From Chloroflexota bacterium (lineage in GTDB: Bacteria > Chloroflexota > Anaerolineae > Anaerolineales > VGOW01): DNA of 64,000 nt. The number at the start of each line of letters is the position of its first letter. Positions within the stretch are counted from its first letter, which is position 1. The position numbers and the translations under genes are program-made. Shown in pieces: positions 1 to 64,000 of the stretch. The stretch spans positions 1 through 64,000 of the forward strand of contig JACPWC010000031.1 in assembly GCA_016197225.1 (NCBI GenBank). The letters run 5' to 3'. The notes beneath the pieces are model-generated. The model was not told the DNA's origin. It did not search any database and saw only the letters and a program-made list of their open reading frames with translations.

Positions 1-49
1 CTTCTTCACTCAGTTCCCGCCAGGCACGGTCGAAGTCGGTTCGTTTCAT
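1..49 (-). CDS. 5' end of an unidentified gene (partial)
   Basis: Only the first 16 codons are inside the window, reading from an ATG at 49-47 and starting MKRTDFDRAWRELSEE. A strong ribosome binding site (GGAGG) lies at 52-59 on the minus strand, which supports the start. The fragment is charged and helical. It is too short to assign to a family. It is divergent from the AAA ATPase gene that starts at 226. Confidence 0.5.
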   Translation of the reverse strand, partial: MKRTDFDRAWRELSEE

Positions 50-157
50 GGAGCCTCCAAAAGGGGTATGGGCTGTCGGACGCGCAACGTGCCCCTATCT
101 TACTCCTCTCTCTTCTGCTCCCAAAACTTTGACGGGCACTCGGCACCAGCCGCTGTG

Positions 158-207
158 TTGAAAATAAGCCACACCTGGATTATACTAATCCAGATGTGGC
201 TTATTTT
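158..207 (+). promoter_or_regulatory. Promoter with -10 in the centre of a 47-bp palindrome
   Basis: Two 22-nt arms (161-182 and 186-207) are reverse complements with one mismatch and a 3-nt spacer. A plausible sigma-70 promoter overlaps them: TTGAAA at 158-163, 17 nt, then TATACT at 181-186, so the -10 sits at the palindrome centre. The transcript would start near 193, 33 nt before the ATPase ATG. A protein binding this dyad would block the promoter, so autoregulation is a reasonable inference. The hairpin lacks a following T-run, so it does not look like a terminator. Confidence 0.6.
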
Positions 208-225
208 GGGGCAAGGGGAATTTTT

Positions 226-1656
226 ATGTTCGTCAATCGCGATGAGGAAATGGCTTTTTTGAATTCGGTGCTGGCCAGGACTCACCCGACTCCGGCGCAG
301 ATGGTTCTGCTCTACGGGCGCAGACGGGTTGGCAAAACCGTCCTGGCGCGGCATTGGGCTGAGACGACGGGACTGCCAACTCTATACTGGGCTGCCGAGC
401 GTGAGCCGGCGCCTTTGCAACGGCGCAAACTCTTTGCCCGAATGTTGGGGGTGCCGCTCACCCAGGCGGCCACGTTCGAGTCCTGGGCCGATTTGTGGCA
501 GGCTTTTGCCTCAATCCTCGGCGAGCGAAAGCAGATTCTGATTCTTGACGAAGTCACCTACGCGGCTGACTCTGACCCGGCATTTCTCTCGGCCTTACAA
601 CACGCCTGGGATCACCTCTCCAAACATTCTCATCTGACTCTGATCCTCAGCGGCTCGCACGTCCACACGATGGAAACGCTCCTGGCACGTGGCTCGCCGT
701 TGTTTGGCCGGTTCACTGGCCAGTGGCATCTGCAACCCTTGGAGTTTGCCGCCCTACGTCAGTTCCTGCGTGGCTGGCAAGCGGACCAGCGAGTTGCGGC
801 CTATGCCATTGTGGGCGGGATCCCTGCGTACTTGGAGCGCCTCAATTCTCGAGCCTCGCTGGCAGATAACATCCGGGACGTGATCTTGGCTCCAGGCAGT
901 ATGTTTGTGGCCGAACCGGAACTTCTGCTTTACGACGAGGTTCATGAACCCCGCGTTTACCGTGCCATTTTGCAAGCCATTGGCCTGGGCGCGCACACCG
1001 TTGACGAGATTGCCAATGCGGCGCTGGTTGGCAAAGCCCATCTCTCGGCCTACCTGGTACGCTTGCAGGAATTGAGGTTTGTCGAGCGACGACTGCCGGT
1101 GACGATCCCGCCTGGCAAGCGCCAGGCCAGCCGGCTGGGGCGTTATCATCTCATCGATCCCTTCCTGCGATTCTATTTCCGCTTTATCGCTCCCTTGCGT
1201 GATGAGGTCGGTTATCGCCCGGCGACGGTGCTGCCGGGCATCCAAGAGCAGTTGCGGGCTTTTGTCGGCGCGACGACTTATGAGGAACTCTGTCGGTCCT
1301 GGGTGCGCTCGGCCAGCCTTCAGAACCGCCTGCCCTTTGAAGCCCAGCAGGTCGGCAGCCATTGGAGTAAGGGTGTTCAGGTAGATGTGGTGGCGGTGAA
1401 TTGGCAGGCCAAGTCTATCTTGTTGGGCGAATGCAAATGGGGAACCGACAAAGTGGCCCGCAAGGTAGTGAGCGAGCTGATAGAAAAGAAAGCGCCGTTG
1501 TTGCTTCAAGCCCTGCCTGAGGCAGGGCGCAGTTGGTCAGCTCACTATGCGTTCTTCAGTCGCGCTGGTTTTACTCCTGCCGCCCAAACCTTAGCCAGGG
1601 CGCATCAAGCGCTTCTGGTCGATCTCGCCCGGCTGGATCGGGAATTAGGAAGCTGA
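226..1656 (+). CDS. Archaeal-type AAA ATPase with DUF234-like/PD-(D/E)XK C-terminus
   Basis: 476 residues. The Walker A motif GRRRVGKT is at residues 31-38 and the Walker B LILDEV at about 105-110. A winged-helix region follows the ATPase. The C-terminal part shows a nuclease-like pattern, D387 then E402-C-K404. This is the layout of the ATPase_2/DUF234 family, a widespread group with unknown cellular role that is often proposed to work in conflict or mobile-element biology. The ATG at 226 is chosen over the longer reading from 196 because AAGGGG lies 8-13 nt upstream and the family motif begins there. It is a paralogue of the gene at 2635-4116. The substrate is unknown. Confidence 0.85.
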   Translation: MFVNRDEEMAFLNSVLARTHPTPAQMVLLYGRRRVGKTVLARHWAETTGLPTLYWAAEREPAPLQRRKLFARMLGVPLTQAATFESWADLWQAFASILGERKQILILDEVTYAADSDPAFLSALQHAWDHLSKHSHLTLILSGSHVHTMETLLARGSPLFGRFTGQWHLQPLEFAALRQFLRGWQADQRVAAYAIVGGIPAYLERLNSRASLADNIRDVILAPGSMFVAEPELLLYDEVHEPRVYRAILQAIGLGAHTVDEIANAALVGKAHLSAYLVRLQELRFVERRLPVTIPPGKRQASRLGRYHLIDPFLRFYFRFIAPLRDEVGYRPATVLPGIQEQLRAFVGATTYEELCRSWVRSASLQNRLPFEAQQVGSHWSKGVQVDVVAVNWQAKSILLGECKWGTDKVARKVVSELIEKKAPLLLQALPEAGRSWSAHYAFFSRAGFTPAAQTLARAHQALLVDLARLDRELGS

Positions 1657-1752
1657 TCGCCATCCCTCGCACCTGAGCGCCGCGTCAACGTCATCCATGC
1701 TTGTCCATAGACAATGGTGGCCAGCGGCAGCTCGTCGTGCTTTGTCGGTGAA

Positions 1753-1886
1753 GTCGGAGTGAGGGTGGTGTCCCTATAACGGGCAGGTAGCCTTTTGGCG
1801 CTTGCGAAACTGCTTGTTTTCAAGGCCTTTCGCGCACAAAAAAACATACCTGCCCTATACAGGGACACTACCCAACATCCCCCGAC
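1753..1886. repeat. 134-bp imperfect inverted-repeat element (MITE-like or bidirectional terminator)
   Basis: The best-matched arms are 1768-1789 and 1847-1868: a GTGTCCCT..GGGCAGGTA block and its reverse complement with a 1-nt shift. Weaker pairing extends outward to about 1753 and 1886. The element fills the gap between two convergent genes (ending at 1656 and 1931). No target-site duplication and no ORF were seen. It could be a miniature element or a large hairpin that stops transcription from both sides. The A-run at 1838-1845 lies inside the loop, not after a stem. Confidence 0.5.
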
Positions 1887-1930
1887 GACACAATCGAAGT
1901 CGCCGTTTGATTATCAGGTGGCATTGCCAT

Positions 1931-2515
1931 TTACGGCTCGCTTTCATCAGGAGTTGACTCCATTGGCGGCATGCGCTCGGCAATGGCATCAATGTTGATG
2001 GGGTAAAAGTTGTGACAGTCCACACCCACGTCGAGCGATCGGCCCTGTGGCGGCAGGCGACCGTGACTGTGGCCATAAAGATGCCATGCACCATAGTGGG
2101 CGCGATCCCAGACGCGCATGGCGTAGTGGCACAGCACCACGACGAGCGGGTAGCGGCCCGTGCTGCGTTCGGGAAACTCGAGTGAAACGAGTGGCGGCAA
2201 GAGTTTCACGAAGTGCCCCGAACGGCTGGGGATTTCAGGGTGAAAGTCCTTCAGCCACCGGCCATCGTGACTGCCGGGCAAAAGGTGGATGCGCCCGTTC
2301 AAGTTGACCACCATGGCTATCAACCGTCCAACATCGCCGAGTGTGAAATCGCCCAGGTGATAGACGACATCCTCTGCGCCGACGAACTCATTCCAGTTCC
2401 GAATAAGGGCAGTATCCATCTCGCCCACTGAGCCGAATGGGCGGGCGCAGTAACGAATGATGTTCGTATGGCCGAAGTGATGATCAGCTGTAAACCAGAT
2501 TTGGGGTATAGCCAT
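1931..2515 (-). CDS. Calcineurin-like metallophosphoesterase
   Basis: 194 residues from the ATG at 2515. Motifs in order: TADHHFGH (D-x-H, residues 10-17), YHLGDFTLGD (GD), PGSHD (a GNHD variant with Ser for Asn), CHY and a final GHSHG. These are the metal ligands of the calcineurin-like fold. The short length and opening resemble the COG4186-type predicted phosphoesterases; the substrate is unknown. The start at 2515 is preferred over the longer reading to 2599 because the conserved fold begins six residues later. It lies downstream of the second ATPase on the same strand, 119 bp apart, so co-transcription is possible but not shown. Confidence 0.8.
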   Translation of the reverse strand: MAIPQIWFTADHHFGHTNIIRYCARPFGSVGEMDTALIRNWNEFVGAEDVVYHLGDFTLGDVGRLIAMVVNLNGRIHLLPGSHDGRWLKDFHPEIPSRSGHFVKLLPPLVSLEFPERSTGRYPLVVVLCHYAMRVWDRAHYGAWHLYGHSHGRLPPQGRSLDVGVDCHNFYPINIDAIAERMPPMESTPDESEP

Positions 2516-2634
2516 AGCCTGTTTGCTCAAGGACGAGTTGTTTAGGGCAACAGCGGGCGAGTTGCAAAACATCAAGGTGTTGAGCGATGGCGGAATCACG
2601 TTTCTGCCCCGCCCTGGTGGTGCAGAGCAAAGCG

Positions 2635-4116
2635 TCAGGGTTCAGCCGAGGCGCGCAGGCCTTGTTCCAACTCTGACAGGTCCACCAGCCGGGCATTCAG
2701 CGTCCGCGCCGCTTCTCGGGTGGCGTCGGTGAAACCGGCGCGGGCAAATAGCACGTAGTGTGTCTGCCACCCTTCCGGAACTTGCGGCATCCGTTGACTG
2801 CGCGTGACCAAATCCGTCAAAACTTCTCGGGCCACCGGTTTATCTCCCCATTTCGCCTCGCCAATCAATAGTTGTTTGCTACGGCGGCTGGCCGCGACAA
2901 CATCCAGCTGAACGGATTGTCCGCGTTGTTGCGCCCAGAAACTTCCGACTTCTTCTGGCAGAAATCCCAGCCCGCCCCGGTCGGCTTCATAGAATACCCA
3001 TTCCCGGCATAATTCTTCAAACACATAAGCGCCAATAAAGGCCCGCAAGTCACTGGCAATCGTTTCAGTGACTCGCGCCAGTTCGCCGCGCTCAATGGCG
3101 GTCCGGTGTGGAAGGAGGAACCGGTAATAGAACCGCAGGAATGGATCCCGAACGTGATACCGGCCCCGCCGGGTGTTGGCCCCGGCCAGAACCGGGCTAC
3201 GGCGCTCCACCAAGCCGAGGGCCTGGAGGGTGTCCAGGTAATGCCCCAAATTTGTCTCAGGGACGCCGGCCATTTTGGCAATCTCGGTCCAGATATGGTA
3301 GCCACTGGCAATCGAGCCAAGCACCGAAGAATAGACGAACGGGTCTGTCAGGCGTTCGTTCAACAGCAAGGCGGCGTCGCTGAACATCAGGCTGCCCGGA
3401 GCCAGCGCGCCCGCCCGCAACCCGCGGGTGAAGCTCGCGGTGCCATCAAACAGGGCCAGGTAAGAAGGGACGCCGCCGCAGACTGAGTACAAGGCGACGC
3501 GTTCAGCAGAAGACCAGGCAGGAAAAAGTTCGGCCAGGGTCCCGAACGGGAGCGGATTGAGTCTGAGCAGTGAGGTGGCCCGACCATAGAGCGGCGATTG
3601 GGCCGACAACACCTTCTTTTCCATGATGCCCACCAACGACCCGCTGAGCACCAAGCGAAGATTGGGCGTGCGCGAGAGCTGATGATCCCAGACTCGTTGG
3701 AGCAGGCCGACGATGCCGGGATCACTTTGCACCAAATAGGTGAACTCATCAATGACCGCGACAAATGGCGATTTCGCCGAATGCATGGCGGCCAGGTCGG
3801 CCAAATAGCCAAAAGCGGCATCCCAGGTTGGGAAGGAATAGTCTGGGGCGGGTGGCGCCGGCAATCGTGGATCGAGGCGGATCACCGCTTGAGAGAAATC
3901 ACGCAGTTGATATTGAATGCCTTGGGTGGTTGCCGTCCAGAATAGAGAGGTGTTGGCTGGCAGTTTAGATTGAGCCACGATCTGATCCAACCAATGAGAC
4001 AGTAGGCTGGTCTTGCCCACCCGGCGGCGGCCGTAGACAATGAGCAACCCGGCTCGTGGGTGGTGGTAAAAGTCATCCAGTTGTTTCAATTCGCGCCGAC
4101 GATCGACGAATTTCAT
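2635..4116 (-). CDS. Archaeal-type AAA ATPase with DUF234-like/PD-(D/E)XK C-terminus (paralogue)
   Basis: 493 residues. Walker A GRRRVGKT is at residues 29-36 and Walker B VAVIDEF at about 118-124. It has a winged-helix middle and a C-terminal D...EAK pattern (VQLDVV ... GEAKWG, about residues 404-421). It aligns along its length with the product at 226-1656, including the LRFYYRF/LRFYFRF block and the FARAGFT/FSRAGFT block near the end. The two genes are therefore paralogues in the same neighbourhood. The N-terminus MKFVDRRREL is the usual family start. Function is not established; an ATP-dependent nuclease or regulatory role is inferred. Confidence 0.85.
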   Translation of the reverse strand: MKFVDRRRELKQLDDFYHHPRAGLLIVYGRRRVGKTSLLSHWLDQIVAQSKLPANTSLFWTATTQGIQYQLRDFSQAVIRLDPRLPAPPAPDYSFPTWDAAFGYLADLAAMHSAKSPFVAVIDEFTYLVQSDPGIVGLLQRVWDHQLSRTPNLRLVLSGSLVGIMEKKVLSAQSPLYGRATSLLRLNPLPFGTLAELFPAWSSAERVALYSVCGGVPSYLALFDGTASFTRGLRAGALAPGSLMFSDAALLLNERLTDPFVYSSVLGSIASGYHIWTEIAKMAGVPETNLGHYLDTLQALGLVERRSPVLAGANTRRGRYHVRDPFLRFYYRFLLPHRTAIERGELARVTETIASDLRAFIGAYVFEELCREWVFYEADRGGLGFLPEEVGSFWAQQRGQSVQLDVVAASRRSKQLLIGEAKWGDKPVAREVLTDLVTRSQRMPQVPEGWQTHYVLFARAGFTDATREAARTLNARLVDLSELEQGLRASAEP

Positions 4117-4141
4117 AGCAGGGCTGCCTTCAGAGTGTGCT

Positions 4142-4189
4142 CAACAACAGAGTTTTCACTATAATAGCACAAACTCTGTTATTGGACAG
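4142..4189 (-). promoter_or_regulatory. Inverted repeat bracketing the -10 of the second ATPase gene
   Basis: Arms 4142-4155 and 4171-4184 (core AACAGAGTTT and its complement) pair with one mismatch. The 15-nt gap holds TATTAT on the minus strand (4161-4166). The upstream -35 is weak (CTGTCC at 4184-4189, 17 nt away). The arrangement matches those in front of the ATPase genes at 226 and 10780, although the arm sequences differ. Binding of a dimer here would cover the promoter. Confidence 0.5.
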
Positions 4190-4353
4190 GGTGGCGAAAT
4201 TGTTGAAGAACGGATGGTTCGGCTGTTCGAATTTTGTTCGAACGGGGTCGTGAGAGCCGCAAAATGTATCGCCCAAGTATAATACTCTGAAGATAGATTT
4301 TACGGACTACGGGCAGTAAATCAAACCCGGTTTCTCGAATGGTGGAACTATCC

Positions 4354-4392
4354 GCGGCCGGGCCATTCGTTATCGGCAATGGGCCGGGCCGC
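4354..4392 (-). terminator. GC-rich hairpin after the OB-fold gene
   Basis: The arms 4354-4367 (GCGGCCGGGCCATT) and 4378-4392 pair with two single-base bulges. The hairpin starts 45 nt after the stop codon at 4437. It has no U-run, so it may be an mRNA 3'-end stabiliser or a Rho-assisted end rather than a classical intrinsic terminator. Confidence 0.4.
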
Positions 4393-4436
4393 AAAGGCAA
4401 GCCGAAGAAGTACGTTCTGGGCCTTTCGCCACGCAG

Positions 4437-5297
4437 TTATTTTCCCGAAAGCGGATTGATGAACACATCCGGATAAACTGCCGACTGGACGACTACGTAA
4501 AACGTCTCGAGGGTGATGAACCGCTCATCGTCGCCGTCCAGGATGCGGTTGAACTGCCGGGTTCGCATCAGGATCTTCTTGAGCGACTCAGAGTAAAGAT
4601 ACTGGCGCAATTCCCCCGTCGCCAGAACCTGCCCTTTAGTCTTCAAACTTGGTTTGTGCCCATCGGCAGACTTGCCGCCGACGAGCCGCAGGGACACATG
4701 ATGCGCCTGCCGGTGAGGGAGGCCGACACGGGCATTGTGTTCCACCACCCGCGTATGCCGGTCATAAATGTCGAGCCGGATAATAGTGTCGGCCTTGGCG
4801 GCGTAGAACTTGTGAATCACGCCGCCCAACTGGACGGTGTTGGTAAAAGGTTGGCCGACGTCTAATCGTTCAAAGGCCTGAGCCACCAGCTGGGTAGTGA
4901 TGTGCCCGACCAGGAGTCCTTCGTCGCCCGGTTGGATGCGGTCGGGCAATCGCAATTTCTCTAGAATCGACGAGAGCGACATACGTTGAGGTGCGTCAGC
5001 CAGATAACCGCTCACCCGCACCAGGTCGCCCGGGCCGAGGCTGACGAGAGCGCCGTCAATCTGGCCGCCCGGAATCCTGACGGAGAGAATGTTCTCTCGC
5101 TCGGTTTCGAGCGGTTGCGCCAGCCGGAACAGCACGTCGCCATTTTGGAAGACGACTTTTTTCACGACGCCGGACACCGTCGTTTCGTTGAGGTGGACGT
5201 TTTCAGTGCGAGAGCGGCTTGAAGTTGGATGCAAGTGAGGGGCAGTAGCAGGTGACTCTTTTATGGCTGTCGGCAGGTCGGCGGGTAAGGTGTTCAT
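4437..5297 (-). CDS. Tandem OB-fold-like protein, probable single-strand DNA-binding partner
   Basis: 286 residues. Two segments look like OB folds. One is at about residues 32-100 (NETTVSGVVKKV ... VRIPGG ... GPGDLVRVSGYL). The second is at about 140-235 (LGGVIHKF ... TIIRLDIYD ... GQVLATGELRQYL). The first 30 residues are Pro/Ser-rich and probably disordered. It is the last gene of the run that contains the Rad52-like gene, and single-strand annealing proteins are commonly paired with OB-fold proteins. The ATG at 5297 is chosen over a TTG at 5303 because AAGGAG lies 9 nt upstream of it. The assignment rests on fold pattern and context, not on a named family. Confidence 0.5.
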   Translation of the reverse strand: MNTLPADLPTAIKESPATAPHLHPTSSRSRTENVHLNETTVSGVVKKVVFQNGDVLFRLAQPLETERENILSVRIPGGQIDGALVSLGPGDLVRVSGYLADAPQRMSLSSILEKLRLPDRIQPGDEGLLVGHITTQLVAQAFERLDVGQPFTNTVQLGGVIHKFYAAKADTIIRLDIYDRHTRVVEHNARVGLPHRQAHHVSLRLVGGKSADGHKPSLKTKGQVLATGELRQYLYSESLKKILMRTRQFNRILDGDDERFITLETFYVVVQSAVYPDVFINPLSGK

Positions 5298-5303
5298 AGA
5301 CAA

Positions 5304-5680
5304 TGGCTCCTTGAAGAAGAGAAAAGTGAGAAGGGCCTCGCCGCCTGCCGTGTTGCTAGCAGGCGACGGCCCGAGTTTGCATTGAGATGCTTAATAAAGC
5401 CGGGTGGGTTGTGTTGCCACAACCGTCCGGCACAGCGGCCAGAGGCCGCTAATCATCATTTATATTGAGTTGTAAAAGTGCGGCGAGTGAATCTTGCTTC
5501 ACCCGAGTCCGCCCGGTGGGAGTCGAACCCACCTGAGGTGCGGCCTGTGGAGGCCGAACACTTGCCGACGGGCGGTTAGGTGAGGGCGGCGAGATAGCCG
5601 CCCTCAACGCAGGGCTTGGGCCGCAAAGTTCGCAGCTTGCACCGCGAAGTTCGCGGGAAGACGCTTGCACAAGTCCGGCG
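5304..5680 (-). other. Highly structured 377-nt intergenic region (hairpin array)
   Basis: At least seven hairpins are visible: 5333-5372, 5399-5432, 5433-5449, 5487-5502, the tRNA-like unit 5509-5575, a perfect 10-bp stem at 5581-5606, and a perfect palindrome at 5642-5656 (CCGCGAA-G-TTCGCGG). No reading frame explains the region. It lies between the Rad52-like and OB-fold genes, which run in the same direction, so it would be transcribed as part of their mRNA. It could be a structured non-coding RNA, a processing region or a recombination substrate. Confidence 0.55.
5509..5575 (-). ncRNA. tRNA-like RNA A (no D-arm)
   Basis: Read on the minus strand, 5569-5575 pairs perfectly (7 bp) with 5509-5515 as an acceptor-like stem. 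A perfect T-arm is stacked on it: 5-bp stem with loop TTCGACT, 5516-5532. A second hairpin (5538-5561) has a TCCACA loop, 8 paired bases and a two-base bulge. There is no D-arm and the anticodon-like loop has six bases, so this is not a canonical tRNA. The T-loop matches the TTCRANN consensus. It sits in the gap between the Rad52-like and OB-fold genes. A processing signal or tRNA mimic are possible roles. Confidence 0.55.
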
Positions 5681-6442
5681 CTAGTTGGCCTTGACCTTCT
5701 TGGCTGTGAACTCGGCGCTGGCCGCGTACCGCTCAGCGGCGAGGGCGAGGGCTTTGGCGTTCTCGTCGGCGCGCGCGTAGCGAGTCGGGTCGGCGAAGTA
5801 CACCACTTTCTCGATGGACACTTCGCGCAGCGTTTTGCCTTTGGCCGCCCCGACGTGGATGACGTGCGATCCGGGATCATCGTCGGCGGGTGTCGCCGGA
5901 GCGGGCGAAGCGCCGTTCCCGTTACCATTGCCGTTTGACGAAGCCGCCGGCGTGGACGGCTTGGCCGGCGGCGGGACGAGTTTGCGCTTGGCAACCGTGC
6001 GATGATCGCGCTTGCCCAGATACACACTCTCCTGAAAGCCGATCTTCGAGGCGGCGTTGCCGATGGCGTTGGTGATAGCGCCCTTCATCGCGTACTGCGC
6101 CACCGAGTTGTCGTTACCGCCGGTGGCCTGAATCTCGAACCGGTGCGGCCCGGTTTCATCGGTCAGCGTGTACCAGAAGTTCAAATTTCCGACAGTGGCA
6201 AAGATGCGTTTCTCGCCGTTGCGCAGGTCGATGGAGGCCGGGTCGTAGTGATAGCCCCAGCCCAACCCGCACAGCCCGAACACTTCATTGAGGATACGGT
6301 TCATGTGATTGGGGTCAATGTCGGTGAGGTCGGCGCCGCCCGGCACGGCCTTGTAAGCGTCGGGCGGCAGTTCTTCGTCCAGTTTGGCCGCCAGGTCGGC
6401 CAGCGTCAGTCCGGTCAGGGTCTTGAGTGAAGTGATGTTCAT
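5681..6442 (-). CDS. Rad52/DdrA-like single-strand annealing protein
   Basis: 253 residues from the ATG at 6442, which has AGGAGGTG immediately upstream (the longer reading to 6460 lacks one). Residues 1-155 resemble the Rad52/Rad22 annealing fold: NEVFGLCGLGWGY, then NFWYTLTDETG, then the conserved helix with AQYAMKGAITNAIGNAAS and IGFQESVYLG. After a Ser/Asn/Gly linker (about 165-190) there is a Lys-rich C-terminal part. Rad52-type proteins anneal complementary single strands during recombination. It is flanked on both sides by tRNA-like structures and followed by an OB-fold gene. It lies downstream of pilin-type genes on the same strand, an unusual setting. Confidence 0.65.
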   Translation of the reverse strand: MNITSLKTLTGLTLADLAAKLDEELPPDAYKAVPGGADLTDIDPNHMNRILNEVFGLCGLGWGYHYDPASIDLRNGEKRIFATVGNLNFWYTLTDETGPHRFEIQATGGNDNSVAQYAMKGAITNAIGNAASKIGFQESVYLGKRDHRTVAKRKLVPPPAKPSTPAASSNGNGNGNGASPAPATPADDDPGSHVIHVGAAKGKTLREVSIEKVVYFADPTRYARADENAKALALAAERYAASAEFTAKKVKAN

Positions 6443-6547
6443 GGCACCTCCTGTGTGCAATAGCCGGCAATCGTCTGCCGGGTAGGAACAGGGCGCTCCT
6501 TCGGCAAATTGCCAGCTTGCGTCTTCAGTTGTTAAGGTGCAGCCCTA

Positions 6548-6630
6548 CAAATCGCCCGGCAGGAGTCGAACCTGCCCATTCAGCACGACCTCCACAGGCC
6601 GCGCTCGGTTTTGCCACAGGGCGGAATTTG
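6548..6630 (-). ncRNA. tRNA-like RNA B (no D-arm)
   Basis: A homologue of the element at 5509-5575. On the minus strand, GGGCG (6553-6557) pairs with CGCCC (6619-6623), and pairing continues outward after a 2-nt bulge (6548-6552 with 6626-6630). The T-arm at 6559-6575 has a perfect 5-bp stem and loop TTCGACT. The other hairpin (6583-6604) has a perfect 8-bp stem including two G-U pairs, with loop TGTGGA. Compared with element A the T-stem sequence differs but pairing is kept, which is covariation. The loop is the exact reverse complement of the loop in A. It lies 5' of the Rad52-like gene. Confidence 0.55.
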
Positions 6631-6647
6631 TTTCGTGCTCTATGTAC

Positions 6648-7880
6648 TCACCAGCGGCTGACGAAGAGCGGCGTCTCGGGCGTGGTCATGATCAGGCTGG
6701 CAATGTCCGTCGCCCGCCCGCTCAAGCTCAGGGCTTTGATTTCACTCTCCAATATCAGCCGGCGTTTGCCGTCGCGGGCCAACACGGCGACAAAGCCTTG
6801 CAGTCCGGCGGCGTTCTTCCACTTTTGCGGCTTGTCTTCGCCCAGTTCAACTTCGACGTACACAATCTCGCCATCTTTTTCGAGCAAGGCATCGGGCTTC
6901 GCTTTGCCGGTCGTATCCGGCACCGGCTCGGCGCGCCAGCCGTTGCGGCGGGCATGCCAGAGCAGGATGAGAATGGCGGCTGTGTGTTCCGGTTGCGCCG
7001 CGCCGTCGTGCAATCGGCACAGGCGCTCGTATTCGGTCTCGCAGATGTCCCAGTTCAACGCGCCGCACACTTCCCGCCCGACTTCGCCCAGGCCCATGAC
7101 GTTGAGGGTCGAACTGCCAAACGGATCGATGTTTTCGACTCGCATTTGAGTCCCTGTCAAACTCTTGCCTTCTACCAAGCGTTTGAACAGCCGCTCGATG
7201 GAGCCGCTGTCACCGCTCGAGACGCTGGGAATCTTGCTGGCGACGATCTCCTGCGCTTCGATGGCAATGCCTTTGCCCTGCGCCACCACCCAGAGCACCA
7301 GCCGTTCGCGCTCCCATTGCTTGAAATGCTTCTCGAAGCGCAGTGGCGGTTTCTCAGGCCAGTGGCCGGGCCAGGGAATGTCGAGGCGAAGGGCATGTTT
7401 GGGTTTGCCTTTCGGCTTGTCGCCGCTGTCTTTCTTCCTGGCCGAAACCGTCGAAGTCTCGACGATGGCCGTCTGAGGTCTTGCCGGCTCGATTGGCATT
7501 GTATCGGCCAGCGGTGGGCGGGCCTGTCGGGCTTCGAGCAATGACCGGCGCAGTTCATCCACTTCTTTTTGTAAGGCGGTGTTCTGTCGCTGTAATGTTT
7601 CTGCCTCACCACCACGCCAGCCGTCGCCCGGCCTGGCCGACCGGCGGTCCAACCCGTCGAGAAACGCCGCCCACTCGCGCGAGGTCCAGCAGTCCGGCGC
7701 GGCGGGATTTTTCTCCTGCGCCTGTTCCAACGTGCGACCGTCGAGGTGATAGCAGACCCGCATCAGCAAGCGGCGGAGGGCGACGACTTCGGACTGGGCC
7801 GCTTGTCGCAGACTGCGCTCGGTGTTCAACAGGTCGGCGTTGACGCGCTCGACCGGATCGAAGACCAGGCCGCCGGTCAT
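6648..7880 (-). CDS. Coiled-coil protein with C-terminal PD-(D/E)XK-like domain
   Basis: 410 residues. The ATG overlaps the preceding stop codon (ATGA). There is a helical/coiled-coil N-terminus with a heptad-rich stretch at about 95-125 and a Lys-rich linker at about 145-165. A helix-rich middle may include a winged helix. The C-terminus carries KPDALL ... YVEVELG (about 328-347), a PD...E-x-E pattern like that of replication-relaxation-type proteins. I do not recognise the full-length family. It is translationally coupled to the pseudopilin genes upstream and is separated by 205 bp containing tRNA-like B from the Rad52-like gene. Confidence 0.55.
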   Translation of the reverse strand: MTGGLVFDPVERVNADLLNTERSLRQAAQSEVVALRRLLMRVCYHLDGRTLEQAQEKNPAAPDCWTSREWAAFLDGLDRRSARPGDGWRGGEAETLQRQNTALQKEVDELRRSLLEARQARPPLADTMPIEPARPQTAIVETSTVSARKKDSGDKPKGKPKHALRLDIPWPGHWPEKPPLRFEKHFKQWERERLVLWVVAQGKGIAIEAQEIVASKIPSVSSGDSGSIERLFKRLVEGKSLTGTQMRVENIDPFGSSTLNVMGLGEVGREVCGALNWDICETEYERLCRLHDGAAQPEHTAAILILLWHARRNGWRAEPVPDTTGKAKPDALLEKDGEIVYVEVELGEDKPQKWKNAAGLQGFVAVLARDGKRRLILESEIKALSLSGRATDIASLIMTTPETPLFVSRW

Positions 7881-8341
7881 GGTCGCCCCTCCAGCAACGT
7901 TGCCGCCGCCTCGATTGCGGCAACCGCCTCTTCCCGGCTCACCCCCGACTGCGCCCAGAGTTGAACCGAGTCGGCGGCCTTCAGCGCCGCCTCACGTTGA
8001 GAGGCCAGCATCGGGACACCCGCGCGATGGCGGTTGGCGATGCGCTCGGCGAGGAGGGAAGCCGCCACCGGATCGGGATAACGCTCAAGTGCTTTCGCCA
8101 ACGCGTCCACGTCACGCCGCAACGCCGACAGTTCGCCGTCGTATTGCCGTTGGGCCTTCAGCGCCTGCCAATCGAGCCAGCCGATGAGCCGCACTTCATC
8201 CCGCGGCGTGGCGGCGCGCCCCACTAGGGCGAGGAGGGTCATCACGATGCCAACGGCCACCATCACGGCATAAGGTACGGCGCGGGTGATTGCCGGGTCG
8301 ATAATGAGTTCCGGCGAACCGGGGCGGTAGCGGGCGTCCAT
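7877..8341 (-). CDS. Small membrane protein of the pseudopilin operon
   Basis: 154 residues. One or two N-terminal transmembrane segments (about residues 20-42, AVPYAVMVAVGIVMTLLALVG) are followed by a long helical, charged domain. The start ATG at 8341 overlaps the TGA of the upstream gene (TGATG); the TTG at 8344 is less likely. No family was recognised. The tight coupling suggests a role in assembling or regulating the pilin-like proteins upstream. Confidence 0.65.
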   Translation of the reverse strand: MDARYRPGSPELIIDPAITRAVPYAVMVAVGIVMTLLALVGRAATPRDEVRLIGWLDWQALKAQRQYDGELSALRRDVDALAKALERYPDPVAASLLAERIANRHRAGVPMLASQREAALKAADSVQLWAQSGVSREEAVAAIEAAATLLEGRP

Positions 8342-8817
8342 CAACGGTTGGCTCCGATGCGCGACTGCGAAGTAGAAGTGACGTGGATGGTGATCGGCGG
8401 CGTGATGGCGGGGATCAGAATCCGAATCTGGGCCTCGGCAATGACCGTGACCGCGTTGTCGCCCGCCTGCACTGAAACTCCCGTGAGAGTCGGCGTGTAC
8501 TGCCGCAGGTTGGCATTGGCTACCTGCTCGGCGAAGACGCGATGCGCCCAGGCGTTCACCGCGCCCGGCGAGTGACGCAGGTTCCCGGTGGATTGCCAGT
8601 AGTCCACGTCCACGCCGTAGACAGCTCCGGCCTCTGCCGCCGCGTCAGCCGCCGCCTGCATCTGGCTCCGCAGCCAGATGAGTCTTGGCAAGTCCGCGGC
8701 AATAGCCATGAGCGGCAGAAAGATGGTGGCGAAGATGATGGCCAGAAAGGCTAGCGTCGCCCCTTGTTCGCCAGGTCTTGCCGATGGCTGGGCGCTGATG
8801 GCTGAATACTTTGTCAT
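8341..8817 (-). CDS. TadE/TadG-like pseudopilin
   Basis: 158 residues. The N-terminus GEQGATLAFLAIIFATIF (about residues 17-34) is the hallmark of TadE/TadG-like minor pilins: a short leader, a Gly-Glu-containing processing region and one hydrophobic helix. It is followed by an Ala-rich helix with AAADAAAEAGAV and a soluble beta-rich domain. The ATG at 8817 overlaps the upstream stop. The protein would be membrane-anchored with an outside domain and take part in Flp-type pilus or secretion-filament assembly. Confidence 0.75.
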   Translation of the reverse strand: MTKYSAISAQPSARPGEQGATLAFLAIIFATIFLPLMAIAADLPRLIWLRSQMQAAADAAAEAGAVYGVDVDYWQSTGNLRHSPGAVNAWAHRVFAEQVANANLRQYTPTLTGVSVQAGDNAVTVIAEAQIRILIPAITPPITIHVTSTSQSRIGANR

Positions 8818-9230
8818 CACCAACCCTCCACCCGGAAGACCGCCATCTCCGAACCGTCAATCGTGTTGGTCATGGGCGCTCCGAACATTCTGGCCAGTCC
8901 GCCGAAGAAATTTGGCACCGACCAATCCACCGCCACCCGGATGGCACTGCCACGCGCTCCGCCGCCGGAGGCCTGCACCCGGTAGTCGCCGACCGGCGCG
9001 GCGTCGAGCGACTGGATAGCCGCTTGAATGGCGGCTCCAATCTGGTTGACCTGCGTCACCGATCCGCGCCGCGCGCCATAGACGGCGGCACTCTGGGCGT
9101 TCATGCCGGCGTACCCGGCGATGATGAGGTTGAGCATCCCCAGCGCCACCAACAGCAACACCGGCAGGCCGACGGCCATCTCGGTCATCTCGCCCCGCTC
9201 GTCACGCAGAAAGCGAAGCAGGGCCGTCAT
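8817..9230 (-). CDS. TadE-like pseudopilin
   Basis: 137 residues. DERGEMTEMAVGLPVLLLVALGMLN (about residues 9-33) contains the Glu-rich processing region and hydrophobic segment typical of TadE. It is followed by NAQSAAVYGAR and a soluble domain. The ATG at 9230 overlaps the stop of the upstream pilin gene (ATGA). The longer frame to 9392 is out of register with a real N-terminus. It is the second gene of the operon from the promoter at 9482-9509. Confidence 0.75.
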   Translation of the reverse strand: MTALLRFLRDERGEMTEMAVGLPVLLLVALGMLNLIIAGYAGMNAQSAAVYGARRGSVTQVNQIGAAIQAAIQSLDAAPVGDYRVQASGGGARGSAIRVAVDWSVPNFFGGLARMFGAPMTNTIDGSEMAVFRVEGW

Positions 9231-9406
9231 CGTTGCCCAAGCATGTCGGTGGTGTTGTTGAACACCCCGGCGATGGCCTCGCCGAGCTTGAACAACACCG
9301 CGCCGACGATGACGACCATCACCAGGATCATGATCGCCTGCTGGGACATGTCGCCCCGGTCGTCGTTCCAGAAACGGACTGCATCTTGCCAAAGTTTTGC
9401 AACCAT
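9227..9406 (-). CDS. Flp-type small pilin-like protein
   Basis: 59 residues from the ATG at 9406, with AAAGGAGA nine nucleotides upstream. A charged leader (DDRGDMSQQA) precedes a single hydrophobic segment (about residues 24-45) and a short polar tail. This is the size and layout of Flp/class III prepilins, although the exact G/EY processing motif is not visible. It is the first gene of the operon and therefore probably the most abundant product. The matching prepilin peptidase candidate is at 21634-22065. Confidence 0.65.
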   Translation of the reverse strand: MVAKLWQDAVRFWNDDRGDMSQQAIMILVMVVIVGAVLFKLGEAIAGVFNNTTDMLGQR

Positions 9407-9443
9407 CGGTCTCTCCTTTTTGAAAAGTGACTTAAACGGCGAC

Positions 9444-9470
9444 AGGCGCACTTCTCGAAGAAGTGCGCCT
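9444..9470 (-). promoter_or_regulatory. Perfect 12-bp stem-loop at the 5' end of the pilin mRNA
   Basis: Arms 9444-9455 and 9459-9470 (AGGCGCACTTCT and its complement) are separated by 3 nt. With the predicted start near 9475, the hairpin would form almost at the 5' end of the transcript and 38 nt before the pilin ATG. This position is typical of stems that protect abundant mRNAs from decay. There is no U-run, so termination is unlikely. Confidence 0.55.
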
Positions 9471-9481
9471 ATCTAACTTGC

Positions 9482-9509
9482 ATTATACGCTTATCTGGTG
9501 AGTTGTCAA
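9482..9509 (-). promoter_or_regulatory. Consensus sigma-70 promoter of the pilin operon
   Basis: On the minus strand, TTGACA (9504-9509), a 16-nt spacer and TATAAT (9482-9487) form a full consensus match. The predicted start is near 9475. It drives the pilin-like gene at 9406 and the overlapping genes after it, possibly as far as the OB-fold gene at 4437. Confidence 0.75.
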
Positions 9510-9526
9510 TTATCTGACGGACGCAT

Positions 9527-10780
9527 TTAACCTGTCAGTACCGTCCATGGAGCGGCGACAATATTTTTATCCACGTAGTAGATGTCGCGTCCGCCGTGTA
9601 GAAGCAAACCCCCTGCGGCTTTGGGGTGGTCGGCCAGAAAGGCACGCAGTCCGGCGGTGTCGGCATACCCTGGTTGCGCGGTGCGTTTGACTTCGACAGC
9701 CAGTAGGCGCCGGCCGTGCTCGACGACGAAGTCAACTTCAGCGCCGGTTCGGGTGCGCCAAAAGTACAGCCGGCCGGGCGGCGTCATCAATCGGGTCAAG
9801 GCGCGCAAATGGTGGTAGATGAAGGTCTCGAAATATGCGCCTAACTCCCGTGCTCCGCGCAGATCATTTTCTTCGTAGTAGCCCGAAAGAAAAATTGCCA
9901 GCCCGCTGTCGTTCCAGAATGCCTTCGGCGATTTGAGGAGGCGGGTAGTGCGGCTGACGGTGAAGGCAGGCAGGCGCTCAAACATGTGCGTGGCTTCGAG
10001 AATGTTTAGGTAACGATGCGCCGTCGACTGTGACAGTTGAGCATCTCTGGCCAGTTCGGATTGATTGAGCAATTGCCCGGAACGCAACGCTGCCAATTCC
10101 ATTAGTCGCCGGAAATCAAGGAGGGCGTCGATTTGCGACACGGGCCGAAGGTCGCGTTCCAGATAAGTGGCGACGTACCCATCCCACCAGCGCACCCACG
10201 ATTGAGGAGTCTCCAGGGTGAGCAATGGCGGCATCAGCCCACGCAAAAGGTCTAATATTGCATCAGGCGGGGTAGCAGGCAGAGCGCTTTCAGCAGGCCA
10301 TTCACCCGCCAGTGCGCGAGAGATCAGGTCAGTGGGTTGGCCGTGGTGAACTTCACCCAGCGTCATCGGATCGAGCACGAAATATACGGCCCGGCCGGCC
10401 AGGCTCTCGCTGACCTGCTTCATCAACAGCAAATTGGCCGAACCAGAGAGCACAAAGCGGACTCGTTGCGGGTTGCGATCCACCGCCTGTTTGACGGCGG
10501 GCAACAGTTCCGGCGCTTTTTGCACTTCGTCGAGAACGACCCGGTTCGTCCCTGCCCACAATCCCGCCGGGCTTTCGCGCGCCTGACGCAAGGTATTGAA
10601 ATCGTCCAGGCTGTGAAACCGCCACTCGCGAAACGGCTCGGCATTGAGCAGGAGGGTGCTCTTGCCAACCTGCCGCGCGCCCGTCAGGACGATGACCGCA
10701 TGATCATGGCTGGCGGCTTGCAGGGCCGGGGTGAGCCAGCGCGGGTGATATGTTTCTGGTGGAGAATAACTACTATTCAT
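9527..10780 (-). CDS. AAA_14/DUF4143-type ATPase
   Basis: 417 residues. Walker A GARQVGKS is at residues 34-41 and Walker B VVLDEVQK at 81-88. The SGSANLLL sensor block and the DUF4143 features (ELAALRSGQLLNQSELARD winged helix, then LGAYFETFIYHHLRAL) follow. The C-terminus has the nuclease-like set AEVDF (D350) and E363-V-K365. The family is common in bacteria with unknown role. The transcript predicted from 10788-10816 would begin at or one base before the ATG, so it may be leaderless. It lies directly downstream of the Rhs gene but has its own promoter. Confidence 0.85.
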   Translation of the reverse strand: MNSSYSPPETYHPRWLTPALQAASHDHAVIVLTGARQVGKSTLLLNAEPFREWRFHSLDDFNTLRQARESPAGLWAGTNRVVLDEVQKAPELLPAVKQAVDRNPQRVRFVLSGSANLLLMKQVSESLAGRAVYFVLDPMTLGEVHHGQPTDLISRALAGEWPAESALPATPPDAILDLLRGLMPPLLTLETPQSWVRWWDGYVATYLERDLRPVSQIDALLDFRRLMELAALRSGQLLNQSELARDAQLSQSTAHRYLNILEATHMFERLPAFTVSRTTRLLKSPKAFWNDSGLAIFLSGYYEENDLRGARELGAYFETFIYHHLRALTRLMTPPGRLYFWRTRTGAEVDFVVEHGRRLLAVEVKRTAQPGYADTAGLRAFLADHPKAAGGLLLHGGRDIYYVDKNIVAAPWTVLTG

Positions 10781-10782
10781 GC

Positions 10783-10816
10783 CGTGAATAATACATCACG
10801 ACGTATAAACTGTCAA
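10783..10816 (-). promoter_or_regulatory. Promoter with dyad over the -10, leaderless start
   Basis: TTGACA (10811-10816), 17 nt, TATTAT (10788-10793) on the minus strand. The -10 ends 7 nt before the ATG at 10780, which predicts a leaderless mRNA. A short inverted repeat (CGTGA 10783-10787 and TCACG 10796-10800) brackets the -10. The layout parallels the dyads at 161-207 and 4142-4184. Confidence 0.65.
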
Positions 10817-10954
10817 AATGGACGACACGCCTAAATTCCCAAAATCCGTCTTCTTCTTCCTCCAAAGCCGCTGAAGCACTGACGCTCACTGAGGCCACTG
10901 ACTCAACGTCCTCAGCGGGCTCCGAGCCTGCGGGAAGGTTCGATGGGAACACTT

Positions 10955-13900
10955 CTATTTTGAGAGGTACCTCTTGTTGTATTGAACTAAAGGTTTTTCT
11001 CTGCTTTGGAGACGCATCTCAAGGAAGTCGCCTTTCTCTACACCTGAACCATCTACGTGCTGCACATACACCTTTCTATCTTCCGGGGTGTTATTACCGA
11101 GGTCAGTGCAAGCTTTCCATTCGGTTCTTCCTGGCCTTTGGATCCTACATTGGTTTACATCCCCGGCGTTCTTAACCTTCGGGATACGATAAACATAGAT
11201 AAAGTCTCTAAAATCAATAGGCCCCCAATGAAAATCCCTTATCCCATTAGCAGGGGCTCGAGAAGGATTAGGTTCAGGGTTGACAGTTACCCACTCATCT
11301 GAGGGTGTGAGGGTCGGCAATGAGGTCAAGGTCGGAGTCGGTGGCGAAGTAAACGGCATTTGCAAGTAATAGGATTTCCCTTTTCGTATATAGCTATTCA
11401 CTAGATTTGTGATTTCATTTGTTCTTCCATACATTTCTTCTGCTGACCCATGATTGTTCGCATAACACATTGGCGTCTCAGAGTAGCACATAGGCGGCCG
11501 ATTGTTATAACACCCTAACGGTTGTTGGTAACATACTAACTCTGAGGGTGGTGCTGTGTTATTGCGGCTAGAAAACCACTCTCTATTTTCGCCTATTCTT
11601 TTCTGCAATGATTCGTCGATTAACGATTCTGTCACTTCTCTTCCTGCCCAAAGTAGGTTTCGCAAGCTGAACACCTGCCTGAAAAGATTGCCCGTGATAA
11701 CTGGCCGAATAGCTGGCATTTTGTTACCCAGCCACCAAGCGTCACTGAATAAATTGGCTTTGGTTCCACCAAATGCCTCTTTCCATATCCCCCCGCTTAT
11801 AAATTTTGAAGCAATCCCAGGTGCTGTGCCAATAGTAGCCTGCATGCCAACCTCCCCCCATTGGATTTTTTGAACGTCCCAATTGTTGTTGAGAAGATCC
11901 TTTGCAATCTGAGTGGTAGCACCACCTGCGGCTCCACCAATAGCGCAACCGACGAGTGTTCCTAAACAAAGGGCTCCAGAAACAGCACCTCCAACTGCTG
12001 AAGCCTTAACCTCGTTCCAGTCAACTTTGCCAGTAGTTGCATACTGGATAACAGCATTTGCTCCCCCACCGAAAATTGCGCCGCCGGCCGCACCTGCGAG
12101 AACGTTAAGGAAGTAACCATCTTTGTCGCTGTATCTGATTGGATTCCCGCCTACATACTCATACCGATGCAGTGTCATCGGCATTTCCAACTGCCCTCGA
12201 TACGGATCCGGTTGCACCCACACCCCCGTCTCCGGCTCGTACTCACGGGCGTAGAAGTGGTAGAGCGATAGCTCTTCATCCCACTCCTGGCCGGTGTAAG
12301 TGAAGTGGTTGTGCGGGTCGGTGAAGTTGCTGGCGTCGGCGGCGTGGCCGTTGTTGCCCAGGATGATGCCGTAGTCGCTGTAGCGGTAGTCGTGCTCGCT
12401 CTGCCCCGGGTCCTGAGTCATCGCCGTCACACTGCCCAGTCCGTCGTAGTGGTAGTAATGGAGGATGTTGCCCGCGCTGCCGCCTTGAATGGGTTGCATG
12501 CTCAGGATGCGCCCCAGGCCGCGGTAGTAGTTGGAATAGTGCGCGCCCGGCTCCTCGTATTCGGCGATGGGGTCAAGCCCGTCGTAGACGGAATCCACCC
12601 ACTTCTGCCCGCCGCCGGTGTTGAGCGAAGTCGAAGCACGTTGGTCGTGCAGGCGGCGGAAGAGCCGCCCGTAGCCATCGTAGGTCAGCAAGGTTTCGTC
12701 GCCGGGTTCCTTGTTGCCGTGGTCGGGGGCGCGAGAATTCTGCACCTGACTCAGGCGGTTCTCGAAATCGTAGCCGTAGTCCGTTCTCGACCAGCCACGC
12801 ACATCGTTTAGCCCTTTGTCGCGGAGACTGCGGGCGACCCGATTGCCGTTGCGGTCGTAATCGTACAGCGTCACCGCCACCCCCTTGCCCCCGCCGCCCT
12901 GGTTGGTCTTGCCCGCATCGCGCAGTTTGACCAGCAGGCTGTTGACGATGCCGGCGTTGTCAATGCGCCCTTCCGCGCCCGCCGCCTCCACCGCGGCCTG
13001 CAACGCCGCCAAGTCAGCCGCCACTGCCTCCGCGTCCGGCGGGGCGTCGCCCTCCAAATCGGCGGCCAGCGCCTTCGCCTGATCTAGCAGACCCGTCGCC
13101 GTGGCCTCTTCGATGTGTTTGCCGCTTTGGGCTTCCGTCTCGTGGATAAAGGCGTGCAGGACCTGGGCGGTTTGGCCGGGGAGGTCGGGGACGCCACTCG
13201 GCGTCACCTCGCGCAGAACAGCGATCAATTCGTTCGCGGCGTCGTAATCGTAAGTCGTAGTGAGAACGTCGTTCTTCAACCCGGTCACCGGGTCAAAGTT
13301 GGTCGTCTGGCTCAGGCGGTTGCCCACCGCGTCGAACGTGTAATCGGTGAAATGCCCCTGGCTGTCTTCGGAGTGAATGAGGCGGTAGAGCGGGTCGTAG
13401 CCGTAGTCGGTGGTTACCTGGCTTGGCTGGCCCGAACCGTATTGGGCCGCTGTCCGGGTACGGTTGCCAACGGCGTCGAGGGTGTAAGCGAATGTGCTGA
13501 TCACCTCGCCGCTGTTTCGGTGGTTTTGGACGCTCACTAAACGCTCGGCGGCGTCGAAATCGTAGCGCGCCACCGTGTCGTTGGGGTTTTGCACTTTGGT
13601 GGCGTTGTGGGTAGCGTCACGGGTCACGTCGAAGATATTGCCCTCGGGGTCAGTCACCCGCTTGACGAAATTCGTCCCGTCATAGTCGTAAGTCACCTTT
13701 CGCCCGTCGGGATAGGTCAGGCTAGTGCGGTTGCCCACCGGGTCGTAGGTGTAGCCCACTCGCTGGCCAATGTGATTGGTGCTGGCTGTCAACCGATTCA
13801 GCGCGTCGTACTCGTTGTGGGTCACGCCCAGCGAGTCGGTCATCTCCGTCTGGTTGTGAACCTTATCGTAGCCCAATCCGATCCCCGTGTCGTCAGGATA

Positions 13901-16900
13901 GTCAATCCGCGTCAACAGATCGTCGGCGTTGTAGGTATAGCGCGTGACATCGCCGTTGGCGTCGGTGCGCACCGTCAGATTGCCGACGGCATCATGCTCG
14001 TACTGCCATCGGTGATGCAGGGGGTTGACTTCCTCCGTCAGGCGGTCGAGCAGATCGTAGTCGAACGTCGTCTTTTCGCCGTTGGCGTCGGTGATCTTCG
14101 TCAGGTTGTCCACGGCGTCGTAGGCGTAACGTGTGGTCACGTTGGTCTGCTGGTCGCCGGGGCTGCCGGGTTGCTCGTTTTGGACGACGGCGATCAAGCG
14201 GCTGAGCGCGTCATAATCGTAGCGGGTCTTGACGCCGTTCGCATCCGTGAGGCGAATTGTCTGGCCCAGCGCGTCGTAGCCGTAAGTGGTGACGTGGTTG
14301 AGCGGGTCTTTTTCGCTGATCCGGCGATTGAGGGGATCATAGGTGTAGGCCCAGGTGTTGCCCTTAGCGTTGGTTCGGACGGTCAGGTTGTGGGCCGCGT
14401 CGTACTGGTAGCCCGTTTCCTGTCCCCCGGCCTCGGTGAACTTGACGAGCAGGTCGTCGGCGTTGTAGTCAAAATGCGAAGCATGGTCGTTGGCGTCGGT
14501 GAACGCTGTCAGGTTGTCTTCCGCGTCGTGCGCCATCGTCGTCACGCCCCCCAGCGTATCGGTGATGGTCTCCAAATTGTAATTAGCGTCATACCCGTAG
14601 CGCGTTACGCGGCTGAGCGCATCGGTGACCGCCGTGATATTGCCCACGTGGTCATACTCGAACGACGTGGGATGACCGCCAGCGTCTAACCGCTCAACGA
14701 GCCGGTTAAGGTCGTCATAACGCAGTAATACCCGATGGCTGTTCGCATCTATCGTGCTAGTGATGTTTCCGATAGCGTCGTAGCCGGTCCCCCATTCGCC
14801 GCCCAAGGCGTCGCGCTTAAGGGTGAGGCGATCCAACTCATCGTAGGTATATTTGGTTTGAGCGTTGCGCGGGTTAGTTTCGGTCTTCAGGTTGCCGACC
14901 GCGTCATACTCATATTGCCAGATGCCGCCCAACGAATCGATCTTCTGCGTCTGGCGATCCAGTAGATCGTACTCAAAGGTGGTCTGGTTACCATTGGCAT
15001 CAATCATGGCCGTCTGGTTGCCCACGGCGTCGTAAGTGTAGCGGGTCGTCACATTGGTCTGAGGGTCGCCCGGGCCGCCGGGTTGATAGTCTTGGATGAC
15101 GGCGGTCATACGGCCTAGCGCATCGTATTCTTGACGCGTCGGATTGCCGTTCCCGTCCGTCATGCTGGTTGTCTGGCCCAAGGCGTCGTAGCCATGCCGA
15201 GTGATATGGCTGCCGGGATCGATTTCACTAAGCCGCCGGTTGAGGGGATCGTAGGTATATTTCCAAGTGTTGCCTCTGGCGTTAGTGTATGAGATCAGGT
15301 TATGGGCGGCGTCGTAGCCATAATGCCTGGTCTGCCCGCCAAACCGGGCGGATTCGACAAGCAGGTCGTCGGCGTTGTAGGTGAAACGAGCCGTGTGACC
15401 GTTGGCGTCGGTGAATGCTGTCAGGTTATCCTCGGCGTCATACGCCATCGCCGTCACGCCATCCAGCACATCGGTGACGGTGATCAGGTTATCGTTGGCA
15501 TCGTAGGTGTAGCGGGTCAGGCGGTTAAGCTCATCAGTGACCCCGATCGTGTTGCCCACGCCGTCATACGCGAAGAACGTCGAGTGACTTGCCGCGTCTA
15601 TCCGCTCAGTCAGGCGATCAAGAGCGTCGTAGTGCAATGTCGTGTGATGCTGATTCGCATCGGTCACGCTAGTGATATTTCCGACCGCGTCGTAGTCGGC
15701 CTTCCGCTCGCCGCTCAAGGCGTCGCGCATGAGCGTAGGGCGATCCAAAGCATCGTAAGTGTATTCCGTCCGGGCGTTGCGCGGGTTGGTGAAGGCCGTC
15801 AAATTGCCAACGGCATCGTACTCGTACTTCCAGACGCCGGTCAACGAGTCAATCTTTTGCGTCAGGCGATCCACCTCATCGTAATCGAAACTTGTCTTTG
15901 CGCCCTTGGCGTCCGTGCTGGTCTTCAGATTTCCTACCGCGTCGTAAGTGTAGCGCGTGGTGACATTCGTTTGCTGGTCGGTGGGGCCGCCGGGCCGATA
16001 GTTCTGGATAACGGCCGCCAGGCGGCCAAGCGCGTCATACTCTTGGCGGGTCGTGTTGGTGTTGCCGTCTGTTATACCCGTCATCCGGCTGAGTGCGTCG
16101 TATTCATACCTGGTGGTGTGGCTGAGCGGGTCGGTTTCGTTGATTCGGCGGTTGAGGGCGTCGTAGCCATATAGCCAGATATTGCCTCTGGCATTGGTGT
16201 ACTTGACCAGGTTGCCTACCGGGTCATAGTCATACTTCCTCACCTGCCCGCCATTGGCGGTGAACTGGGTCAGCCGGTCATTGAGGTCGTATTCAAAATG
16301 AGAGGCGCGGCTATTGGCATCGGTGACGTTGGTCAGGTTGCCTACCGCATCGTAAACATAGCGGGTGGCGACGTTGGTTTGCGCGTCGCTGGGGCCGCCC
16401 TGCACGTAGTTTTGGACGGCGGCGACCAAACGGCCAAGCCCGTCATAGTCCTGGCGCGTCACAATATTTCTCTCATTAGTGATACGGATCATCCGGCTGA
16501 GAGGGTCGTATTCGTATCTGGCGATCTGATCGAGCGGATCCGTTTGGCTGATCCGGCGATTGAGCTCGTCATAGGCATACGTCCAGGTATTGTTCCTGGC
16601 GTTGGTGTACGAGACCAGATTATGCGCCGCGTCGTAGCGATAAGTCGTTATCTGCCCCCCGCCCTCGGTGACTTTTGTGAGCAACCCATCCAAGTCATGG
16701 TCAAAGAGTGTGGTGTGGCCGTTGGCGTCGGTGAGCGCCGCCAAGTTATCTTCGGCGTCATGTGCCATCGCCGTCACGCCAGTCAGCGAATCCGTAATCC
16801 TCTCCAGGTTATCGTTGGCATCGTAGTTGTAGAGCGTTGTATTATTGAGCGCATCAACGACCTTCTTTGTGTTCCCCACGCCATCATAAAAGAAGAGAGT

Positions 16901-19900
16901 GGGTTTGCTGTCCGCGTCTACGTGTTTGATCAGGCGGTTGGCGGTGTCGTAGAATGACGTGGCAGTATTATTATTGGCGTCGGTCGCGCTGATGACGTTC
17001 CCGACGGCGTCGTAGCCGAACTGCCACTTGCCATCCAGCGGGTCGCGCAGGAGCGTGAGGCGATCCAACAAATCGTAGGTATACTTCGTCTTTGCGCTGC
17101 GCGGGTTGGTCATCAGTGTGAGCCGCCCGACCGCGTCGTACTCGAAACTCGTGATCCCGCTCAGAATGTCAGTCTGCTTGGTGAGCCGGTTCAGCGCGTC
17201 GTATTCAAATACCGTCGTCTGAGTGAGGGCGTCACTCAGACGAACGACATTGCCATTCGGGTCGTAGACGAAGCGAGTGCGGCCATGTAGAGCGTCCTCG
17301 ACCTCAATCAGTTGATAGATGGCATCATAACGATACGTGGTTACATTGCCGCGCGGATCAGTCATGCTGGTGCGATTGTACATCGCGTCGTAGCCATAGG
17401 TCGTCCGATGGCCCTCGGGATCGGTTTCGGCGATGAGTTTTAGATTTACATCGTATTCGTACTTGGTCACGCCGCCCCGGCGGTCAACCATCTGCTTTAG
17501 GTTATCGTTGAGATCGTAGGTGAAAGTAACACTCTGGCCTTTGGGGTCGGTGATGCGGGTGACGTTGTCGTTGCCGTCGTGTTGGAAGCTGACCGTGTGG
17601 CCGTTGGCATCCGTCATGCTCGTCCGGCGGCCCACCGCGTCGTATCCGTACTGAGTTTGATTAGGAATGGAGTCGGTGACCTTGATCAAATTGCCCTGGG
17701 CGTCAAAAGTAAAGATGGTGGGATGTTGGTTAGGATCGATCAACTTCACCATCTGGCCATGCGAGTCGTATTCTGCGCGGATCTTTGTGCTGTCGGGTCG
17801 CTCGATAAGGATCAAATTGCCATCGCCATCATAAACGAATGTGGTAGTACGCGGCGCATCGCCTGGCCCGCCGGGGTCGGTGATGCTTGTCAGGTCGTTG
17901 GTAGCGTTATAGGTATGGGTGGTAGTATGGCTTAACGGGTCGGTAAGGGTGAGCAGATTGCCCCGATCGTCGTAGGTGGATGTCCAAGTGTTGCCGCGCT
18001 TGTCGGTGTAAGTAGTAACGTTGTAATCGTCGTCGTAGACAAGTTTCTCTATCTGGGGCAGGCCATCCTGAGTCTCGGTCACACGGGAGAGATCGTCATA
18101 TTTATCAATGGTTGGATTGCTCAGGTTATCGGCGAAGAGGGTCTGCCCATCCGTGTCATAATTGAAATGGTCGTGACTGCTGCCAGCATCAATCTGTTCG
18201 ACGACCCGCCCCTCAGTGTCATAAATGTTCTGCAGGTAGAGGATACCTACGGGGTCAGTCAGTTTTGTCATGCGATGATCGGCGTACTCGAACTGATACA
18301 CCCCCTGATTAGCATCCGTGACGCGGATCAAATCGCCATCGGCGTTGTATTCGTAACGAATCGTGCGCTCGGCCAGGTCAGTGATAGAAGCAATGTGTTC
18401 CCCCTCATAAGTCAGGTTGTATTCACGGCCTGCCGAGTCAATGATGCGTGTCACATGCCCATCGTCGTCGCGCTCAAAAGTGATCGTATTGCCGTGACGG
18501 TCGTTGACAGCCATCAAGAGTCCGCGAAAGCCGAAAAGCTTGAAATGATAGAAGAGTTGATCGGGCGTCCTCAACATGAAGTCGGGGCCGTTGCGCGCGA
18601 GAGTGTCGAAGACCCCATCTTGCCCCGGCGCGTAGCCATCGCCTTCGGTCACAAAATAGATGCCCTGCCCGTCGGGGCGGCGAACGTCTATACTGCCGTC
18701 GTTCGCCAGGCGCAAATGCATATCCAGTAACGACGCCCAACCTTTTCCGAACACACCCTGCCATCCTTCAAGATCAAAAAGGTCGAGGCTGTTGTAAGTG
18801 CGCTGGAGGGCGAAATCGAAACCGCCCACCCCCGGAATCTGAAGATCGGTGAATTGCTGGACGTGATTGCCAGTGGAAGTGTTAACCGGGTCGCCGCGGT
18901 AGCGCATCCAGTTCTGATAGGCCAAGTCGTATAAGCGAGCGCGGTCTGCTGCCGAGAGCGGATCGGGCAGTTGGAAGTCGGGGTTGGTGCAAACGCTGAT
19001 GCCGCCCAATTGATCAATGATGGCCACCGTTACCCCATTGGCGATAGCTCCCATGCCTGCTGGGTCATCCATAATCGTCCGGTCATAGATGTTGTCCATG
19101 AAGGCTAACTCGGCGTGCGTGAAGAGCGGAGTGACGTGAAGAGCAACATAGATCGGACCGCCGGGATTGTTGGCAGCATTTTTAACCCCAGGCGTGCGTA
19201 TTGGTAGAGGAGCAAATTCGCTAACCCGCTTATTCATTTGCTCGCCAAACGCCATATCGCCGGGCTTGTCGAAATTCACCCATTGCTCGATACCACTCCC
19301 AGTGCCGGTAGTGTCCGTCATGATGCCGTTGGTGACATTGAAAGCCAATGTCACTGCCGCATCAGGGTTGTTGCTATTGATTATGTCCGTCCGCATCTCA
19401 CGCGAGACCGTGGTTTCATTATCAGTGCGGGTCATTATGACTTGAATGCCGCCACACCGCCCTAAGAGGACACTCACTTGCTGTGCAACTATTAGATTGT
19501 AGGTTTTCTCGCAGGCGGCTTTATCTGGAGGAGAAGTCACTCTTCCCCCACACCCCGCCACGTGGGGATCGGGCCCACCATGATCGGGATTGAGCACGAC
19601 TACTTTCTGTGATGCAGGCGGCAAGGCGGCAAATAAGATACGAGCGTTTTTGTAACCGCCGTGCTTTGTTGCGGCGGTGGCAGACACGTCAGGCCAGCCC
19701 AGCAACGCATAGTGGCCGCCGTATTCGATCTCAGAGTAGGTAGTATGGCGAACGGTGTCAATCACCGTCGGCACCGTATGCCAAGTGCTTGTCTCCGGGT
19801 CTTGCCGGTATAGGCTCAAGAATTTTTCTTGTAACCCGGCCACGCCAGCCCGTGAAAATTGAATCATGACTTTCACGCGCGGCTGGGCGTCGTAAACCGC

Positions 19901-20587
19901 CCGGTCAACGTTCAACTCCGGGTCATGGTAGGTGGTGGTGGTAACTAGTGCCGGGAAGTAGGGGAAGAGCGTGCCATCGGCCTCGCTTTGCACCGTCACG
20001 TTAAAAGCCAACGCCCCGGCCAGCCGCAAACTGGGCGGCAGATTGCGGGGCCTCGTGTAAGTGTAATGGCCTATGGCCGCGGCTTCTACTGCACCAGGGG
20101 CAAAGATAACCGTAACCTGACCATCGGGCGAAGTGACGATGCCGCCTGTTGCAGGAGAGATTTTTCCATCGAATATAGGGGGTGGGTTCGTTGGCTGAGG
20201 AGTGCTTGTGATGCTCTGCGGCGCACTGGTGCTAGTCGGCAGGCCTGCTGGTGTCTCAGCAGATTGAATCTCAGTCGGGCCAGGTGTCCGGGCGTTTGCA
20301 ATTGGTAAGTCTGATTGGAGAGTTGGCAGCAGGGTGGGAAGTTTGGTCGCTGACAAGGTATCGGGCGTTGCGCCAATTGTTCCTGTTGGCGCGGCGGCGA
20401 CTGCCGTTGCCGGAGCATCTTCCGTCGCCGGCACTAGCGAAACAGGCGGGTTGGTTGTAGGCGGTCCGCTTGGGGCGCGAGCAGGTTGTCCTACGATAGA
20501 GCCAGATAAGATATTGCTAAGGAGGATTGACAGAATGACGAGGCTGTTCGCTAGAACATTCACCAATTTGCGGGTTGTCGGTTTCAT
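10955..20587 (-). CDS. Giant Rhs/YD-repeat protein with N-terminal amidase-like domain
   Basis: 3210 residues, ATG with GGGAGGAT upstream. Order: signal or anchor helix (10-32); Pro/Thr-rich linker to about 150; beta-rich domain; an Amidase_3-like domain (about 325-520) with NPDHGG, a Glu (CEKTYN) and a late THAELAF; a DUF6531-like Rhs N-plug (about 560-700); roughly 60 YD repeats; the Rhs core end YRYSDYG ... YHFYAREYEPETGVWVQPDP (about 2740-2820); and a variable tip of about 390 residues. The tip opens with Gly-rich hydrophobic stretches and contains a Cys-Tyr cluster (CYQQPLGCYNN, MCYSETPMCY). In the amidase the usual SIHxN is TLAFNV, so one zinc His appears lost. The core ends SDKDGY rather than DPxGL. 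Rhs proteins form shells around C-terminal effectors. No immunity gene is recognisable downstream. Confidence 0.85.
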   Translation of the reverse strand: MKPTTRKLVNVLANSLVILSILLSNILSGSIVGQPARAPSGPPTTNPPVSLVPATEDAPATAVAAAPTGTIGATPDTLSATKLPTLLPTLQSDLPIANARTPGPTEIQSAETPAGLPTSTSAPQSITSTPQPTNPPPIFDGKISPATGGIVTSPDGQVTVIFAPGAVEAAAIGHYTYTRPRNLPPSLRLAGALAFNVTVQSEADGTLFPYFPALVTTTTYHDPELNVDRAVYDAQPRVKVMIQFSRAGVAGLQEKFLSLYRQDPETSTWHTVPTVIDTVRHTTYSEIEYGGHYALLGWPDVSATAATKHGGYKNARILFAALPPASQKVVVLNPDHGGPDPHVAGCGGRVTSPPDKAACEKTYNLIVAQQVSVLLGRCGGIQVIMTRTDNETTVSREMRTDIINSNNPDAAVTLAFNVTNGIMTDTTGTGSGIEQWVNFDKPGDMAFGEQMNKRVSEFAPLPIRTPGVKNAANNPGGPIYVALHVTPLFTHAELAFMDNIYDRTIMDDPAGMGAIANGVTVAIIDQLGGISVCTNPDFQLPDPLSAADRARLYDLAYQNWMRYRGDPVNTSTGNHVQQFTDLQIPGVGGFDFALQRTYNSLDLFDLEGWQGVFGKGWASLLDMHLRLANDGSIDVRRPDGQGIYFVTEGDGYAPGQDGVFDTLARNGPDFMLRTPDQLFYHFKLFGFRGLLMAVNDRHGNTITFERDDDGHVTRIIDSAGREYNLTYEGEHIASITDLAERTIRYEYNADGDLIRVTDANQGVYQFEYADHRMTKLTDPVGILYLQNIYDTEGRVVEQIDAGSSHDHFNYDTDGQTLFADNLSNPTIDKYDDLSRVTETQDGLPQIEKLVYDDDYNVTTYTDKRGNTWTSTYDDRGNLLTLTDPLSHTTTHTYNATNDLTSITDPGGPGDAPRTTTFVYDGDGNLILIERPDSTKIRAEYDSHGQMVKLIDPNQHPTIFTFDAQGNLIKVTDSIPNQTQYGYDAVGRRTSMTDANGHTVSFQHDGNDNVTRITDPKGQSVTFTYDLNDNLKQMVDRRGGVTKYEYDVNLKLIAETDPEGHRTTYGYDAMYNRTSMTDPRGNVTTYRYDAIYQLIEVEDALHGRTRFVYDPNGNVVRLSDALTQTTVFEYDALNRLTKQTDILSGITSFEYDAVGRLTLMTNPRSAKTKYTYDLLDRLTLLRDPLDGKWQFGYDAVGNVISATDANNNTATSFYDTANRLIKHVDADSKPTLFFYDGVGNTKKVVDALNNTTLYNYDANDNLERITDSLTGVTAMAHDAEDNLAALTDANGHTTLFDHDLDGLLTKVTEGGGQITTYRYDAAHNLVSYTNARNNTWTYAYDELNRRISQTDPLDQIARYEYDPLSRMIRITNERNIVTRQDYDGLGRLVAAVQNYVQGGPSDAQTNVATRYVYDAVGNLTNVTDANSRASHFEYDLNDRLTQFTANGGQVRKYDYDPVGNLVKYTNARGNIWLYGYDALNRRINETDPLSHTTRYEYDALSRMTGITDGNTNTTRQEYDALGRLAAVIQNYRPGGPTDQQTNVTTRYTYDAVGNLKTSTDAKGAKTSFDYDEVDRLTQKIDSLTGVWKYEYDAVGNLTAFTNPRNARTEYTYDALDRPTLMRDALSGERKADYDAVGNITSVTDANQHHTTLHYDALDRLTERIDAASHSTFFAYDGVGNTIGVTDELNRLTRYTYDANDNLITVTDVLDGVTAMAYDAEDNLTAFTDANGHTARFTYNADDLLVESARFGGQTRHYGYDAAHNLISYTNARGNTWKYTYDPLNRRLSEIDPGSHITRHGYDALGQTTSMTDGNGNPTRQEYDALGRMTAVIQDYQPGGPGDPQTNVTTRYTYDAVGNQTAMIDANGNQTTFEYDLLDRQTQKIDSLGGIWQYEYDAVGNLKTETNPRNAQTKYTYDELDRLTLKRDALGGEWGTGYDAIGNITSTIDANSHRVLLRYDDLNRLVERLDAGGHPTSFEYDHVGNITAVTDALSRVTRYGYDANYNLETITDTLGGVTTMAHDAEDNLTAFTDANDHASHFDYNADDLLVKFTEAGGQETGYQYDAAHNLTVRTNAKGNTWAYTYDPLNRRISEKDPLNHVTTYGYDALGQTIRLTDANGVKTRYDYDALSRLIAVVQNEQPGSPGDQQTNVTTRYAYDAVDNLTKITDANGEKTTFDYDLLDRLTEEVNPLHHRWQYEHDAVGNLTVRTDANGDVTRYTYNADDLLTRIDYPDDTGIGLGYDKVHNQTEMTDSLGVTHNEYDALNRLTASTNHIGQRVGYTYDPVGNRTSLTYPDGRKVTYDYDGTNFVKRVTDPEGNIFDVTRDATHNATKVQNPNDTVARYDFDAAERLVSVQNHRNSGEVISTFAYTLDAVGNRTRTAAQYGSGQPSQVTTDYGYDPLYRLIHSEDSQGHFTDYTFDAVGNRLSQTTNFDPVTGLKNDVLTTTYDYDAANELIAVLREVTPSGVPDLPGQTAQVLHAFIHETEAQSGKHIEEATATGLLDQAKALAADLEGDAPPDAEAVAADLAALQAAVEAAGAEGRIDNAGIVNSLLVKLRDAGKTNQGGGGKGVAVTLYDYDRNGNRVARSLRDKGLNDVRGWSRTDYGYDFENRLSQVQNSRAPDHGNKEPGDETLLTYDGYGRLFRRLHDQRASTSLNTGGGQKWVDSVYDGLDPIAEYEEPGAHYSNYYRGLGRILSMQPIQGGSAGNILHYYHYDGLGSVTAMTQDPGQSEHDYRYSDYGIILGNNGHAADASNFTDPHNHFTYTGQEWDEELSLYHFYAREYEPETGVWVQPDPYRGQLEMPMTLHRYEYVGGNPIRYSDKDGYFLNVLAGAAGGAIFGGGANAVIQYATTGKVDWNEVKASAVGGAVSGALCLGTLVGCAIGGAAGGATTQIAKDLLNNNWDVQKIQWGEVGMQATIGTAPGIASKFISGGIWKEAFGGTKANLFSDAWWLGNKMPAIRPVITGNLFRQVFSLRNLLWAGREVTESLIDESLQKRIGENREWFSSRNNTAPPSELVCYQQPLGCYNNRPPMCYSETPMCYANNHGSAEEMYGRTNEITNLVNSYIRKGKSYYLQMPFTSPPTPTLTSLPTLTPSDEWVTVNPEPNPSRAPANGIRDFHWGPIDFRDFIYVYRIPKVKNAGDVNQCRIQRPGRTEWKACTDLGNNTPEDRKVYVQHVDGSGVEKGDFLEMRLQSREKPLVQYNKRYLSK
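14130..16760 (-). repeat. 912-bp super-repeat inside the Rhs YD shell
   Basis: Two landmarks recur with exact spacing. The codons for QTNV-x-TRY start near 14141, 15053, 15965 and 16373 (steps 912, 912, 408). The codons for DAEDNL lie near 14511, 15423 and 16743 (steps 912 and 1320, where 1320 is 912 plus 408). The shell therefore grew by tandem duplication of a 304-residue block, plus a 136-residue partial duplication near 16.4 kb. Units have diverged to clearly different codons, so the event is not very recent. Confidence 0.75.
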
Positions 20588-20669
20588 GCTATCCTCCCTC
20601 TTGGGGTACTAGCTTTAGTAAATTGTTGACCTGTCATCCTTGATGCAGGCTGCTGATGCTAAAAGCAAC

Positions 20670-21296
20670 TTAGCCATTCCAGCTAAAGGTGTATCGGGTC
20701 TGGTCTTTGAGTTTGAGAGTGTATGTGCCGTCCGCGCTGTCGGTCAGCGTATTGAAGATTCCGGTTGGTGGTGTCCAGGTAGAGCCAGAGGGAGTGTAAC
20801 GATCCAGCCGCCCATCGCCCATACGAATCAGGATTGAAGAGGGCGACTCGACAGCAAGCTTCTGATCGTAGAAATGAGACCAGCCCAGCCCGATTGAGCC
20901 ACTATCAGCATTGGCTGAGTTGTAAACGTGAAGAAACGCAAAGCCAAGGCCGCGCCCGGGGACGCTCAAATCGTGTTCCTGCCAGGCAAAGCTGCTGAAG
21001 ACCACATTCACACCCAATCCGGCAAAGGTTGTCCAAGGGACAGAAGGTGAGCCGTGGTGGAGGATATCGTAGTCGGTTGGTGTGGGAGGTGGGGCGGCGA
21101 GAGTTTGGAGAGGGAGTGGGGTGTAAACCTGGGCGGGTAGATGTGCCGTATTCCCAATACTGGCCGAAGTAAAATCCGGGTTACAGAGGGCGGCCTCAAC
21201 CAACGGCGCTGACCCTGCTGAAGAAACCAGCAGTGAGATAACTACCAGCAAAGAGATAGCAGTGAATGCAGGGTCTGAAGGCAACATGGCAGCCAT
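20670..21296 (-). CDS. Truncated Rhs N-terminal fragment
   Basis: 208 residues. Signal peptide (about 10-35), a Pro-rich stretch, then a DUF6531-like Rhs N-plug: DLSVPGRGLGFAF, VYNSANADSG, LGWSHFYDQKL, GDGRLDRYTP, ending YTFSWNG and a stop where YD repeats would normally begin. The next gene (82 bp on) is the complete Rhs, whose own N-plug has the same order (QRTYNSLDLF, FGKGWASLLDM). It looks like the remnant of a second Rhs gene after deletion of its repeats. It could also be a stand-alone plug protein, since the frame and signal peptide are intact. Confidence 0.65.
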   Translation of the reverse strand: MAAMLPSDPAFTAISLLVVISLLVSSAGSAPLVEAALCNPDFTSASIGNTAHLPAQVYTPLPLQTLAAPPPTPTDYDILHHGSPSVPWTTFAGLGVNVVFSSFAWQEHDLSVPGRGLGFAFLHVYNSANADSGSIGLGWSHFYDQKLAVESPSSILIRMGDGRLDRYTPSGSTWTPPTGIFNTLTDSADGTYTLKLKDQTRYTFSWNG

Positions 21297-21633
21297 CCAA
21301 TATGGCTTGCGGCTTGTGCCAGGCCGTTTGCGCTAATACCGGCTGTGCCTTGAGACCCTACACTTGCAGTTAGCGTCTAAATTGAGCGCTGGTGTTCCCC
21401 GATTAATCTTTTTACTCTTCTTGGTCAGATAAAGTAAATAGGTAATTTGACACAAGTACATAGGCGAATGTACTGTTCGCATACAGTACATTGTCACGCT
21501 TCTCAACTGAACGAATTCATAAACACAGAACAACAGGCATCATTGATATTCCTGGTTGACCATCTATTTCCGCTTGCACGCGAGAGCATAACTTCACAAA
21601 ATCTGGCAGTCTGACATGCCCTAAACTGCGTCA
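21297..21633. other. 337-bp gap upstream of the Rhs genes
   Basis: The gap lies between the prepilin peptidase gene end (21634) and the Rhs fragment start (21296), and is AT-richer than its surroundings. It holds the operator/promoter pair described at 21427-21492. No ORF or RNA gene is convincing. Because the minus-strand Tad operon ends at 21634, its 3' end must also lie here, but no T-tailed hairpin was seen. Confidence 0.4.
21427..21492 (-). promoter_or_regulatory. Candidate Rhs-locus promoter with upstream operator
   Basis: A perfect 10-bp inverted repeat (AATGTACTGT, arms 21467-21476 and 21483-21492) lies just upstream of a weaker promoter: TTGTGT (21450-21455), 17 nt, TTATCT (21427-21432). 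The predicted start near 21420 gives a leader of about 125 nt to the Rhs fragment. A dimeric regulator bound at the dyad would be placed to activate or repress from the -50 region. Confidence 0.5.
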
Positions 21634-22065
21634 CTACATCAACAGTTTCGCGATATAGAGTATCGACCCAGAAAAGCAAACCCCGCACGCCATCACCGCC
21701 ACCGCCGGAAACGTCGGCGGCATAGGCCGCCACTTGCTCCAAACGGCGCGGGCCAGGCCAAAGAGGGCCAGGGACAGAGTGGCGGCGATGCACCCATCCG
21801 GCCACAGCCCGGCTAGGGCAATCAGCACTTTAGCATCCGCGCCACCCACGCCCTGGCCCGATTTCCACAACCCGATCGAGAATGCGGCCACTACAAGAAG
21901 AAACCCGAAGGCCGGAACTGAGGTGGTGGCCGCGACGACAGCCACCACCATCAATGGATTCGTCAGCCAGTTTGGCACCCGACCGGTGCGGGCATCTAAC
22001 CACCCGCACACAGCCAGCCACAATGCAACGGCCAGCTCAATCACTGGTTTGTTCAGTAGACTCAT
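21634..22065 (-). CDS. Prepilin peptidase, TadV/CpaA type (A24)
   Basis: 143 residues, integral membrane. The two catalytic aspartates of the A24 family are visible: D24 in GWLDARTG-x-VPN and D77 in GVGGADAK (a GxGD-type motif). The short length without an N-terminal methyltransferase part fits TadV/CpaA. It would cleave the leaders of the pilin and pseudopilins encoded at 8341-9406. The ATG at 22065 is used because the conserved helix starts a few residues later. It is the last gene of the Tad operon. Confidence 0.8.
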   Translation of the reverse strand: MSLLNKPVIELAVALWLAVCGWLDARTGRVPNWLTNPLMVVAVVAATTSVPAFGFLLVVAAFSIGLWKSGQGVGGADAKVLIALAGLWPDGCIAATLSLALFGLARAVWSKWRPMPPTFPAVAVMACGVCFSGSILYIAKLLM

Positions 22066-22075
22066 GCCACGAAAA

Positions 22076-22657
22076 TTAGCGCCGCGACAAGAAGCCCGAC
22101 AGCCGCCGCACGACTCTCGGATACTCAAAACGCGGTTGCGACAAGACGATCAGACTCCACTGCTCGGTGCGGGGCAGAGCTGACAGGCCAAGATGTTGCG
22201 CCAGGGCGCTCAACTCTTCGACGACAAACGGGCCGGACACCAGTCCGTCAATGGGGCAGAGCCGTTGTACACGGCGGCGCTTGTCGGGGTTGGCGTTCAG
22301 GTAAGCGTCGGCGGAGGGCGTGAAGATGATTTCGCTCTCGTCTTTGCCTCGCGCCGTGATTGCCGGAATCGATCCGGCAATGACGCTCATTTGGGTATTG
22401 TCTTGCCGCTCGCCGGTGACGTCGAGGGCAATTTGGTTCAGCGTCCGCAAGCCGTCGGCGGGCGTGGCGAAGGTGAATGCGGCACGGGCCTGCTCACGTC
22501 GCATAGCGAGGTCGGCCAGGGCGTAGTGCCGGGCCACGTCACGCACTTGCAGGGTTGCTCGCCGCACGCGCTCGTTGCCGATTGTGATCATTGCCCCAAG
22601 CGCGCCCAGGGCGATGACGAGACAGATGACAAGAAAGATGTCGGTTGGAGTGAACAT
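22076..22657 (-). CDS. Membrane-anchored protein of the Tad operon
   Basis: 193 residues. One N-terminal transmembrane segment (about 5-27) is followed by a soluble mixed alpha/beta domain of about 165 residues. AAAGGAA lies 10 nt before the ATG. The family is not recognised. It lies 10 bp upstream of the prepilin peptidase, so it is probably co-translated and located at the inner face of the membrane or in the envelope. Confidence 0.6.
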   Translation of the reverse strand: MFTPTDIFLVICLVIALGALGAMITIGNERVRRATLQVRDVARHYALADLAMRREQARAAFTFATPADGLRTLNQIALDVTGERQDNTQMSVIAGSIPAITARGKDESEIIFTPSADAYLNANPDKRRRVQRLCPIDGLVSGPFVVEELSALAQHLGLSALPRTEQWSLIVLSQPRFEYPRVVRRLSGFLSRR

Positions 22658-22695
22658 GGAAGATTTCCTTTCGAAGATTCAAGAATAGGCCCGGG

Positions 22696-23019
22696 TCAGC
22701 GCTTCCTCTGCTTACGAGGGCTGTCGTCCTCGGCGTGCCACAGACCACTGATCGCCAACATGCCGGGCAACAGCAAGGCGGCAGGCATTCCCCAGAGAAC
22801 GCTGGTCACGGCGACGACGGGTAAAAACATGATGATCGCTATTTGATGAAACCCCGCCACCAGCAAAAGTAAGAAAGCCGTCGTCGTCGCCGTCGCCGCC
22901 ACCATCGCCATCGCGATGGGCAGGGGGAAAGTGCGAATTACGTGATGTTCGACAAACATCGCCTGAGCGAAGGCAACAGAGAGCACGACTACCTTTGCTA
23001 TGTGAAGAAACCATCTCAT
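22696..23019 (-). CDS. Small polytopic membrane protein
   Basis: 107 residues from the ATG at 23019, which overlaps the TGA of the upstream surface-protein gene (ATGA). The GTG at 23028 is a less likely start. Three to four hydrophobic segments are present (about 5-20, 30-55, 58-85), with a basic C-terminal tail (SPRKQRKR) expected in the cytoplasm. No family assigned. Confidence 0.55.
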   Translation of the reverse strand: MRWFLHIAKVVVLSVAFAQAMFVEHHVIRTFPLPIAMAMVAATATTTAFLLLLVAGFHQIAIIMFLPVVAVTSVLWGMPAALLLPGMLAISGLWHAEDDSPRKQRKR

Positions 23020-26000
23020 TGCCCCCACCGTCTTCGCCAGCCGGCTATGCCGTCGCCTTGCAGGCGCGACTGAGTCAACATTTGTAGCTCGCCAGCCAGT
23101 GAATGCAGAGCGGCCGGGCGACGATCGAACGCTGCCGAAGCCAGCCAGGCCAGCACTGCCGCTAACAACACCAAAAGAGTTACTGTCAGCGCCACCTCTC
23201 GCCGGTTGAGGCCGAACGGGATCGCCGTCCCCTGCCCTCCGACCCTGTCCAGGAGGAGCGTTTGCTCAGACGATGTCGTGGCAAACCAGGTCGCACCTGG
23301 CGCAACTACTCTCAGGCGATAGCGCCCACCGCCTGGCAGCATCAAGTGATAGGCGCCAGTAGAGTCGGTAACGAGGCTCGTCGTTTCACCCCCGGCCACA
23401 ATCTCAATCGTCACATTGCCAAGACCCGCTTCACCGGCGTTCTGCACACCATCGCCATTCACATCATGAAAGACGACGCCGATGACAGGCACGAGAGCCG
23501 GGGCGACAGGCACGCTTGGAGGCTGGACGGCGGCAATGGCGGTCGCTTCGCGCGTGGGTGTTGGCGTAGGGCGAGTCGCCGTCGGATGTGGTGTTGGCGA
23601 AGAAGCTATTGCAGTAGGCGTTGGGGTGTGGGGTAACAACAGCAAGAGCACATCCCGCACCACTTCCACCGCCGCCGGGACGTCGACGGAAAACGGAACA
23701 TGTTCCAAGCTGATCTCGTGCCCCGCGGCGTCACGGGCAAAGACGCTCAGGTAATACGTTCCATCTGCGGGCGCTGACCAGCTCGAAAGGTTCTTCAACT
23801 CTCCGCTCCCCTCTCGCCAGAACACGGATTGGCCGCTTTCGTCAAAAACCTGCACTGCCCAGCGCGCCACACCAGATGTCGCGTCGGCGATTTCAATGGC
23901 CAGCGCCGAGTCTGTTCCGCCGTTGAAGACGATGGACGGCGGCGCGCCGTCCACTTTGAACGCGCCAGCCACCTGCGGTGACACCCGGCCCAGCGAGTCG
24001 GTCGCCGTCAGCCTGACGACGTGTTCGCCTGGCCGCCCTTCGTCGAACGAAAACGTGCCGCCGTTCGCAATCTTCAGGTCGTCCTCATAAAGATAATTCA
24101 GGCGGACGATGGAAATGCCATTCACCTGGCCGCGCAAGATAACGGTCACCGGCGCTTTGCACCAGCCGTCGTCGCCGGGCAGGGAACACGCCAGTTCAAT
24201 GGAAGCGACGGGCGAGCCGGGCAAGGTGATGGCGATGGTTTCGCTTCGTTCGACAGTGTTGCCCGCCGTGTCTGTAGCCGTCAGGCGGACGGTGTATGGG
24301 CCAGCCGCCAACCCGGCCCCGTCCCAGGCGAACGACGCCGAGGCCGGAGACGAACCGCTGGCCAGGGTTGGCCCGCCTGCGACGGTCAGCGTCCAACTGG
24401 CAATGCCGCTCGTCGCATCGCCCACAGAATAAGTCAGCGCCGCCGTCTCGCCACACAATGGGCAGAATGAAGGCGGCGCAGACAGAGCCGCCTCGGGCAC
24501 GGTGTTGTCCACCAGCAGGGCAACCGACGTCGAGCCTGCCCCGCTATCCGGCTGAACATTGCCCGCCACATCGCGGGCGCGCACGGACACAGTCAGCGGG
24601 CTATCGGACAAAGAGGTTGTGTTCAGCAGGTAACTCCACAGGCCGCCGTTCACCGTCGCCGCGTTCCACGTTGCGCCGTTGTCTATTGAGATGTCGACTC
24701 GGGCAAGCCCACTGGTTGCATCAGATGCCGAGCCGGAGAGGGTGACAGTTCCACTCACCGCTTGCCCGACACCATGTGAAGTTAAGCTCGACGTTGGCGG
24801 AATAGTGTCAATCTTCAGCGAGAACGATTGACTCGAACTGGTGTTGCCTGCCACGTCAGTTGCGTCGTAGGCATGAAGGCTGTCGCCCTGAGTCGAAATC
24901 GCTATCGGCCCGGTGTAGGCCGAACCATCCAGAGTCAGACTGCCGATGCCAGACGCCGAGTCGGAGGCGGCCAGAGTCGCCGTCACCGGCGAGACATACC
25001 AGCCGTCGTCGCCAATAGTGCCGGAGAGCAAGTAAGCGACGGTCGGCGGCGTGAGGTCAATCTGAATCGTCGCCGAGCCGCTTGCCGCATTCCCGGCCAC
25101 ATCCGTCGCCTGATAAAGATGCGTCGTCGCGCCTTCGTCGGCGATGGTAGCGGCCCCGCTGTAGGGCGAACCATCGAGCAGGAGGCTGGCGACGCCCGAC
25201 GCAGTATCGGAAGCGGCAAGCGACAAAGTGACCGGGCCAAGATACCAGCCGCCATTGCCCGCCGGGCCGGCGATGGCTGGCGTCACCACGGGCGGGGCGC
25301 TGTCAATCTTCAACGAGAGCGCCTGCGCCGGTTCGAAGTTGCCAGCATTGTCTGCGCTGAAGTAGCTGTGATTGCTCACCCCTTGCGTGGAAAAGGTAAC
25401 CGGCCCACTATATGGCGAGCCATCCAGTGTGGTTGAGGCCACCCCGCTCGCGGCATCAGTCGCCGTCAGAGTCAAGGTGACGTCGCCGATGTACCATCCC
25501 GCGTTTCCCATCGCCCCGGAGAGCGACGGCGACGTGGACGGCGGCACGGTATCAACCTTCACCGAGGTAGATTTTGTCGGCTCGACGTTGCCACGGTTGT
25601 CTACCGAGTAAAAGCTAAACGCCGTTGTGCCCTCTGCCGTGACGTTCACCGGGCCAGTGTAGAGGGCGCTGTTGAGATAAGTACGGTTCAGGCCGCTGGC
25701 CGGGCCGGGGCCGCCGTTGTCCACCGCGCTCAGCGACAGCGTCGCCGGGCTGATGTACCAACCGTTGCTTCCTGCCGTGCCCGTCACACTGGCCGTCGTC
25801 GTCGGCGGGGTAGTGTCCGGCAGGGGAGTGAAGTAGATGCCGTACCGCAAATCGTCGTAGTCGTTATCGGCGGCGTCTTCGATGCACAGACCTTCGGCTG
25901 GCGGGCCGCTGAACGGCACTCCATTGGAATTGCACAGGCCGCCGGGCGTGGGGGGCAGCGTTCTGGCGACGACGGCGGCGGTCACGGTCACCGAATCGCC

Positions 26001-26270
26001 GGCGTTGACGGCCGTGCTCCAGATGCCGACCGAACCCCGGTTGCCCCAGGCGTTGTTAATCGCTTCGGTGAAAACCGTTACCCCGTTGCGGCGGATGATG
26101 ACCTGGTTGTTATCGGCGGTGGACCAGAACCAGCGCACCGTCACCGTGCCGCCTGACGGCGCGACCAGCAACTGAATAGGCCGCTTCAAGATTTCGGCGT
26201 GAGCCGGGCCGATGCCTGAACCGGCCAGGGCGACTATCATGGACATCAACACAATTAGCAAACGACGCAT
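23016..26270 (-). CDS. Large surface protein with Ig-like repeats and SdrD-B-like domain
   Basis: 1084 residues, ATG with GAGGAGAG upstream. Signal peptide (2-25), then a beta domain, then at least four about 95-residue repeats with the pattern GWY-x2-PVTL ... ASGVA ... LDGSPYSGP ... DVAGN, resembling OmpL47/bacterial Ig-like repeats. More Ig-like modules follow. A Pro/Thr linker (TPTPT-type, about 895-935) leads to an SdrD-B-like domain (VFHDVNGDGVQNAGEAGL, about 950-1020) with a calcium-loop look. A C-terminal transmembrane helix (about 1030-1055) and a short basic tail end the protein. It is probably an envelope-anchored adhesin or stalk made by the Tad operon. Confidence 0.7.
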   Translation of the reverse strand: MRRLLIVLMSMIVALAGSGIGPAHAEILKRPIQLLVAPSGGTVTVRWFWSTADNNQVIIRRNGVTVFTEAINNAWGNRGSVGIWSTAVNAGDSVTVTAAVVARTLPPTPGGLCNSNGVPFSGPPAEGLCIEDAADNDYDDLRYGIYFTPLPDTTPPTTTASVTGTAGSNGWYISPATLSLSAVDNGGPGPASGLNRTYLNSALYTGPVNVTAEGTTAFSFYSVDNRGNVEPTKSTSVKVDTVPPSTSPSLSGAMGNAGWYIGDVTLTLTATDAASGVASTTLDGSPYSGPVTFSTQGVSNHSYFSADNAGNFEPAQALSLKIDSAPPVVTPAIAGPAGNGGWYLGPVTLSLAASDTASGVASLLLDGSPYSGAATIADEGATTHLYQATDVAGNAASGSATIQIDLTPPTVAYLLSGTIGDDGWYVSPVTATLAASDSASGIGSLTLDGSAYTGPIAISTQGDSLHAYDATDVAGNTSSSQSFSLKIDTIPPTSSLTSHGVGQAVSGTVTLSGSASDATSGLARVDISIDNGATWNAATVNGGLWSYLLNTTSLSDSPLTVSVRARDVAGNVQPDSGAGSTSVALLVDNTVPEAALSAPPSFCPLCGETAALTYSVGDATSGIASWTLTVAGGPTLASGSSPASASFAWDGAGLAAGPYTVRLTATDTAGNTVERSETIAITLPGSPVASIELACSLPGDDGWCKAPVTVILRGQVNGISIVRLNYLYEDDLKIANGGTFSFDEGRPGEHVVRLTATDSLGRVSPQVAGAFKVDGAPPSIVFNGGTDSALAIEIADATSGVARWAVQVFDESGQSVFWREGSGELKNLSSWSAPADGTYYLSVFARDAAGHEISLEHVPFSVDVPAAVEVVRDVLLLLLPHTPTPTAIASSPTPHPTATRPTPTPTREATAIAAVQPPSVPVAPALVPVIGVVFHDVNGDGVQNAGEAGLGNVTIEIVAGGETTSLVTDSTGAYHLMLPGGGRYRLRVVAPGATWFATTSSEQTLLLDRVGGQGTAIPFGLNRREVALTVTLLVLLAAVLAWLASAAFDRRPAALHSLAGELQMLTQSRLQGDGIAGWRRRWGQ

Positions 26271-26292
26271 AACATCTCTCCTCAGAGACAAC

Positions 26293-26412
26293 TCAGCGCG
26301 GCCAGGTCACCAGGTACGGCAGGATGGCATACAGGGTGCATACCAGGAACATCACCACCAGGCCGACGCCGACAATGACTCTCAAACAAATTCTCTTGTG
26401 GACATGCTTCAC
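26293..26412 (-). CDS. 39-residue single-span membrane peptide
   Basis: GTG start at 26412 overlapping the TGA of the upstream gene (GTGA), stop at 26293. It begins MKHVHKRICLR, then has one hydrophobic segment (VIVGVGLVVMFLVCTLYAI) and ends LVTWPR. It fills the gap exactly between the genes at 26409 and 26270. The coupled start and positive-inside pattern argue that it is real. Its function is unknown. Confidence 0.5.
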   Translation of the reverse strand: MKHVHKRICLRVIVGVGLVVMFLVCTLYAILPYLVTWPR

Positions 26413-26801
26413 CAGTAGAACAGCAGTGCCTGATCCGACATGCGAATGATGGCCTGCGTTTTCCAATCCAGGATGAAGCCTTCGCCAATCGCCTGCACGC
26501 CGGGTTGAGCAATACCGCCGCCGAGGCTGAGGCGCTCACTCCCCCACAACACACCCACACCGATCTGCCAGTCGTCGAAGAGCGGGGCAGAGAGGTGAAC
26601 GCCTTGCTGGCCCGGGGCCGTCATCGGCTCGACACGGGCGACCAGCGCGGCGGCGACAAGGGCGCTCACCAACACTGAGTTGGCGACAGTGACCGCCAGC
26701 AAAATCGCCAATACGTGGATAAGGTCAGGCCGTCGAAGATGTTGGCTGTTCATAGAAGTGGAGAGCAATGAGAGCCAAGCGATGAACAACTCAGCCCTCA
26801 T
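26409..26801 (-). CDS. Membrane-anchored hypothetical protein
   Basis: 130 residues from the ATG at 26801 with AAAGGA 7 nt upstream. A start at 26753 is possible. One transmembrane helix (about 28-55) precedes a compact C-terminal domain with several Gly-rich turns. No family recognised. It lies 13 bp after the LysM gene and is coupled to the 39-residue peptide. Confidence 0.55.
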   Translation of the reverse strand: MRAELFIAWLSLLSTSMNSQHLRRPDLIHVLAILLAVTVANSVLVSALVAAALVARVEPMTAPGQQGVHLSAPLFDDWQIGVGVLWGSERLSLGGGIAQPGVQAIGEGFILDWKTQAIIRMSDQALLFYW

Positions 26802-26814
26802 CGCTCAATCCTTT

Positions 26815-27816
26815 CTACTTGCAACTCACCGGCCCGAACTCGCGGATGGAGAACGCCTTCTGCCCGTCGGTGGATTGAACCTCGACATGCAGAGGGAAGG
26901 TCTCGCCGCACTTGGCGTTGACGGCGAAGTCCAGGTCCGTCCACTGTTGGCCGTTGTCCACTTTCACGAACGGCCCCGTGACGCTGACATACTGACCCCA
27001 GTTGACGACGTACACTTTGAACGGCGCTTGTCCGCCCTTGAACTCGGCGGTGAAAGTAGCGACGGCGCGGCCTCCGCCGACTGGCGTGAAGGAGGAGTTC
27101 TGGGCAATCCAGCGGAAGGTCAACAGGCCGCCCGCGTCGGCAATGGCTGGGGCTGGCGCAGGCGTTGGCGGATTGCTGACTGCTGAAGGCTGACCACTTC
27201 CTATCGGCGTGAAAGGGCGGTCATACTGGACGGGGATGGTGAGTTCCGTGCCGGCGGCGACGGCCTTGCCTTCGGCGATGCTGTTGGCTTTGAGCAGATA
27301 GGTTTCGGTCACGCCGTATTTCGCCGCCACTTGCGCCAGCGTTTCCCCTTTTCCCATTTTGTGAACGTGAGGCCCGGCGGGGATGAGGAGAGTCGCGCCG
27401 GGCGTGAGGGCCTGGGTGAGATTGCCGGCGTCCAGGCCGCCGTTCACTTTGGCCACCGCCCAGGCGGCGATCTCGAATCGCACCGAGAGCACTCCCAGCG
27501 TGTCGCCCTGTTGCGTCACATACAAAAAGGGATTGACCAGTGACGGCGTTGCGCCAAGTTCAATCGGCACGACGACGGGCTGGCCGGGGGCGAGCCAGAA
27601 CTTCTTGCTGGTGAGCGGTTCGCCGTTTCGCTCCAGGCCGTTGGCTTTGAGCAGGCGGTCAACGCTCACCCCGTACTTCCACGACAGCGCCGAGTAGGTG
27701 TCACCCTTCTGGGCGGTGATGGTGAAGCCGGGCGCGGGCGGTGCCGCCGAGACCGGCGCGACCAGGGCAACCAGCAAAGACAACACGACAAGAGGAATTA
27801 GAAGTTTTTGTTTCAC
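26815..27816 (-). CDS. Secreted LysM protein with three LysM domains
   Basis: 333 residues, GTG start with GGAG 9 nt upstream. Signal peptide (1-24), then three LysM modules at about 32-80, 95-145 and 150-197. Each begins with a YTVxxGDTL-like strand (TAQKGDTYSAL, VTQQGDTLGVL, HKMGKGETLAQV). A Pro/Ala linker (about 210-228) leads to a C-terminal beta domain of about 105 residues with two Cys. LysM domains bind peptidoglycan or other GlcNAc polymers, so the protein probably tethers the Tad apparatus or its products to the wall. Confidence 0.8.
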   Translation of the reverse strand: MKQKLLIPLVVLSLLVALVAPVSAAPPAPGFTITAQKGDTYSALSWKYGVSVDRLLKANGLERNGEPLTSKKFWLAPGQPVVVPIELGATPSLVNPFLYVTQQGDTLGVLSVRFEIAAWAVAKVNGGLDAGNLTQALTPGATLLIPAGPHVHKMGKGETLAQVAAKYGVTETYLLKANSIAEGKAVAAGTELTIPVQYDRPFTPIGSGQPSAVSNPPTPAPAPAIADAGGLLTFRWIAQNSSFTPVGGGRAVATFTAEFKGGQAPFKVYVVNWGQYVSVTGPFVKVDNGQQWTDLDFAVNAKCGETFPLHVEVQSTDGQKAFSIREFGPVSCK

Positions 27817-27907
27817 GATGTTTTCTCCAATCTGAGTAAAGAGGTATATCCAACCATCAAGGTGATGGGGATTTCAATTCGTGGCTCGCCACTTACCCGG
27901 CGGCGCA

Positions 27908-28495
27908 TCACTCCGGTTCGAGCGCCTGGGTCACCGGCAAGGGTCCGTTCTCGCGCTTCTCTAGAAATACTTTGACGATGGCGGCGTCGAACTGAATGCC
28001 GGCCTGAGCGAGCAGGTACTCACGCGCTTTGGCCTCCGGCCAGGCGGCATGATACGAGCGGCCATCCAGCAGCGCGTCCCAGACGTCGACCACGGCAAAG
28101 AGGCGCGCCGCCAGCGGGATGTCCTCGCCTTTCAGCTGGCATGGATAGCCCGATCCGTCCCACCGTTCATGATGAAATAACGGGATGGGCGACGCCGGAC
28201 GCAAATACGGGATGGGCGCCAGCAATTTGTAGCCGAGCACCGGGTGACAGCGCATGACGGCCGTTTCTTCGTAGGTGAGCGGGCCGGGCTTGCTCAGAAT
28301 TTCTGGCGGCACAAATGCCTTGCCGATGTCGTGCAACATGGCCCCGCGCCGCAGGTGTAACAGAGCGGCCTCGTCGATACCCAGGCGCGCGGCCAGCGCG
28401 ACAATCTGATCTGCTGTCCGCAGAGCGTGGGCCTGCTCGTGACAATCCAGACCTGCCCAGGCTCTTTGCAGAAGCGAGAAGTGAGCGGCGCTCAT
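27908..28495 (-). CDS. HD-GYP phosphohydrolase
   Basis: 195 residues. MLHDIGK (H55-D56) and the signature HHERWDGSGYP followed by L-x-GEDIPLAARL (about 107-131) define an HD-GYP domain, which usually hydrolyses cyclic di-GMP. There is no sensor domain, so it is a minimal catalytic unit. Its ATG overlaps the tadC-like stop (ATGA). This makes cyclic-nucleotide control of the secretion or pilus machine plausible. Confidence 0.8.
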   Translation of the reverse strand: MSAAHFSLLQRAWAGLDCHEQAHALRTADQIVALAARLGIDEAALLHLRRGAMLHDIGKAFVPPEILSKPGPLTYEETAVMRCHPVLGYKLLAPIPYLRPASPIPLFHHERWDGSGYPCQLKGEDIPLAARLFAVVDVWDALLDGRSYHAAWPEAKAREYLLAQAGIQFDAAIVKVFLEKRENGPLPVTQALEPE

Positions 28496-29352
28496 CGGCG
28501 CAGAGTCTCGAACAACGGCAGGAGCACCGGCACGACGACGGCGGCCATGAAGGGCACGAAGAAAAAGATCGCGCTGGGCAAGACCAGATTGCTTTCCAAC
28601 GCTTCGGCGCGCTTGAGCAACTTCTCGCGGTATTCACGCGACATGCCCTGGGCGATGCGCGACATCATCGCCTCGCCGGCCACGCCTTTGCCGGCGACCA
28701 GATCGAGCGACGATCCAAACGCGAGCAGCGACGGCAAGCGCCAGCGTTCGACCCAGACCACCAGCGCGCCTTTGAGCGGCTTGCGACTAAAGAGAGGGCG
28801 TGACGACGAGCGAGCTTCGGCCAAGGCCCCTTTCAGGATCAAGCCCAGGACTCCGGCGGTGTCCGCCGCGCGTTGCAGGGCTTTGTCAGGCGGGTTGTTG
28901 GCCGCCAGTTCCGCGGCGACCAGGGCGGCCACTTCGGGCAGGCCGCGTTCGGCGGCAGTGCGGGCTTCGTTGGCGGCGGCGCGCAGGTTGATGAACGGCA
29001 AGGCGGCCGCGGCGGGGACGGTCAACCACAATAAGGGCGCGGCCTCGGCGATCAGCAAGGCCGCCGCCACACCGCCGCCGTAGAGCAAGGCGTTGGCCGT
29101 CACGCGGCCCAGCGAGTAGTGCTTGCCGGCCAGGCACGCCCATTCGACGTTGAGTCCCCAGCGCGCCGGATCGAGCGGGAGATAGCGCCAGAGGCGTTGG
29201 CCGACCCGGTCGAGAAGGTCTGGCTTCGACTCGTTTTGGGCGAAGTCAGCCAGCGCCCGATTGGGAGCCGACTCCAGTCGAATGGCCGATACCATTGAAG
29301 CGATGGCGACGCCGCCCATCAGCGCGGCGAGAAGTGCGAAGAGTGTTTGCAT
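28492..29352 (-). CDS. tadC: TadC-like inner-membrane platform protein
   Basis: 286 residues. N-terminal transmembrane helix, a cytoplasmic part, two helices around 95-125, a cytoplasmic T2SSF-like domain (GLPEVAALVAAELAANNP ... LL), and a final hydrophobic segment (about 258-280). This is the TadC layout within the type II secretion F family, downstream of the tadA- and tadB-like genes. No clear ribosome binding site is visible before the ATG, which lies at the foot of a long hairpin. Confidence 0.75.
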   Translation of the reverse strand: MQTLFALLAALMGGVAIASMVSAIRLESAPNRALADFAQNESKPDLLDRVGQRLWRYLPLDPARWGLNVEWACLAGKHYSLGRVTANALLYGGGVAAALLIAEAAPLLWLTVPAAAALPFINLRAAANEARTAAERGLPEVAALVAAELAANNPPDKALQRAADTAGVLGLILKGALAEARSSSRPLFSRKPLKGALVVWVERWRLPSLLAFGSSLDLVAGKGVAGEAMMSRIAQGMSREYREKLLKRAEALESNLVLPSAIFFFVPFMAAVVVPVLLPLFETLRR

Positions 29353-29357
29353 TGTGT

Positions 29358-29428
29358 TAGTCGGTTAGTCGAATGGTCATGTGGTCGTGTGGTCGGCTGA
29401 CCACAAGACCAAACGACTACTCGACTAC
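29358..29428. repeat. Long imperfect hairpin made of GGTC/AGTC iterations between tadB and tadC
   Basis: About 30-nt arms (from 29358 rightward and from 29428 leftward) pair with about six mismatches around a GGCT-centred loop. Both arms are iterations of a 6-8 nt unit ending GTC (GTTAGTC, GGTTAGTC, GTGGTC). It overlaps the end of the upstream gene and occupies the whole intergenic gap. It may be a REP-like element or an mRNA processing/stability hairpin that sets different tadB and tadC levels. Confidence 0.55.
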
Positions 29429-30363
29429 GAGACTGCCTCATCAATCGTTCCATTCACAAACGTCCAGCCCAGGGCCACCCAGGCCAGGCCGGCGAGGTAG
29501 CCGATTTGAATCACGGGCTTCTGCAAGATGTCGCGGGTGTAGGGATTGGTCGTCATCAGCAGGATTGCGCCGAGCAGGGCCAGCAGGATGACGCGAATCG
29601 AGCCGCGCGCGCCCTCGCCTTTGGAGATGGCAATGGCTCGCGCTTCGAGAACGCCGGACAGGTTGTCGGCGGCGGAGGAGAACGCCGAGGCGTAGCCTGA
29701 TCCGCCGGTCTCCCACAGGCGGCCAATCTCGAAGGCCGTCACCCCGAGCGAGGGCGAGATGGCATAGGCCTCCTCAAGACCTTCCTGCAATCCGAGTTGG
29801 CCGTTGGTCTGCAGGCGTGAGGCGAAGCGCCCTACCCAGGCTTTGAGCGGCCCATCGGGGTCGAGCGTGTTGCCCACGTCGTCGAGCGCGTCGATGACGT
29901 TGGGCGTAGCCTGCGTGACTCCGGCCAGGCGCGAGAGAAAGACGGGTAGTTCGCGCTCAACCGCCTGACGCCGTTTGCGCCACGCGCCGTCGATGGTGCC
30001 TTTCACCATCAACCAGCCGATGGGCAGGGCGGCCAGGGCCGAGAGTCTGGGCAGGCCGGAGAGAATGATGGCGGCGGCGATGAGGACGATGGCGACAATG
30101 CGCGCCGCCCACAGCGCCGTCTCCTCGCGTCCGCTCACGTCCAATCCAAAATCCTGAAATGCCAGCCGGATGCGATGCTTCTCCGAACCAACGGCGACGG
30201 CCTCTTGGGGGCCGCCTCTATTCAGGTCGTCGGCGCTGCCGACAAAGTCGCTCAGAGTCTTGCCCGCCCCGCGACCGATTCGGGTGAGCGGTTGGATAAT
30301 GAAGTACACGGCCACCCCGCCGAGCAGGGCTGCGGTGAGGGCGTAGAGGCTCTGTGCGTTCAT
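29425..30363 (-). CDS. tadB: TadB-like inner-membrane platform protein
   Basis: 312 residues from the ATG at 30363, which overlaps the stop of the ATPase gene (TGATG). N-terminal transmembrane helix, two hydrophobic segments at about 90-125, a T2SSF cytoplasmic domain with ELPVFLSRLAGVTQA and GSGYASAFSSAAD, and C-terminal hydrophobic segments. TadB and TadC together form the platform on which the CpaF/TadA ATPase acts. Confidence 0.8.
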   Translation of the reverse strand: MNAQSLYALTAALLGGVAVYFIIQPLTRIGRGAGKTLSDFVGSADDLNRGGPQEAVAVGSEKHRIRLAFQDFGLDVSGREETALWAARIVAIVLIAAAIILSGLPRLSALAALPIGWLMVKGTIDGAWRKRRQAVERELPVFLSRLAGVTQATPNVIDALDDVGNTLDPDGPLKAWVGRFASRLQTNGQLGLQEGLEEAYAISPSLGVTAFEIGRLWETGGSGYASAFSSAADNLSGVLEARAIAISKGEGARGSIRVILLALLGAILLMTTNPYTRDILQKPVIQIGYLAGLAWVALGWTFVNGTIDEAVS

Positions 30364-31619
30364 CACTCACTGCCTCCACGCCGGCCCAGGTAAGGCAACG
30401 GCGATTCCATGTCGGCTTTCCACAGGACCTTGAAGCGCACGTCGCCCTTGCCGGACGGCATGCCTTCGGTCTGATACACCCCCAGGATGCGCCGCCGGTT
30501 CGCGCCGTTCATGTTGAGCCAGCCCACATGCACCACCAGGTCAACCGCCTGCTCGAAGATGCCTTTGGCCGCCTCAAGCTTGATCTGCGCGTCGGCAAAC
30601 ATGATGAGCGCCATGCGGAAGACGGCCTCATCGGGGCCTTCGGCGTGGAAGGTCGAGAGGCCGGGGTGATCGCTCATCTGGGCGCGGAAGAGGGCCAGCG
30701 CCGCGTCGCCGGTGCGGACTTCGCCGACGACGAGCCAGTGCGGCGACATGCGCATGGCGTCGTCCACACCGTTGCGAATAGTGTAGGGCGGCACGTCACT
30801 GCCGGGCGGCGCGGGGCGCGCTTCGAGGGTGACGACGTTGGAATGCGCCAGCCAGATCTCTTCCGGGTCTTCAATCTTCACCACCCGGGCCGACTCGGGG
30901 ATGCCGCGCGCCAGCGCCGAGAGCAGGGTGGTCTTGCCGGTGTTCGTGCCGCCGACGAGGAGCAAGCGCGCCCGGCGGGACACGGCCTCCAGCAACATGC
31001 GGACGACCGACTCGGGCGCGACCTGCCATTGGATGATCTGTTCCGGCGCAACGGGCTTGGGCTCGAAGAGGCGGATGTTGATGGAAGGAAAGCCCGCGCC
31101 GGGACAGACGACGGGATGCAGGACTTTGACTCGCGCGCCGCCGAAATCGGCCTCACGCGGCAGTTTGGCGTCCACCGAAGGCGTGGCCTCGGTGAGGGCG
31201 CGGCCCAATGGCGCAAGCAGGGCTTCGACCGAGCGCATTACTTCTTCGCGAGCCGGGTTGAGGGGCGCGCGCTCGAAGTGCGACTTGCCTTTGGGCAGAA
31301 TCCAGATCGAGCCGTCGGGGTTGACGGCGATCTCGGACAGCGGCCCTGCCGCGCGGTGATAGATCAGGCTGTGCAGGAAGCCGAGGCCGCCGACCTGGGC
31401 GATGACCTGCGCCGTGAGCTCGGCCAGATCAGACGTTGAGAGGGTGAGGCCCGCTTTGCGAGCGGCGGCGACGAGGGCGGTGTTGGCTTCGTTGGCGAGC
31501 GCGGCCTTGTCGCCGCGGATAACCGAGACCGACAGGTCCTTCAAGCGCTCGACGGCGTCCTCAAGCACGGCCTGCTTTTTAGATGGCGTGGAGTTGTCTA
31601 CAACCAGATTGCCCCACAT
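30363..31619 (-). CDS. tadA: CpaF/TadA secretion ATPase
   Basis: 418 residues. Walker A GGTNTGKTT (about 222-230), then VVKIEDPEE (Asp box), the His box and GEVRTGDAALALFRAQMSDHPGLSTFHAEGP are those of type II/IV secretion ATPases, CpaF branch. An N-terminal helical domain precedes the ATPase. It is cytoplasmic and energises assembly of Flp-type filaments. Its start lies one base after the upstream stop codon (TGA at 31623-31621). Confidence 0.85.
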   Translation of the reverse strand: MWGNLVVDNSTPSKKQAVLEDAVERLKDLSVSVIRGDKAALANEANTALVAAARKAGLTLSTSDLAELTAQVIAQVGGLGFLHSLIYHRAAGPLSEIAVNPDGSIWILPKGKSHFERAPLNPAREEVMRSVEALLAPLGRALTEATPSVDAKLPREADFGGARVKVLHPVVCPGAGFPSINIRLFEPKPVAPEQIIQWQVAPESVVRMLLEAVSRRARLLLVGGTNTGKTTLLSALARGIPESARVVKIEDPEEIWLAHSNVVTLEARPAPPGSDVPPYTIRNGVDDAMRMSPHWLVVGEVRTGDAALALFRAQMSDHPGLSTFHAEGPDEAVFRMALIMFADAQIKLEAAKGIFEQAVDLVVHVGWLNMNGANRRRILGVYQTEGMPSGKGDVRFKVLWKADMESPLPYLGRRGGSE

Positions 31620-31620
31620 C

Positions 31621-32931
31621 TCAACCTCCGCCTCCGGGCAGGCGCAGACGCATGAAGCCGAGCGGGATTACGCGCCCGTCGTCCTTCTTGATCTGCCCGG
31701 CCTTCACCTGCAGAACGTTGTCGGCCAGCGCGTGCAGGCCCTTCGCAAACGAATCGGCATAAGTGATCGGCATCTTGCGGTTGTTCTGCGCCTCTTCGAC
31801 GCGCGGGTCGTCGGGGATAATGGCGCTCACCGGCGGGAAGGCTCTGCCCGCCAGGCTCTCGCCCGCCTTGTGAAAGTCGGCGGGGGTGAGGCCCGACGAG
31901 CGCACCCGGTTGAGCACCAGGCGGATGCCGTCGGGCGGGATCCGGTGTTGGCCGGCGAGTTGCTCGGTCACGGCGCGATACGCGCCGATGGTGCGCCAGC
32001 AGTCGGCCAGCATGGGGCGCGAGACGAGCAGGAGCGAGTTGGCGGCCGAGAGCGCGGCTCCGGCCAGATCGGAGTTGGGCGTGTCCACGATGATGGCGGC
32101 GAAACCGGCGTAGGGCGCTTCGCGGATCAGGCGGGCGATACTGTCGGGATCGTCGAGTCCGGCCTGCATCGCCTTGTGGGCCGATAGGAAATCGGGGAAG
32201 CCGCCCAGCACCTTGAGGTCAACCTCCTTCACCGTCTGCGTCGCCGCGTGCAGGCCCTCGACATTGGGCTTGGCCCGCCAGTGGATGATGTTGGGATCGG
32301 GTTTGAGGCCGAGCATGAGGGGTGCGTCGTCGGGCGCGCCGAGCGAGATGAGGAGCGTCGGCAAACCGCGCCGGGCTGACTCGTAGGCCAGGTTGGCGGC
32401 GATGGTCGTCTTGCCCACGCCGCCAACCTGATTCCACACCGCTACAATCTTCAACGCTGTCGGGCCGCCGCCACGAGATGATGATGGCAAACCCGTCTCC
32501 CAGGTGGGCGTGGCCTGGCGCGCCGCGAGCACGTCGGCGTAGACGCGACCGGCGAGTTCACCGAGATTCGGATCGCCCGACAGCGCGGCCTTCACCGGAC
32601 GGCAGGCTTTGACCTGCTCGACATCCTGGGCGGTGGCCGCCGAAGGCAGAACAATGTAGACAGCGCTGTTGAAGCGTGAGAGCGTCTGCACCAACTCTGC
32701 CGGGCCGTTGAACAACTCGGCCTCAACCAGCGCGGCGTCGGGCGACATCGCCATCTTCGCCGTGAGGTCGGCTACGTCGGCGGCCTCGGCGATAACGCGG
32801 AAGCGGGCGTCACCCATGAGCGATAGATTCCAGGCCCGGGTTCGGGCGGGCGATCCGGCCAAGAGGATGGTGACCGACTCGGCGCTCTGGCCGTTGCCGT
32901 TGGCCGCCGGAGTCGAAGACTTCCAGCTCAT
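31621..32931 (-). CDS. tadZ: CpaE/TadZ-like ParA-family ATPase
   Basis: 436 residues. A receiver-like N-terminal domain (about 18-150, TILLAGSPARTRAW ... AALVEAELFN) is followed by a ParA/MinD domain with the deviant Walker A VGGVGKTT (about 169-176) and the IIVDTPNS box. This fusion is diagnostic of CpaE/TadZ, which places the Tad machine in the cell. Overlaps the cpaB-like gene by ATGA. Confidence 0.8.
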   Translation of the reverse strand: MSWKSSTPAANGNGQSAESVTILLAGSPARTRAWNLSLMGDARFRVIAEAADVADLTAKMAMSPDAALVEAELFNGPAELVQTLSRFNSAVYIVLPSAATAQDVEQVKACRPVKAALSGDPNLGELAGRVYADVLAARQATPTWETGLPSSSRGGGPTALKIVAVWNQVGGVGKTTIAANLAYESARRGLPTLLISLGAPDDAPLMLGLKPDPNIIHWRAKPNVEGLHAATQTVKEVDLKVLGGFPDFLSAHKAMQAGLDDPDSIARLIREAPYAGFAAIIVDTPNSDLAGAALSAANSLLLVSRPMLADCWRTIGAYRAVTEQLAGQHRIPPDGIRLVLNRVRSSGLTPADFHKAGESLAGRAFPPVSAIIPDDPRVEEAQNNRKMPITYADSFAKGLHALADNVLQVKAGQIKKDDGRVIPLGFMRLRLPGGGG

Positions 32932-33719
32932 GGGGCCAGGCTCCCCGGGGCGAATGGAACTTGGGTGGGGGTAATGAGCGACAAGTCGGGCAGGTAGAGG
33001 CCGCCGGTGACAAACGGGGCGGCCTGGTCCGGTTCGAGAAAGAGAGTCAGGTGCGCGTCGTTCGACTCGTTCAAGGCAGCCAGCAGTTCGAGCGGATAGA
33101 CCGTGCGCGACTGCGAGATCGGGTTGCCTTTGTCGTCGGTGGTCTGGTAGATCACAATTTGCGGCGCGGTGGGGACGGCCAGCCCCACCACGCCATCAGT
33201 CTGGCGATCCTGGCTGAAGGTGAAGCCGCTGTCTTGCTGGACGGCAGGCTCGGCGGCGCGAAAGTCTGGCGGGATGTAGAGCACCCGCAAGCCGGTGAGG
33301 GCGACCTTGGCGTAAGGCGCGTTCGCCTCGCGATCCACGATGACGGCGATCACGCCGACGCGCTGGCCGGGCTGGAGCAGTCCGGCGAAGCCGGTGGAGT
33401 CGGTGACCTTGACCGAGAGGCCGCGCTCATCGGATTGCAGCGCGATGGGCTGGCCGAAGTGGGCGGCGCGGATCACATCGCCTGCACTGCGCGGCACGGC
33501 GAGCGTCTGGCCGACAGCCAGCGTCGGATCGCTCACGGCATCCGGCGGCAGAGAATCGGCGGGCAGTTCGACGGCGCGCAGATCCGACTCGACGAGGGTG
33601 TGGCCGGCTGGAAGGTCGGCGACGGCGGCCAGCACCGTGGCCTTCTTGGCTGGGGCGAGGGCGAGAAAGATAAAGATGGCCGCGCCGACGAAGGCGATGA
33701 TGGGCAACAACTTACGCAT
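32928..33719 (-). CDS. cpaB: CpaB-like (SAF domain) pilus assembly protein
   Basis: 263 residues. One N-terminal transmembrane helix (2-22), then a SAF-like segment (AVADLPAGHTLVESDLRAVELP) and a CpaB/RcpC region (LQPGQRVGVIAVIVD). Such proteins sit in the envelope and help assemble the secretion channel. It overlaps the upstream 63-residue gene by 8 bp. Confidence 0.8.
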   Translation of the reverse strand: MRKLLPIIAFVGAAIFIFLALAPAKKATVLAAVADLPAGHTLVESDLRAVELPADSLPPDAVSDPTLAVGQTLAVPRSAGDVIRAAHFGQPIALQSDERGLSVKVTDSTGFAGLLQPGQRVGVIAVIVDREANAPYAKVALTGLRVLYIPPDFRAAEPAVQQDSGFTFSQDRQTDGVVGLAVPTAPQIVIYQTTDDKGNPISQSRTVYPLELLAALNESNDAHLTLFLEPDQAAPFVTGGLYLPDLSLITPTQVPFAPGSLAP

Positions 33720-33903
33720 TCCGAACTTTCCTTTCCTGTTTGGCGATGCCAGCTTTGGCGAGCTCCTCGTCCGGCATTGTCTGCAACAGCGCCGCGACGT
33801 GGTCGAGCGTGTCCAACTGCACCGAGACTAACTTCTCGGCCTGCTTGTCTACGACGAACACGACGGCCAGCGCGTCTGGTTTGAGAAATCGCAATAAGTC
33901 CAT
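33712..33903 (-). CDS. 63-residue cytoplasmic protein
   Basis: ATG at 33903 with AGGAG 6-10 nt upstream. The longer frame to 34098 is a shadow of the next gene. The product is soluble and mixed charge (DLLRFLKPDALAVVFVVDK ... AKAGIAKQERKVRNA). It overlaps cpaB by 8 bp, so translation is coupled. No family recognised; possibly a small regulator or chaperone of the Tad genes. Confidence 0.6.
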   Translation of the reverse strand: MDLLRFLKPDALAVVFVVDKQAEKLVSVQLDTLDHVAALLQTMPDEELAKAGIAKQERKVRNA

Positions 33904-33913
33904 CGAATACTCC

Positions 33914-34123
33914 TCATGGTTGAGTGGGTGTGACCGGATACATCTGCTCGAACCAACCGCCGGTAGGCGTGGGCGGCGGGGTGGCAGTGGCGATACGCGG
34001 CGGCACCCAGGCGGTGGGCGTGATGGTAGGCGGGGCCACGACGAAGGCCGCCTGGACGGAGACGGCGACCACCGCGACTCCGACGAGTAGGAGGACAAGG
34101 GCGAGTCGGGTTGAAGTCTTCAT
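33914..34123 (-). CDS. 69-residue membrane-anchored Pro/Thr-rich peptide
   Basis: ATG at 34123 overlaps the stop of the large ATPase gene (ATGA). Hydrophobic segment (8-30), then an outside tail rich in Pro and Thr (APPTITPTAW, ATATPPPTPTGG). It resembles the Pro/Thr linkers of other envelope proteins in this window. Probably a small envelope component; function unknown. Confidence 0.6.
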   Translation of the reverse strand: MKTSTRLALVLLLVGVAVVAVSVQAAFVVAPPTITPTAWVPPRIATATPPPTPTGGWFEQMYPVTPTQP

Positions 34124-37100
34124 CCCAATATCCTCAGAATGTCTTCATCGCTCGGCTCGGCGGCTTTGAGGAGGCGCGGGCGCATGAGCAATGGCTCCAC
34201 GTCGGCGGAGTCGAAGGCGTAGCCGAACTTGGCGATGGCCTGGCCGATGGGCAGGCGGGCGATGAGGCGGCTGTATTGCACGTCGAGCAAACCCTTTTCG
34301 GAGCGGGCCAGCGCGGCCACGACCAGATCGCGGTCTTTGGCGTTCTTGAGTTGGTTGACGATCAGGTTATTGCACGACGACAGGATGCCGGGCGGGATGA
34401 GGGACGGACTCTGGGTGATGATGTGCAGCCACATCCGGTACTTGCGCGAGTCGCGCCACATGTTGGCGAACAGGTCGGCTACGTACTCGGCGGCGCTGGG
34501 GCCATCCTCGCCGCCGCCCCCGCCGGAGAGGCCGCCCAGAATCTTGTTGGCCTCCTCGAAGATGATCTGCATATAGTCGTCGGCACCTTCGAGAGCCTGC
34601 CCCGAGCCTGCCGAAGGGTCGCCCGGCTTGCGGCGGGTCACGGCGTCGGTGTAGATGTGCCAGGCAGCAAAGGCCAGCAAGAATGCTTTGGAGAAGGCGT
34701 CCATCATCGCCCCGCCTTCGAGAATGACCACGCCCCACGGCGCGGCGATGTCCGAAAGTTCCACACATCCTTCGCCTTTGGCATATTGCTGTGAGGCCGC
34801 GCCCTGCACCAGCGGGTCGAGCCGGATGAGAATGCCCTCCAGCACCCCGCGCAGCATCGTGTCGCGCGCCGGGACAGCGCGTAGCTCGCGGCTGATGTCG
34901 GCGTACAGGTCAGAGAGATCGCATTGCTTGGAGCGATGCACGGCGAGTTTTTGCCGCCCGCTTCGCGGGAGAGATGAGATGGGTGTTCCGGCTGGCGCAT
35001 TGGCTAACGCTTCTTCGAGAGGGCGAACCACGCCCCACTCCGGATCGCTCTGCACCGCCGGGTCGTTGACCAGCACGCCAGCGGCGACATAGACGCGCTT
35101 GAGGGCGTTGCGCATCTCGCCGGTCTGCCGCTTGACGCCGAGTTGCGAGAGCGCGGCGAAGATGTCGGTGAACTGACGCCACTGGGTTTCAGGGTCAATG
35201 TGGGTGCCGATTTGCAGAGGGTTCCAGCGGAAGGGCCGCGCCCCGCCGGGCTGCAGTTGATAGATGTTGCAATGGCCGTCGAGGCCGGGCGCGTTGAGGA
35301 GCGACCGCCAGCCCGCGCCGAAGTCGAGCACCACCGTTCGCAGTTTCCATTTGAGGGTGGTCTCGTAGGCCATGCGGATCGCGGCCACCGACTTGCCGAA
35401 GCCGGTGTCGCCGCAGAAGGCGGTGTGGAAGTAACGGCCCCGGTCGAGGCGCACCGGTGCGTCGGTGAGTTCGTAGGTTTCGGGACTGTATTGATGGCCG
35501 ATGACGACTTCGCCAGGCATCGTCGGATAGAAAGCCAGCGCGGGGAGTCGCTCTTGGGTGGTGGTGGCCGGGCCTTCTTCAAACAAACCGGGCGCGGCAT
35601 AAGCGGCCAACATTCCGGCGGTGAGCAGAGTGCCGTAGCGCCGCCACAAGAGTCCGCCGAATGGGTCGCCGCTGTCGAGCGAGCGGCAGGGGCGGAAGGC
35701 CAGCGCATGATGACGCACGATGGACAAGTCGTCGCCGGCGATGGCCCGGGTGAGAATTGGTTGGGGGACGACCGGCCCGTGAAAGGCTTGGGGCACGAGG
35801 GCCGCCGCCGCTTGCTCTGCTCCCGGCGAGTCGACGAAGAGATAGGCGTCGGTCATGAAACCGCCCTCGCTCGCGGCCTGGTTGAGCAGGGCTTCGACCC
35901 GGCGCAGGTCCTCGGTCACGCGGTCGGCCACGTCGTCTTCGGTCTGGAAACTGCGCGAGAGGTTGAGGCCGGGCGTGATGCCGGTCGAGAAGCCGCCGGT
36001 AAAGGCCTGCCCGCCGCCCTGTCCCTGGGTGATGGCCTGCCCTTGTCCTTCGGTATGCGAACGGCCCTCGGCATGAGAGACACTGTCCGCGCCGCCGACG
36101 GTGTCAGCCATGCCCCAGCCTTCAGTCTTGCTCACGCCGGTCGAATGGGACTGGCCCCATGACTCCGACTCGCCCCAGCTCTCGGAGGCGCCGTGACTGA
36201 CGCCGTGCGACTCCGAGTCGGACACACTGCCGGAGACGCCATCCGCCGAGCCGATAGAGTTAGAGTGACTCACGCTGTGACTGCCGCCGACGCTGTCTGA
36301 GGAGCTGAACGACTCCGAGCCGCCGACGAAGTCGCTGACTCCGGACGACCAGCCGTCGCTGTAACCGACGCTCACCCCATGCGACGCGCCGCTGTTGACG
36401 GCCACGCTGTCACTGTGGTTCTGCGAGGTTGACGACGCACTGCTTTGGTTCTCCCCGGCAGAGATGCTGACGCTCGGGTCGATGCCATCTGGCAACAAGC
36501 CGCCGACGACGGGCAGGTCATTGGGATGGATTTGCACCCCGCCGCCGACGTTGGAAGACGAGCCTTCGGTTTCGGTTTGTGAAGTGCCTGTGCCGTCGCT
36601 GCTGCCGACTGTCACGCCGTTGCTTTGCGACTGGCTGGCGCTGAAGTTGTTGCTGTGATTGACGCCGGACATCTCGGCGTGGCCCCAACTGGAGCCGACC
36701 GAGTGGCCGTCGCTGTGTCCCCACGACTGGCCATTGGTCTCACCCCAGCCCTCGCTCTGGCTATCGGTGTGCGACCAGCCCTGGCCGACCGAGTGCCCCA
36801 CGCTATCCGAGACAGCCTCCGACACGCCCTGTGAATGAGAGACGCCCTGGGCATGACTCTCGCCCCACGACTCGGACTGGCCAACGCCGACCGAGTGGCT
36901 GTCGGTATGGGCCCACGAGTCGGTGTGCGCCCGCCCGTCGCTCTGCGAGACTCCGTCGGAGACGGCATGAGCTTGGGCTTGACCGGCGGAGTGAGTGCCA
37001 GCCACGGCGCTGGCGATGCCGGTCATGATGGGAATGCCAAGGGAGATGCCGATGCCGATGGAACCCTTGCGGCGGCTGGCGAACTTGGCCGCCTCTTCGG

Positions 37101-37743
37101 CCACCCGCACCAGCCCTTCGACCAGCGACCCACGGGCGATGCGGTCGGCGTTGACGACGAAGGCAAAATTCTCGCGAAGTTTGGCCAGCCCGCGAAAGAG
37201 GATTTCGTTTTGCTGGAGGGCTAGGTCGTCGTCCGGATCGGACATCTTGCCCTCACTGCCCAGGCCGCGTTTGGTCTGGCGCGGGTCAGGATGGCCGAGA
37301 CAGGCCAGCACCCGCCGCCGGGTGGCGATGAACTCGATGAGCCACTTCACCCGATCGGCGTCGGCGGGCAGGAGCCGCGATTGCTGGAAGTTGGCCATGA
37401 TGGCCCGCACCGCATCCATTGCCGCCCTCGCCGCGTCGGCGGCAGCCTCTTCGCCTGCGGCCTCACAGGCGACGCCGTACATTTGACTGACGCCGATGTG
37501 GTCGGGCTTGAAGATGCCCGCCGCGACGTAGACGAAGTCAATACCGGCGTTGTGCATCCCGCGCATCGCGCTCCAGGTCTTGCCCAGCACGTCCGGCTCT
37601 TCGCGGCTCTCGATGGGGATGTAGCGCAGTTCCCACAGCGGCACGCACCGCCAGCGTTCTCCTTCGGCAGTGGCCAGGCGGAAGTAGGCGTAGTCGAGCG
37701 CGCCGCCCCGGTCGCGCACGCCAGCATCAAGCACCGTAATCAT
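34120..37743 (-). CDS. HerA/VirB4-like ATPase with giant Ser/Gly/His/Trp-rich insertion
   Basis: 1207 residues. The N-terminal 240 residues form an alpha/beta domain. Residues about 245-600 (about 35945-36990) are a low-complexity array of short units such as GVSHSQGVSEAV, ESWGESESWGQSHS and SWGHSDGHSVGS, almost without Lys. The C-terminal half is a conjugation-type ATPase with Walker A GDTGFGKS (about 780) and a Walker B-like IIFEEANKIL (about 1058). HerA/VirB4/TraC ATPases power protein or DNA export. It is the second gene of the Tad operon, coupled by ATGA on both sides. The insertion is highly unusual for an ATPase and may phase-separate, bind a surface or sense protonation through its many His. 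Confidence 0.7.
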   Translation of the reverse strand: MITVLDAGVRDRGGALDYAYFRLATAEGERWRCVPLWELRYIPIESREEPDVLGKTWSAMRGMHNAGIDFVYVAAGIFKPDHIGVSQMYGVACEAAGEEAAADAARAAMDAVRAIMANFQQSRLLPADADRVKWLIEFIATRRRVLACLGHPDPRQTKRGLGSEGKMSDPDDDLALQQNEILFRGLAKLRENFAFVVNADRIARGSLVEGLVRVAEEAAKFASRRKGSIGIGISLGIPIMTGIASAVAGTHSAGQAQAHAVSDGVSQSDGRAHTDSWAHTDSHSVGVGQSESWGESHAQGVSHSQGVSEAVSDSVGHSVGQGWSHTDSQSEGWGETNGQSWGHSDGHSVGSSWGHAEMSGVNHSNNFSASQSQSNGVTVGSSDGTGTSQTETEGSSSNVGGGVQIHPNDLPVVGGLLPDGIDPSVSISAGENQSSASSTSQNHSDSVAVNSGASHGVSVGYSDGWSSGVSDFVGGSESFSSSDSVGGSHSVSHSNSIGSADGVSGSVSDSESHGVSHGASESWGESESWGQSHSTGVSKTEGWGMADTVGGADSVSHAEGRSHTEGQGQAITQGQGGGQAFTGGFSTGITPGLNLSRSFQTEDDVADRVTEDLRRVEALLNQAASEGGFMTDAYLFVDSPGAEQAAAALVPQAFHGPVVPQPILTRAIAGDDLSIVRHHALAFRPCRSLDSGDPFGGLLWRRYGTLLTAGMLAAYAAPGLFEEGPATTTQERLPALAFYPTMPGEVVIGHQYSPETYELTDAPVRLDRGRYFHTAFCGDTGFGKSVAAIRMAYETTLKWKLRTVVLDFGAGWRSLLNAPGLDGHCNIYQLQPGGARPFRWNPLQIGTHIDPETQWRQFTDIFAALSQLGVKRQTGEMRNALKRVYVAAGVLVNDPAVQSDPEWGVVRPLEEALANAPAGTPISSLPRSGRQKLAVHRSKQCDLSDLYADISRELRAVPARDTMLRGVLEGILIRLDPLVQGAASQQYAKGEGCVELSDIAAPWGVVILEGGAMMDAFSKAFLLAFAAWHIYTDAVTRRKPGDPSAGSGQALEGADDYMQIIFEEANKILGGLSGGGGGEDGPSAAEYVADLFANMWRDSRKYRMWLHIITQSPSLIPPGILSSCNNLIVNQLKNAKDRDLVVAALARSEKGLLDVQYSRLIARLPIGQAIAKFGYAFDSADVEPLLMRPRLLKAAEPSDEDILRILG

Positions 37744-38333
37744 GGCGACGGCCTCCTACTGCGACTACGAATGCGGGCCAGATAATCTGCCGGGGCGGCT
37801 TTGGGTGGCGCGTGCAGGAACAGGCTCTGGAAGAGCAGGCCGAGGTACACAACCGGCAGGACGCCGATGAGGAAAATGGCGGCGATGGTGTTGAGATAGT
37901 CGCGGCCCTGGGCGACGGTGTGGGCGGCGTTGCCGATGGCGAAGAGGCCGCCCCAACTCGCCTCGTCCAGTGTGGACAGGTATTGCGAGAACAACGCCGC
38001 CCCGAGGGCGGCCAAGGTGTACACGCCCAAACTCGCCGTGACGCGAGCCAGCAATTGATCGCGGCTGAACTGCTCGCGATGCACGGCAAACGCCCCGGCG
38101 AGCGACATGATGGCGATGATGATGGGCAGAGGCGGCGCGAGGACAACGCAGGCGACGGCGGCCAGCACGCCGACGACAGCCAGGCGCTGGCGCATCTCAG
38201 CGGGTGCAGTCCACGCTAGCCAAAGTACAGGCGGCACGGCGGCCAACACGGCGACGTTGTCCACCATGACGAAAAGGACAATGAGGCCGCCGTTGGCGAT
38301 CCAGGTGAGGAGGGTGCGAAGCAAATCAAGCAT
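37740..38333 (-). CDS. Polytopic membrane protein, first gene of the Tad operon
   Basis: 197 residues from the ATG at 38333. The longer reading to 38363 would begin inside the terminator hairpin and is rejected. About five transmembrane segments (12-30, 32-48, 54-75, 95-115, 150-175) and a basic C-terminal tail (ARIRSRSRRPSP). It resembles TrbL/VirB6- or TrbC-type export partners only in layout. Coupled to the ATPase by ATGA, so it is probably its membrane partner. Confidence 0.6.
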   Translation of the reverse strand: MLDLLRTLLTWIANGGLIVLFVMVDNVAVLAAVPPVLWLAWTAPAEMRQRLAVVGVLAAVACVVLAPPLPIIIAIMSLAGAFAVHREQFSRDQLLARVTASLGVYTLAALGAALFSQYLSTLDEASWGGLFAIGNAAHTVAQGRDYLNTIAAIFLIGVLPVVYLGLLFQSLFLHAPPKAAPADYLARIRSRSRRPSP

Positions 38334-38348
38334 CGGGCGCAGGCAACA

Positions 38349-38427
38349 AAAAAGCACGCCCACCCGTTTCGGGAGAGCGTGCTCAAATTGCGAGTCTATT
38401 TGCCCAATGGTGCCGGGTTGGCGTGCT
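38349..38427 (-). terminator. Attenuator-like leader: intrinsic terminator with a competing upstream segment
   Basis: On the minus-strand RNA, segment 2 (38370-38383) pairs with segment 3 (38353-38366) in 12 of 14 positions, with a nested CCCG/CGGG stem, directly followed by a run of six U: a classical intrinsic terminator 15 nt before the first ATG. Segment 1 (38414-38427, AGCACGCCAACCCG) is a near copy of segment 2 and can pair with segment 3 in 13 of 14 positions. The leader can therefore fold in two exclusive ways. It lies between the promoter (38439-38466) and the operon, so the whole Tad cluster could be controlled by attenuation. Confidence 0.65.
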
Positions 38428-38438
38428 GTCTGGGGGAG

Positions 38439-38466
38439 ATTGTATCTAAGGTTAGGAGGTTGTCAA
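38439..38466 (-). promoter_or_regulatory. Promoter of the Tad/secretion operon
   Basis: TTGACA (38461-38466), 16 nt, TACAAT (38439-38444) on the minus strand, five of six matches in the -10. Predicted start near 38432, about 100 nt before the first ATG. The IS element ends 38 bp upstream of the -35, so the core promoter is intact but any upstream activator site would be displaced. Confidence 0.7.
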
Positions 38467-38569
38467 GGAGAAGTTTTACAGCTTGATTATTTGGTTGTGA
38501 AGAGTGATCTTCCCCCCGTTCAGTGGAGAGAGAGAAAGTCGTAGTAGACTGAAAGAGGGAGACACACTC

Positions 38570-38866
38570 ATGGGTCAAATCCGTAAGCACTATACACCCG
38601 AGTTCAAGTTGGAAGCCTTGCGCCTGGCCGAAACCAGTGGCAAGCCCGATTCGGAACTGGAACGGGACTTGGGGCTCAGCAAAGGTTGCCTGGGCCATTG
38701 GCGACAGGCGCGCCAACGCAACGGCAAAAACGCCTTTCCGGGTAAGGGTCACCTGACTGAAGCCGATGAGCGGCTACGCCAACTGGAGCGGGAGAACGCC
38801 ATCCTGCGCCAGGAACGGGAAATCCTAAAAAAAGCTATCGGCGTGATCTCACCCAAACAGCCATGA
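38570..38866 (+). CDS. IS3-family OrfA (HTH, transposase subunit)
   Basis: 98 residues starting MGQIRKHYTPEFKLEAL, a typical Tnp_1 helix-turn-helix, followed by a leucine zipper (RLRQLERENAILRQEREILKKA). OrfA binds the terminal repeats. The A7 run near its end allows a -1 shift into orfB to make the fusion transposase. Its stop overlaps the orfB ATG (ATGA). Confidence 0.85.
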   Translation: MGQIRKHYTPEFKLEALRLAETSGKPDSELERDLGLSKGCLGHWRQARQRNGKNAFPGKGHLTEADERLRQLERENAILRQEREILKKAIGVISPKQP

Positions 38867-39729
38867 TCTACGCCTTCATCGACGAAGAACGCGAGAGCTA
38901 CCCGGTGGTCAGGCTGTGCCGGGTGCTGGCGGTCTCGGCCAGTGGCTACTATGCCTGGCGCCAGCGCCCGCCCAGTCAACGCCGCCTGGCGGATCAGGGG
39001 CTGGTGGTTCGCATTCGAGCGATCCAAGCCGGCAGTCGGCAGACCTATGGCAGTCCCCGAGTGCAGGCCGAGCTGAGGGCGCAAGGTGAGCGGTGCAATC
39101 ACAAGCGGGTGGAGCGCCTGATCCGGCAAAATGGCCTGCAAGTGCGGCTCAAACGACGCTATCGGGTGGTCACGACCCAGGTCGACCCGAGCTTGCCCGT
39201 CGCCCCTAATCGTTTGGCCCAGACCTTCCAAGCCACGGCGGCCAATCAGACCTGGTTGAGTGATATCACCTATGTGCCCACTGGCGACGGCTGGCTGTAC
39301 CTGGCAACGGTGATGGATTTGTACTCGCGCCGGATTGTCGGCTGGAGCTTGGCTGAGCGGTTGACCACCCCGTTGGTGAAGCGAGCCTTGCAGATGGCCG
39401 TTGGGCGACGTCGACCGGCCGCCGGGGTTATCCATCATTCTGACCGAGGCAGTCAGTACGCCAGTGCCGAGTATCGGGCGGAGTTGGCGCTCCACCGCCC
39501 GGTGGCCAGTATGAGCCGTTCGGGCAATTGCTACGATAATGCCCCGATGGAAAGTTTCTTTGCCACCCTCAAGTCCGAGTTGATTCACCGTTGCACCTTT
39601 AGCTCGCGGGCCCAAGCCCGGCAGGAGATCGTGAGCTACATCGAAGGCTTTTACAATCCGACCCGGCGCCACTCGGCGCTCGGCTATCGCAGTCCAATGG
39701 AGTTCGAATCTGCCACCGCGTTGGCTTAA
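38863..39729 (+). CDS. IS3-family OrfB (DDE transposase)
   Basis: 288 residues. HTH_21 region (ASGYYAWRQRP, YGSPRV), then the rve integrase core with the DDE triad: WLSDITY (D), IHHSDRGSQY (D) and NAPMESFFATLK (E), ending YNPTRRHSALGYRSP. This is a complete, canonical IS3 OrfB. It is in the -1 frame relative to orfA, as expected for programmed frameshifting. Confidence 0.9.
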   Translation: MIYAFIDEERESYPVVRLCRVLAVSASGYYAWRQRPPSQRRLADQGLVVRIRAIQAGSRQTYGSPRVQAELRAQGERCNHKRVERLIRQNGLQVRLKRRYRVVTTQVDPSLPVAPNRLAQTFQATAANQTWLSDITYVPTGDGWLYLATVMDLYSRRIVGWSLAERLTTPLVKRALQMAVGRRRPAAGVIHHSDRGSQYASAEYRAELALHRPVASMSRSGNCYDNAPMESFFATLKSELIHRCTFSSRAQARQEIVSYIEGFYNPTRRHSALGYRSPMEFESATALA

Positions 39730-39828
39730 CTGACTCTCCACTTTATAGGGGAAAGATCAGAGTGAGCCTCTCCTTTGTTGGCAAGAGGCCTCATCATCAG
39801 TGGCCGGCGCGACATCTGAAATTCGGTC

Positions 39829-40818
39829 TTATCTGTTTGTTACTCCAATTGTCTGTGGTAAAGTTCTATCTGATGTAATGTAAGGCGTGCCTTGACAGAT
39901 CAGCTGTGTTGAATCACCTCCATCGAGCATTATTACTTTGTCGGCTCCAAAGCTTCTCAGTATGTTGGCGGCATCTGCTTGTTTGGAAGTCTTTGAATTG
40001 AAGATTAGTATTACTTCGGACTTCCCATTATTGTCTTTGTCATCGATTCCTGCGAAAGTTCTGCCAGTTAGGTTGTTTGGCCCTTTATTAGCATCCTCCG
40101 TTAGCCCTGCTATTATATTGGGAGCAGGGGAGGAATAAAGATTATCTTCGGTAAGGGCACTTATATTCGCCATATCTCCCCAGATTTCCAGTATGAGCTT
40201 TTGATTCACATATTCCTTGCTACCATATCCATCGCTAACGATTACCTCGTCTATTTTTAGAGGAAATGCTAGAGTAGTGGGATCTACCACTTGTTCATTC
40301 ACTTTATCTACAAAGAATTGGCCATTTGTGATACAGAAAGCATTGGGATAAGACGAGGAAAAGAGATTCCACGCTGCATCAAGGGGTTGCCGAGCAATTT
40401 TGGGATTGTCTCCTTTATATACTCCCTGCCCAGTTCCTAAATCAGTGATTTGCCCATGAAAGAGCTTTACTGATGCTCCCTGAGATAAATTGATTACCTC
40501 AACAAAGTCCGGATTCCCTCCTTGATAGTCTTTCCGCCAGAACTCAACTCCTGCGGCAGAAGTGACCAAAACGAAATCTGTCGGCGCGCTTGAAGTGGGC
40601 GGTTTGCTTAACTGAGTTGCAAGAGCGATAGCTGTTTGAGCTATCTGTGCAGCTTGGGTCAATTTGGGCGGGGCCTCTGTTGCCACCTTGACAGCCAGGG
40701 TAGCCGCTCCCGCGACTTGTGTTTGCAATTGAGCCTGCTCTTTTGGCGTGCAGCCAAACATGGCGACGAGCAATAGAGCCACGCCGCATATAGGCCACCA
40801 ACTACGTTGATTCAACAT
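39829..40818 (-). CDS. Lipoprotein with phosphodiester glycosidase (NAGPA-like) domain
   Basis: 329 residues from the ATG at 40818 with AAAAAGG upstream. Lipobox VAMFGC (Cys23) predicts a lipoprotein. A helical Thr/Gln-rich spacer (about 25-80) leads to a domain ending VIMLDGGDSTQLICQG ... TLPQTIGV, which matches the phosphodiester glycosidase (PF09992-like) family that removes covering sugars from phosphodiesters. ITNGQFF in the middle also fits. The gene is clearly AT-richer than its neighbours, suggesting separate origin. It lies 69 bp from the IS end. Confidence 0.65.
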   Translation of the reverse strand: MLNQRSWWPICGVALLLVAMFGCTPKEQAQLQTQVAGAATLAVKVATEAPPKLTQAAQIAQTAIALATQLSKPPTSSAPTDFVLVTSAAGVEFWRKDYQGGNPDFVEVINLSQGASVKLFHGQITDLGTGQGVYKGDNPKIARQPLDAAWNLFSSSYPNAFCITNGQFFVDKVNEQVVDPTTLAFPLKIDEVIVSDGYGSKEYVNQKLILEIWGDMANISALTEDNLYSSPAPNIIAGLTEDANKGPNNLTGRTFAGIDDKDNNGKSEVILIFNSKTSKQADAANILRSFGADKVIMLDGGDSTQLICQGTPYITSDRTLPQTIGVTNR

Positions 40819-40884
40819 AGATGGTATTACCTTTTTGCGAGTGGTAGAAACAGGCTCATCTTTCAAGAGGTTTGTGGTGATGCT

Positions 40885-41703
40885 TCAGCTACCCTTATCT
40901 TTCGCAGGTGGCTTTGGCAATTGCTCGGATAAGGCGGCGGCAGTTGAGATGATAATGCCCGCAACAAATGCCAACGCAAAGCCAGCCATAGTCACCCATA
41001 ACCCTGCGCCAAGATTCTGTACCTGAACCCCGACGCTGAAGTTAGTCATCGTGCTCGTCATATAGCACAGCAGAGGCACAAATCCAACAACCGCCGCGAT
41101 GGTCAAACTGCGTGCTGTGCGGCGACGCTGTTCATTTGTGATTTTTAGAGACTGAATGAGTCGAAGCCCTGTTCGGCCAATTTGGAGACCCATCAGCGGA
41201 GTGAGAGTCAGAAAGACAGCGGCGGCAACTAGCACAAGCGTCAACAAGAGTCCTAAAGCCGCTAAGCCACCACCGCCGCGCTGTGTGCCAATGCCAGCGG
41301 AGCTCACTAGAGACAGCAGGACTCCAAAAACAAGTTGAACGAATGCGCTGAATCCGCTGACGCTCCCCTGAATTGCTAAAAGGGGAACGCTACAGGTGAA
41401 CCAGGGTAGAACGAATCCTACCAGCACCATACCTGCACCGATAAGTGATAGGCAACCACCGGTTGCGGAACCACCACCCTCAATAAGCGGCCCGACACTG
41501 CTTACGTCAGTTTCTTGCGTTGCCCCTGCAGTTTGTGGGGATAACCCAGATGTATCCAACTTTACCGGGCCAAGCGCAATTGTGGGTGGAATTTTAATGC
41601 GCCCTGTCCGAATCTGTTGGAGTACAGCAACACCGAAGCCACCTAGAACGCCCCCAACAAGTAGCCCCAGTACGCAAGTGAATGCCAAACCAAGTACATC
41701 CAT
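40885..41703 (-). CDS. Six-span membrane protein
   Basis: 272 residues, ATG with TAGGAGGTT upstream. About six hydrophobic segments: 5-27, 83-105, 115-135, 146-175, 197-215 and 232-258, with a soluble loop at about 30-80. No family recognised. Probably co-transcribed with the lipoprotein gene that follows it by 66 bp. Confidence 0.6.
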   Translation of the reverse strand: MDVLGLAFTCVLGLLVGGVLGGFGVAVLQQIRTGRIKIPPTIALGPVKLDTSGLSPQTAGATQETDVSSVGPLIEGGGSATGGCLSLIGAGMVLVGFVLPWFTCSVPLLAIQGSVSGFSAFVQLVFGVLLSLVSSAGIGTQRGGGGLAALGLLLTLVLVAAAVFLTLTPLMGLQIGRTGLRLIQSLKITNEQRRRTARSLTIAAVVGFVPLLCYMTSTMTNFSVGVQVQNLGAGLWVTMAGFALAFVAGIIISTAAALSEQLPKPPAKDKGS

Positions 41704-42421
41704 TTGAACCTCCTATGTGTGAAGCGATTTGTCTCGCGCTTGGAAAGCACTCAGATTGTGTGAAAACCATGGTTGGGCGCTTTTTGGCTTGCAGGACTCT
41801 GACCTGCCCGACCTCTTGCCGTCATGAACAAAACGCGGCTGGTCACAGAATACAAAATTTTCAAACGGGTGTAAATTGACGATTTGCTGAAAAGCCTAGA
41901 CATTTGTAATGAATTATTGTTTGCCGCCACCCTGAACACACCTGCTGAAAAGTGAGGAGTGGTTGCGCCTGAAGCAGGCAGAAGAGCCAAGTCGCCCCGC
42001 AGAGCTCTGGCACCCAAACACCCGGCCTAATATAAGGCGGCTGTTCTTCGTGCTCACCAAAATCTTACACTATGCTCGCCAGCACTGTGTCGGAGAGCGG
42101 AGCTAACAGGCCCGAATGGTCTGAATTATTTAAGATTCATTACATTTGTCTATTGACTCATGGCTTGTAATGTTATATTTTTTTATATTAGATTGTCTTT
42201 AACTCATTACAAAAAGAATTGAAACGACAATAGCCAATCACGCCTCCCTGGCAACGAATTCGTGGTTGGTTGCAGGATGCGGGAAGCCAAGTGCTTGTGC
42301 TGGCATGTTGCTTGCCTTGATTCTACCGCAAGGCATAGGGTGGAAGGCGAAAAGGAAGAGGAGATGCGGGTAAGTGGTATGTGTAGCCTCTTTACTGCCG
42401 ATAAATGGGTTGTGAGTTCCA
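41704..42421. other. 718-bp divergent intergenic region
   Basis: Separates the minus-strand membrane gene from the plus-strand tubulin-like locus. It contains four copies of TGTAATG or its complement CATTACA (41905-41911, 42138-42144, 42166-42172, 42203-42209) and a candidate plus-strand promoter (42153-42181). A T-arm-like hairpin lies at 41791-41807. The 42.1-42.2 kb stretch is very AT-rich. No ORF above noise. Confidence 0.45.
42138..42181 (+). promoter_or_regulatory. Candidate promoter and operator of the tubulin-like locus
   Basis: TTGACT (42153-42158), 17 nt, TATTTT (42176-42181), with a TATATT alternative two bases upstream. The -35 lies between the two arms of a CATTACA/TGTAATG inverted repeat (42138-42144 and 42166-42172), and two further single copies flank it. 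This suggests a dimeric regulator, perhaps the HTH protein at 42422. The leader to that gene would be about 235 nt. Confidence 0.4.
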
Positions 42422-42637
42422 ATGGCCAAAGATTCTACCCCTAACAATCGTGAGACGCTGATGACAGTGAGGGATGTGGCAAAGTACCTGAAAGTCAGCC
42501 CTGCAACTGTTTACAAGTTGGTCAAAGAGGAAAAGATTCCTTGCCATCACATAGGTCGTCTATGGCGCTTTAAGAGAGTAGAAATAGACGAATGGCTGGT
42601 AGAGAGGCAACCATTGATCACCAAAGCTGATCAGTAG
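42422..42637 (+). CDS. Excisionase-family (HTH_17) DNA-binding protein
   Basis: 71 residues. LMTVRDVAKYLKVSPATVY..LVKEEKIP...IGRLWRFKR.EIDEWL is the standard HTH_17/MerR-like excisionase fold. Only a weak ribosome binding site precedes the ATG at 42422, and a start at 42461 (MTVRDV) is possible. It is the first gene of the plus-strand run and a natural candidate regulator for it. Such proteins also act in mobile elements, but no integrase is near. Confidence 0.75.
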   Translation: MAKDSTPNNRETLMTVRDVAKYLKVSPATVYKLVKEEKIPCHHIGRLWRFKRVEIDEWLVERQPLITKADQ

Positions 42638-42806
42638 AGGCACACATTCCCAATGAGCAATTCCTTGTTCTCCAGTCTTGATCGGCAATATCAATATCAG
42701 GGGCGCAACAGCCAGAAAGTGCAAGCCATCCATGGTTTGCGACAACCATTCGCACGCATCAGTTCATCGCTTTGAAAATTACTCCAAATTATAGAGGGAC
42801 AGAGGC

Positions 42807-45662
42807 ATGAGAAATACTACCCGTATCACAGTTTGCCTTCTCATTGTGTTTGTCGACATCTTTTCTCTGACTGGCGTCTCATCTGCGCTTGATTCTGCGC
42901 CCAAATCCAATGTGGAAATTACAACAGAACAACAGGCGGCATGTTGGGGACTGGATTTGATCATCCTGGTTGATCAGTCTTACAGTATGTTTGCGACTGT
43001 GGATGAGAATACAGGGGAATCGCTGACTCCTAGTGACCCTCTTGGTTATCGTTACGAAGCAGTCAAGGATCTTTTAGAAAGACTAATAGACAATCGCTTG
43101 GATGTCTGCCCTGAGGCTTTGCACCGGATCGGCGTCCTTGCTTTCGGCGACACTCCCAAGCCGGTTCTCAGCGATGGCAATGTGCTGACAGATATTGACG
43201 TTACGGCATCTACCGATCTGAACATCTGGCTTCAAGAGTATTTTGAGCGGATTGATGAGGCGGGGAAAGACCGAAGCCAATCCTTGACAGATCCGCGATC
43301 GGCATTTCAGAAAGCGGATCTTATTTTTAGGGAATCGCAAGAGCTGCCGGACCCGCCAAATTACGCGCCACGCCGCCATGCAGTCGTTATGATTACAGAT
43401 GGCACTCCTACTGGCATTGGACAGTTTGATGTTGGCAATTACATGTGTTCGCTGGCACGCGATCTTAATCAGCCCACCTGGAGTGATCGCTCTATTTGGG
43501 TAGTTGCGATGACAGCTGGCGTAACCCAAAGCAACCGCTACTTAGATCAGGTTGGTTGCGGGGAATCGCTAGGTGATGATTGGCGAAGCATTGCCAAGGT
43601 GCATGGGGGTCAGGTAATTGTACAACCGTACAACGAACAGGCTCTTCAAGCATCTATACGAGTGATTGTTGATAATGAGCTAGGCCAAGCGGGTGAGCCG
43701 ATTTCTTGTGGAGAGATTTTTTATGTTGACCCGTATCTTCAGAGTTTACAACTAGTCTTTTTCCGATCTAAAGAACTAACTACTAAAGTGAAGTTAGTAA
43801 AACTGGATGAGCAAGGCAATACTATCTACAAGTTTTCAAACGGCGTTGAAGAACGTCTGGCCCCGGCCCTTCTGGGAGACATGCAACTTTCGAAGTATGC
43901 TGAGAAACGCAACCGCGAGGAAATCGTATTTGATTTCCCCGCGCCTGGTGCATGGCGCTTTGAAGTGGAAAGTTTGAGTACAGAAGAGTGTCAGCGGCGC
44001 TATCAGGCAGTAAAGGCACAGGCGGTAGCTGAAGCAACATTGGGCAGCCCAAAACCGAGTGGCTCAGGATTTCTTGCGCAACAATTCGACGCACCTTACT
44101 ATGACATAGACGATCCTATTCCATTCGTGGTGCGGCTGAAATCCGACAAGGGCGTCCCAATTAAATATGATGATAAGGGCAACTATCCGCTTACCGTTGT
44201 CGCGAATCTCGCCTTGCCTGCCGACGCCCTACTCCCTTCCGATTTTCAAGCTCCAGGTGAAGTCGAATTGTATTATTCTGGCGAGCGAAGCGAATGGAGT
44301 AGCGCACACCCGACAGATCCTTCCAAATCGGTTTACGCCGTTGCGCCAGTCGAAGGCACTTATTCTTTGAATATCACTGGCACTACGGTTGGCGGCAATG
44401 GAGAAATAGGTTATCAGGCATTTAGTCAAACATTAACATATACCGTCAAGAAATTGGAACGCTTTAGCTTTTCAGTTGAGTCGCCTGCAAATGGAGAAAC
44501 GCTCCCATGTAATAACGTGCAAGAGGGACAACTTGTCAACATCCCAATTCAAGTATCGATTCAGGTGCGCGGCGATGACGGAACGCTATCGAGCAATTAC
44601 ATCAACTCCGACCTTGAACAGGCTTTTCAAGCGAAAGCGTTGAATGCGAACGGTGAACCCCTTGGGGTCCCGATTTTTCTAAAACCACAAGGAGACACTG
44701 GCATATTTGTAGCAGAATTGCTTGACGATCAGATCGGCGGCGTAGCCTGTGAGGGGATGCGGGTACAGGTGCAGTTTGTGGGTGGCTATCCAATTGACTT
44801 GTACACCATTTCTGATAAAAAGAAAACTGAAGAGGTCTTTCTGACGCGCTCGTTGATTAATGGGGTTAACGTGAAGACAATTACTCCCTCCGAGCAATCA
44901 ACACTGGCTTTGCACTCAAGTTTTACAAATGGATGCTTAGGTAGTATTCAACCTGTCGAGTTAGAGTTTGTTTTGGAAGACCTAAGTGGTAATCCTCTCC
45001 GGCCCGATGAAGTGAATGCGAGCAGGCTGGAAGATTTGTATAGTATTCGCTTGGTTGGCCCGCAAGATAACGAGCCGGATTTGCAACTCACTACGGTAAA
45101 AGACGGCGACCGCGTGTATTTTATGGCGATGGGTGGGCTGACAGCGGCAGATGAAGGGGCGTATGAATTTGAAATTACTCCGCGCCCCGAGGCATTTGCA
45201 TCAAATTACCTGCCTGCTTATCACCAACCGCGGTTGATCAAATTCGAGCGATACGATCAATTTTGGACGCGGCCATCCACTTGTCAAACATCTCTTGGCA
45301 TCAGCGGGTTTTTGTTGGCGGCTTTGGTGGGAGCAACAATTTATGCATTGACTGGCGGGCCTGGTGGAGCTATCTCCATCGTAGCCCTAGGTAAACCATC
45401 TGATGTCAAGGCAGGGCCGTTCAGACTGGCAACAAGACGCTTTTTCTTAAGGTTGCGCAGGCCACAATTTGCTGAATTTGGGATCAAGGAAATAAAGTAC
45501 CGCAAAGCAACAGGGAGCAGTGGCGAGAAAGCTGTCGCAGTAGACATCATTGGGGCTGCCGGTGAAACTCTGTACACTTATGTGCTGGAAGAAAGCGATC
45601 TTGGTAACCATGTTGAAAACTCAATGCCGCTTCAGGATGAGGCCATTTTGTATGAAAAGTGA
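42807..45662 (+). CDS. VWA-domain membrane protein of the tubulin-like locus
   Basis: 951 residues. Signal peptide (7-28), a von Willebrand A domain (about 48-290) with an intact MIDAS DQSYS (D56, S58, S60) and MITDGTPTG, then long beta-rich Ig-like regions. A transmembrane helix (about 829-852) and a basic cytoplasmic tail of about 95 residues end the protein. The extracytoplasmic VWA presumably binds a partner through a metal ion; the tail could contact the tubulin-like protein encoded 70 bp downstream. VWA genes next to FtsZ-like genes are a known association. Confidence 0.75.
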   Translation: MRNTTRITVCLLIVFVDIFSLTGVSSALDSAPKSNVEITTEQQAACWGLDLIILVDQSYSMFATVDENTGESLTPSDPLGYRYEAVKDLLERLIDNRLDVCPEALHRIGVLAFGDTPKPVLSDGNVLTDIDVTASTDLNIWLQEYFERIDEAGKDRSQSLTDPRSAFQKADLIFRESQELPDPPNYAPRRHAVVMITDGTPTGIGQFDVGNYMCSLARDLNQPTWSDRSIWVVAMTAGVTQSNRYLDQVGCGESLGDDWRSIAKVHGGQVIVQPYNEQALQASIRVIVDNELGQAGEPISCGEIFYVDPYLQSLQLVFFRSKELTTKVKLVKLDEQGNTIYKFSNGVEERLAPALLGDMQLSKYAEKRNREEIVFDFPAPGAWRFEVESLSTEECQRRYQAVKAQAVAEATLGSPKPSGSGFLAQQFDAPYYDIDDPIPFVVRLKSDKGVPIKYDDKGNYPLTVVANLALPADALLPSDFQAPGEVELYYSGERSEWSSAHPTDPSKSVYAVAPVEGTYSLNITGTTVGGNGEIGYQAFSQTLTYTVKKLERFSFSVESPANGETLPCNNVQEGQLVNIPIQVSIQVRGDDGTLSSNYINSDLEQAFQAKALNANGEPLGVPIFLKPQGDTGIFVAELLDDQIGGVACEGMRVQVQFVGGYPIDLYTISDKKKTEEVFLTRSLINGVNVKTITPSEQSTLALHSSFTNGCLGSIQPVELEFVLEDLSGNPLRPDEVNASRLEDLYSIRLVGPQDNEPDLQLTTVKDGDRVYFMAMGGLTAADEGAYEFEITPRPEAFASNYLPAYHQPRLIKFERYDQFWTRPSTCQTSLGISGFLLAALVGATIYALTGGPGGAISIVALGKPSDVKAGPFRLATRRFFLRLRRPQFAEFGIKEIKYRKATGSSGEKAVAVDIIGAAGETLYTYVLEESDLGNHVENSMPLQDEAILYEK

Positions 45663-45731
45663 TGCTGACCGCCAAGATGGTAGTTGGCAATCTACTACTT
45701 TACAATCCACATCATTTTAAAGGAGAAAACC

Positions 45732-48700
45732 ATGTCAAGACCTGGATTGATCATTGGACTGGGTGGTACTGGCCAGTGGGTACTAACCTGGCTTAAGCGC
45801 GATCTTCTTTTGTCGAATAGCGGGCAGATGCCCAAAACATTACGGTTGTTGGAATTCGACACGGCCAGGCGCTTAGAAGCTACGGCTACTCGCATCACCG
45901 AGCGCGGCGAGAAGGAAGAAGCGGCTGCTGTGGGCGGAGTAATGCTTGATGCAATGGAATTCATCCATATTGGCGGCAATGCCTTAAGCATGGTGAAAGA
46001 TATGGATGAAAAAGGGGCCTACCCGCAGATTCGCAAATGGTTTAATGCTGAAACTTGGCTGCGAACCCAAACTCAGGCAACGTTCAATCTTGACGAAGGC
46101 GCCGGACGGTTGCGGCAATTCGGGCGGCTGGCAATTTACAAGGATGTGCTAGGTGGCGAAGTTAAATCAGTAATCTGGCGCGCATTGGTCAACGCCATGG
46201 AGGGCGTTCGCGCAAGCGCCACCCAACAACACCCTCTGGAGATCATGTTAGTCGGCTCGTTTGCCGGGGGCACTGGCTCTGGCACATTTATCGATATGGC
46301 CTTGATTCTGCGCCTGCTGGCCAACAAATATCACATTCCGCACGTCATGCGCGGCATTTTCGCCCTGCCGAGCGTGTTTACTACCCAACCTACGGATGAC
46401 ATGAAAGCCCGCTGTTTCGCGGCCTGGCGCGAGCTTAATCGGTTTATGGTGGTAGATGAAGAGTTCTCGATGCCGGAAGTGGCTTACATTGAGAACAATC
46501 AGAATTTTAGCGTGCACCCTAATCAACGCCTTTTTGATGCCTGTTATCTGGTTGATGGGCGACGGAACGGCCAACCGTTGACAGACGAAGCCAAGACCGG
46601 CGTTTTTCCTATGCTGGCCGAGGCTATCAGCGCATTCTTAGACGAGAACGCTGGAACAGCATATTCGGAATGGATCTTGACAAATCTGGCAACCGAGTAT
46701 GCAAGGACTCCCAACCTGCCAATGTACAGCGCCATTGGCGCGTTTACCGTTCAAGTACCGGCCTACTTTGTCGTCGAAACATCACGTCATGCGCTGGCCC
46801 AGAACATTTTGCTCCAACTGCTTAGGCCTCAGCGTGAACCGGACTCGGAAGGGCGTCTGTCAGCAGGCGATGCCGGGAGGTTAATGGCATTGGCGGCGCC
46901 TGACAAAAACGGGGAAGATCCGGGATTCGCCGGTCGATCGCGAAGTGGAAACCTGTTTACTGAAGGCATAGATTCCAATGACCAGATAGAAAAACCGTCT
47001 GTGTTCCTGCAGCGCGTCGGGCAACTAATAGTTGACAACAAGGAGAATCAGAAAAAGGTTGCCAACATCAGCCGTGTCGCAAAAGCAGGCGCTGCGGCTT
47101 CTAACGAGGCCGCCGCACGTGATGGATGGCTGGGCTATTTTGTGAACTTTGGCCTGGATCAGGAGCTTGTCCAACTGCGCAAAGATATTGAGGAGAATCT
47201 AAACGTTGTTATCCCCAAGCGTTACGGAAAAAGTGATGACAAAGAACCAGAGGATGCCCGACGTGCTCGGTTGAAGAAAATTTCAGAGGATATGCTCAAG
47301 CTGTTTGGAGCAGTTAAATCTTCCGGCGAAGCGGAATATGGCGCGACTGGCAAGTTGCTCGGGGAAGTTACCCGTACTCAGCTAAGATTTTTCCAACGAT
47401 TGGTTCGGTCCCGAGTCGCAAAAATGCTGATGGGTCGCTCTGAGGAGAACATCCTTGTCTCTCGAAGTGGCAAGCTGGGCTACACCTATGATTTTTTCGA
47501 TGGCGCAGTTAAGCTACTCGACGAAGCACTTGAATTTATGGAAGCTGTTCGCGCCGAACGTGAGCGGATGACTCCAGAAGCCAAGTTGGCCGGGCTGACA
47601 CAACAAGCGCAGAAGATGCTCACCGAGAGCATGGGCAAGAAATTATTTTGGTTCTGGGAGCATCCCGATGTTCTTAAGTCCGAGCAGGCCTATTTGCAGG
47701 CACAACAGCGCACAATGCAGTTGCGCCGCGAGGAAGTGATGCACGTGTTCGTAGCCGAAACTCTGCGCCAGATGAAAGAAATCTGCGTTGAGGTGCGCGA
47801 TGCCCTGCAACGTTGGATCTGGCACCTGGCGACTGGCGACGATGCCAGCGGCCTGCCGGGACTCTGGGAAGGCGTGCGTGCCAGCCTTGAGGAAGTTCAC
47901 GTTGCGCACGGTTACGACAAAACGGCAACGAAGGTACAAATGATTGTGGCTGAGGCAACTATTCCGGCTACCGATGCCGACCTTGAGCGCGCTCTGCGAC
48001 AATGGGAGTGGGAAGCATCATTTGAAGGTGCGCCCTCCAAGTTCAGCCTACAAGCCCGCATCCGGGCTGAAGCGGTGGACAGGGAGGACAAAGACCTGCG
48101 CGACCCTGCGGGTGGGGCCTCGAGCCAATTGCGGCGCGAAATCAGCACGACCAACCAATCTGCCCTGTTGGAACTGGCTGGCCGGCGCTTTGTTGGTGTC
48201 GCTGTGGCCACAACTGTTGCTGATCAACTGAAGAGAATATACGGATCTTCACCTCGGAAGCTTGCTGAAGAAGTCGCTGAAGTGAGCGCCAAACCGCTAT
48301 TTGAGGGGCCGACAGGCGCCAACCCGCGTAAACAAAGCAATCTTATCCGCATCATGGCCGACCCTAATGATCCCTTCTTTACAGGCGAGAACGGCCTGGA
48401 AGGTATTTTGCGTGGCCTACATCAGCTGGACAGGCTTAAACGCGGGGACACCTATGCAATTCAAGTGGTCGGTTCTGAAAATCCATACAAGATGACGCTG
48501 GTGCGCACGGACGACTTGTACGCCTACGATGCATTTGATGCTTGGACACAAAGCCTCGCTTCGTATGACCAGCACCGGAAGAACCGAGAACTGCTGGATC
48601 CGGTGCTTATGCACAACTTCGCCGCCGAAGCCAATGCCGTTGGCTTCGAACGGCGTATTCAACGCAAGACGTTCAAGCCCCTGCACCCGCGGGTTGTGAT

Positions 48701-49271
48701 GATCATGGAAGACCTCAAGGCCGTGCGGCAATTCGTTTATCTTGGCATGTTAGGTTATATCAAGGACGACGCGGCGGGACGCCTCTACAAGTGGGATTTG
48801 AGTTGGGAGCAAAACGGCCGCAAACGTGCATTCTGGCTCACTCGTGGCTGGGATGCCGAACGCGATCAGGGTCGCCGCGTCAAACCCAGTCTGCTTACTG
48901 CATTGCATGGGTATGCCATCAAGCGGGTCAGCCAACAAGAAGACCAGGATACTCCCATTGACTTCGAATTTGCCGAGCGGCTCATCAACGGCAAATTGCA
49001 GGAGTTGGGCCCGCAAGGTGAGGTTGAATTGCTGGAAGACAAAGGCCTGGGGTTGGTGGAATTCTTGAATGTAACGGCCTATGAGTATCCTGACGACAAG
49101 GGAGGGTTAAGGCCCGACTACGCCGACCTGGCCGATTTGGCCGTGGTACTGGAGATGATGATCAGTGATTGGGTGGCGGATGCTAAGGAACGGACTAGCC
49201 GCACCGCCACCCTGGGCGAACAGGGTAATCGCCCAACAAGCCCTTTCGGCGGGCGAAAGAAGAACGAGTAA
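45732..49271 (+). CDS. Tubulin/FtsZ-like GTPase (tubulin_2 type) with long C-terminal extension
   Basis: 1179 residues from the ATG at 45732, with AAAGGAG 8 nt upstream. N-terminal G-rich loop IIGLGGTGQ (7-15), LLEFDT, then the tubulin signature VGSFAGGTGSGTF (174-186), which keeps GGTGSG intact. The FtsZ/tubulin-like domain covers about 1-390 and includes the PMYSAIGAFTVQVP block. Residues about 400-1179 are mostly helical, with no named domain. It is probably a GTP-dependent cytoplasmic polymer. It matches the FtsZ-like families linked to VWA proteins and proposed to remodel membranes. Confidence 0.75.
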   Translation: MSRPGLIIGLGGTGQWVLTWLKRDLLLSNSGQMPKTLRLLEFDTARRLEATATRITERGEKEEAAAVGGVMLDAMEFIHIGGNALSMVKDMDEKGAYPQIRKWFNAETWLRTQTQATFNLDEGAGRLRQFGRLAIYKDVLGGEVKSVIWRALVNAMEGVRASATQQHPLEIMLVGSFAGGTGSGTFIDMALILRLLANKYHIPHVMRGIFALPSVFTTQPTDDMKARCFAAWRELNRFMVVDEEFSMPEVAYIENNQNFSVHPNQRLFDACYLVDGRRNGQPLTDEAKTGVFPMLAEAISAFLDENAGTAYSEWILTNLATEYARTPNLPMYSAIGAFTVQVPAYFVVETSRHALAQNILLQLLRPQREPDSEGRLSAGDAGRLMALAAPDKNGEDPGFAGRSRSGNLFTEGIDSNDQIEKPSVFLQRVGQLIVDNKENQKKVANISRVAKAGAAASNEAAARDGWLGYFVNFGLDQELVQLRKDIEENLNVVIPKRYGKSDDKEPEDARRARLKKISEDMLKLFGAVKSSGEAEYGATGKLLGEVTRTQLRFFQRLVRSRVAKMLMGRSEENILVSRSGKLGYTYDFFDGAVKLLDEALEFMEAVRAERERMTPEAKLAGLTQQAQKMLTESMGKKLFWFWEHPDVLKSEQAYLQAQQRTMQLRREEVMHVFVAETLRQMKEICVEVRDALQRWIWHLATGDDASGLPGLWEGVRASLEEVHVAHGYDKTATKVQMIVAEATIPATDADLERALRQWEWEASFEGAPSKFSLQARIRAEAVDREDKDLRDPAGGASSQLRREISTTNQSALLELAGRRFVGVAVATTVADQLKRIYGSSPRKLAEEVAEVSAKPLFEGPTGANPRKQSNLIRIMADPNDPFFTGENGLEGILRGLHQLDRLKRGDTYAIQVVGSENPYKMTLVRTDDLYAYDAFDAWTQSLASYDQHRKNRELLDPVLMHNFAAEANAVGFERRIQRKTFKPLHPRVVMIMEDLKAVRQFVYLGMLGYIKDDAAGRLYKWDLSWEQNGRKRAFWLTRGWDAERDQGRRVKPSLLTALHGYAIKRVSQQEDQDTPIDFEFAERLINGKLQELGPQGEVELLEDKGLGLVEFLNVTAYEYPDDKGGLRPDYADLADLAVVLEMMISDWVADAKERTSRTATLGEQGNRPTSPFGGRKKNE

Positions 49272-49295
49272 CTATACTCTGAACATAGATGTGAG

Positions 49296-49323
49296 GGGCA
49301 GGCGTTAGCGAGCGCGCCTGCCC
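49296..49323 (+). promoter_or_regulatory. Intercistronic hairpin
   Basis: A perfect 9-bp stem (GGGCAGGCG, 49296-49304 and 49315-49323) with a 10-nt loop lies between the tubulin-like gene and the next membrane protein gene. There is no U-run. It could stabilise the upstream mRNA or slow polymerase. Confidence 0.45.
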
Positions 49324-49337
49324 TGCAGCGTGATAGC

Positions 49338-50036
49338 ATGGAAGGTTCTTCAGTATTGGGGTGGGTTTTAGGATTCTCAAGCCAATTTGTTGGGGGCTTG
49401 CTTCTATTGCTTCTCGAATACCATATTTTCCATCCGCGTCACAATCAATTTATCGGAACCCCGCCACCTGCACCTAACCCGATGCCAGAGCGCAAAGTAA
49501 CATCTTATCCGGTGCCAGCTTTCTTGCTGGCTCTGGGTTGCTTGAGTATTGGCGCGATGTTGAAAACTGATGACAAGATCGGAATAGTTGGGTTGTTGAT
49601 TTCGGCAGTAACACAAATAGGATTGCTTATATTGGCAGTTTTCTTTGGGCTGAACGCCATATTCCCTGTATCAGGTACTGCGGGCATCGTTACCGGTATT
49701 GTCGTTGCAGCGGTGTTCATAGATCGCCATGTTGATGCGTTAATTGGCCAATTATTGCTCGAACGGCCATTGTTCAGCGGAGTTGCAGGGATCATTTATT
49801 CTTTTGCAATTATTCCGCTGGCTAACCGATTGCTGGATACGCACTCTGTCGGGCTATTGACATTTCTGCTTACTTGGATGAGCTCCATGACACTGTGGGA
49901 TGTATTCCTTTCTGGGAATATTCTGGTCTGGATGGAGTGGTGGTCGGTCGGGGTTACGTTGGGCCTGTTGCTAGGGGTTATGTTGTTGCCAACACACTTT
50001 CACAACCTGCTCATCAAGTTAGGAATGGATCCATAA
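49338..50036 (+). CDS. Seven-span membrane protein
   Basis: 232 residues. Hydrophobic segments at about 5-27, 58-78, 85-103, 112-128, 140-160, 172-190 and 200-222. No family recognised. It sits between the two tubulin-like genes, 66 bp after the first and 31 bp before the second, so it probably belongs to the same complex, perhaps as the membrane target of the polymer. The ribosome binding site is weak. Confidence 0.6.
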   Translation: MEGSSVLGWVLGFSSQFVGGLLLLLLEYHIFHPRHNQFIGTPPPAPNPMPERKVTSYPVPAFLLALGCLSIGAMLKTDDKIGIVGLLISAVTQIGLLILAVFFGLNAIFPVSGTAGIVTGIVVAAVFIDRHVDALIGQLLLERPLFSGVAGIIYSFAIIPLANRLLDTHSVGLLTFLLTWMSSMTLWDVFLSGNILVWMEWWSVGVTLGLLLGVMLLPTHFHNLLIKLGMDP

Positions 50037-50067
50037 GTTTTAGGCGCACTCATTAGTAAAGATTGCC

Positions 50068-53000
50068 ATGGCTTGTTATTGTCGCTATCGGGTGACTATG
50101 TGTCGTTTGCTCGCGTTCATGGTGAGCGCCGCATTGCTCATGGCCGCTTTGCCTGCGCCCTTTCAAGTAGTCTTCGCGTCCACACCTGCCCCGACTACCC
50201 CACTGCTTCAGACACCGACGATTACTCCTGTTCCCTTACCATTAACGGTTGCGCAACCGGCGATTGATGACGTGGTGTCCGTTGGCAGAATCCAAGCAGA
50301 ACCCAGTCAGCTCGTTCCGGGGCGTTTGGCGCAAATCAGCTTGACTTTGAAAGGGGAACAGGTTGGAGGGTGTTACGGAATCCCACAACGGGCGCTTGAT
50401 GTGGTGCTGGTAGTAGATAACTCCCCCAGCGCGGGTACCGACGACCCCGGCTCTAATCTGGCTCAAACGTGCGCCAATCTGAGCAATTTTGTGGCGCAAA
50501 CTGATCAAGATGTTATATCACTCGATCCTACGACCTTTGTGCTGGAGTGGCTCAAAGATCCTCAATCTCCGCCGACATCCTCCACGCACTCCCGCATAGC
50601 AGTGCTGGCCTGGCGTCCCTCAGGAACCTTCTATCTGGACACCCTCACTGAGAATTATAGCCAGGTGTATTCTTCGCTCGACAATCTGCAACCCGGCGGT
50701 GCCGCTTCTTTAGCCGAAGGTGTGCGTTTTGCCTTGAGCCACCTGAATGAATCAAAACGCCCTTCAACTATCCCGGCGATTGTGCTGGCGGTTCATTCCG
50801 CTCAAGGGTTAGACGATCAGTTTTCACAATCTCTTACAGAAGCGCAGGCCCAGGGTGTTCAAGTGTTTGCGTTCGTTGAAACTCGGGGCATTGTGAACGG
50901 CGTCGAGCCATTAACGCCGAACACACTTTATCCATCGATGGCTCAATCACAAGTCATAGAGACGTTTTCGGCGCAATCGCTCCGCCGGGTTTTTGTGCAA
51001 ATGACGGGTGGAATACTGGAGGATAGCGTAGCCCAGGATATTTACGTTGCCTCTCTACCTTTTCCGGCAGACGCCGCCACCGTGGAAAGTGTCGATTTTG
51101 GCTTGCCAATACGGAGCTTGAATGCCGCTGTCTGGCGGAAGGCCTCTCTAAAGGATGGAGAGACCGTTGAATTGAATTACGAAATCTCGGTCAACGCCCA
51201 ACAAAGTTTGCCTGCCTTATCGCTCAACACATTTATCTTTCACTTGGACTGCAACGGGTACCGGAAAGTCAAGCCGGATAGCCAGTTGCTTTTACTCAAA
51301 GAAACCTCTACTCCCACTGTCACACCCACACCAATTGCCTCCACTCCTGCGCCTCTGACGCCTTCTCCAACATCCACGCCAACGATTACGCCTACCCCTT
51401 TGCCGGACATTTATCCCGAATGGGGCGGTAGGGTGACAGCCCACGTGCCCGAGGAAGTGAGTCTTGAATGTCCGCCGTCCGCCGCTACTGAACCGACCTG
51501 GATAGATATTCGCCCCGAAGCCAACCCTCCGCCGCACCCTGGCCATGAACCGATCGGAGAAGCGTTTACTATCCAAGCCAATCTAGGCAATGACTTGCCC
51601 GTTACACACTTTAATGAGCCATGTGTGTTGTATGTCAGTTTACCGGACAATGATCCGCGAGTGCAGGCCGGCTCGCCAATTGACTTGTTTTTCTGGGATG
51701 AGTCCCTACAAACCTGGATCTTAATTCCTTCAACCCGAGTCGCGCCGAACTTGCTAATCGCGGAAATCGACCACCTGACCCTGTTTATGATGAGGCAGGC
51801 TCAGCCGACCGTTACTCCTTCTATCACTCCCTCGTTTTCACAAGCTACTCGCCCGCCTCCGGCGCTTTCAGCGACACCTGCGCCTTTTGACTCTACCGGG
51901 CCGACCGGGCTACCGCCTTCGACATCGTCGCCGCCAACGTTGTCCGGCCCGCCTGGTTGGCCGCAGGTCGTTTCATTTTTCGAGGCTTTCGGGATGAATT
52001 TGGCTGGCCTGAGCGTGGCTGGACAGTGGATTCTGTGGGCTATCATCATCTTGCTAGTAGTCGCTTTACTGATTTTATTGGCTTACTTGTTGTATCGGTG
52101 GTGGCACGGACGGCGACAACCACCCGTTCCTGGCCCGCCTGAATCGCCACTGATGCCCCATCCACCGCCACCCCCGTTACTTTTTCCGGAGACTATCGTG
52201 TCCTGGATTAAAAACTTGACCACTAACAATCGCTTGGAACTTGAATCTCTTACTAGCGACTCTGCTCAATTGCAGGATACTGTTTTAATTGGCATTGGCT
52301 CAGCCGGGCGCGAAGTGTTGAGCCAGATTGCCGAAGCGCTCAATGCCCGCTTCGGCGTTCAATGGCCGTCCAATGTCCGCTTGCTGCAGATTGATATTCA
52401 GATACCGGGTGAAAAACTGGAGCCGCCGCGCGGATTGGGAGTGGGCCAATTTGTAGCTCTGACTCCTGACTTCCAGAAAGTTGAGCAAAGTTTGAATGAC
52501 TCTGACTGGCCCGTTCATTGGGAATGGTACCGCCGCGCCGCGCCGGATTTTGGCCGGGCGCGAGGCCGTCTGGCCCTTTTCCATGACCTGCGCGATGGCC
52601 GGAGTGGATCCAAGTTGTGGGGCGCATTGGAAAGAGTGTTTCAAGGACTGCCGTCGCCGACTACGCGGGTATTTAGCGCCGCGTTCGATGACGCGGGCAG
52701 TGGCATGCTGGTTGATCTTATTCATCTGATTCAATTGGCGGCAACCCGGTATGTGCCGGTGCAGTTGTGGCTGGCCGCGGCGTTTACCCGTGACTGGCCG
52801 GGGCGTCTGTCAGAACGCAATCGCCCTTTGCGCCCCGACGAACAACGCGAACGCATGCTGGCGACTTTGAGTGAACTGGAGCGTTTCCAGCGCAATGAGC
52901 GGGTGGAGTTCAACTACGTGCCGCCCAATCATCCTCAAAGCCAACTTCGTCAGACTCGTGAGCAGGCGCTCGTCGAAACGCTGTTCCTGTTTGAGATGCG

Positions 53001-54777
53001 CGATCGGACCACGCCCGAGGGCGATGTGCTGGCGGCAATGGCTGATGGCGCTCTGGCTCTGCTAATCCCGACCGCACATCAATTGTTGATGGATACTTTG
53101 AACCGCCGACGGAGTGATACGACTGCCCGGATTATGAAGGAGGGGCAGGGTTTTGTTTGCGCGCTGGGCAGTTGCGCCCTGCGTATCCCGTCGGGCGCAC
53201 TCACCCGGGCCCTGGCGGCGCGCATGGTGCGTGACTCGCTGTTTGAATTGGGCATTGGCCTGTTGCCGGTGGAGCAATGCGATTTGCCCACCGGCAAGTA
53301 TCGGCAACTGGAAGAGGATGTGGAACTGGAGAAGCTTACGGGCAAGCAATTGCTTGACGAAATTGAGGCCCTGCTCAAGATTCATCGCCACCGGTTTGGC
53401 GAACCGGCGTTTGCCGAGAGAGTAGGCCAGCGCGTGAGCGAGTTGCTAAACGGCAGTTGGCAGAAGAGCGGAAATGATTTCAGCCGCCGCCGCAAGGGCT
53501 TGGCGCAGGCCGCAAAATGGTTGGAACAACTTCTCAAACGTTTGGATAGTAGCGTGCCGCTGTCCACTCGCAACGGTATCAAAAAACTGCTCGACGAGAT
53601 TGGTGAATGGGATGTTTTTTTGCGGAACACACTGTACCCGGTTTGTGCGCAGAATTTGGAGGCGGCACAGAACGACCTGGAACGCTTGCGCCGGCAAACG
53701 GCCCGCGATTGGGTGATAGATGACGATCTGGAATGGCGCACTTATCGCCGCAACATCCGCGCGTGGGATGAGCAGGCCGGTGAGACGACCAGCCCGCTAT
53801 TGCGCCTGGCGGCCCGGTTCGGCTGGGACGTGCATGATGGCCAGGTGCGCTTTCTCATCCCGCCCGGCGCATTTATCTGGCAAGAAGATATGGCTCCGGC
53901 ATTGAATGAGTATGCCATGCAACGTAACGTCAGGCAAATATTGGACTCCCTGATGCCACTGACCGAGGCCCTGGTACACGTCCATAGCCGCCGCCCCGCG
54001 CTTGAATTTGCTCAGAACCGCGATCTGGCTCGATGGATCGAAAAGGCCAGGCCGCGCTTACAGTATAACGATGCGGTGGGCAGTGACTGGGTAACGGCAA
54101 AGTTGGACCTGCTGGTGGCGCCTGAATCGCCGGCCGCAACCCGCCTGCAACAAACGATGCAAACTGAAGCGCAGATCAATAATTTGCTCTTAGCCAGCCA
54201 TGCCGATGCCGACCCGGATGCCGTGACCTTGCTCCGGCTTGAGGGCTGGATACCTTTAGATAAGGTCGAACTCTACAGCGATTCGGCCTGGCTGGGCCAG
54301 ATGATACCCGCGCAACAGTATGTATGGCCGCCGGAACAGCGAATAGCCGCGGTCACGGGAGGAGTTGGGCGGCCCGGTCCAAACCTGTTGCGTTGGTTCG
54401 CCATGGACGCCGATCTCATTGAACTGCTGGGGCTGGGCCTGCTCTATCAAGTTTTCGAGCAGACAGAGAAAGGGTTGGTCTTCGTTGAAAGTCAGCCTGA
54501 TGCCAAACACGTGGTAGATGACGCCGGCACATTGGCGCTGGCTCTGGAAGCCATTTACAACCTACAGCCGCCGCACCTCTGGCGCGCCGACTCCGCCCTG
54601 CGCCGCCGCGCGAAACAGGTTATGGAAGCCAAACGCCGCGACATGGCCCGCCAGCGCACTGTGCATCTCAATCAGATGTCTCGTATCCTGATCGAACCTT
54701 TGGTCAATAGCCAACAGGCCGTTGAGCAAGAAATTGGCATGTTCTTGCGCGCTTTGAAAGCAAAGGAAACCAGTTAA
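50068..54777 (+). CDS. VWA-transmembrane-tubulin-like fusion protein
   Basis: 1569 residues (a start at 50098 is also possible). Signal segment, VWA domain with DNSPS MIDAS-like motif (D117), a Pro/Thr linker (about 410-445) and a beta domain. A second Pro/Thr/Ser linker and a strong transmembrane helix (about 655-676) follow. The cytoplasmic half begins at about 737 with DTVLIGIGSAGRE and LLQIDIQ. It then parallels the product at 45732 step by step: GRLALFHDL for GRLAIYKDV, FDDAGSGML (873-881) for FAGGTGSGTF, and GFVCALGSCALRIP for PMYSAIGAFTVQVP. The G-box is degenerate, so GTP hydrolysis is doubtful. It looks like an inactive membrane-bound partner of the active tubulin. Confidence 0.7.
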   Translation: MACYCRYRVTMCRLLAFMVSAALLMAALPAPFQVVFASTPAPTTPLLQTPTITPVPLPLTVAQPAIDDVVSVGRIQAEPSQLVPGRLAQISLTLKGEQVGGCYGIPQRALDVVLVVDNSPSAGTDDPGSNLAQTCANLSNFVAQTDQDVISLDPTTFVLEWLKDPQSPPTSSTHSRIAVLAWRPSGTFYLDTLTENYSQVYSSLDNLQPGGAASLAEGVRFALSHLNESKRPSTIPAIVLAVHSAQGLDDQFSQSLTEAQAQGVQVFAFVETRGIVNGVEPLTPNTLYPSMAQSQVIETFSAQSLRRVFVQMTGGILEDSVAQDIYVASLPFPADAATVESVDFGLPIRSLNAAVWRKASLKDGETVELNYEISVNAQQSLPALSLNTFIFHLDCNGYRKVKPDSQLLLLKETSTPTVTPTPIASTPAPLTPSPTSTPTITPTPLPDIYPEWGGRVTAHVPEEVSLECPPSAATEPTWIDIRPEANPPPHPGHEPIGEAFTIQANLGNDLPVTHFNEPCVLYVSLPDNDPRVQAGSPIDLFFWDESLQTWILIPSTRVAPNLLIAEIDHLTLFMMRQAQPTVTPSITPSFSQATRPPPALSATPAPFDSTGPTGLPPSTSSPPTLSGPPGWPQVVSFFEAFGMNLAGLSVAGQWILWAIIILLVVALLILLAYLLYRWWHGRRQPPVPGPPESPLMPHPPPPPLLFPETIVSWIKNLTTNNRLELESLTSDSAQLQDTVLIGIGSAGREVLSQIAEALNARFGVQWPSNVRLLQIDIQIPGEKLEPPRGLGVGQFVALTPDFQKVEQSLNDSDWPVHWEWYRRAAPDFGRARGRLALFHDLRDGRSGSKLWGALERVFQGLPSPTTRVFSAAFDDAGSGMLVDLIHLIQLAATRYVPVQLWLAAAFTRDWPGRLSERNRPLRPDEQRERMLATLSELERFQRNERVEFNYVPPNHPQSQLRQTREQALVETLFLFEMRDRTTPEGDVLAAMADGALALLIPTAHQLLMDTLNRRRSDTTARIMKEGQGFVCALGSCALRIPSGALTRALAARMVRDSLFELGIGLLPVEQCDLPTGKYRQLEEDVELEKLTGKQLLDEIEALLKIHRHRFGEPAFAERVGQRVSELLNGSWQKSGNDFSRRRKGLAQAAKWLEQLLKRLDSSVPLSTRNGIKKLLDEIGEWDVFLRNTLYPVCAQNLEAAQNDLERLRRQTARDWVIDDDLEWRTYRRNIRAWDEQAGETTSPLLRLAARFGWDVHDGQVRFLIPPGAFIWQEDMAPALNEYAMQRNVRQILDSLMPLTEALVHVHSRRPALEFAQNRDLARWIEKARPRLQYNDAVGSDWVTAKLDLLVAPESPAATRLQQTMQTEAQINNLLLASHADADPDAVTLLRLEGWIPLDKVELYSDSAWLGQMIPAQQYVWPPEQRIAAVTGGVGRPGPNLLRWFAMDADLIELLGLGLLYQVFEQTEKGLVFVESQPDAKHVVDDAGTLALALEAIYNLQPPHLWRADSALRRRAKQVMEAKRRDMARQRTVHLNQMSRILIEPLVNSQQAVEQEIGMFLRALKAKETS

Positions 54778-54863
54778 CAGAGCAGGCAAGTTTTGCTTGC
54801 GTCAATTTTCAGCATAAGGCATTTGCGCAACGCCGCCAGAGAATAATTTCACCGGAGATTGAA

Positions 54864-56483
54864 ATGACTGATCTGACCCAAAATTCCTCTGTCCATTTAC
54901 AGCCCGGCGCTGAACTTCAGGGTGAGAACGGCGCCTATGTCGTCGAGCACTATTTAGGCGAAGGGGTGACGGCGGTTGTGTATTTGGCTCGCAATAAAGT
55001 GACGAGCGAAAAGGCGGCCCTCAAAGTGCTCCGGTTGGATGCAAGCGAAATCTCGGTGCGGAATTTCTCGGAAGAAGGCCTGATTTTGGGTAGCCTCAGG
55101 CTGGAAGGAACCAAAGCCGTGCCGCTCAAGTTAGACCAACAGAAAGGTTCCCTGCCAAACTTTATGGTGTTGGAGTTGGTGGATGGCAAGGAATTCCCTT
55201 CACTGGATGAACTGGAAGATAACGGGGTCTTGCCAGAACTCGAAGGGCTGGAACTGGCTGAGCAGGCGCTGGAGGTCCTGGACCGTTTGCACACCGGGCT
55301 TCGCCGCACTTACACCGACATGCAATTCAAAAACTTCTGCTGGAATCGCGAAAGACGCCAGTTGAAGGTGATGGACTGGAATCACGTTAGCGCCGGGTAC
55401 CGTGACCCGGACGATGCCGAGTTTATTGCTTTGCGCCGCCAGGACCTCGCCCGGTTTGCCTCATACATATATCGGTATCTGACTGGGAAACTTGCCCGCG
55501 ACCAGGGCACAACCGCCCGCGCACTGGAAAAACGGGCCGGGGACCGGTGGAGCGCACTTTCTGCCGGGACACGCCAACTCCTGACCCAGGCCTTGCATCC
55601 TAACCCGGCCCGACGATATGCTTCGGCCAAGGACTTTTTGCTGGCTGTAAAAGAACAGCACGGTTTATTAGGAGAGTGGTCAGATGATCTATTCCACGAA
55701 TATCCCGAGAGATTTAAACGCTTGTTGCAGGAAGCGGAAGTTGAATGGAAGCGCGATCTATCGCCTGACCCGACGCAGGCGCTGGAGAAGGCAAAGTGGC
55801 TGGCGCTCGATGAAGCCGAACGGTTGCTGGACGCCCTGGCCCGCCACGATGTTTGGGATCGGGAAACGCTGAATCGTTACCAAGCCCGGTTGCAAAAGAT
55901 TTTGGAAGGCGAAACGGCCACCTGGGTGGTGGGCCGCCGCCACTACAACGTTCAACAATATGCTGAAGCGGCCAATAGTTGGGAGCCGGAAGCAAAAGCA
56001 CGCGGGCATATCCATTTGTGGCGATGGCTGATGTTGGCGCGGGCTGGAGCAGAGATGGGTCAACAATTCGAACCCATCCGCCCGGGACTGGAGAGCGTGA
56101 TTGCCGCTATGAAAGGCGAACGCTGGGACGAGGCTCGGGACGTTTTAGAAGCCCTGCACTCAACCGGCCTGGCAGGCAATTCTGCCTCTATTCAGACATT
56201 GCGGGCTGAAACGAACGCTGTGCTAAAGGCGCAGACTGCCGCAGTCAAAGAGTCAAGCCAGCGCGTGGAGGACTGGCAAGCCGCCCTCGATGATTGGCGC
56301 GAAGTAGAAGCACAAGGCGCATATATCCCTTACTGGGATTTGCTGAAGGAAGAACGTGATTGGGCGAAATTGCCTGACCATATTGCTGAATTAGACCGCA
56401 AGATACGGGATCGTCGGGCGCGATTGTCAGATCGCAAATCGTTAGTAGAGGCTTTAGAGAACTACCTGAACGGTATTGATTGA
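54864..56483 (+). CDS. Atypical Ser/Thr protein kinase with helical C-terminus
   Basis: 539 residues, ATG with CGGAGA upstream. Kinase-like fold at about 20-265. Gly-loop LGEGVTAVVY (31-40) and the ATP Lys in ALKVL (K54) are present. The catalytic loop TDMQFKNF gives D152 and N157, and D171 in MDWNH stands in for DFG. The key catalytic residues are there but HRD and DFG are replaced, so activity is possible, not certain. Residues about 270-539 are helical, TPR-like, and rich in Trp and Glu. It is cytoplasmic, between the second tubulin-like gene and the coiled-coil gene. Confidence 0.7.
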   Translation: MTDLTQNSSVHLQPGAELQGENGAYVVEHYLGEGVTAVVYLARNKVTSEKAALKVLRLDASEISVRNFSEEGLILGSLRLEGTKAVPLKLDQQKGSLPNFMVLELVDGKEFPSLDELEDNGVLPELEGLELAEQALEVLDRLHTGLRRTYTDMQFKNFCWNRERRQLKVMDWNHVSAGYRDPDDAEFIALRRQDLARFASYIYRYLTGKLARDQGTTARALEKRAGDRWSALSAGTRQLLTQALHPNPARRYASAKDFLLAVKEQHGLLGEWSDDLFHEYPERFKRLLQEAEVEWKRDLSPDPTQALEKAKWLALDEAERLLDALARHDVWDRETLNRYQARLQKILEGETATWVVGRRHYNVQQYAEAANSWEPEAKARGHIHLWRWLMLARAGAEMGQQFEPIRPGLESVIAAMKGERWDEARDVLEALHSTGLAGNSASIQTLRAETNAVLKAQTAAVKESSQRVEDWQAALDDWREVEAQGAYIPYWDLLKEERDWAKLPDHIAELDRKIRDRRARLSDRKSLVEALENYLNGID

Positions 56484-56497
56484 CGAGGTTCAAGAAG

Positions 56498-58324
56498 ATG
56501 AAGAATCAAGTTGATGCCCTTACACAATTAGAGCAGGCGTTAGAGCAGGATCCAGTTAACAACTTATTGCTTCAGTCTTGCCTTGATATGGTTAGGCCTC
56601 GCCTGGCTGAAAATGATTCTCCGAAATTGCTGAAGCGCGCGGCGGCGATGTTGGAAATATGTTTGCGTTTTGGCAATGGCCTGGAAAGCGAACTAAAAGA
56701 GAGCTTGACTGAGGCGCGTAGACGATTGCGCGATCATGCGGACGCCGAGTTCGCCGGGCCTGTGCTTGACTTGATGGAGCAAGCAGAAAAACAGGATGAG
56801 TGGGGTGCTCTTCGCGCTCAGCAAGGGCGTTTGCCCGCCAGCGTCCGCGACCCAAATGCCCGAGGGAGACAAACTCGGGCCGCTCGTGAGCGTTACAAGT
56901 CTCTGCTCGACAGGCTGGTCACTCGCTACCAAAACGCGCTGGCCGAGAAAAACCTGAATCAGGCCAAACTGCTATTCGACACATTGGAAGACCTGCAGTC
57001 AGATGCAGCCCGCCGGGACTCCCTTGAACGCCTGATCAAGGAAAAGGAAAAGGAGCACTTGCGGTTGACAACTGAGTTGCAGACCCTGCATAGAGAACTT
57101 GATAATAAGAACAGCCAATATCAGGGATTGGCTGTTGAATTGCAGGCACTGAATTACCAGACTGATCGCGCGAAGGCAGAGCGCGATATTAATCTCAAGC
57201 TCGACCATGTTGCCCAGGACTTGCAAACCCTAAGGGAGATTCGTGAGCAACCACAACAGATAGAGGTAGTCCCAGACCCTATCGTGAAGCGCGAAATAGG
57301 ATCTCTGACTCAGAAGGTCTCGGAGTCCACCTGGCTACAAAGGATCCTCCTAGGTTTGGCGGCAGTGATCTTGCTGGGGCTGGCAGTATTGTCGTTTCTA
57401 AGCATACAACAGACACGTAACCTGGCCGCGCTCAGCCAACCCACTGCAACAATTGCAACTACAACCGGACTAGCCCCTCAGAGCGAGGCCATTGCTACTA
57501 TGTCTGCCGCTGTGAACAGCATAGGCACACAAATCGCTCAACTGCAGGCGCTTCCCACGACGGCGCCGCCGACCTTGACCCCATTAGGTACTCCGCCGCC
57601 TGCCCCTCAGGTCCTCAATCTACGAGCGGAATTCGTTCCTGGCCGCCTATATCTACCGCTCGCCCCTTACTACGATTTGCCGCCGGTGCAGATCAGCGCT
57701 CCAACCTTTACTGGGATTCAACTCACCAAGGATGATTCTTCGGGCGCTCTGCTGGTCTCCGGTGCCATAGACGGACAACTACGTCTCTTGCTAGAAAATG
57801 CAGAAGGCAAGTATTGGGTAAGCGATTCTGGGGGGATTAGCGACGTGCCTTTCGAGTTGAAAGGTGAGTTTCAGCAAGAGATCTCCGGTGAAAACGGCAC
57901 TTCGACGCCATCTGGCCAGTATTTCTGGGTGCCTGACCAAACCGAGAAGCCAATTCTGATTGGGGACTACACACTTTGGCTTCAGGTTACTAATAATGGA
58001 GAAGTAATAGCCCAATTGCCCTTAGCTTTGGCTATTGTGTCTTTTTCTGAAGATAGACTCGTGGTTGTAGTTGAAGATGCGGGTTTTTATAGCTCTCGTG
58101 AACCATCTAATATTGATTCTACTAAAATACCGAATTATCCGTATGAGCCACGAACGACAATATTCGGAGTAATCGGAAAAACAAACATAAACAATATTGA
58201 ATACGTCAAAATCATGCGTGATGGTAAGCGTGAGTATGTTTGGATAAAACCAGTTAATGCACTACTTGTTATGGGCAACAAACAAAATCTATCAACAGAG
58301 AACATTCCTACCTTGAACCCGTAA
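56498..58324 (+). CDS. Coiled-coil membrane protein with SH3-like C-terminus
   Basis: 608 residues from the ATG at 56498 (a TTG at 56480 overlapping the previous stop is the alternative). A helical N-terminus (1-150) and a coiled coil (about 150-250) lead to a transmembrane helix (about 279-302). A Thr/Pro linker, a beta domain (about 370-510) and an SH3b-like end follow (about 515-600, FYSSREPSN ... GVIGKTN ... EYVWIKPV). The kinase-side coiled coil would be cytoplasmic and the SH3-like part outside, perhaps wall-binding. The last 120 codons are distinctly AT-rich, which suggests exchange of this tip. Confidence 0.65.
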   Translation: MKNQVDALTQLEQALEQDPVNNLLLQSCLDMVRPRLAENDSPKLLKRAAAMLEICLRFGNGLESELKESLTEARRRLRDHADAEFAGPVLDLMEQAEKQDEWGALRAQQGRLPASVRDPNARGRQTRAARERYKSLLDRLVTRYQNALAEKNLNQAKLLFDTLEDLQSDAARRDSLERLIKEKEKEHLRLTTELQTLHRELDNKNSQYQGLAVELQALNYQTDRAKAERDINLKLDHVAQDLQTLREIREQPQQIEVVPDPIVKREIGSLTQKVSESTWLQRILLGLAAVILLGLAVLSFLSIQQTRNLAALSQPTATIATTTGLAPQSEAIATMSAAVNSIGTQIAQLQALPTTAPPTLTPLGTPPPAPQVLNLRAEFVPGRLYLPLAPYYDLPPVQISAPTFTGIQLTKDDSSGALLVSGAIDGQLRLLLENAEGKYWVSDSGGISDVPFELKGEFQQEISGENGTSTPSGQYFWVPDQTEKPILIGDYTLWLQVTNNGEVIAQLPLALAIVSFSEDRLVVVVEDAGFYSSREPSNIDSTKIPNYPYEPRTTIFGVIGKTNINNIEYVKIMRDGKREYVWIKPVNALLVMGNKQNLSTENIPTLNP

Positions 58325-58334
58325 GGTGGCACCT

Positions 58335-61300
58335 ATGGCAACTAACAAACGCGAAGTCCTGCTTCGAGCCATCCAAACCCGAATCAAAGTTGTCCCGGCG
58401 GACGACGACCGGACCTTTGACGAGCTTGACAGCATCAGGTCCGAAGTCAAGCGTTGGGACGGGGATGGCGAGCCGCCTCAGGCCGCCCGCTTGCGCGAGC
58501 TGGGTGTGGAAGTGGACGGCACAAGCGATGTGCCTCCTCCAAACCAACTACTCCTCTCCAAATCCGACCTGGACCTCATCGAGAACGGCTTTCGTAACCA
58601 GTTGGACAACGCCTCTTCGGAAGAGCATCGCGGGGAGTTGCGGCGGGTGCGCCAGGCCGTCAAGGGCTGGGCGGCCAGCGAGCAAAATGGGCCTCTGCCC
58701 TTTGCCGACCAACTCGCCGCCTGGGGCATCTGGCCGCCCGCAGGCCCGGAACTTGGCCTACCAACACCCGATGCTCTTCCTGAAGCGGATCAACCGACAA
58801 AACCCGAAACGCCCCCCGGCCCCGACCCGGACGACGCTCTGCGGCCCGAGTACGACCAGGCGTTGGCCTTGTTGGGCAACGAACAGTATTACGAAGCCGC
58901 CAAACGGTTGAAGTCCCTCAGCCTGCGCGCGCGCGCAGGGTTGCTAACCGAACTGGAGCGCAAGCTGACGCAGGCCGAAACCGAATTGAAGAATCTCGAA
59001 AACCGGCTCATTGCCGAAGCCGAGCAGGTGTCCAAACGTTATCACGAAAACTTTGACCGGCAACAGGCCGCCTGGGAAAAAGTCAGCGATGTCAATCCCG
59101 GTTCGGCCCGCGCCGAAACGGAACTCTATGCCTTGAGCCAACGGCGCGCCCAGCGCGAAGTCGGCAGAGCCTTGCGCGATTGGGAAAAGGAACTGGACCG
59201 GGCAGTCAAGAGCGAGGATTTGTCCGCCATAAACACCATGCTCGGCGAGGTAAGCGGGCAACAAATTGATGACTCCTTGTTGACTGACGAGCTTCAGCAA
59301 CAACGCTCACAGTTTAAGCGAACCCTGTTGGAACAGCAACGACAGGTGCGAAAATTATTGGGAGTCGCCAGTACGCGGGTGGTGCAAGAGGATTATCTCG
59401 GCGCTTACCTCAACGCCCGCCAGTATGTCGAACGTGGCACAAAACAAATCTACGACGAAAGTGGAGCTTTTGGCGGCGGCCTCATCGAGACCTTGTTTTT
59501 CTTTGAGAAAGTATCTGAATTGCTCCTCGACTCGTTGCGGACCAAGGCCGATGAACGCACGCGTCAGGCGCGAAGCGAACGCGAGAACAACCCGACCCTG
59601 GCGCGCCGGACGCTGGAAAACGCGTTGGAATTGCTGAATGCTAAAGGCGCGCTCACTCAGGATCACGCTAATGCCCTGCAACCGTCGCGGGAAACAATCG
59701 AACACGAACTTGGTCTGGTTGAAACCGCCCAAAACCGCTACGACCAGGCTGGGCAAAAACTGGTGTCCGCTCAACAATCTGACGATATGACCGAGCGGCT
59801 AAACCTTCTCGCGGCCGCCGCTGAATTGTTTCCCAATTACCCCGGCCTGAGGGAGGCTGAAGACACTGCCCGCTCGGTGCTGGCCAGCCGGGTGAGCAGT
59901 GAGGTGGCTTCGGCCATCCTCGAAGCGCGGCTGAAGGCCGAGGCGGAGTCGTTTGAGGAGGCCCTCAACCTGATCAGCGCCAAACGCGAGATGGCGTTGC
60001 GGAAGCCCGTCGCCAGCAAGGCATTCATTGAATCTCCCTGGCCGCCGCCCGGCTCGCAACTTGAGCAAACTCTGGGCGCGCTCGAACAGGCGGCCCGAGA
60101 CATTACCAACAACCAGCGGGCTTACAACACCATGCAAGAGACGCTGGCTGAAGCCGACCGGCGCATTGCCCAGGGCACGCCAGAAGATTTAGAGTACACC
60201 GCCAACTTGCTTGCGATCCTGCCAAAGACGGCCCTCGAGCATAAGCGCGCGCTCGAAACTCAGGCCCGCCTGGCCACTAAACGCGGTGATCAGGCCAACT
60301 GGGAAGAGGGCAACCGCCATTACCGGCTTCAGCAATGGCAGTCGGCTGAAACCGCGCTTCAACGGGTGGCGCAGGGCGCGTCCAGCCAAAAGGATGAGGC
60401 AACCCGCCTGGTCGGGCGCATTCAGGCAGTGTTGCAAATGGAGGCGGGGCGGGCCGCCGAAGACCAGCGCGAATGGGGCAAGGCCTTAAGTCACTACCAA
60501 ACCGCCGCTCGCGGGTTTGTCGAACATGGCGCGGATGAAATCGTTCAGGCGACGCGCGATCAGGCCGAGCAAGCGCTAAAACGCCTCGAACCGCTGGAAG
60601 CCAACGACCGCCAGGCGCGCAAAATTCTCAAACAGGCCAGCGCCGACTACGAGAAACTGCTCGCGCTCTCGCAGGCTCGCGAAGCGATGCGCCTGCCGGA
60701 TAAAGTCCGCCCTCTGAGCGACTTCGCCAACATGGTTGCCGGCCTTGAACAGGTTGCCAAGGGTATGTCAACCCTGAATAAAGAGGCTGATCAATTGTTG
60801 AGCGACACTCTGGAACTGTGGCGCAAGACCTACGTGGCCGGGATGCAAGCTGCGCTGGGTTGCGAGAATGACGAGATACTAACCCGCGCCCTGAAATTGG
60901 CCGGCGAACTGCATCCGCATGGCCTGCTGTATCGAACCGAAGACATGCGCCTGGCGCGCGATTTACATCTCGAATTGCTTGACCTGCGCTATCAAACCCT
61001 GATGTCGGCGGCGGAGCGAGACTGGCTGGCGGTTGAAGACAACCGCAAGCAAAAGCTGGATACTCTCCACGCCCGCCCCAAGGAGGTTGTAGCCGAATTG
61101 CAAACCGCCCAGCGCGGGCGCATTCGGGCCGAGACGAACCGCCGTGAACGAACGGACGCCAAAGACGCCCAACGCTATTTGGAAGGGGCCGCAGAAGACT
61201 CGCTCAGCATCCGGTCCGACCCCCAGCTCATCCAGCTCCTGGTGGAATTGTGCTGGCGCAACCAGGACTGGCTCGCCGCCGAACGCGCGACCCGCTATTT

Positions 61301-62837
61301 TGGCGAAAATCTGCCTGAGGCAGGAGGCGCCGATCTGCAAAAGATCTGGCTGGACCTCACCAAAGCGGCGCAGGCCTTCGCCGAAACCAACCCCGAACTG
61401 GGCCGCTCACACATTGATCAACTGCGCAAAGGCAACTACTCCAACGAACAACTCAATCTGTTCGACGCCAAAGAGCGCGAGCTGGTCGAGGGCCTGCGCG
61501 AGCGATTGGTGAGAGAGGCGCAGGCCGCCGAAAAGAGCGGCCTGGACGACAAGCTATTGGAAGCGGCAGAGAAATATGCCTTGGCCCACAGCCTGGATCC
61601 GGAACATGAGGTGGTCAAGACGGCGCTGGGCCAGTTGGGCCGGCGACTGAAGACCGGCATCGAGAGCCGTTGCCAGGAAGTGAAGGGCCTCAAAATCGGC
61701 AACCGGCCTTTAGCCAAGGCCCTGGAAGACGCCGACAAGCGCCACCAATCGCTTACGGCCTTGACCAGCGTGGCCGGCCTGCTCGGCCTGGATGACGAAT
61801 TGAAAGCGCAAATGGAACTGGCGTTGGACGGCCTGCAAAAAGTGCGCGAGACCTGGCGCAATCTCAAAAGCCACCTCGACGATTTTGACCGGAAACTGGC
61901 TGAAGCGCAACACATACCGCTCCCGCTGGATCGGGACAACAGCGGCGGCTGGGTGCTCGACGAGGCCGAGTCGCCGCTTCGTAGTGTCGAGGCAATTGCC
62001 CGCCTTCAACAGGAAGCGCTTCGCCTGGTTGAACCCCGGCGCAAGAAATACGACGAGGCGGTTTCCACTGCCCGCGCGCTCACCGAGCGAATCGAGCCGC
62101 TGATGCTGGCCGTTCAACGTGAGGAATTCGAGCAGGTCATCGAGCAGGCCGAGGCCCTCGAAAAACTATGGCAAAAGGCGGCGTCGGCCGACTGGGCCGG
62201 CCTCGAAACCCTGATCGGCTACCGCTACGAGTGGGCCACTAAAGAAACCAATCATCCGCGCGAGCATCGCGACATGGCCGACAAGCAAAACAAGAATTTC
62301 ATCCGCTGGAATGAGTGGGCGGCCAAAACAAACAAACACTTTAATGAGTTGCGCCGCGCCGAGAAAGCCCTGCTAAAGAAAGAACTGGCCGAATTGGTTC
62401 AAGACAGCGAGTTGAAAGACCTGCTCAAACAGTGTGACGACGCCCTGAGCGCCCACCGCGTGCTGGAGAGCGTTCTAAGCGAGACGCCGCAGGCCGAACC
62501 GTTGAGCCGGCGCGCTGAAGAGGCCCGCGAGAGTGTGTCGAAGGAGGCCTACATTGAGCAAGCCGATGACATCAATAGACGCATCCTGGAATTGAAGAAG
62601 GCGGCGGGCGACCGGCAGAAAAAATTTAACGACGAGTTCAAAAAGTTGAATCAGGCATTGGCCGGCCTCAAAAATCCGCCACGGCCCGGTATTCTCAGCC
62701 CCAATCGCTCGTCAACGCCGCCTTTGGGCAATATCCAGGTGGCGCGCACGCTCTATCAAATTTGCGCTGACCTGGACCCGCTCAACGATCAACTGCCCAG
62801 AGTGAAGGATTATCTCGATACACTGCCGGGGAGTTAA
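58335..62837 (+). CDS. 1500-residue helical/coiled-coil scaffold protein
   Basis: 1500 residues from the ATG at 58335 with AAGGTGG upstream (a GTG at 58326 is possible). No signal peptide or transmembrane segment. After a Pro-rich linker at about 145-175, the protein is almost entirely helical, with heptad-like Leu and many Glu/Arg/Gln, and TPR-like stretches (for example REWGKALSHYQTAARGF near 715). Parts resemble the C-terminal half of the kinase (EEGNRHYRLQQWQSAE against VGRRHYNVQQYAEAANSW). It is probably a long cytoplasmic scaffold of the tubulin-like system. Confidence 0.65.
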   Translation: MATNKREVLLRAIQTRIKVVPADDDRTFDELDSIRSEVKRWDGDGEPPQAARLRELGVEVDGTSDVPPPNQLLLSKSDLDLIENGFRNQLDNASSEEHRGELRRVRQAVKGWAASEQNGPLPFADQLAAWGIWPPAGPELGLPTPDALPEADQPTKPETPPGPDPDDALRPEYDQALALLGNEQYYEAAKRLKSLSLRARAGLLTELERKLTQAETELKNLENRLIAEAEQVSKRYHENFDRQQAAWEKVSDVNPGSARAETELYALSQRRAQREVGRALRDWEKELDRAVKSEDLSAINTMLGEVSGQQIDDSLLTDELQQQRSQFKRTLLEQQRQVRKLLGVASTRVVQEDYLGAYLNARQYVERGTKQIYDESGAFGGGLIETLFFFEKVSELLLDSLRTKADERTRQARSERENNPTLARRTLENALELLNAKGALTQDHANALQPSRETIEHELGLVETAQNRYDQAGQKLVSAQQSDDMTERLNLLAAAAELFPNYPGLREAEDTARSVLASRVSSEVASAILEARLKAEAESFEEALNLISAKREMALRKPVASKAFIESPWPPPGSQLEQTLGALEQAARDITNNQRAYNTMQETLAEADRRIAQGTPEDLEYTANLLAILPKTALEHKRALETQARLATKRGDQANWEEGNRHYRLQQWQSAETALQRVAQGASSQKDEATRLVGRIQAVLQMEAGRAAEDQREWGKALSHYQTAARGFVEHGADEIVQATRDQAEQALKRLEPLEANDRQARKILKQASADYEKLLALSQAREAMRLPDKVRPLSDFANMVAGLEQVAKGMSTLNKEADQLLSDTLELWRKTYVAGMQAALGCENDEILTRALKLAGELHPHGLLYRTEDMRLARDLHLELLDLRYQTLMSAAERDWLAVEDNRKQKLDTLHARPKEVVAELQTAQRGRIRAETNRRERTDAKDAQRYLEGAAEDSLSIRSDPQLIQLLVELCWRNQDWLAAERATRYFGENLPEAGGADLQKIWLDLTKAAQAFAETNPELGRSHIDQLRKGNYSNEQLNLFDAKERELVEGLRERLVREAQAAEKSGLDDKLLEAAEKYALAHSLDPEHEVVKTALGQLGRRLKTGIESRCQEVKGLKIGNRPLAKALEDADKRHQSLTALTSVAGLLGLDDELKAQMELALDGLQKVRETWRNLKSHLDDFDRKLAEAQHIPLPLDRDNSGGWVLDEAESPLRSVEAIARLQQEALRLVEPRRKKYDEAVSTARALTERIEPLMLAVQREEFEQVIEQAEALEKLWQKAASADWAGLETLIGYRYEWATKETNHPREHRDMADKQNKNFIRWNEWAAKTNKHFNELRRAEKALLKKELAELVQDSELKDLLKQCDDALSAHRVLESVLSETPQAEPLSRRAEEARESVSKEAYIEQADDINRRILELKKAAGDRQKKFNDEFKKLNQALAGLKNPPRPGILSPNRSSTPPLGNIQVARTLYQICADLDPLNDQLPRVKDYLDTLPGS

Positions 62838-62846
62838 GGGGGGGAA

Positions 62847-63851
62847 ATGCGATACGCCATCATCAGCGATGTTCACGCCAACCGTACTGCCTTGCGGGCG
62901 GTGGAAGAAGCGGTACGCCAATTGCGGCGCGAGCTTATGAATGAAGAAATAACTTACTGGTTCCTGGGCGATCTGGTCGGCTATGGCCCGGCGGAAGAAG
63001 CCCTGGAGTGTATCCGCTGGCTGAGACGGGAAAGCGGCATCCCGTTTGATCCCGACACTAATCTGGGCGAGCGCTGGGTGCCGGGCAACCATGATGGATG
63101 GCTGGTTTCGCCCGGCGAACAGTTGCGCCCTGATGCCGTAGCCACCTTGCGCCGCCAGATTGATCTATTGCAACAGCCCGGTCACGAGGAGGACAGAGAG
63201 TGGTTTTTTCGGATCGTGCGGGCGGCCCTGCATCGCCAGCCGGCAGTAGATCAGCCAGATGTCTTGGGCGAGGAAACGCGTTCGCTGGTGATAGAGCCGC
63301 ACGCCGTACTCACGATGGCGTTTGTGCATGCCTCGGTGTTTCCGGCAACGCGGCGGATCACTTATTTATATCCATGGCGTCAGACGTTATTGGCCGAAGA
63401 TTTGCGCCAGTTGCGGATGCAATCGCCGGCGCCTATCTTGTGCTTGTTTCATGGGCACACCCACTTCCCGGTGTTTGCCCGGCTCGGCGAAGATGGGCAG
63501 ACGGTTGTGTTTCAGCCGATCAAGTACGGCCAACCGATCCGGCTGAACGAAGGATGCTATGCCATCAATCCCGGCAGTGTTGGCCAGCCCCGCGATGGCG
63601 ATACGCGGGCCGCTTTCGTAATTCTGGATACCGAGGCCGGCACGGTGGAGTTTCGCCGCGTTGAATACGATGTCCATGAAGTGGTGCACAAACTGAATCG
63701 CGAAAGCCAGCAAGCGCCCCACGAACACAGACAAGTCTACCAGCCATTGGTCGATCGCTTGCGGACGGCCAATGGCGGCGAGGAACTTCATAGTTATCGG
63801 GGCATTTATCGTTCCCCGGAGTGGGATTTAGAGGTCGTCAAACCGGCCTGA
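62847..63851 (+). CDS. Calcineurin-like metallophosphoesterase
   Basis: 334 residues, ATG with GGGGGGAA upstream, 9 bp after the scaffold gene. Metal-binding motifs in order: ISDVHAN (D8, H10), FLGDLVGYGP, PGNHDG, FVHAS and FHGHTHFP (about 200-206), then INPGSVGQPRDGD. This order matches the YfcE/Metallophos_2-type phosphoesterases, which act on phosphodiesters, nucleotides or phosphoproteins. In this operon it may oppose the kinase at 54864, but that is inference. Confidence 0.8.
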   Translation: MRYAIISDVHANRTALRAVEEAVRQLRRELMNEEITYWFLGDLVGYGPAEEALECIRWLRRESGIPFDPDTNLGERWVPGNHDGWLVSPGEQLRPDAVATLRRQIDLLQQPGHEEDREWFFRIVRAALHRQPAVDQPDVLGEETRSLVIEPHAVLTMAFVHASVFPATRRITYLYPWRQTLLAEDLRQLRMQSPAPILCLFHGHTHFPVFARLGEDGQTVVFQPIKYGQPIRLNEGCYAINPGSVGQPRDGDTRAAFVILDTEAGTVEFRRVEYDVHEVVHKLNRESQQAPHEHRQVYQPLVDRLRTANGGEELHSYRGIYRSPEWDLEVVKPA

Positions 63852-63876
63852 CATTTTGACACTAAAAGGGACATGC

Positions 63877-64000
63877 ATGAAACTCTCGCCGCGCAACCGG
63901 ATGCTCATTAGACTCATCAGCCTGTGGGTCTTGCTGGCCCACGCGCTTGGTCTGTCCGGTTCGTCTCCTGTTGCGCGTGCGCAAACTGAAACTTCAACGT
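63877..64000 (+). CDS. Start of a secreted protein gene (partial)
   Basis: 41 codons inside the window from an ATG with AAAAGGGA upstream. MKLSPRNRMLIRLISLWVL begins a clear signal peptide, with a likely cleavage after VARAQ. It lies 25 bp after the phosphoesterase and continues the operon past the window edge. Family unknown. Confidence 0.7.
   Translation, partial: MKLSPRNRMLIRLISLWVLLAHALGLSGSSPVARAQTETST

Follow-up and report, generated by a model that had tools for sequence, protein, structure and literature searches.

FtsZl1 proteins, the Tubulin_2 family of Pfam (PF13809), are a large and little-characterised branch of the tubulin superfamily. According to the main text of Makarova and Koonin (2010), FtsZl1 has an N-terminal FtsZ-like domain, a coiled coil and a helical C-terminus, and shares operons with a VWA protein, a Ser/Thr kinase and membrane proteins; the T6-H7 region and the C-terminal domain could not be identified, filament formation was posed as a question, and neither a degenerate second paralogue nor a VWA-TM-tubulin fusion is mentioned in that text (PMC2875224). 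One of the reviewers, Jekely, objected that a cytoplasmic FtsZl1 could not touch VWA proteins on the outside (PMC2875224). A second relevant group is formed by the GAP1-N2 systems of Firmicutes, which have two coiled-coil tubulin-domain genes and two VWA genes with one VWA outside the membrane, as is also the case at the locus described here; the sections that describe these systems mention neither an inactive tubulin nor a fusion (PMC7159879). We report an operon of the FtsZl1 kind in which a second tubulin-like protein has lost its phosphate loop and is joined, through a single transmembrane (TM) helix, to an extracytoplasmic VWA domain. It lies in the window, by which we mean the whole stretch of 64,000 nucleotides that was analysed, from a Chloroflexota bacterium; features are on the forward (+) strand unless marked otherwise.

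The operon opens with a gene for a 951-aa VWA protein (42807..45662) with a signal peptide, a single TM helix close to its C-terminal end (aa 830-848), a sub-threshold match to PF13519 (7e-4) and a MIDAS motif reading DQSYS, whose position matches that of the corresponding gene in related operons. It is followed by the active-type FtsZl1/Tubulin_2 gene (45732..49271; 1179 aa), the frame of which opens at 45684, the ATG at 45732 being preferred with AGGAG upstream. Its product matches PF13809 at 1.2e-39 (137 bits against a gathering score of 27) and carries both the T1 glycine loop LIIGLGGTGQWV (45747..45782) and the T4 phosphate loop FAGGTGSGTF (46260..46289), as expected of Tubulin_2. Between the two tubulin-like genes sits a gene for a 232-aa multi-TM protein (49338..50036) that has no Pfam match, belongs to no family and is not present at this place in the most closely related locus, L082. 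The fusion gene comes next, and then a Ser/Thr protein kinase-like gene (54864..56483; PF00069, 6.3e-11), a kinase following the pseudotubulin in related operons too; the catalytic Asp is kept, DFG reads DWN as it does in the kinases of loci L085 and L087, and the HRD loop is divergent (YTDMQFKN, 55311-55382). Two further genes are probable members of the operon by their position, one encoding a coiled-coil protein of 614 aa that has a single TM helix and weak SMC/coiled-coil matches (56480..58324) and the other a 1503-aa helical repeat/coiled-coil protein of no family (58326..62837). FtsZl1, VWA, kinase and membrane-protein genes thus occupy one neighbourhood, as in the FtsZl1-VWA systems of 2010, although the distinct GTPase of those systems was not found in the window operon.

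The fusion gene (50068..54777) runs from an ATG start for 1569 codons and encodes, in order, a signal peptide, a VWA domain, Pro/Thr-rich linkers with a beta-rich region, a TM helix and a pseudotubulin. A hydropathy scan identifies a signal-peptide-like hydrophobic segment at aa 9-27 and only one TM helix, at aa 654-672 (52027..52083), and the Arg/His-rich residues directly after this helix place the C-terminus, with a cytoplasmic half of 870 residues, inside. The VWA domain (aa 111-269; 50398..50874) matches PF00092 at 4.7e-5, barely above the gathering score; the DxSxS part of its MIDAS is present as DNSPS, and within VLAVHSAQGLDD (50782-50817) a His replaces the usual Asp of the (S/T)DG part, whereas L082, like most of the other fusions, reads LLSDG at this place and so retains the Asp. 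Between VWA and TM, the beta-rich region (aa about 450-590; 51415-51837) appears ZU5-like by eye, and stretches like it are present in other large proteins of this genome and its relatives. The single membrane pass and outside VWA of the original prediction are borne out. In the nearest relative of the fusion, encoded by L082 of Anaerolineae bacterium CHL1, one ORF contains both VWA (5e-17) and Tubulin_2 (6e-11), each over its Pfam gathering score, which settles the architecture independently of the window. With an outside VWA and an inside FtsZ-like protein in one chain, the fusion also meets the objection raised by Jekely.

Recognition of the cytoplasmic half as a tubulin homologue depends on the sensitivity of the method. 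The match of PF13809 to the window fusion is sub-threshold (aa 739-780, 3.9e-5, 23.5 bits, the cut-off being 27), whereas the L082 orthologue reaches 42.6 bits. Alignment with hhalign of a fusion-type profile (8 sequences) to an active Tubulin_2 profile (12 sequences) gives an E-value of 1.3e-80 over 843 columns; the closest clade alone (window, L082 and L014) gives 7.8e-37 and the window sequence singly 1.2e-15, against 0.36 for a reversed sequence and 0.065 for the neighbouring kinases as negative controls. Having missed the Pfam cut-off yet matched so strongly at the profile level, the pseudotubulin is a divergent Tubulin_2 paralogue and not a canonical member. With the same three sequences, the similarity extends over both parts of the protein: the N-terminal domain (about aa 735-1063; 52270..53256), which also has the support of a structural model and match, gives 1.2e-33 when aligned alone, and the C-terminal part gives 6.1e-9 against that of the active copy, the helical region and C-terminal domain together spanning 53257..54774. 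The tubulin landmarks noticed at the outset are all at their expected positions, namely the partly kept T1-equivalent VLIGIGSAGREV (aa 739-750; 52282..52317), GRLALFHDL, the T4-equivalent FDDAGSGML (aa 873-881; 52684..52710) and VCALGSC at aa 1030. With FDDAGSG in place of GGTGSG, the view that the locus encodes two tubulin-superfamily paralogues, one of them with its phosphate loop gone, is upheld. A PDB sequence search with the active and the degenerate profile returned no tubulin match, and relatedness is visible solely at the level of profile-profile comparison and structure.

Structure prediction had been proposed as a test of the tubulin fold of the fusion, and its outcome is tubulin/FtsZ, at moderate confidence. 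The AlphaFold2 (AF2) model of the pseudotubulin, computed for aa 715-1569 with active copies excluded from the input alignment, has a mean pLDDT of 60 and a pTM of 0.49; its best Foldseek match is Staphylococcus aureus FtsZ (6e-4), and the top 50 rows from VIA-align are all of the tubulin superfamily with Z-scores of 15-18 (CetZ 18.1, gamma-tubulin 17, TubZ 17, FtsZ 15). About 300 residues are aligned, over model residues 21-720, with low pLDDT towards the end of this range. The model of the active copy, made from 43 sequences, is considerably firmer (pLDDT 86, pTM 0.83) and aligns with CetZ at a VIA Z of 24.6 over 310 residues at 3.2 A. As the aligned range is 18-970, active FtsZl1 is predicted to be a complete FtsZ/CetZ body whose two halves are separated by an inserted helical, coiled-coil segment of some 390 residues, the stretch of the active gene concerned being 46824..48002 by AF2 secondary structure. 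The active copy resembles the FtsZl1 of 2010 in its domains, and the model places after the helical insertion the C-terminal domain that, like T6-H7, was not identified in the main text at that time (PMC2875224). The FtsZl1 fold, with a complete FtsZ/CetZ body where the earlier description missed the second half, can now be tested. The model also bears on whether FtsZl1 forms filaments, without proving polymerisation.

PF13809 is found in 65 of 298 genomes of the class, many of which have two adjacent genes, and a fusion-size ORF or confirmed fusion occurs in 9 of these 65. A contig scan of genomes contributed a further 78 named loci, found with an alignment of active copies and thus through an intact GGTG loop. 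Active/degenerate pairs are widespread in Chloroflexota and Cyanobacteria, and in nearly all of them the degenerate gene comes immediately after the active gene; the usual order is VWA, active tubulin, pseudotubulin, kinase, and in the window and its relatives VWA, active tubulin, VWA-pseudotubulin, kinase. Some operons (including L085 and L087) have no second copy and none was detected in several other phyla, so the pair is frequent, not universal. The VWA-TM-pseudotubulin fusion is clear at 14 loci (the window, L014, L016, L062, L063, L064, L082, L089, L090, L092 (=L018), L093, L095 (=L065), L117 (=L017) and L174), a further fusion, in L099, being ended by the edge of the locus and left outside this count. 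Named hosts are Anaerolineae and other Chloroflexota, except that L089 comes from a MAG labelled cyanobacterial. The distribution is patchy, since those congeners of the window genome that were searched lack the fusion, and an A4-profile search across the phylum added few cases. Four fusions (L090, L093, L117 and L092) reach 2000-2300 aa, which makes them very large tubulin-like proteins spanning the envelope; outside they carry a CAP (cysteine-rich secretory) domain, VWA in one or two copies, a CxxCH segment and a WD40-like propeller. A 3513-aa ORF (L174/G579) that seemed to unite the two tubulin copies was rejected as a fusion, as a scaffold gap of 100 N joins two genes there. We also note that in Anaerolineae SSC4 the second copy (L020 8684-10830, or L084 14039-16185) is broken into a number of short, overlapping frames, reflecting a frameshift, decay or sequencing errors.

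The pairing is reduced to its core in Nostocales, where only VWA, active tubulin and pseudotubulin are constant; the pseudotubulin scores 0.0034 at best in Pfam, and 5.8e-12 by profile comparison, with a reversed control of 0.33. This small core bears on the possibility that the operon is a GTPase/VWA-type conflict system for defence, in which an invader signal would trigger assembly of the tubulin-like proteins. Tubulin-domain genes do accompany VWA genes in the GAP1-N2 GTPase systems of Firmicutes and Actinobacteria, two of them in Firmicutes, in the part of the account that covers these operons (Kaur et al. 2020, PMC7159879). However, GAP1 and TRAFAC GTPase genes were not matched among the seven operon proteins scanned, which separates the locus from GAP1-N2 systems, no known effector was identified in the window operon, and PADLOC and NCBIfam searches of the operon yielded nothing beyond generic kinase and weak coiled-coil matches. 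We consider a defence role very unlikely.

GGGTG(S/T)G is the loop that binds the phosphates of GTP. In the window fusion two loop glycines are replaced by Asp and the Thr by Ala, and with an Asp-Asp pair where the phosphates are contacted, nucleotide binding should be prevented in this copy. The loss is general, GG(T)G(S/A)G being retained in none of 45 second copies. All 41 active copies retain GGT, a figure that is partly by construction because the scan used that loop; the count of second copies alone escapes this effect. An Asp or Glu occupies the first T4 Gly position in 27 of 32 unfused second copies and in 5 of 13 fusions; in 7 of the 13 the first loop Gly is kept and the Thr is replaced by Phe or Met. 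On a tree, at least seven changes of the acidic state and four of loop loss are needed. Core residues have meanwhile been kept in the unfused copies (the Glu250-equivalent in 30/32, Gly and Pro of strand S7 in 30/32 each, Asp59 in 25/32), as befits maintained proteins that are diverging rather than decaying. The Asn334-equivalent, present in 39/41 active copies, is found in 6/13 fusions and 2/32 unfused copies, and is gone in both the window and L082. The expectation that homologues would lack a normal G-box holds for the nearest ones, which read FDDGSSG (L082) and FSDDSSA (L014), and falters at a related fusion clade that keeps GGFGSG, one residue off normal, together with an intact T1. This clade, and the partly kept T1 of the window copy, would accord with an altered loop to which a nucleotide, or some other phosphate ligand, can still bind in at least part of the family. 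We regard this as highly improbable, given that the two Asp residues of the window loop should repel phosphates and that unfused copies typically show an acidic substitution; judged from its residues, the GGFGSG clade itself might still bind nucleotide.

Phylogenetic reconstruction (74 rows, loop columns excluded) pairs the window fusion with L082 (support 99), near L014 and the unfused copies of L015, L019 and L081. A separate clade (support 100), nearer to some active copies, comprises the fusions that carry a propeller. A single clade of all VWA fusions is not rejected (p-AU 0.31), although the free tree splits them; grouping all second copies together is rejected, if marginally (p-AU 0.043), with long branches present, and the second copies may not derive from a single duplication. 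Distances between active and degenerate partners correlate (r 0.88 for 26 pairs, r 0.76 for fusions only, with 0/5000 permutations reaching these values in either case), a correlation that is also raised by co-inheritance, since whole operons share descent.

From these observations we think, with some reservation, that the fusion is probably a membrane-anchored, nucleotide-blind partner subunit of the upstream FtsZl1, coupling the outside VWA to FtsZl1 polymers. The active copy would bind GTP and polymerise, and the degenerate copy, having no GTP cycle, would offer a constant tubulin-like surface and grip the end or lattice of the active polymer, thereby tethering it to the membrane. Ligands are bound by VWA domains in general, frequently by way of a metal, and here the domain would sense or grip something in the envelope or surroundings, the kinase would tune the link between VWA and polymer, and the whole would constitute an integrin-style transmembrane connection from an outside ligand to an inside cytoskeleton. 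Polymerisation, nucleation and anchoring by the tubulin pair are all putative, and we infer physical contact of the two tubulin-like proteins from the pairing of their genes; a gene-fusion argument for contact is provided by the VWA, which has a gene of its own in operons where the second copy is unfused and shares one chain with the pseudotubulin at 14 loci. Counting against such a partner are the missing MIDAS residue of the window VWA, the loss of the Asn334-equivalent, the GGFGSG kept by a related fusion clade and the moderate confidence of the pseudotubulin model. The same anatomy would fit a degenerate copy that acts as a brake or decoy, binding FtsZl1 subunits at the membrane and capping or blocking polymerisation until the degenerate copy is itself released by the kinase or by a ligand of the VWA domain, much as SulA and MciZ inhibit FtsZ; the absence of a nucleotide site, joined in the window protein by that of the Asn334-equivalent, is something that a chain-terminating subunit could afford. 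We nonetheless think this unlikely, as one degenerate gene per active gene in the operon would suggest a stoichiometric partner instead of a trace inhibitor. The "membrane seed" of the original prediction goes further than the data, an anchor, a cap or a regulator being equally allowed. Extending the anchored partner of FtsZl1 beyond this locus, we tentatively suggest a two-subunit prokaryotic tubulin system, found over Chloroflexota, Cyanobacteria and others, in which one subunit is stripped of nucleotide and wired to a surface VWA; in such a system the acidic loop residues may mimic bound phosphates.

What process the pair serves is a separate matter. Ordinary FtsZ is encoded separately elsewhere in the genome, and cell division therefore need not be the job of the tubulin pair. 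The sole experimental lead that we found is from Synechocystis, where Sll0445, a member of Tubulin_2, was seen to co-fractionate with Sll0446, Sll0447 and the pilus proteins Slr2015 and Slr2018, and where mutants of sll0445, sll0446 or sll0447 are each impaired in phototaxis (PMC9880817); sll0443-0449 are listed as one CRP-controlled unit, like slr2015-2018 (PMC2633013). In the window, a Tad/type IV pilus-like locus (7880-32931, - strand) lies about 10 kb from the tubulin operon, a linkage known from the window alone, and includes a T2SSE ATPase (30366-31619), a MinD/CpaE-like protein (31624-32931), a prepilin peptidase (21637-22128) and small TM proteins (7880-8823), all on the - strand. Its genes form a separate block on the strand opposite to the operon. 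These data make a pilus or motility role a serious rival as regards the biological process. That the operon is specifically a trans-envelope accessory of motility or a type IV pilus-like machine, with the tubulin pair as its scaffold or switch and not a device for membrane remodelling or a general cytoskeleton, strikes us as quite unlikely, and such a role is in any case compatible with anchoring, as it addresses the process more than the mechanism. Within the pilus-like region we also observe a gene for a giant secreted protein of 3210 aa with a signal peptide (10958-20587, -), and beyond it a 1207-aa protein without a Pfam match (34123-37743, -).

In the natural fusions it is the degenerate tubulin subunit that meets the membrane, and they indicate that an outside VWA and an inside tubulin belong to one complex. 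That active and degenerate copies recur as partners, the degenerate one being hard for Pfam to detect in many genomes, is now open to testing, and if our interpretation is true, a tubulin subunit that gave up GTP for a membrane-receptor role would represent a new mode of polymer anchoring or control. In alpha/beta-tubulin each of the two subunits binds GTP, and there, as in BtubA/BtubB, the GTP-binding loop is kept in both. The pair described here would, as we infer, resemble these in consisting of two paralogous tubulin-superfamily subunits, but differs in that one subunit lacks the GTP loop and is attached to the membrane. An alpha/beta-tubulin-type split, in the form given by the original prediction, is accordingly not supported, the loop signature of a GTP site being missing from one subunit and the second copies perhaps having more than one origin. 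In its proposed role of tethering a tubulin-family polymer to the membrane, the fusion is comparable to FtsA, ZipA, SepF and EzrA, none of which, to our knowledge, has a tubulin fold or an outside VWA domain. The literature searched, which lay mostly outside subscription papers, preprints and the 2010 supplement, yielded no description of the fusion, of a regularly inactivated partner, of an acidic loop or of a complete fold. To that extent the original view that no such architecture has been described stands, although the class of system has been known since 2010 (PMC2875224, main text) and tubulin-domain gene pairs beside VWA genes appear in the account of GAP1-N2 systems (PMC7159879, in the relevant sections).
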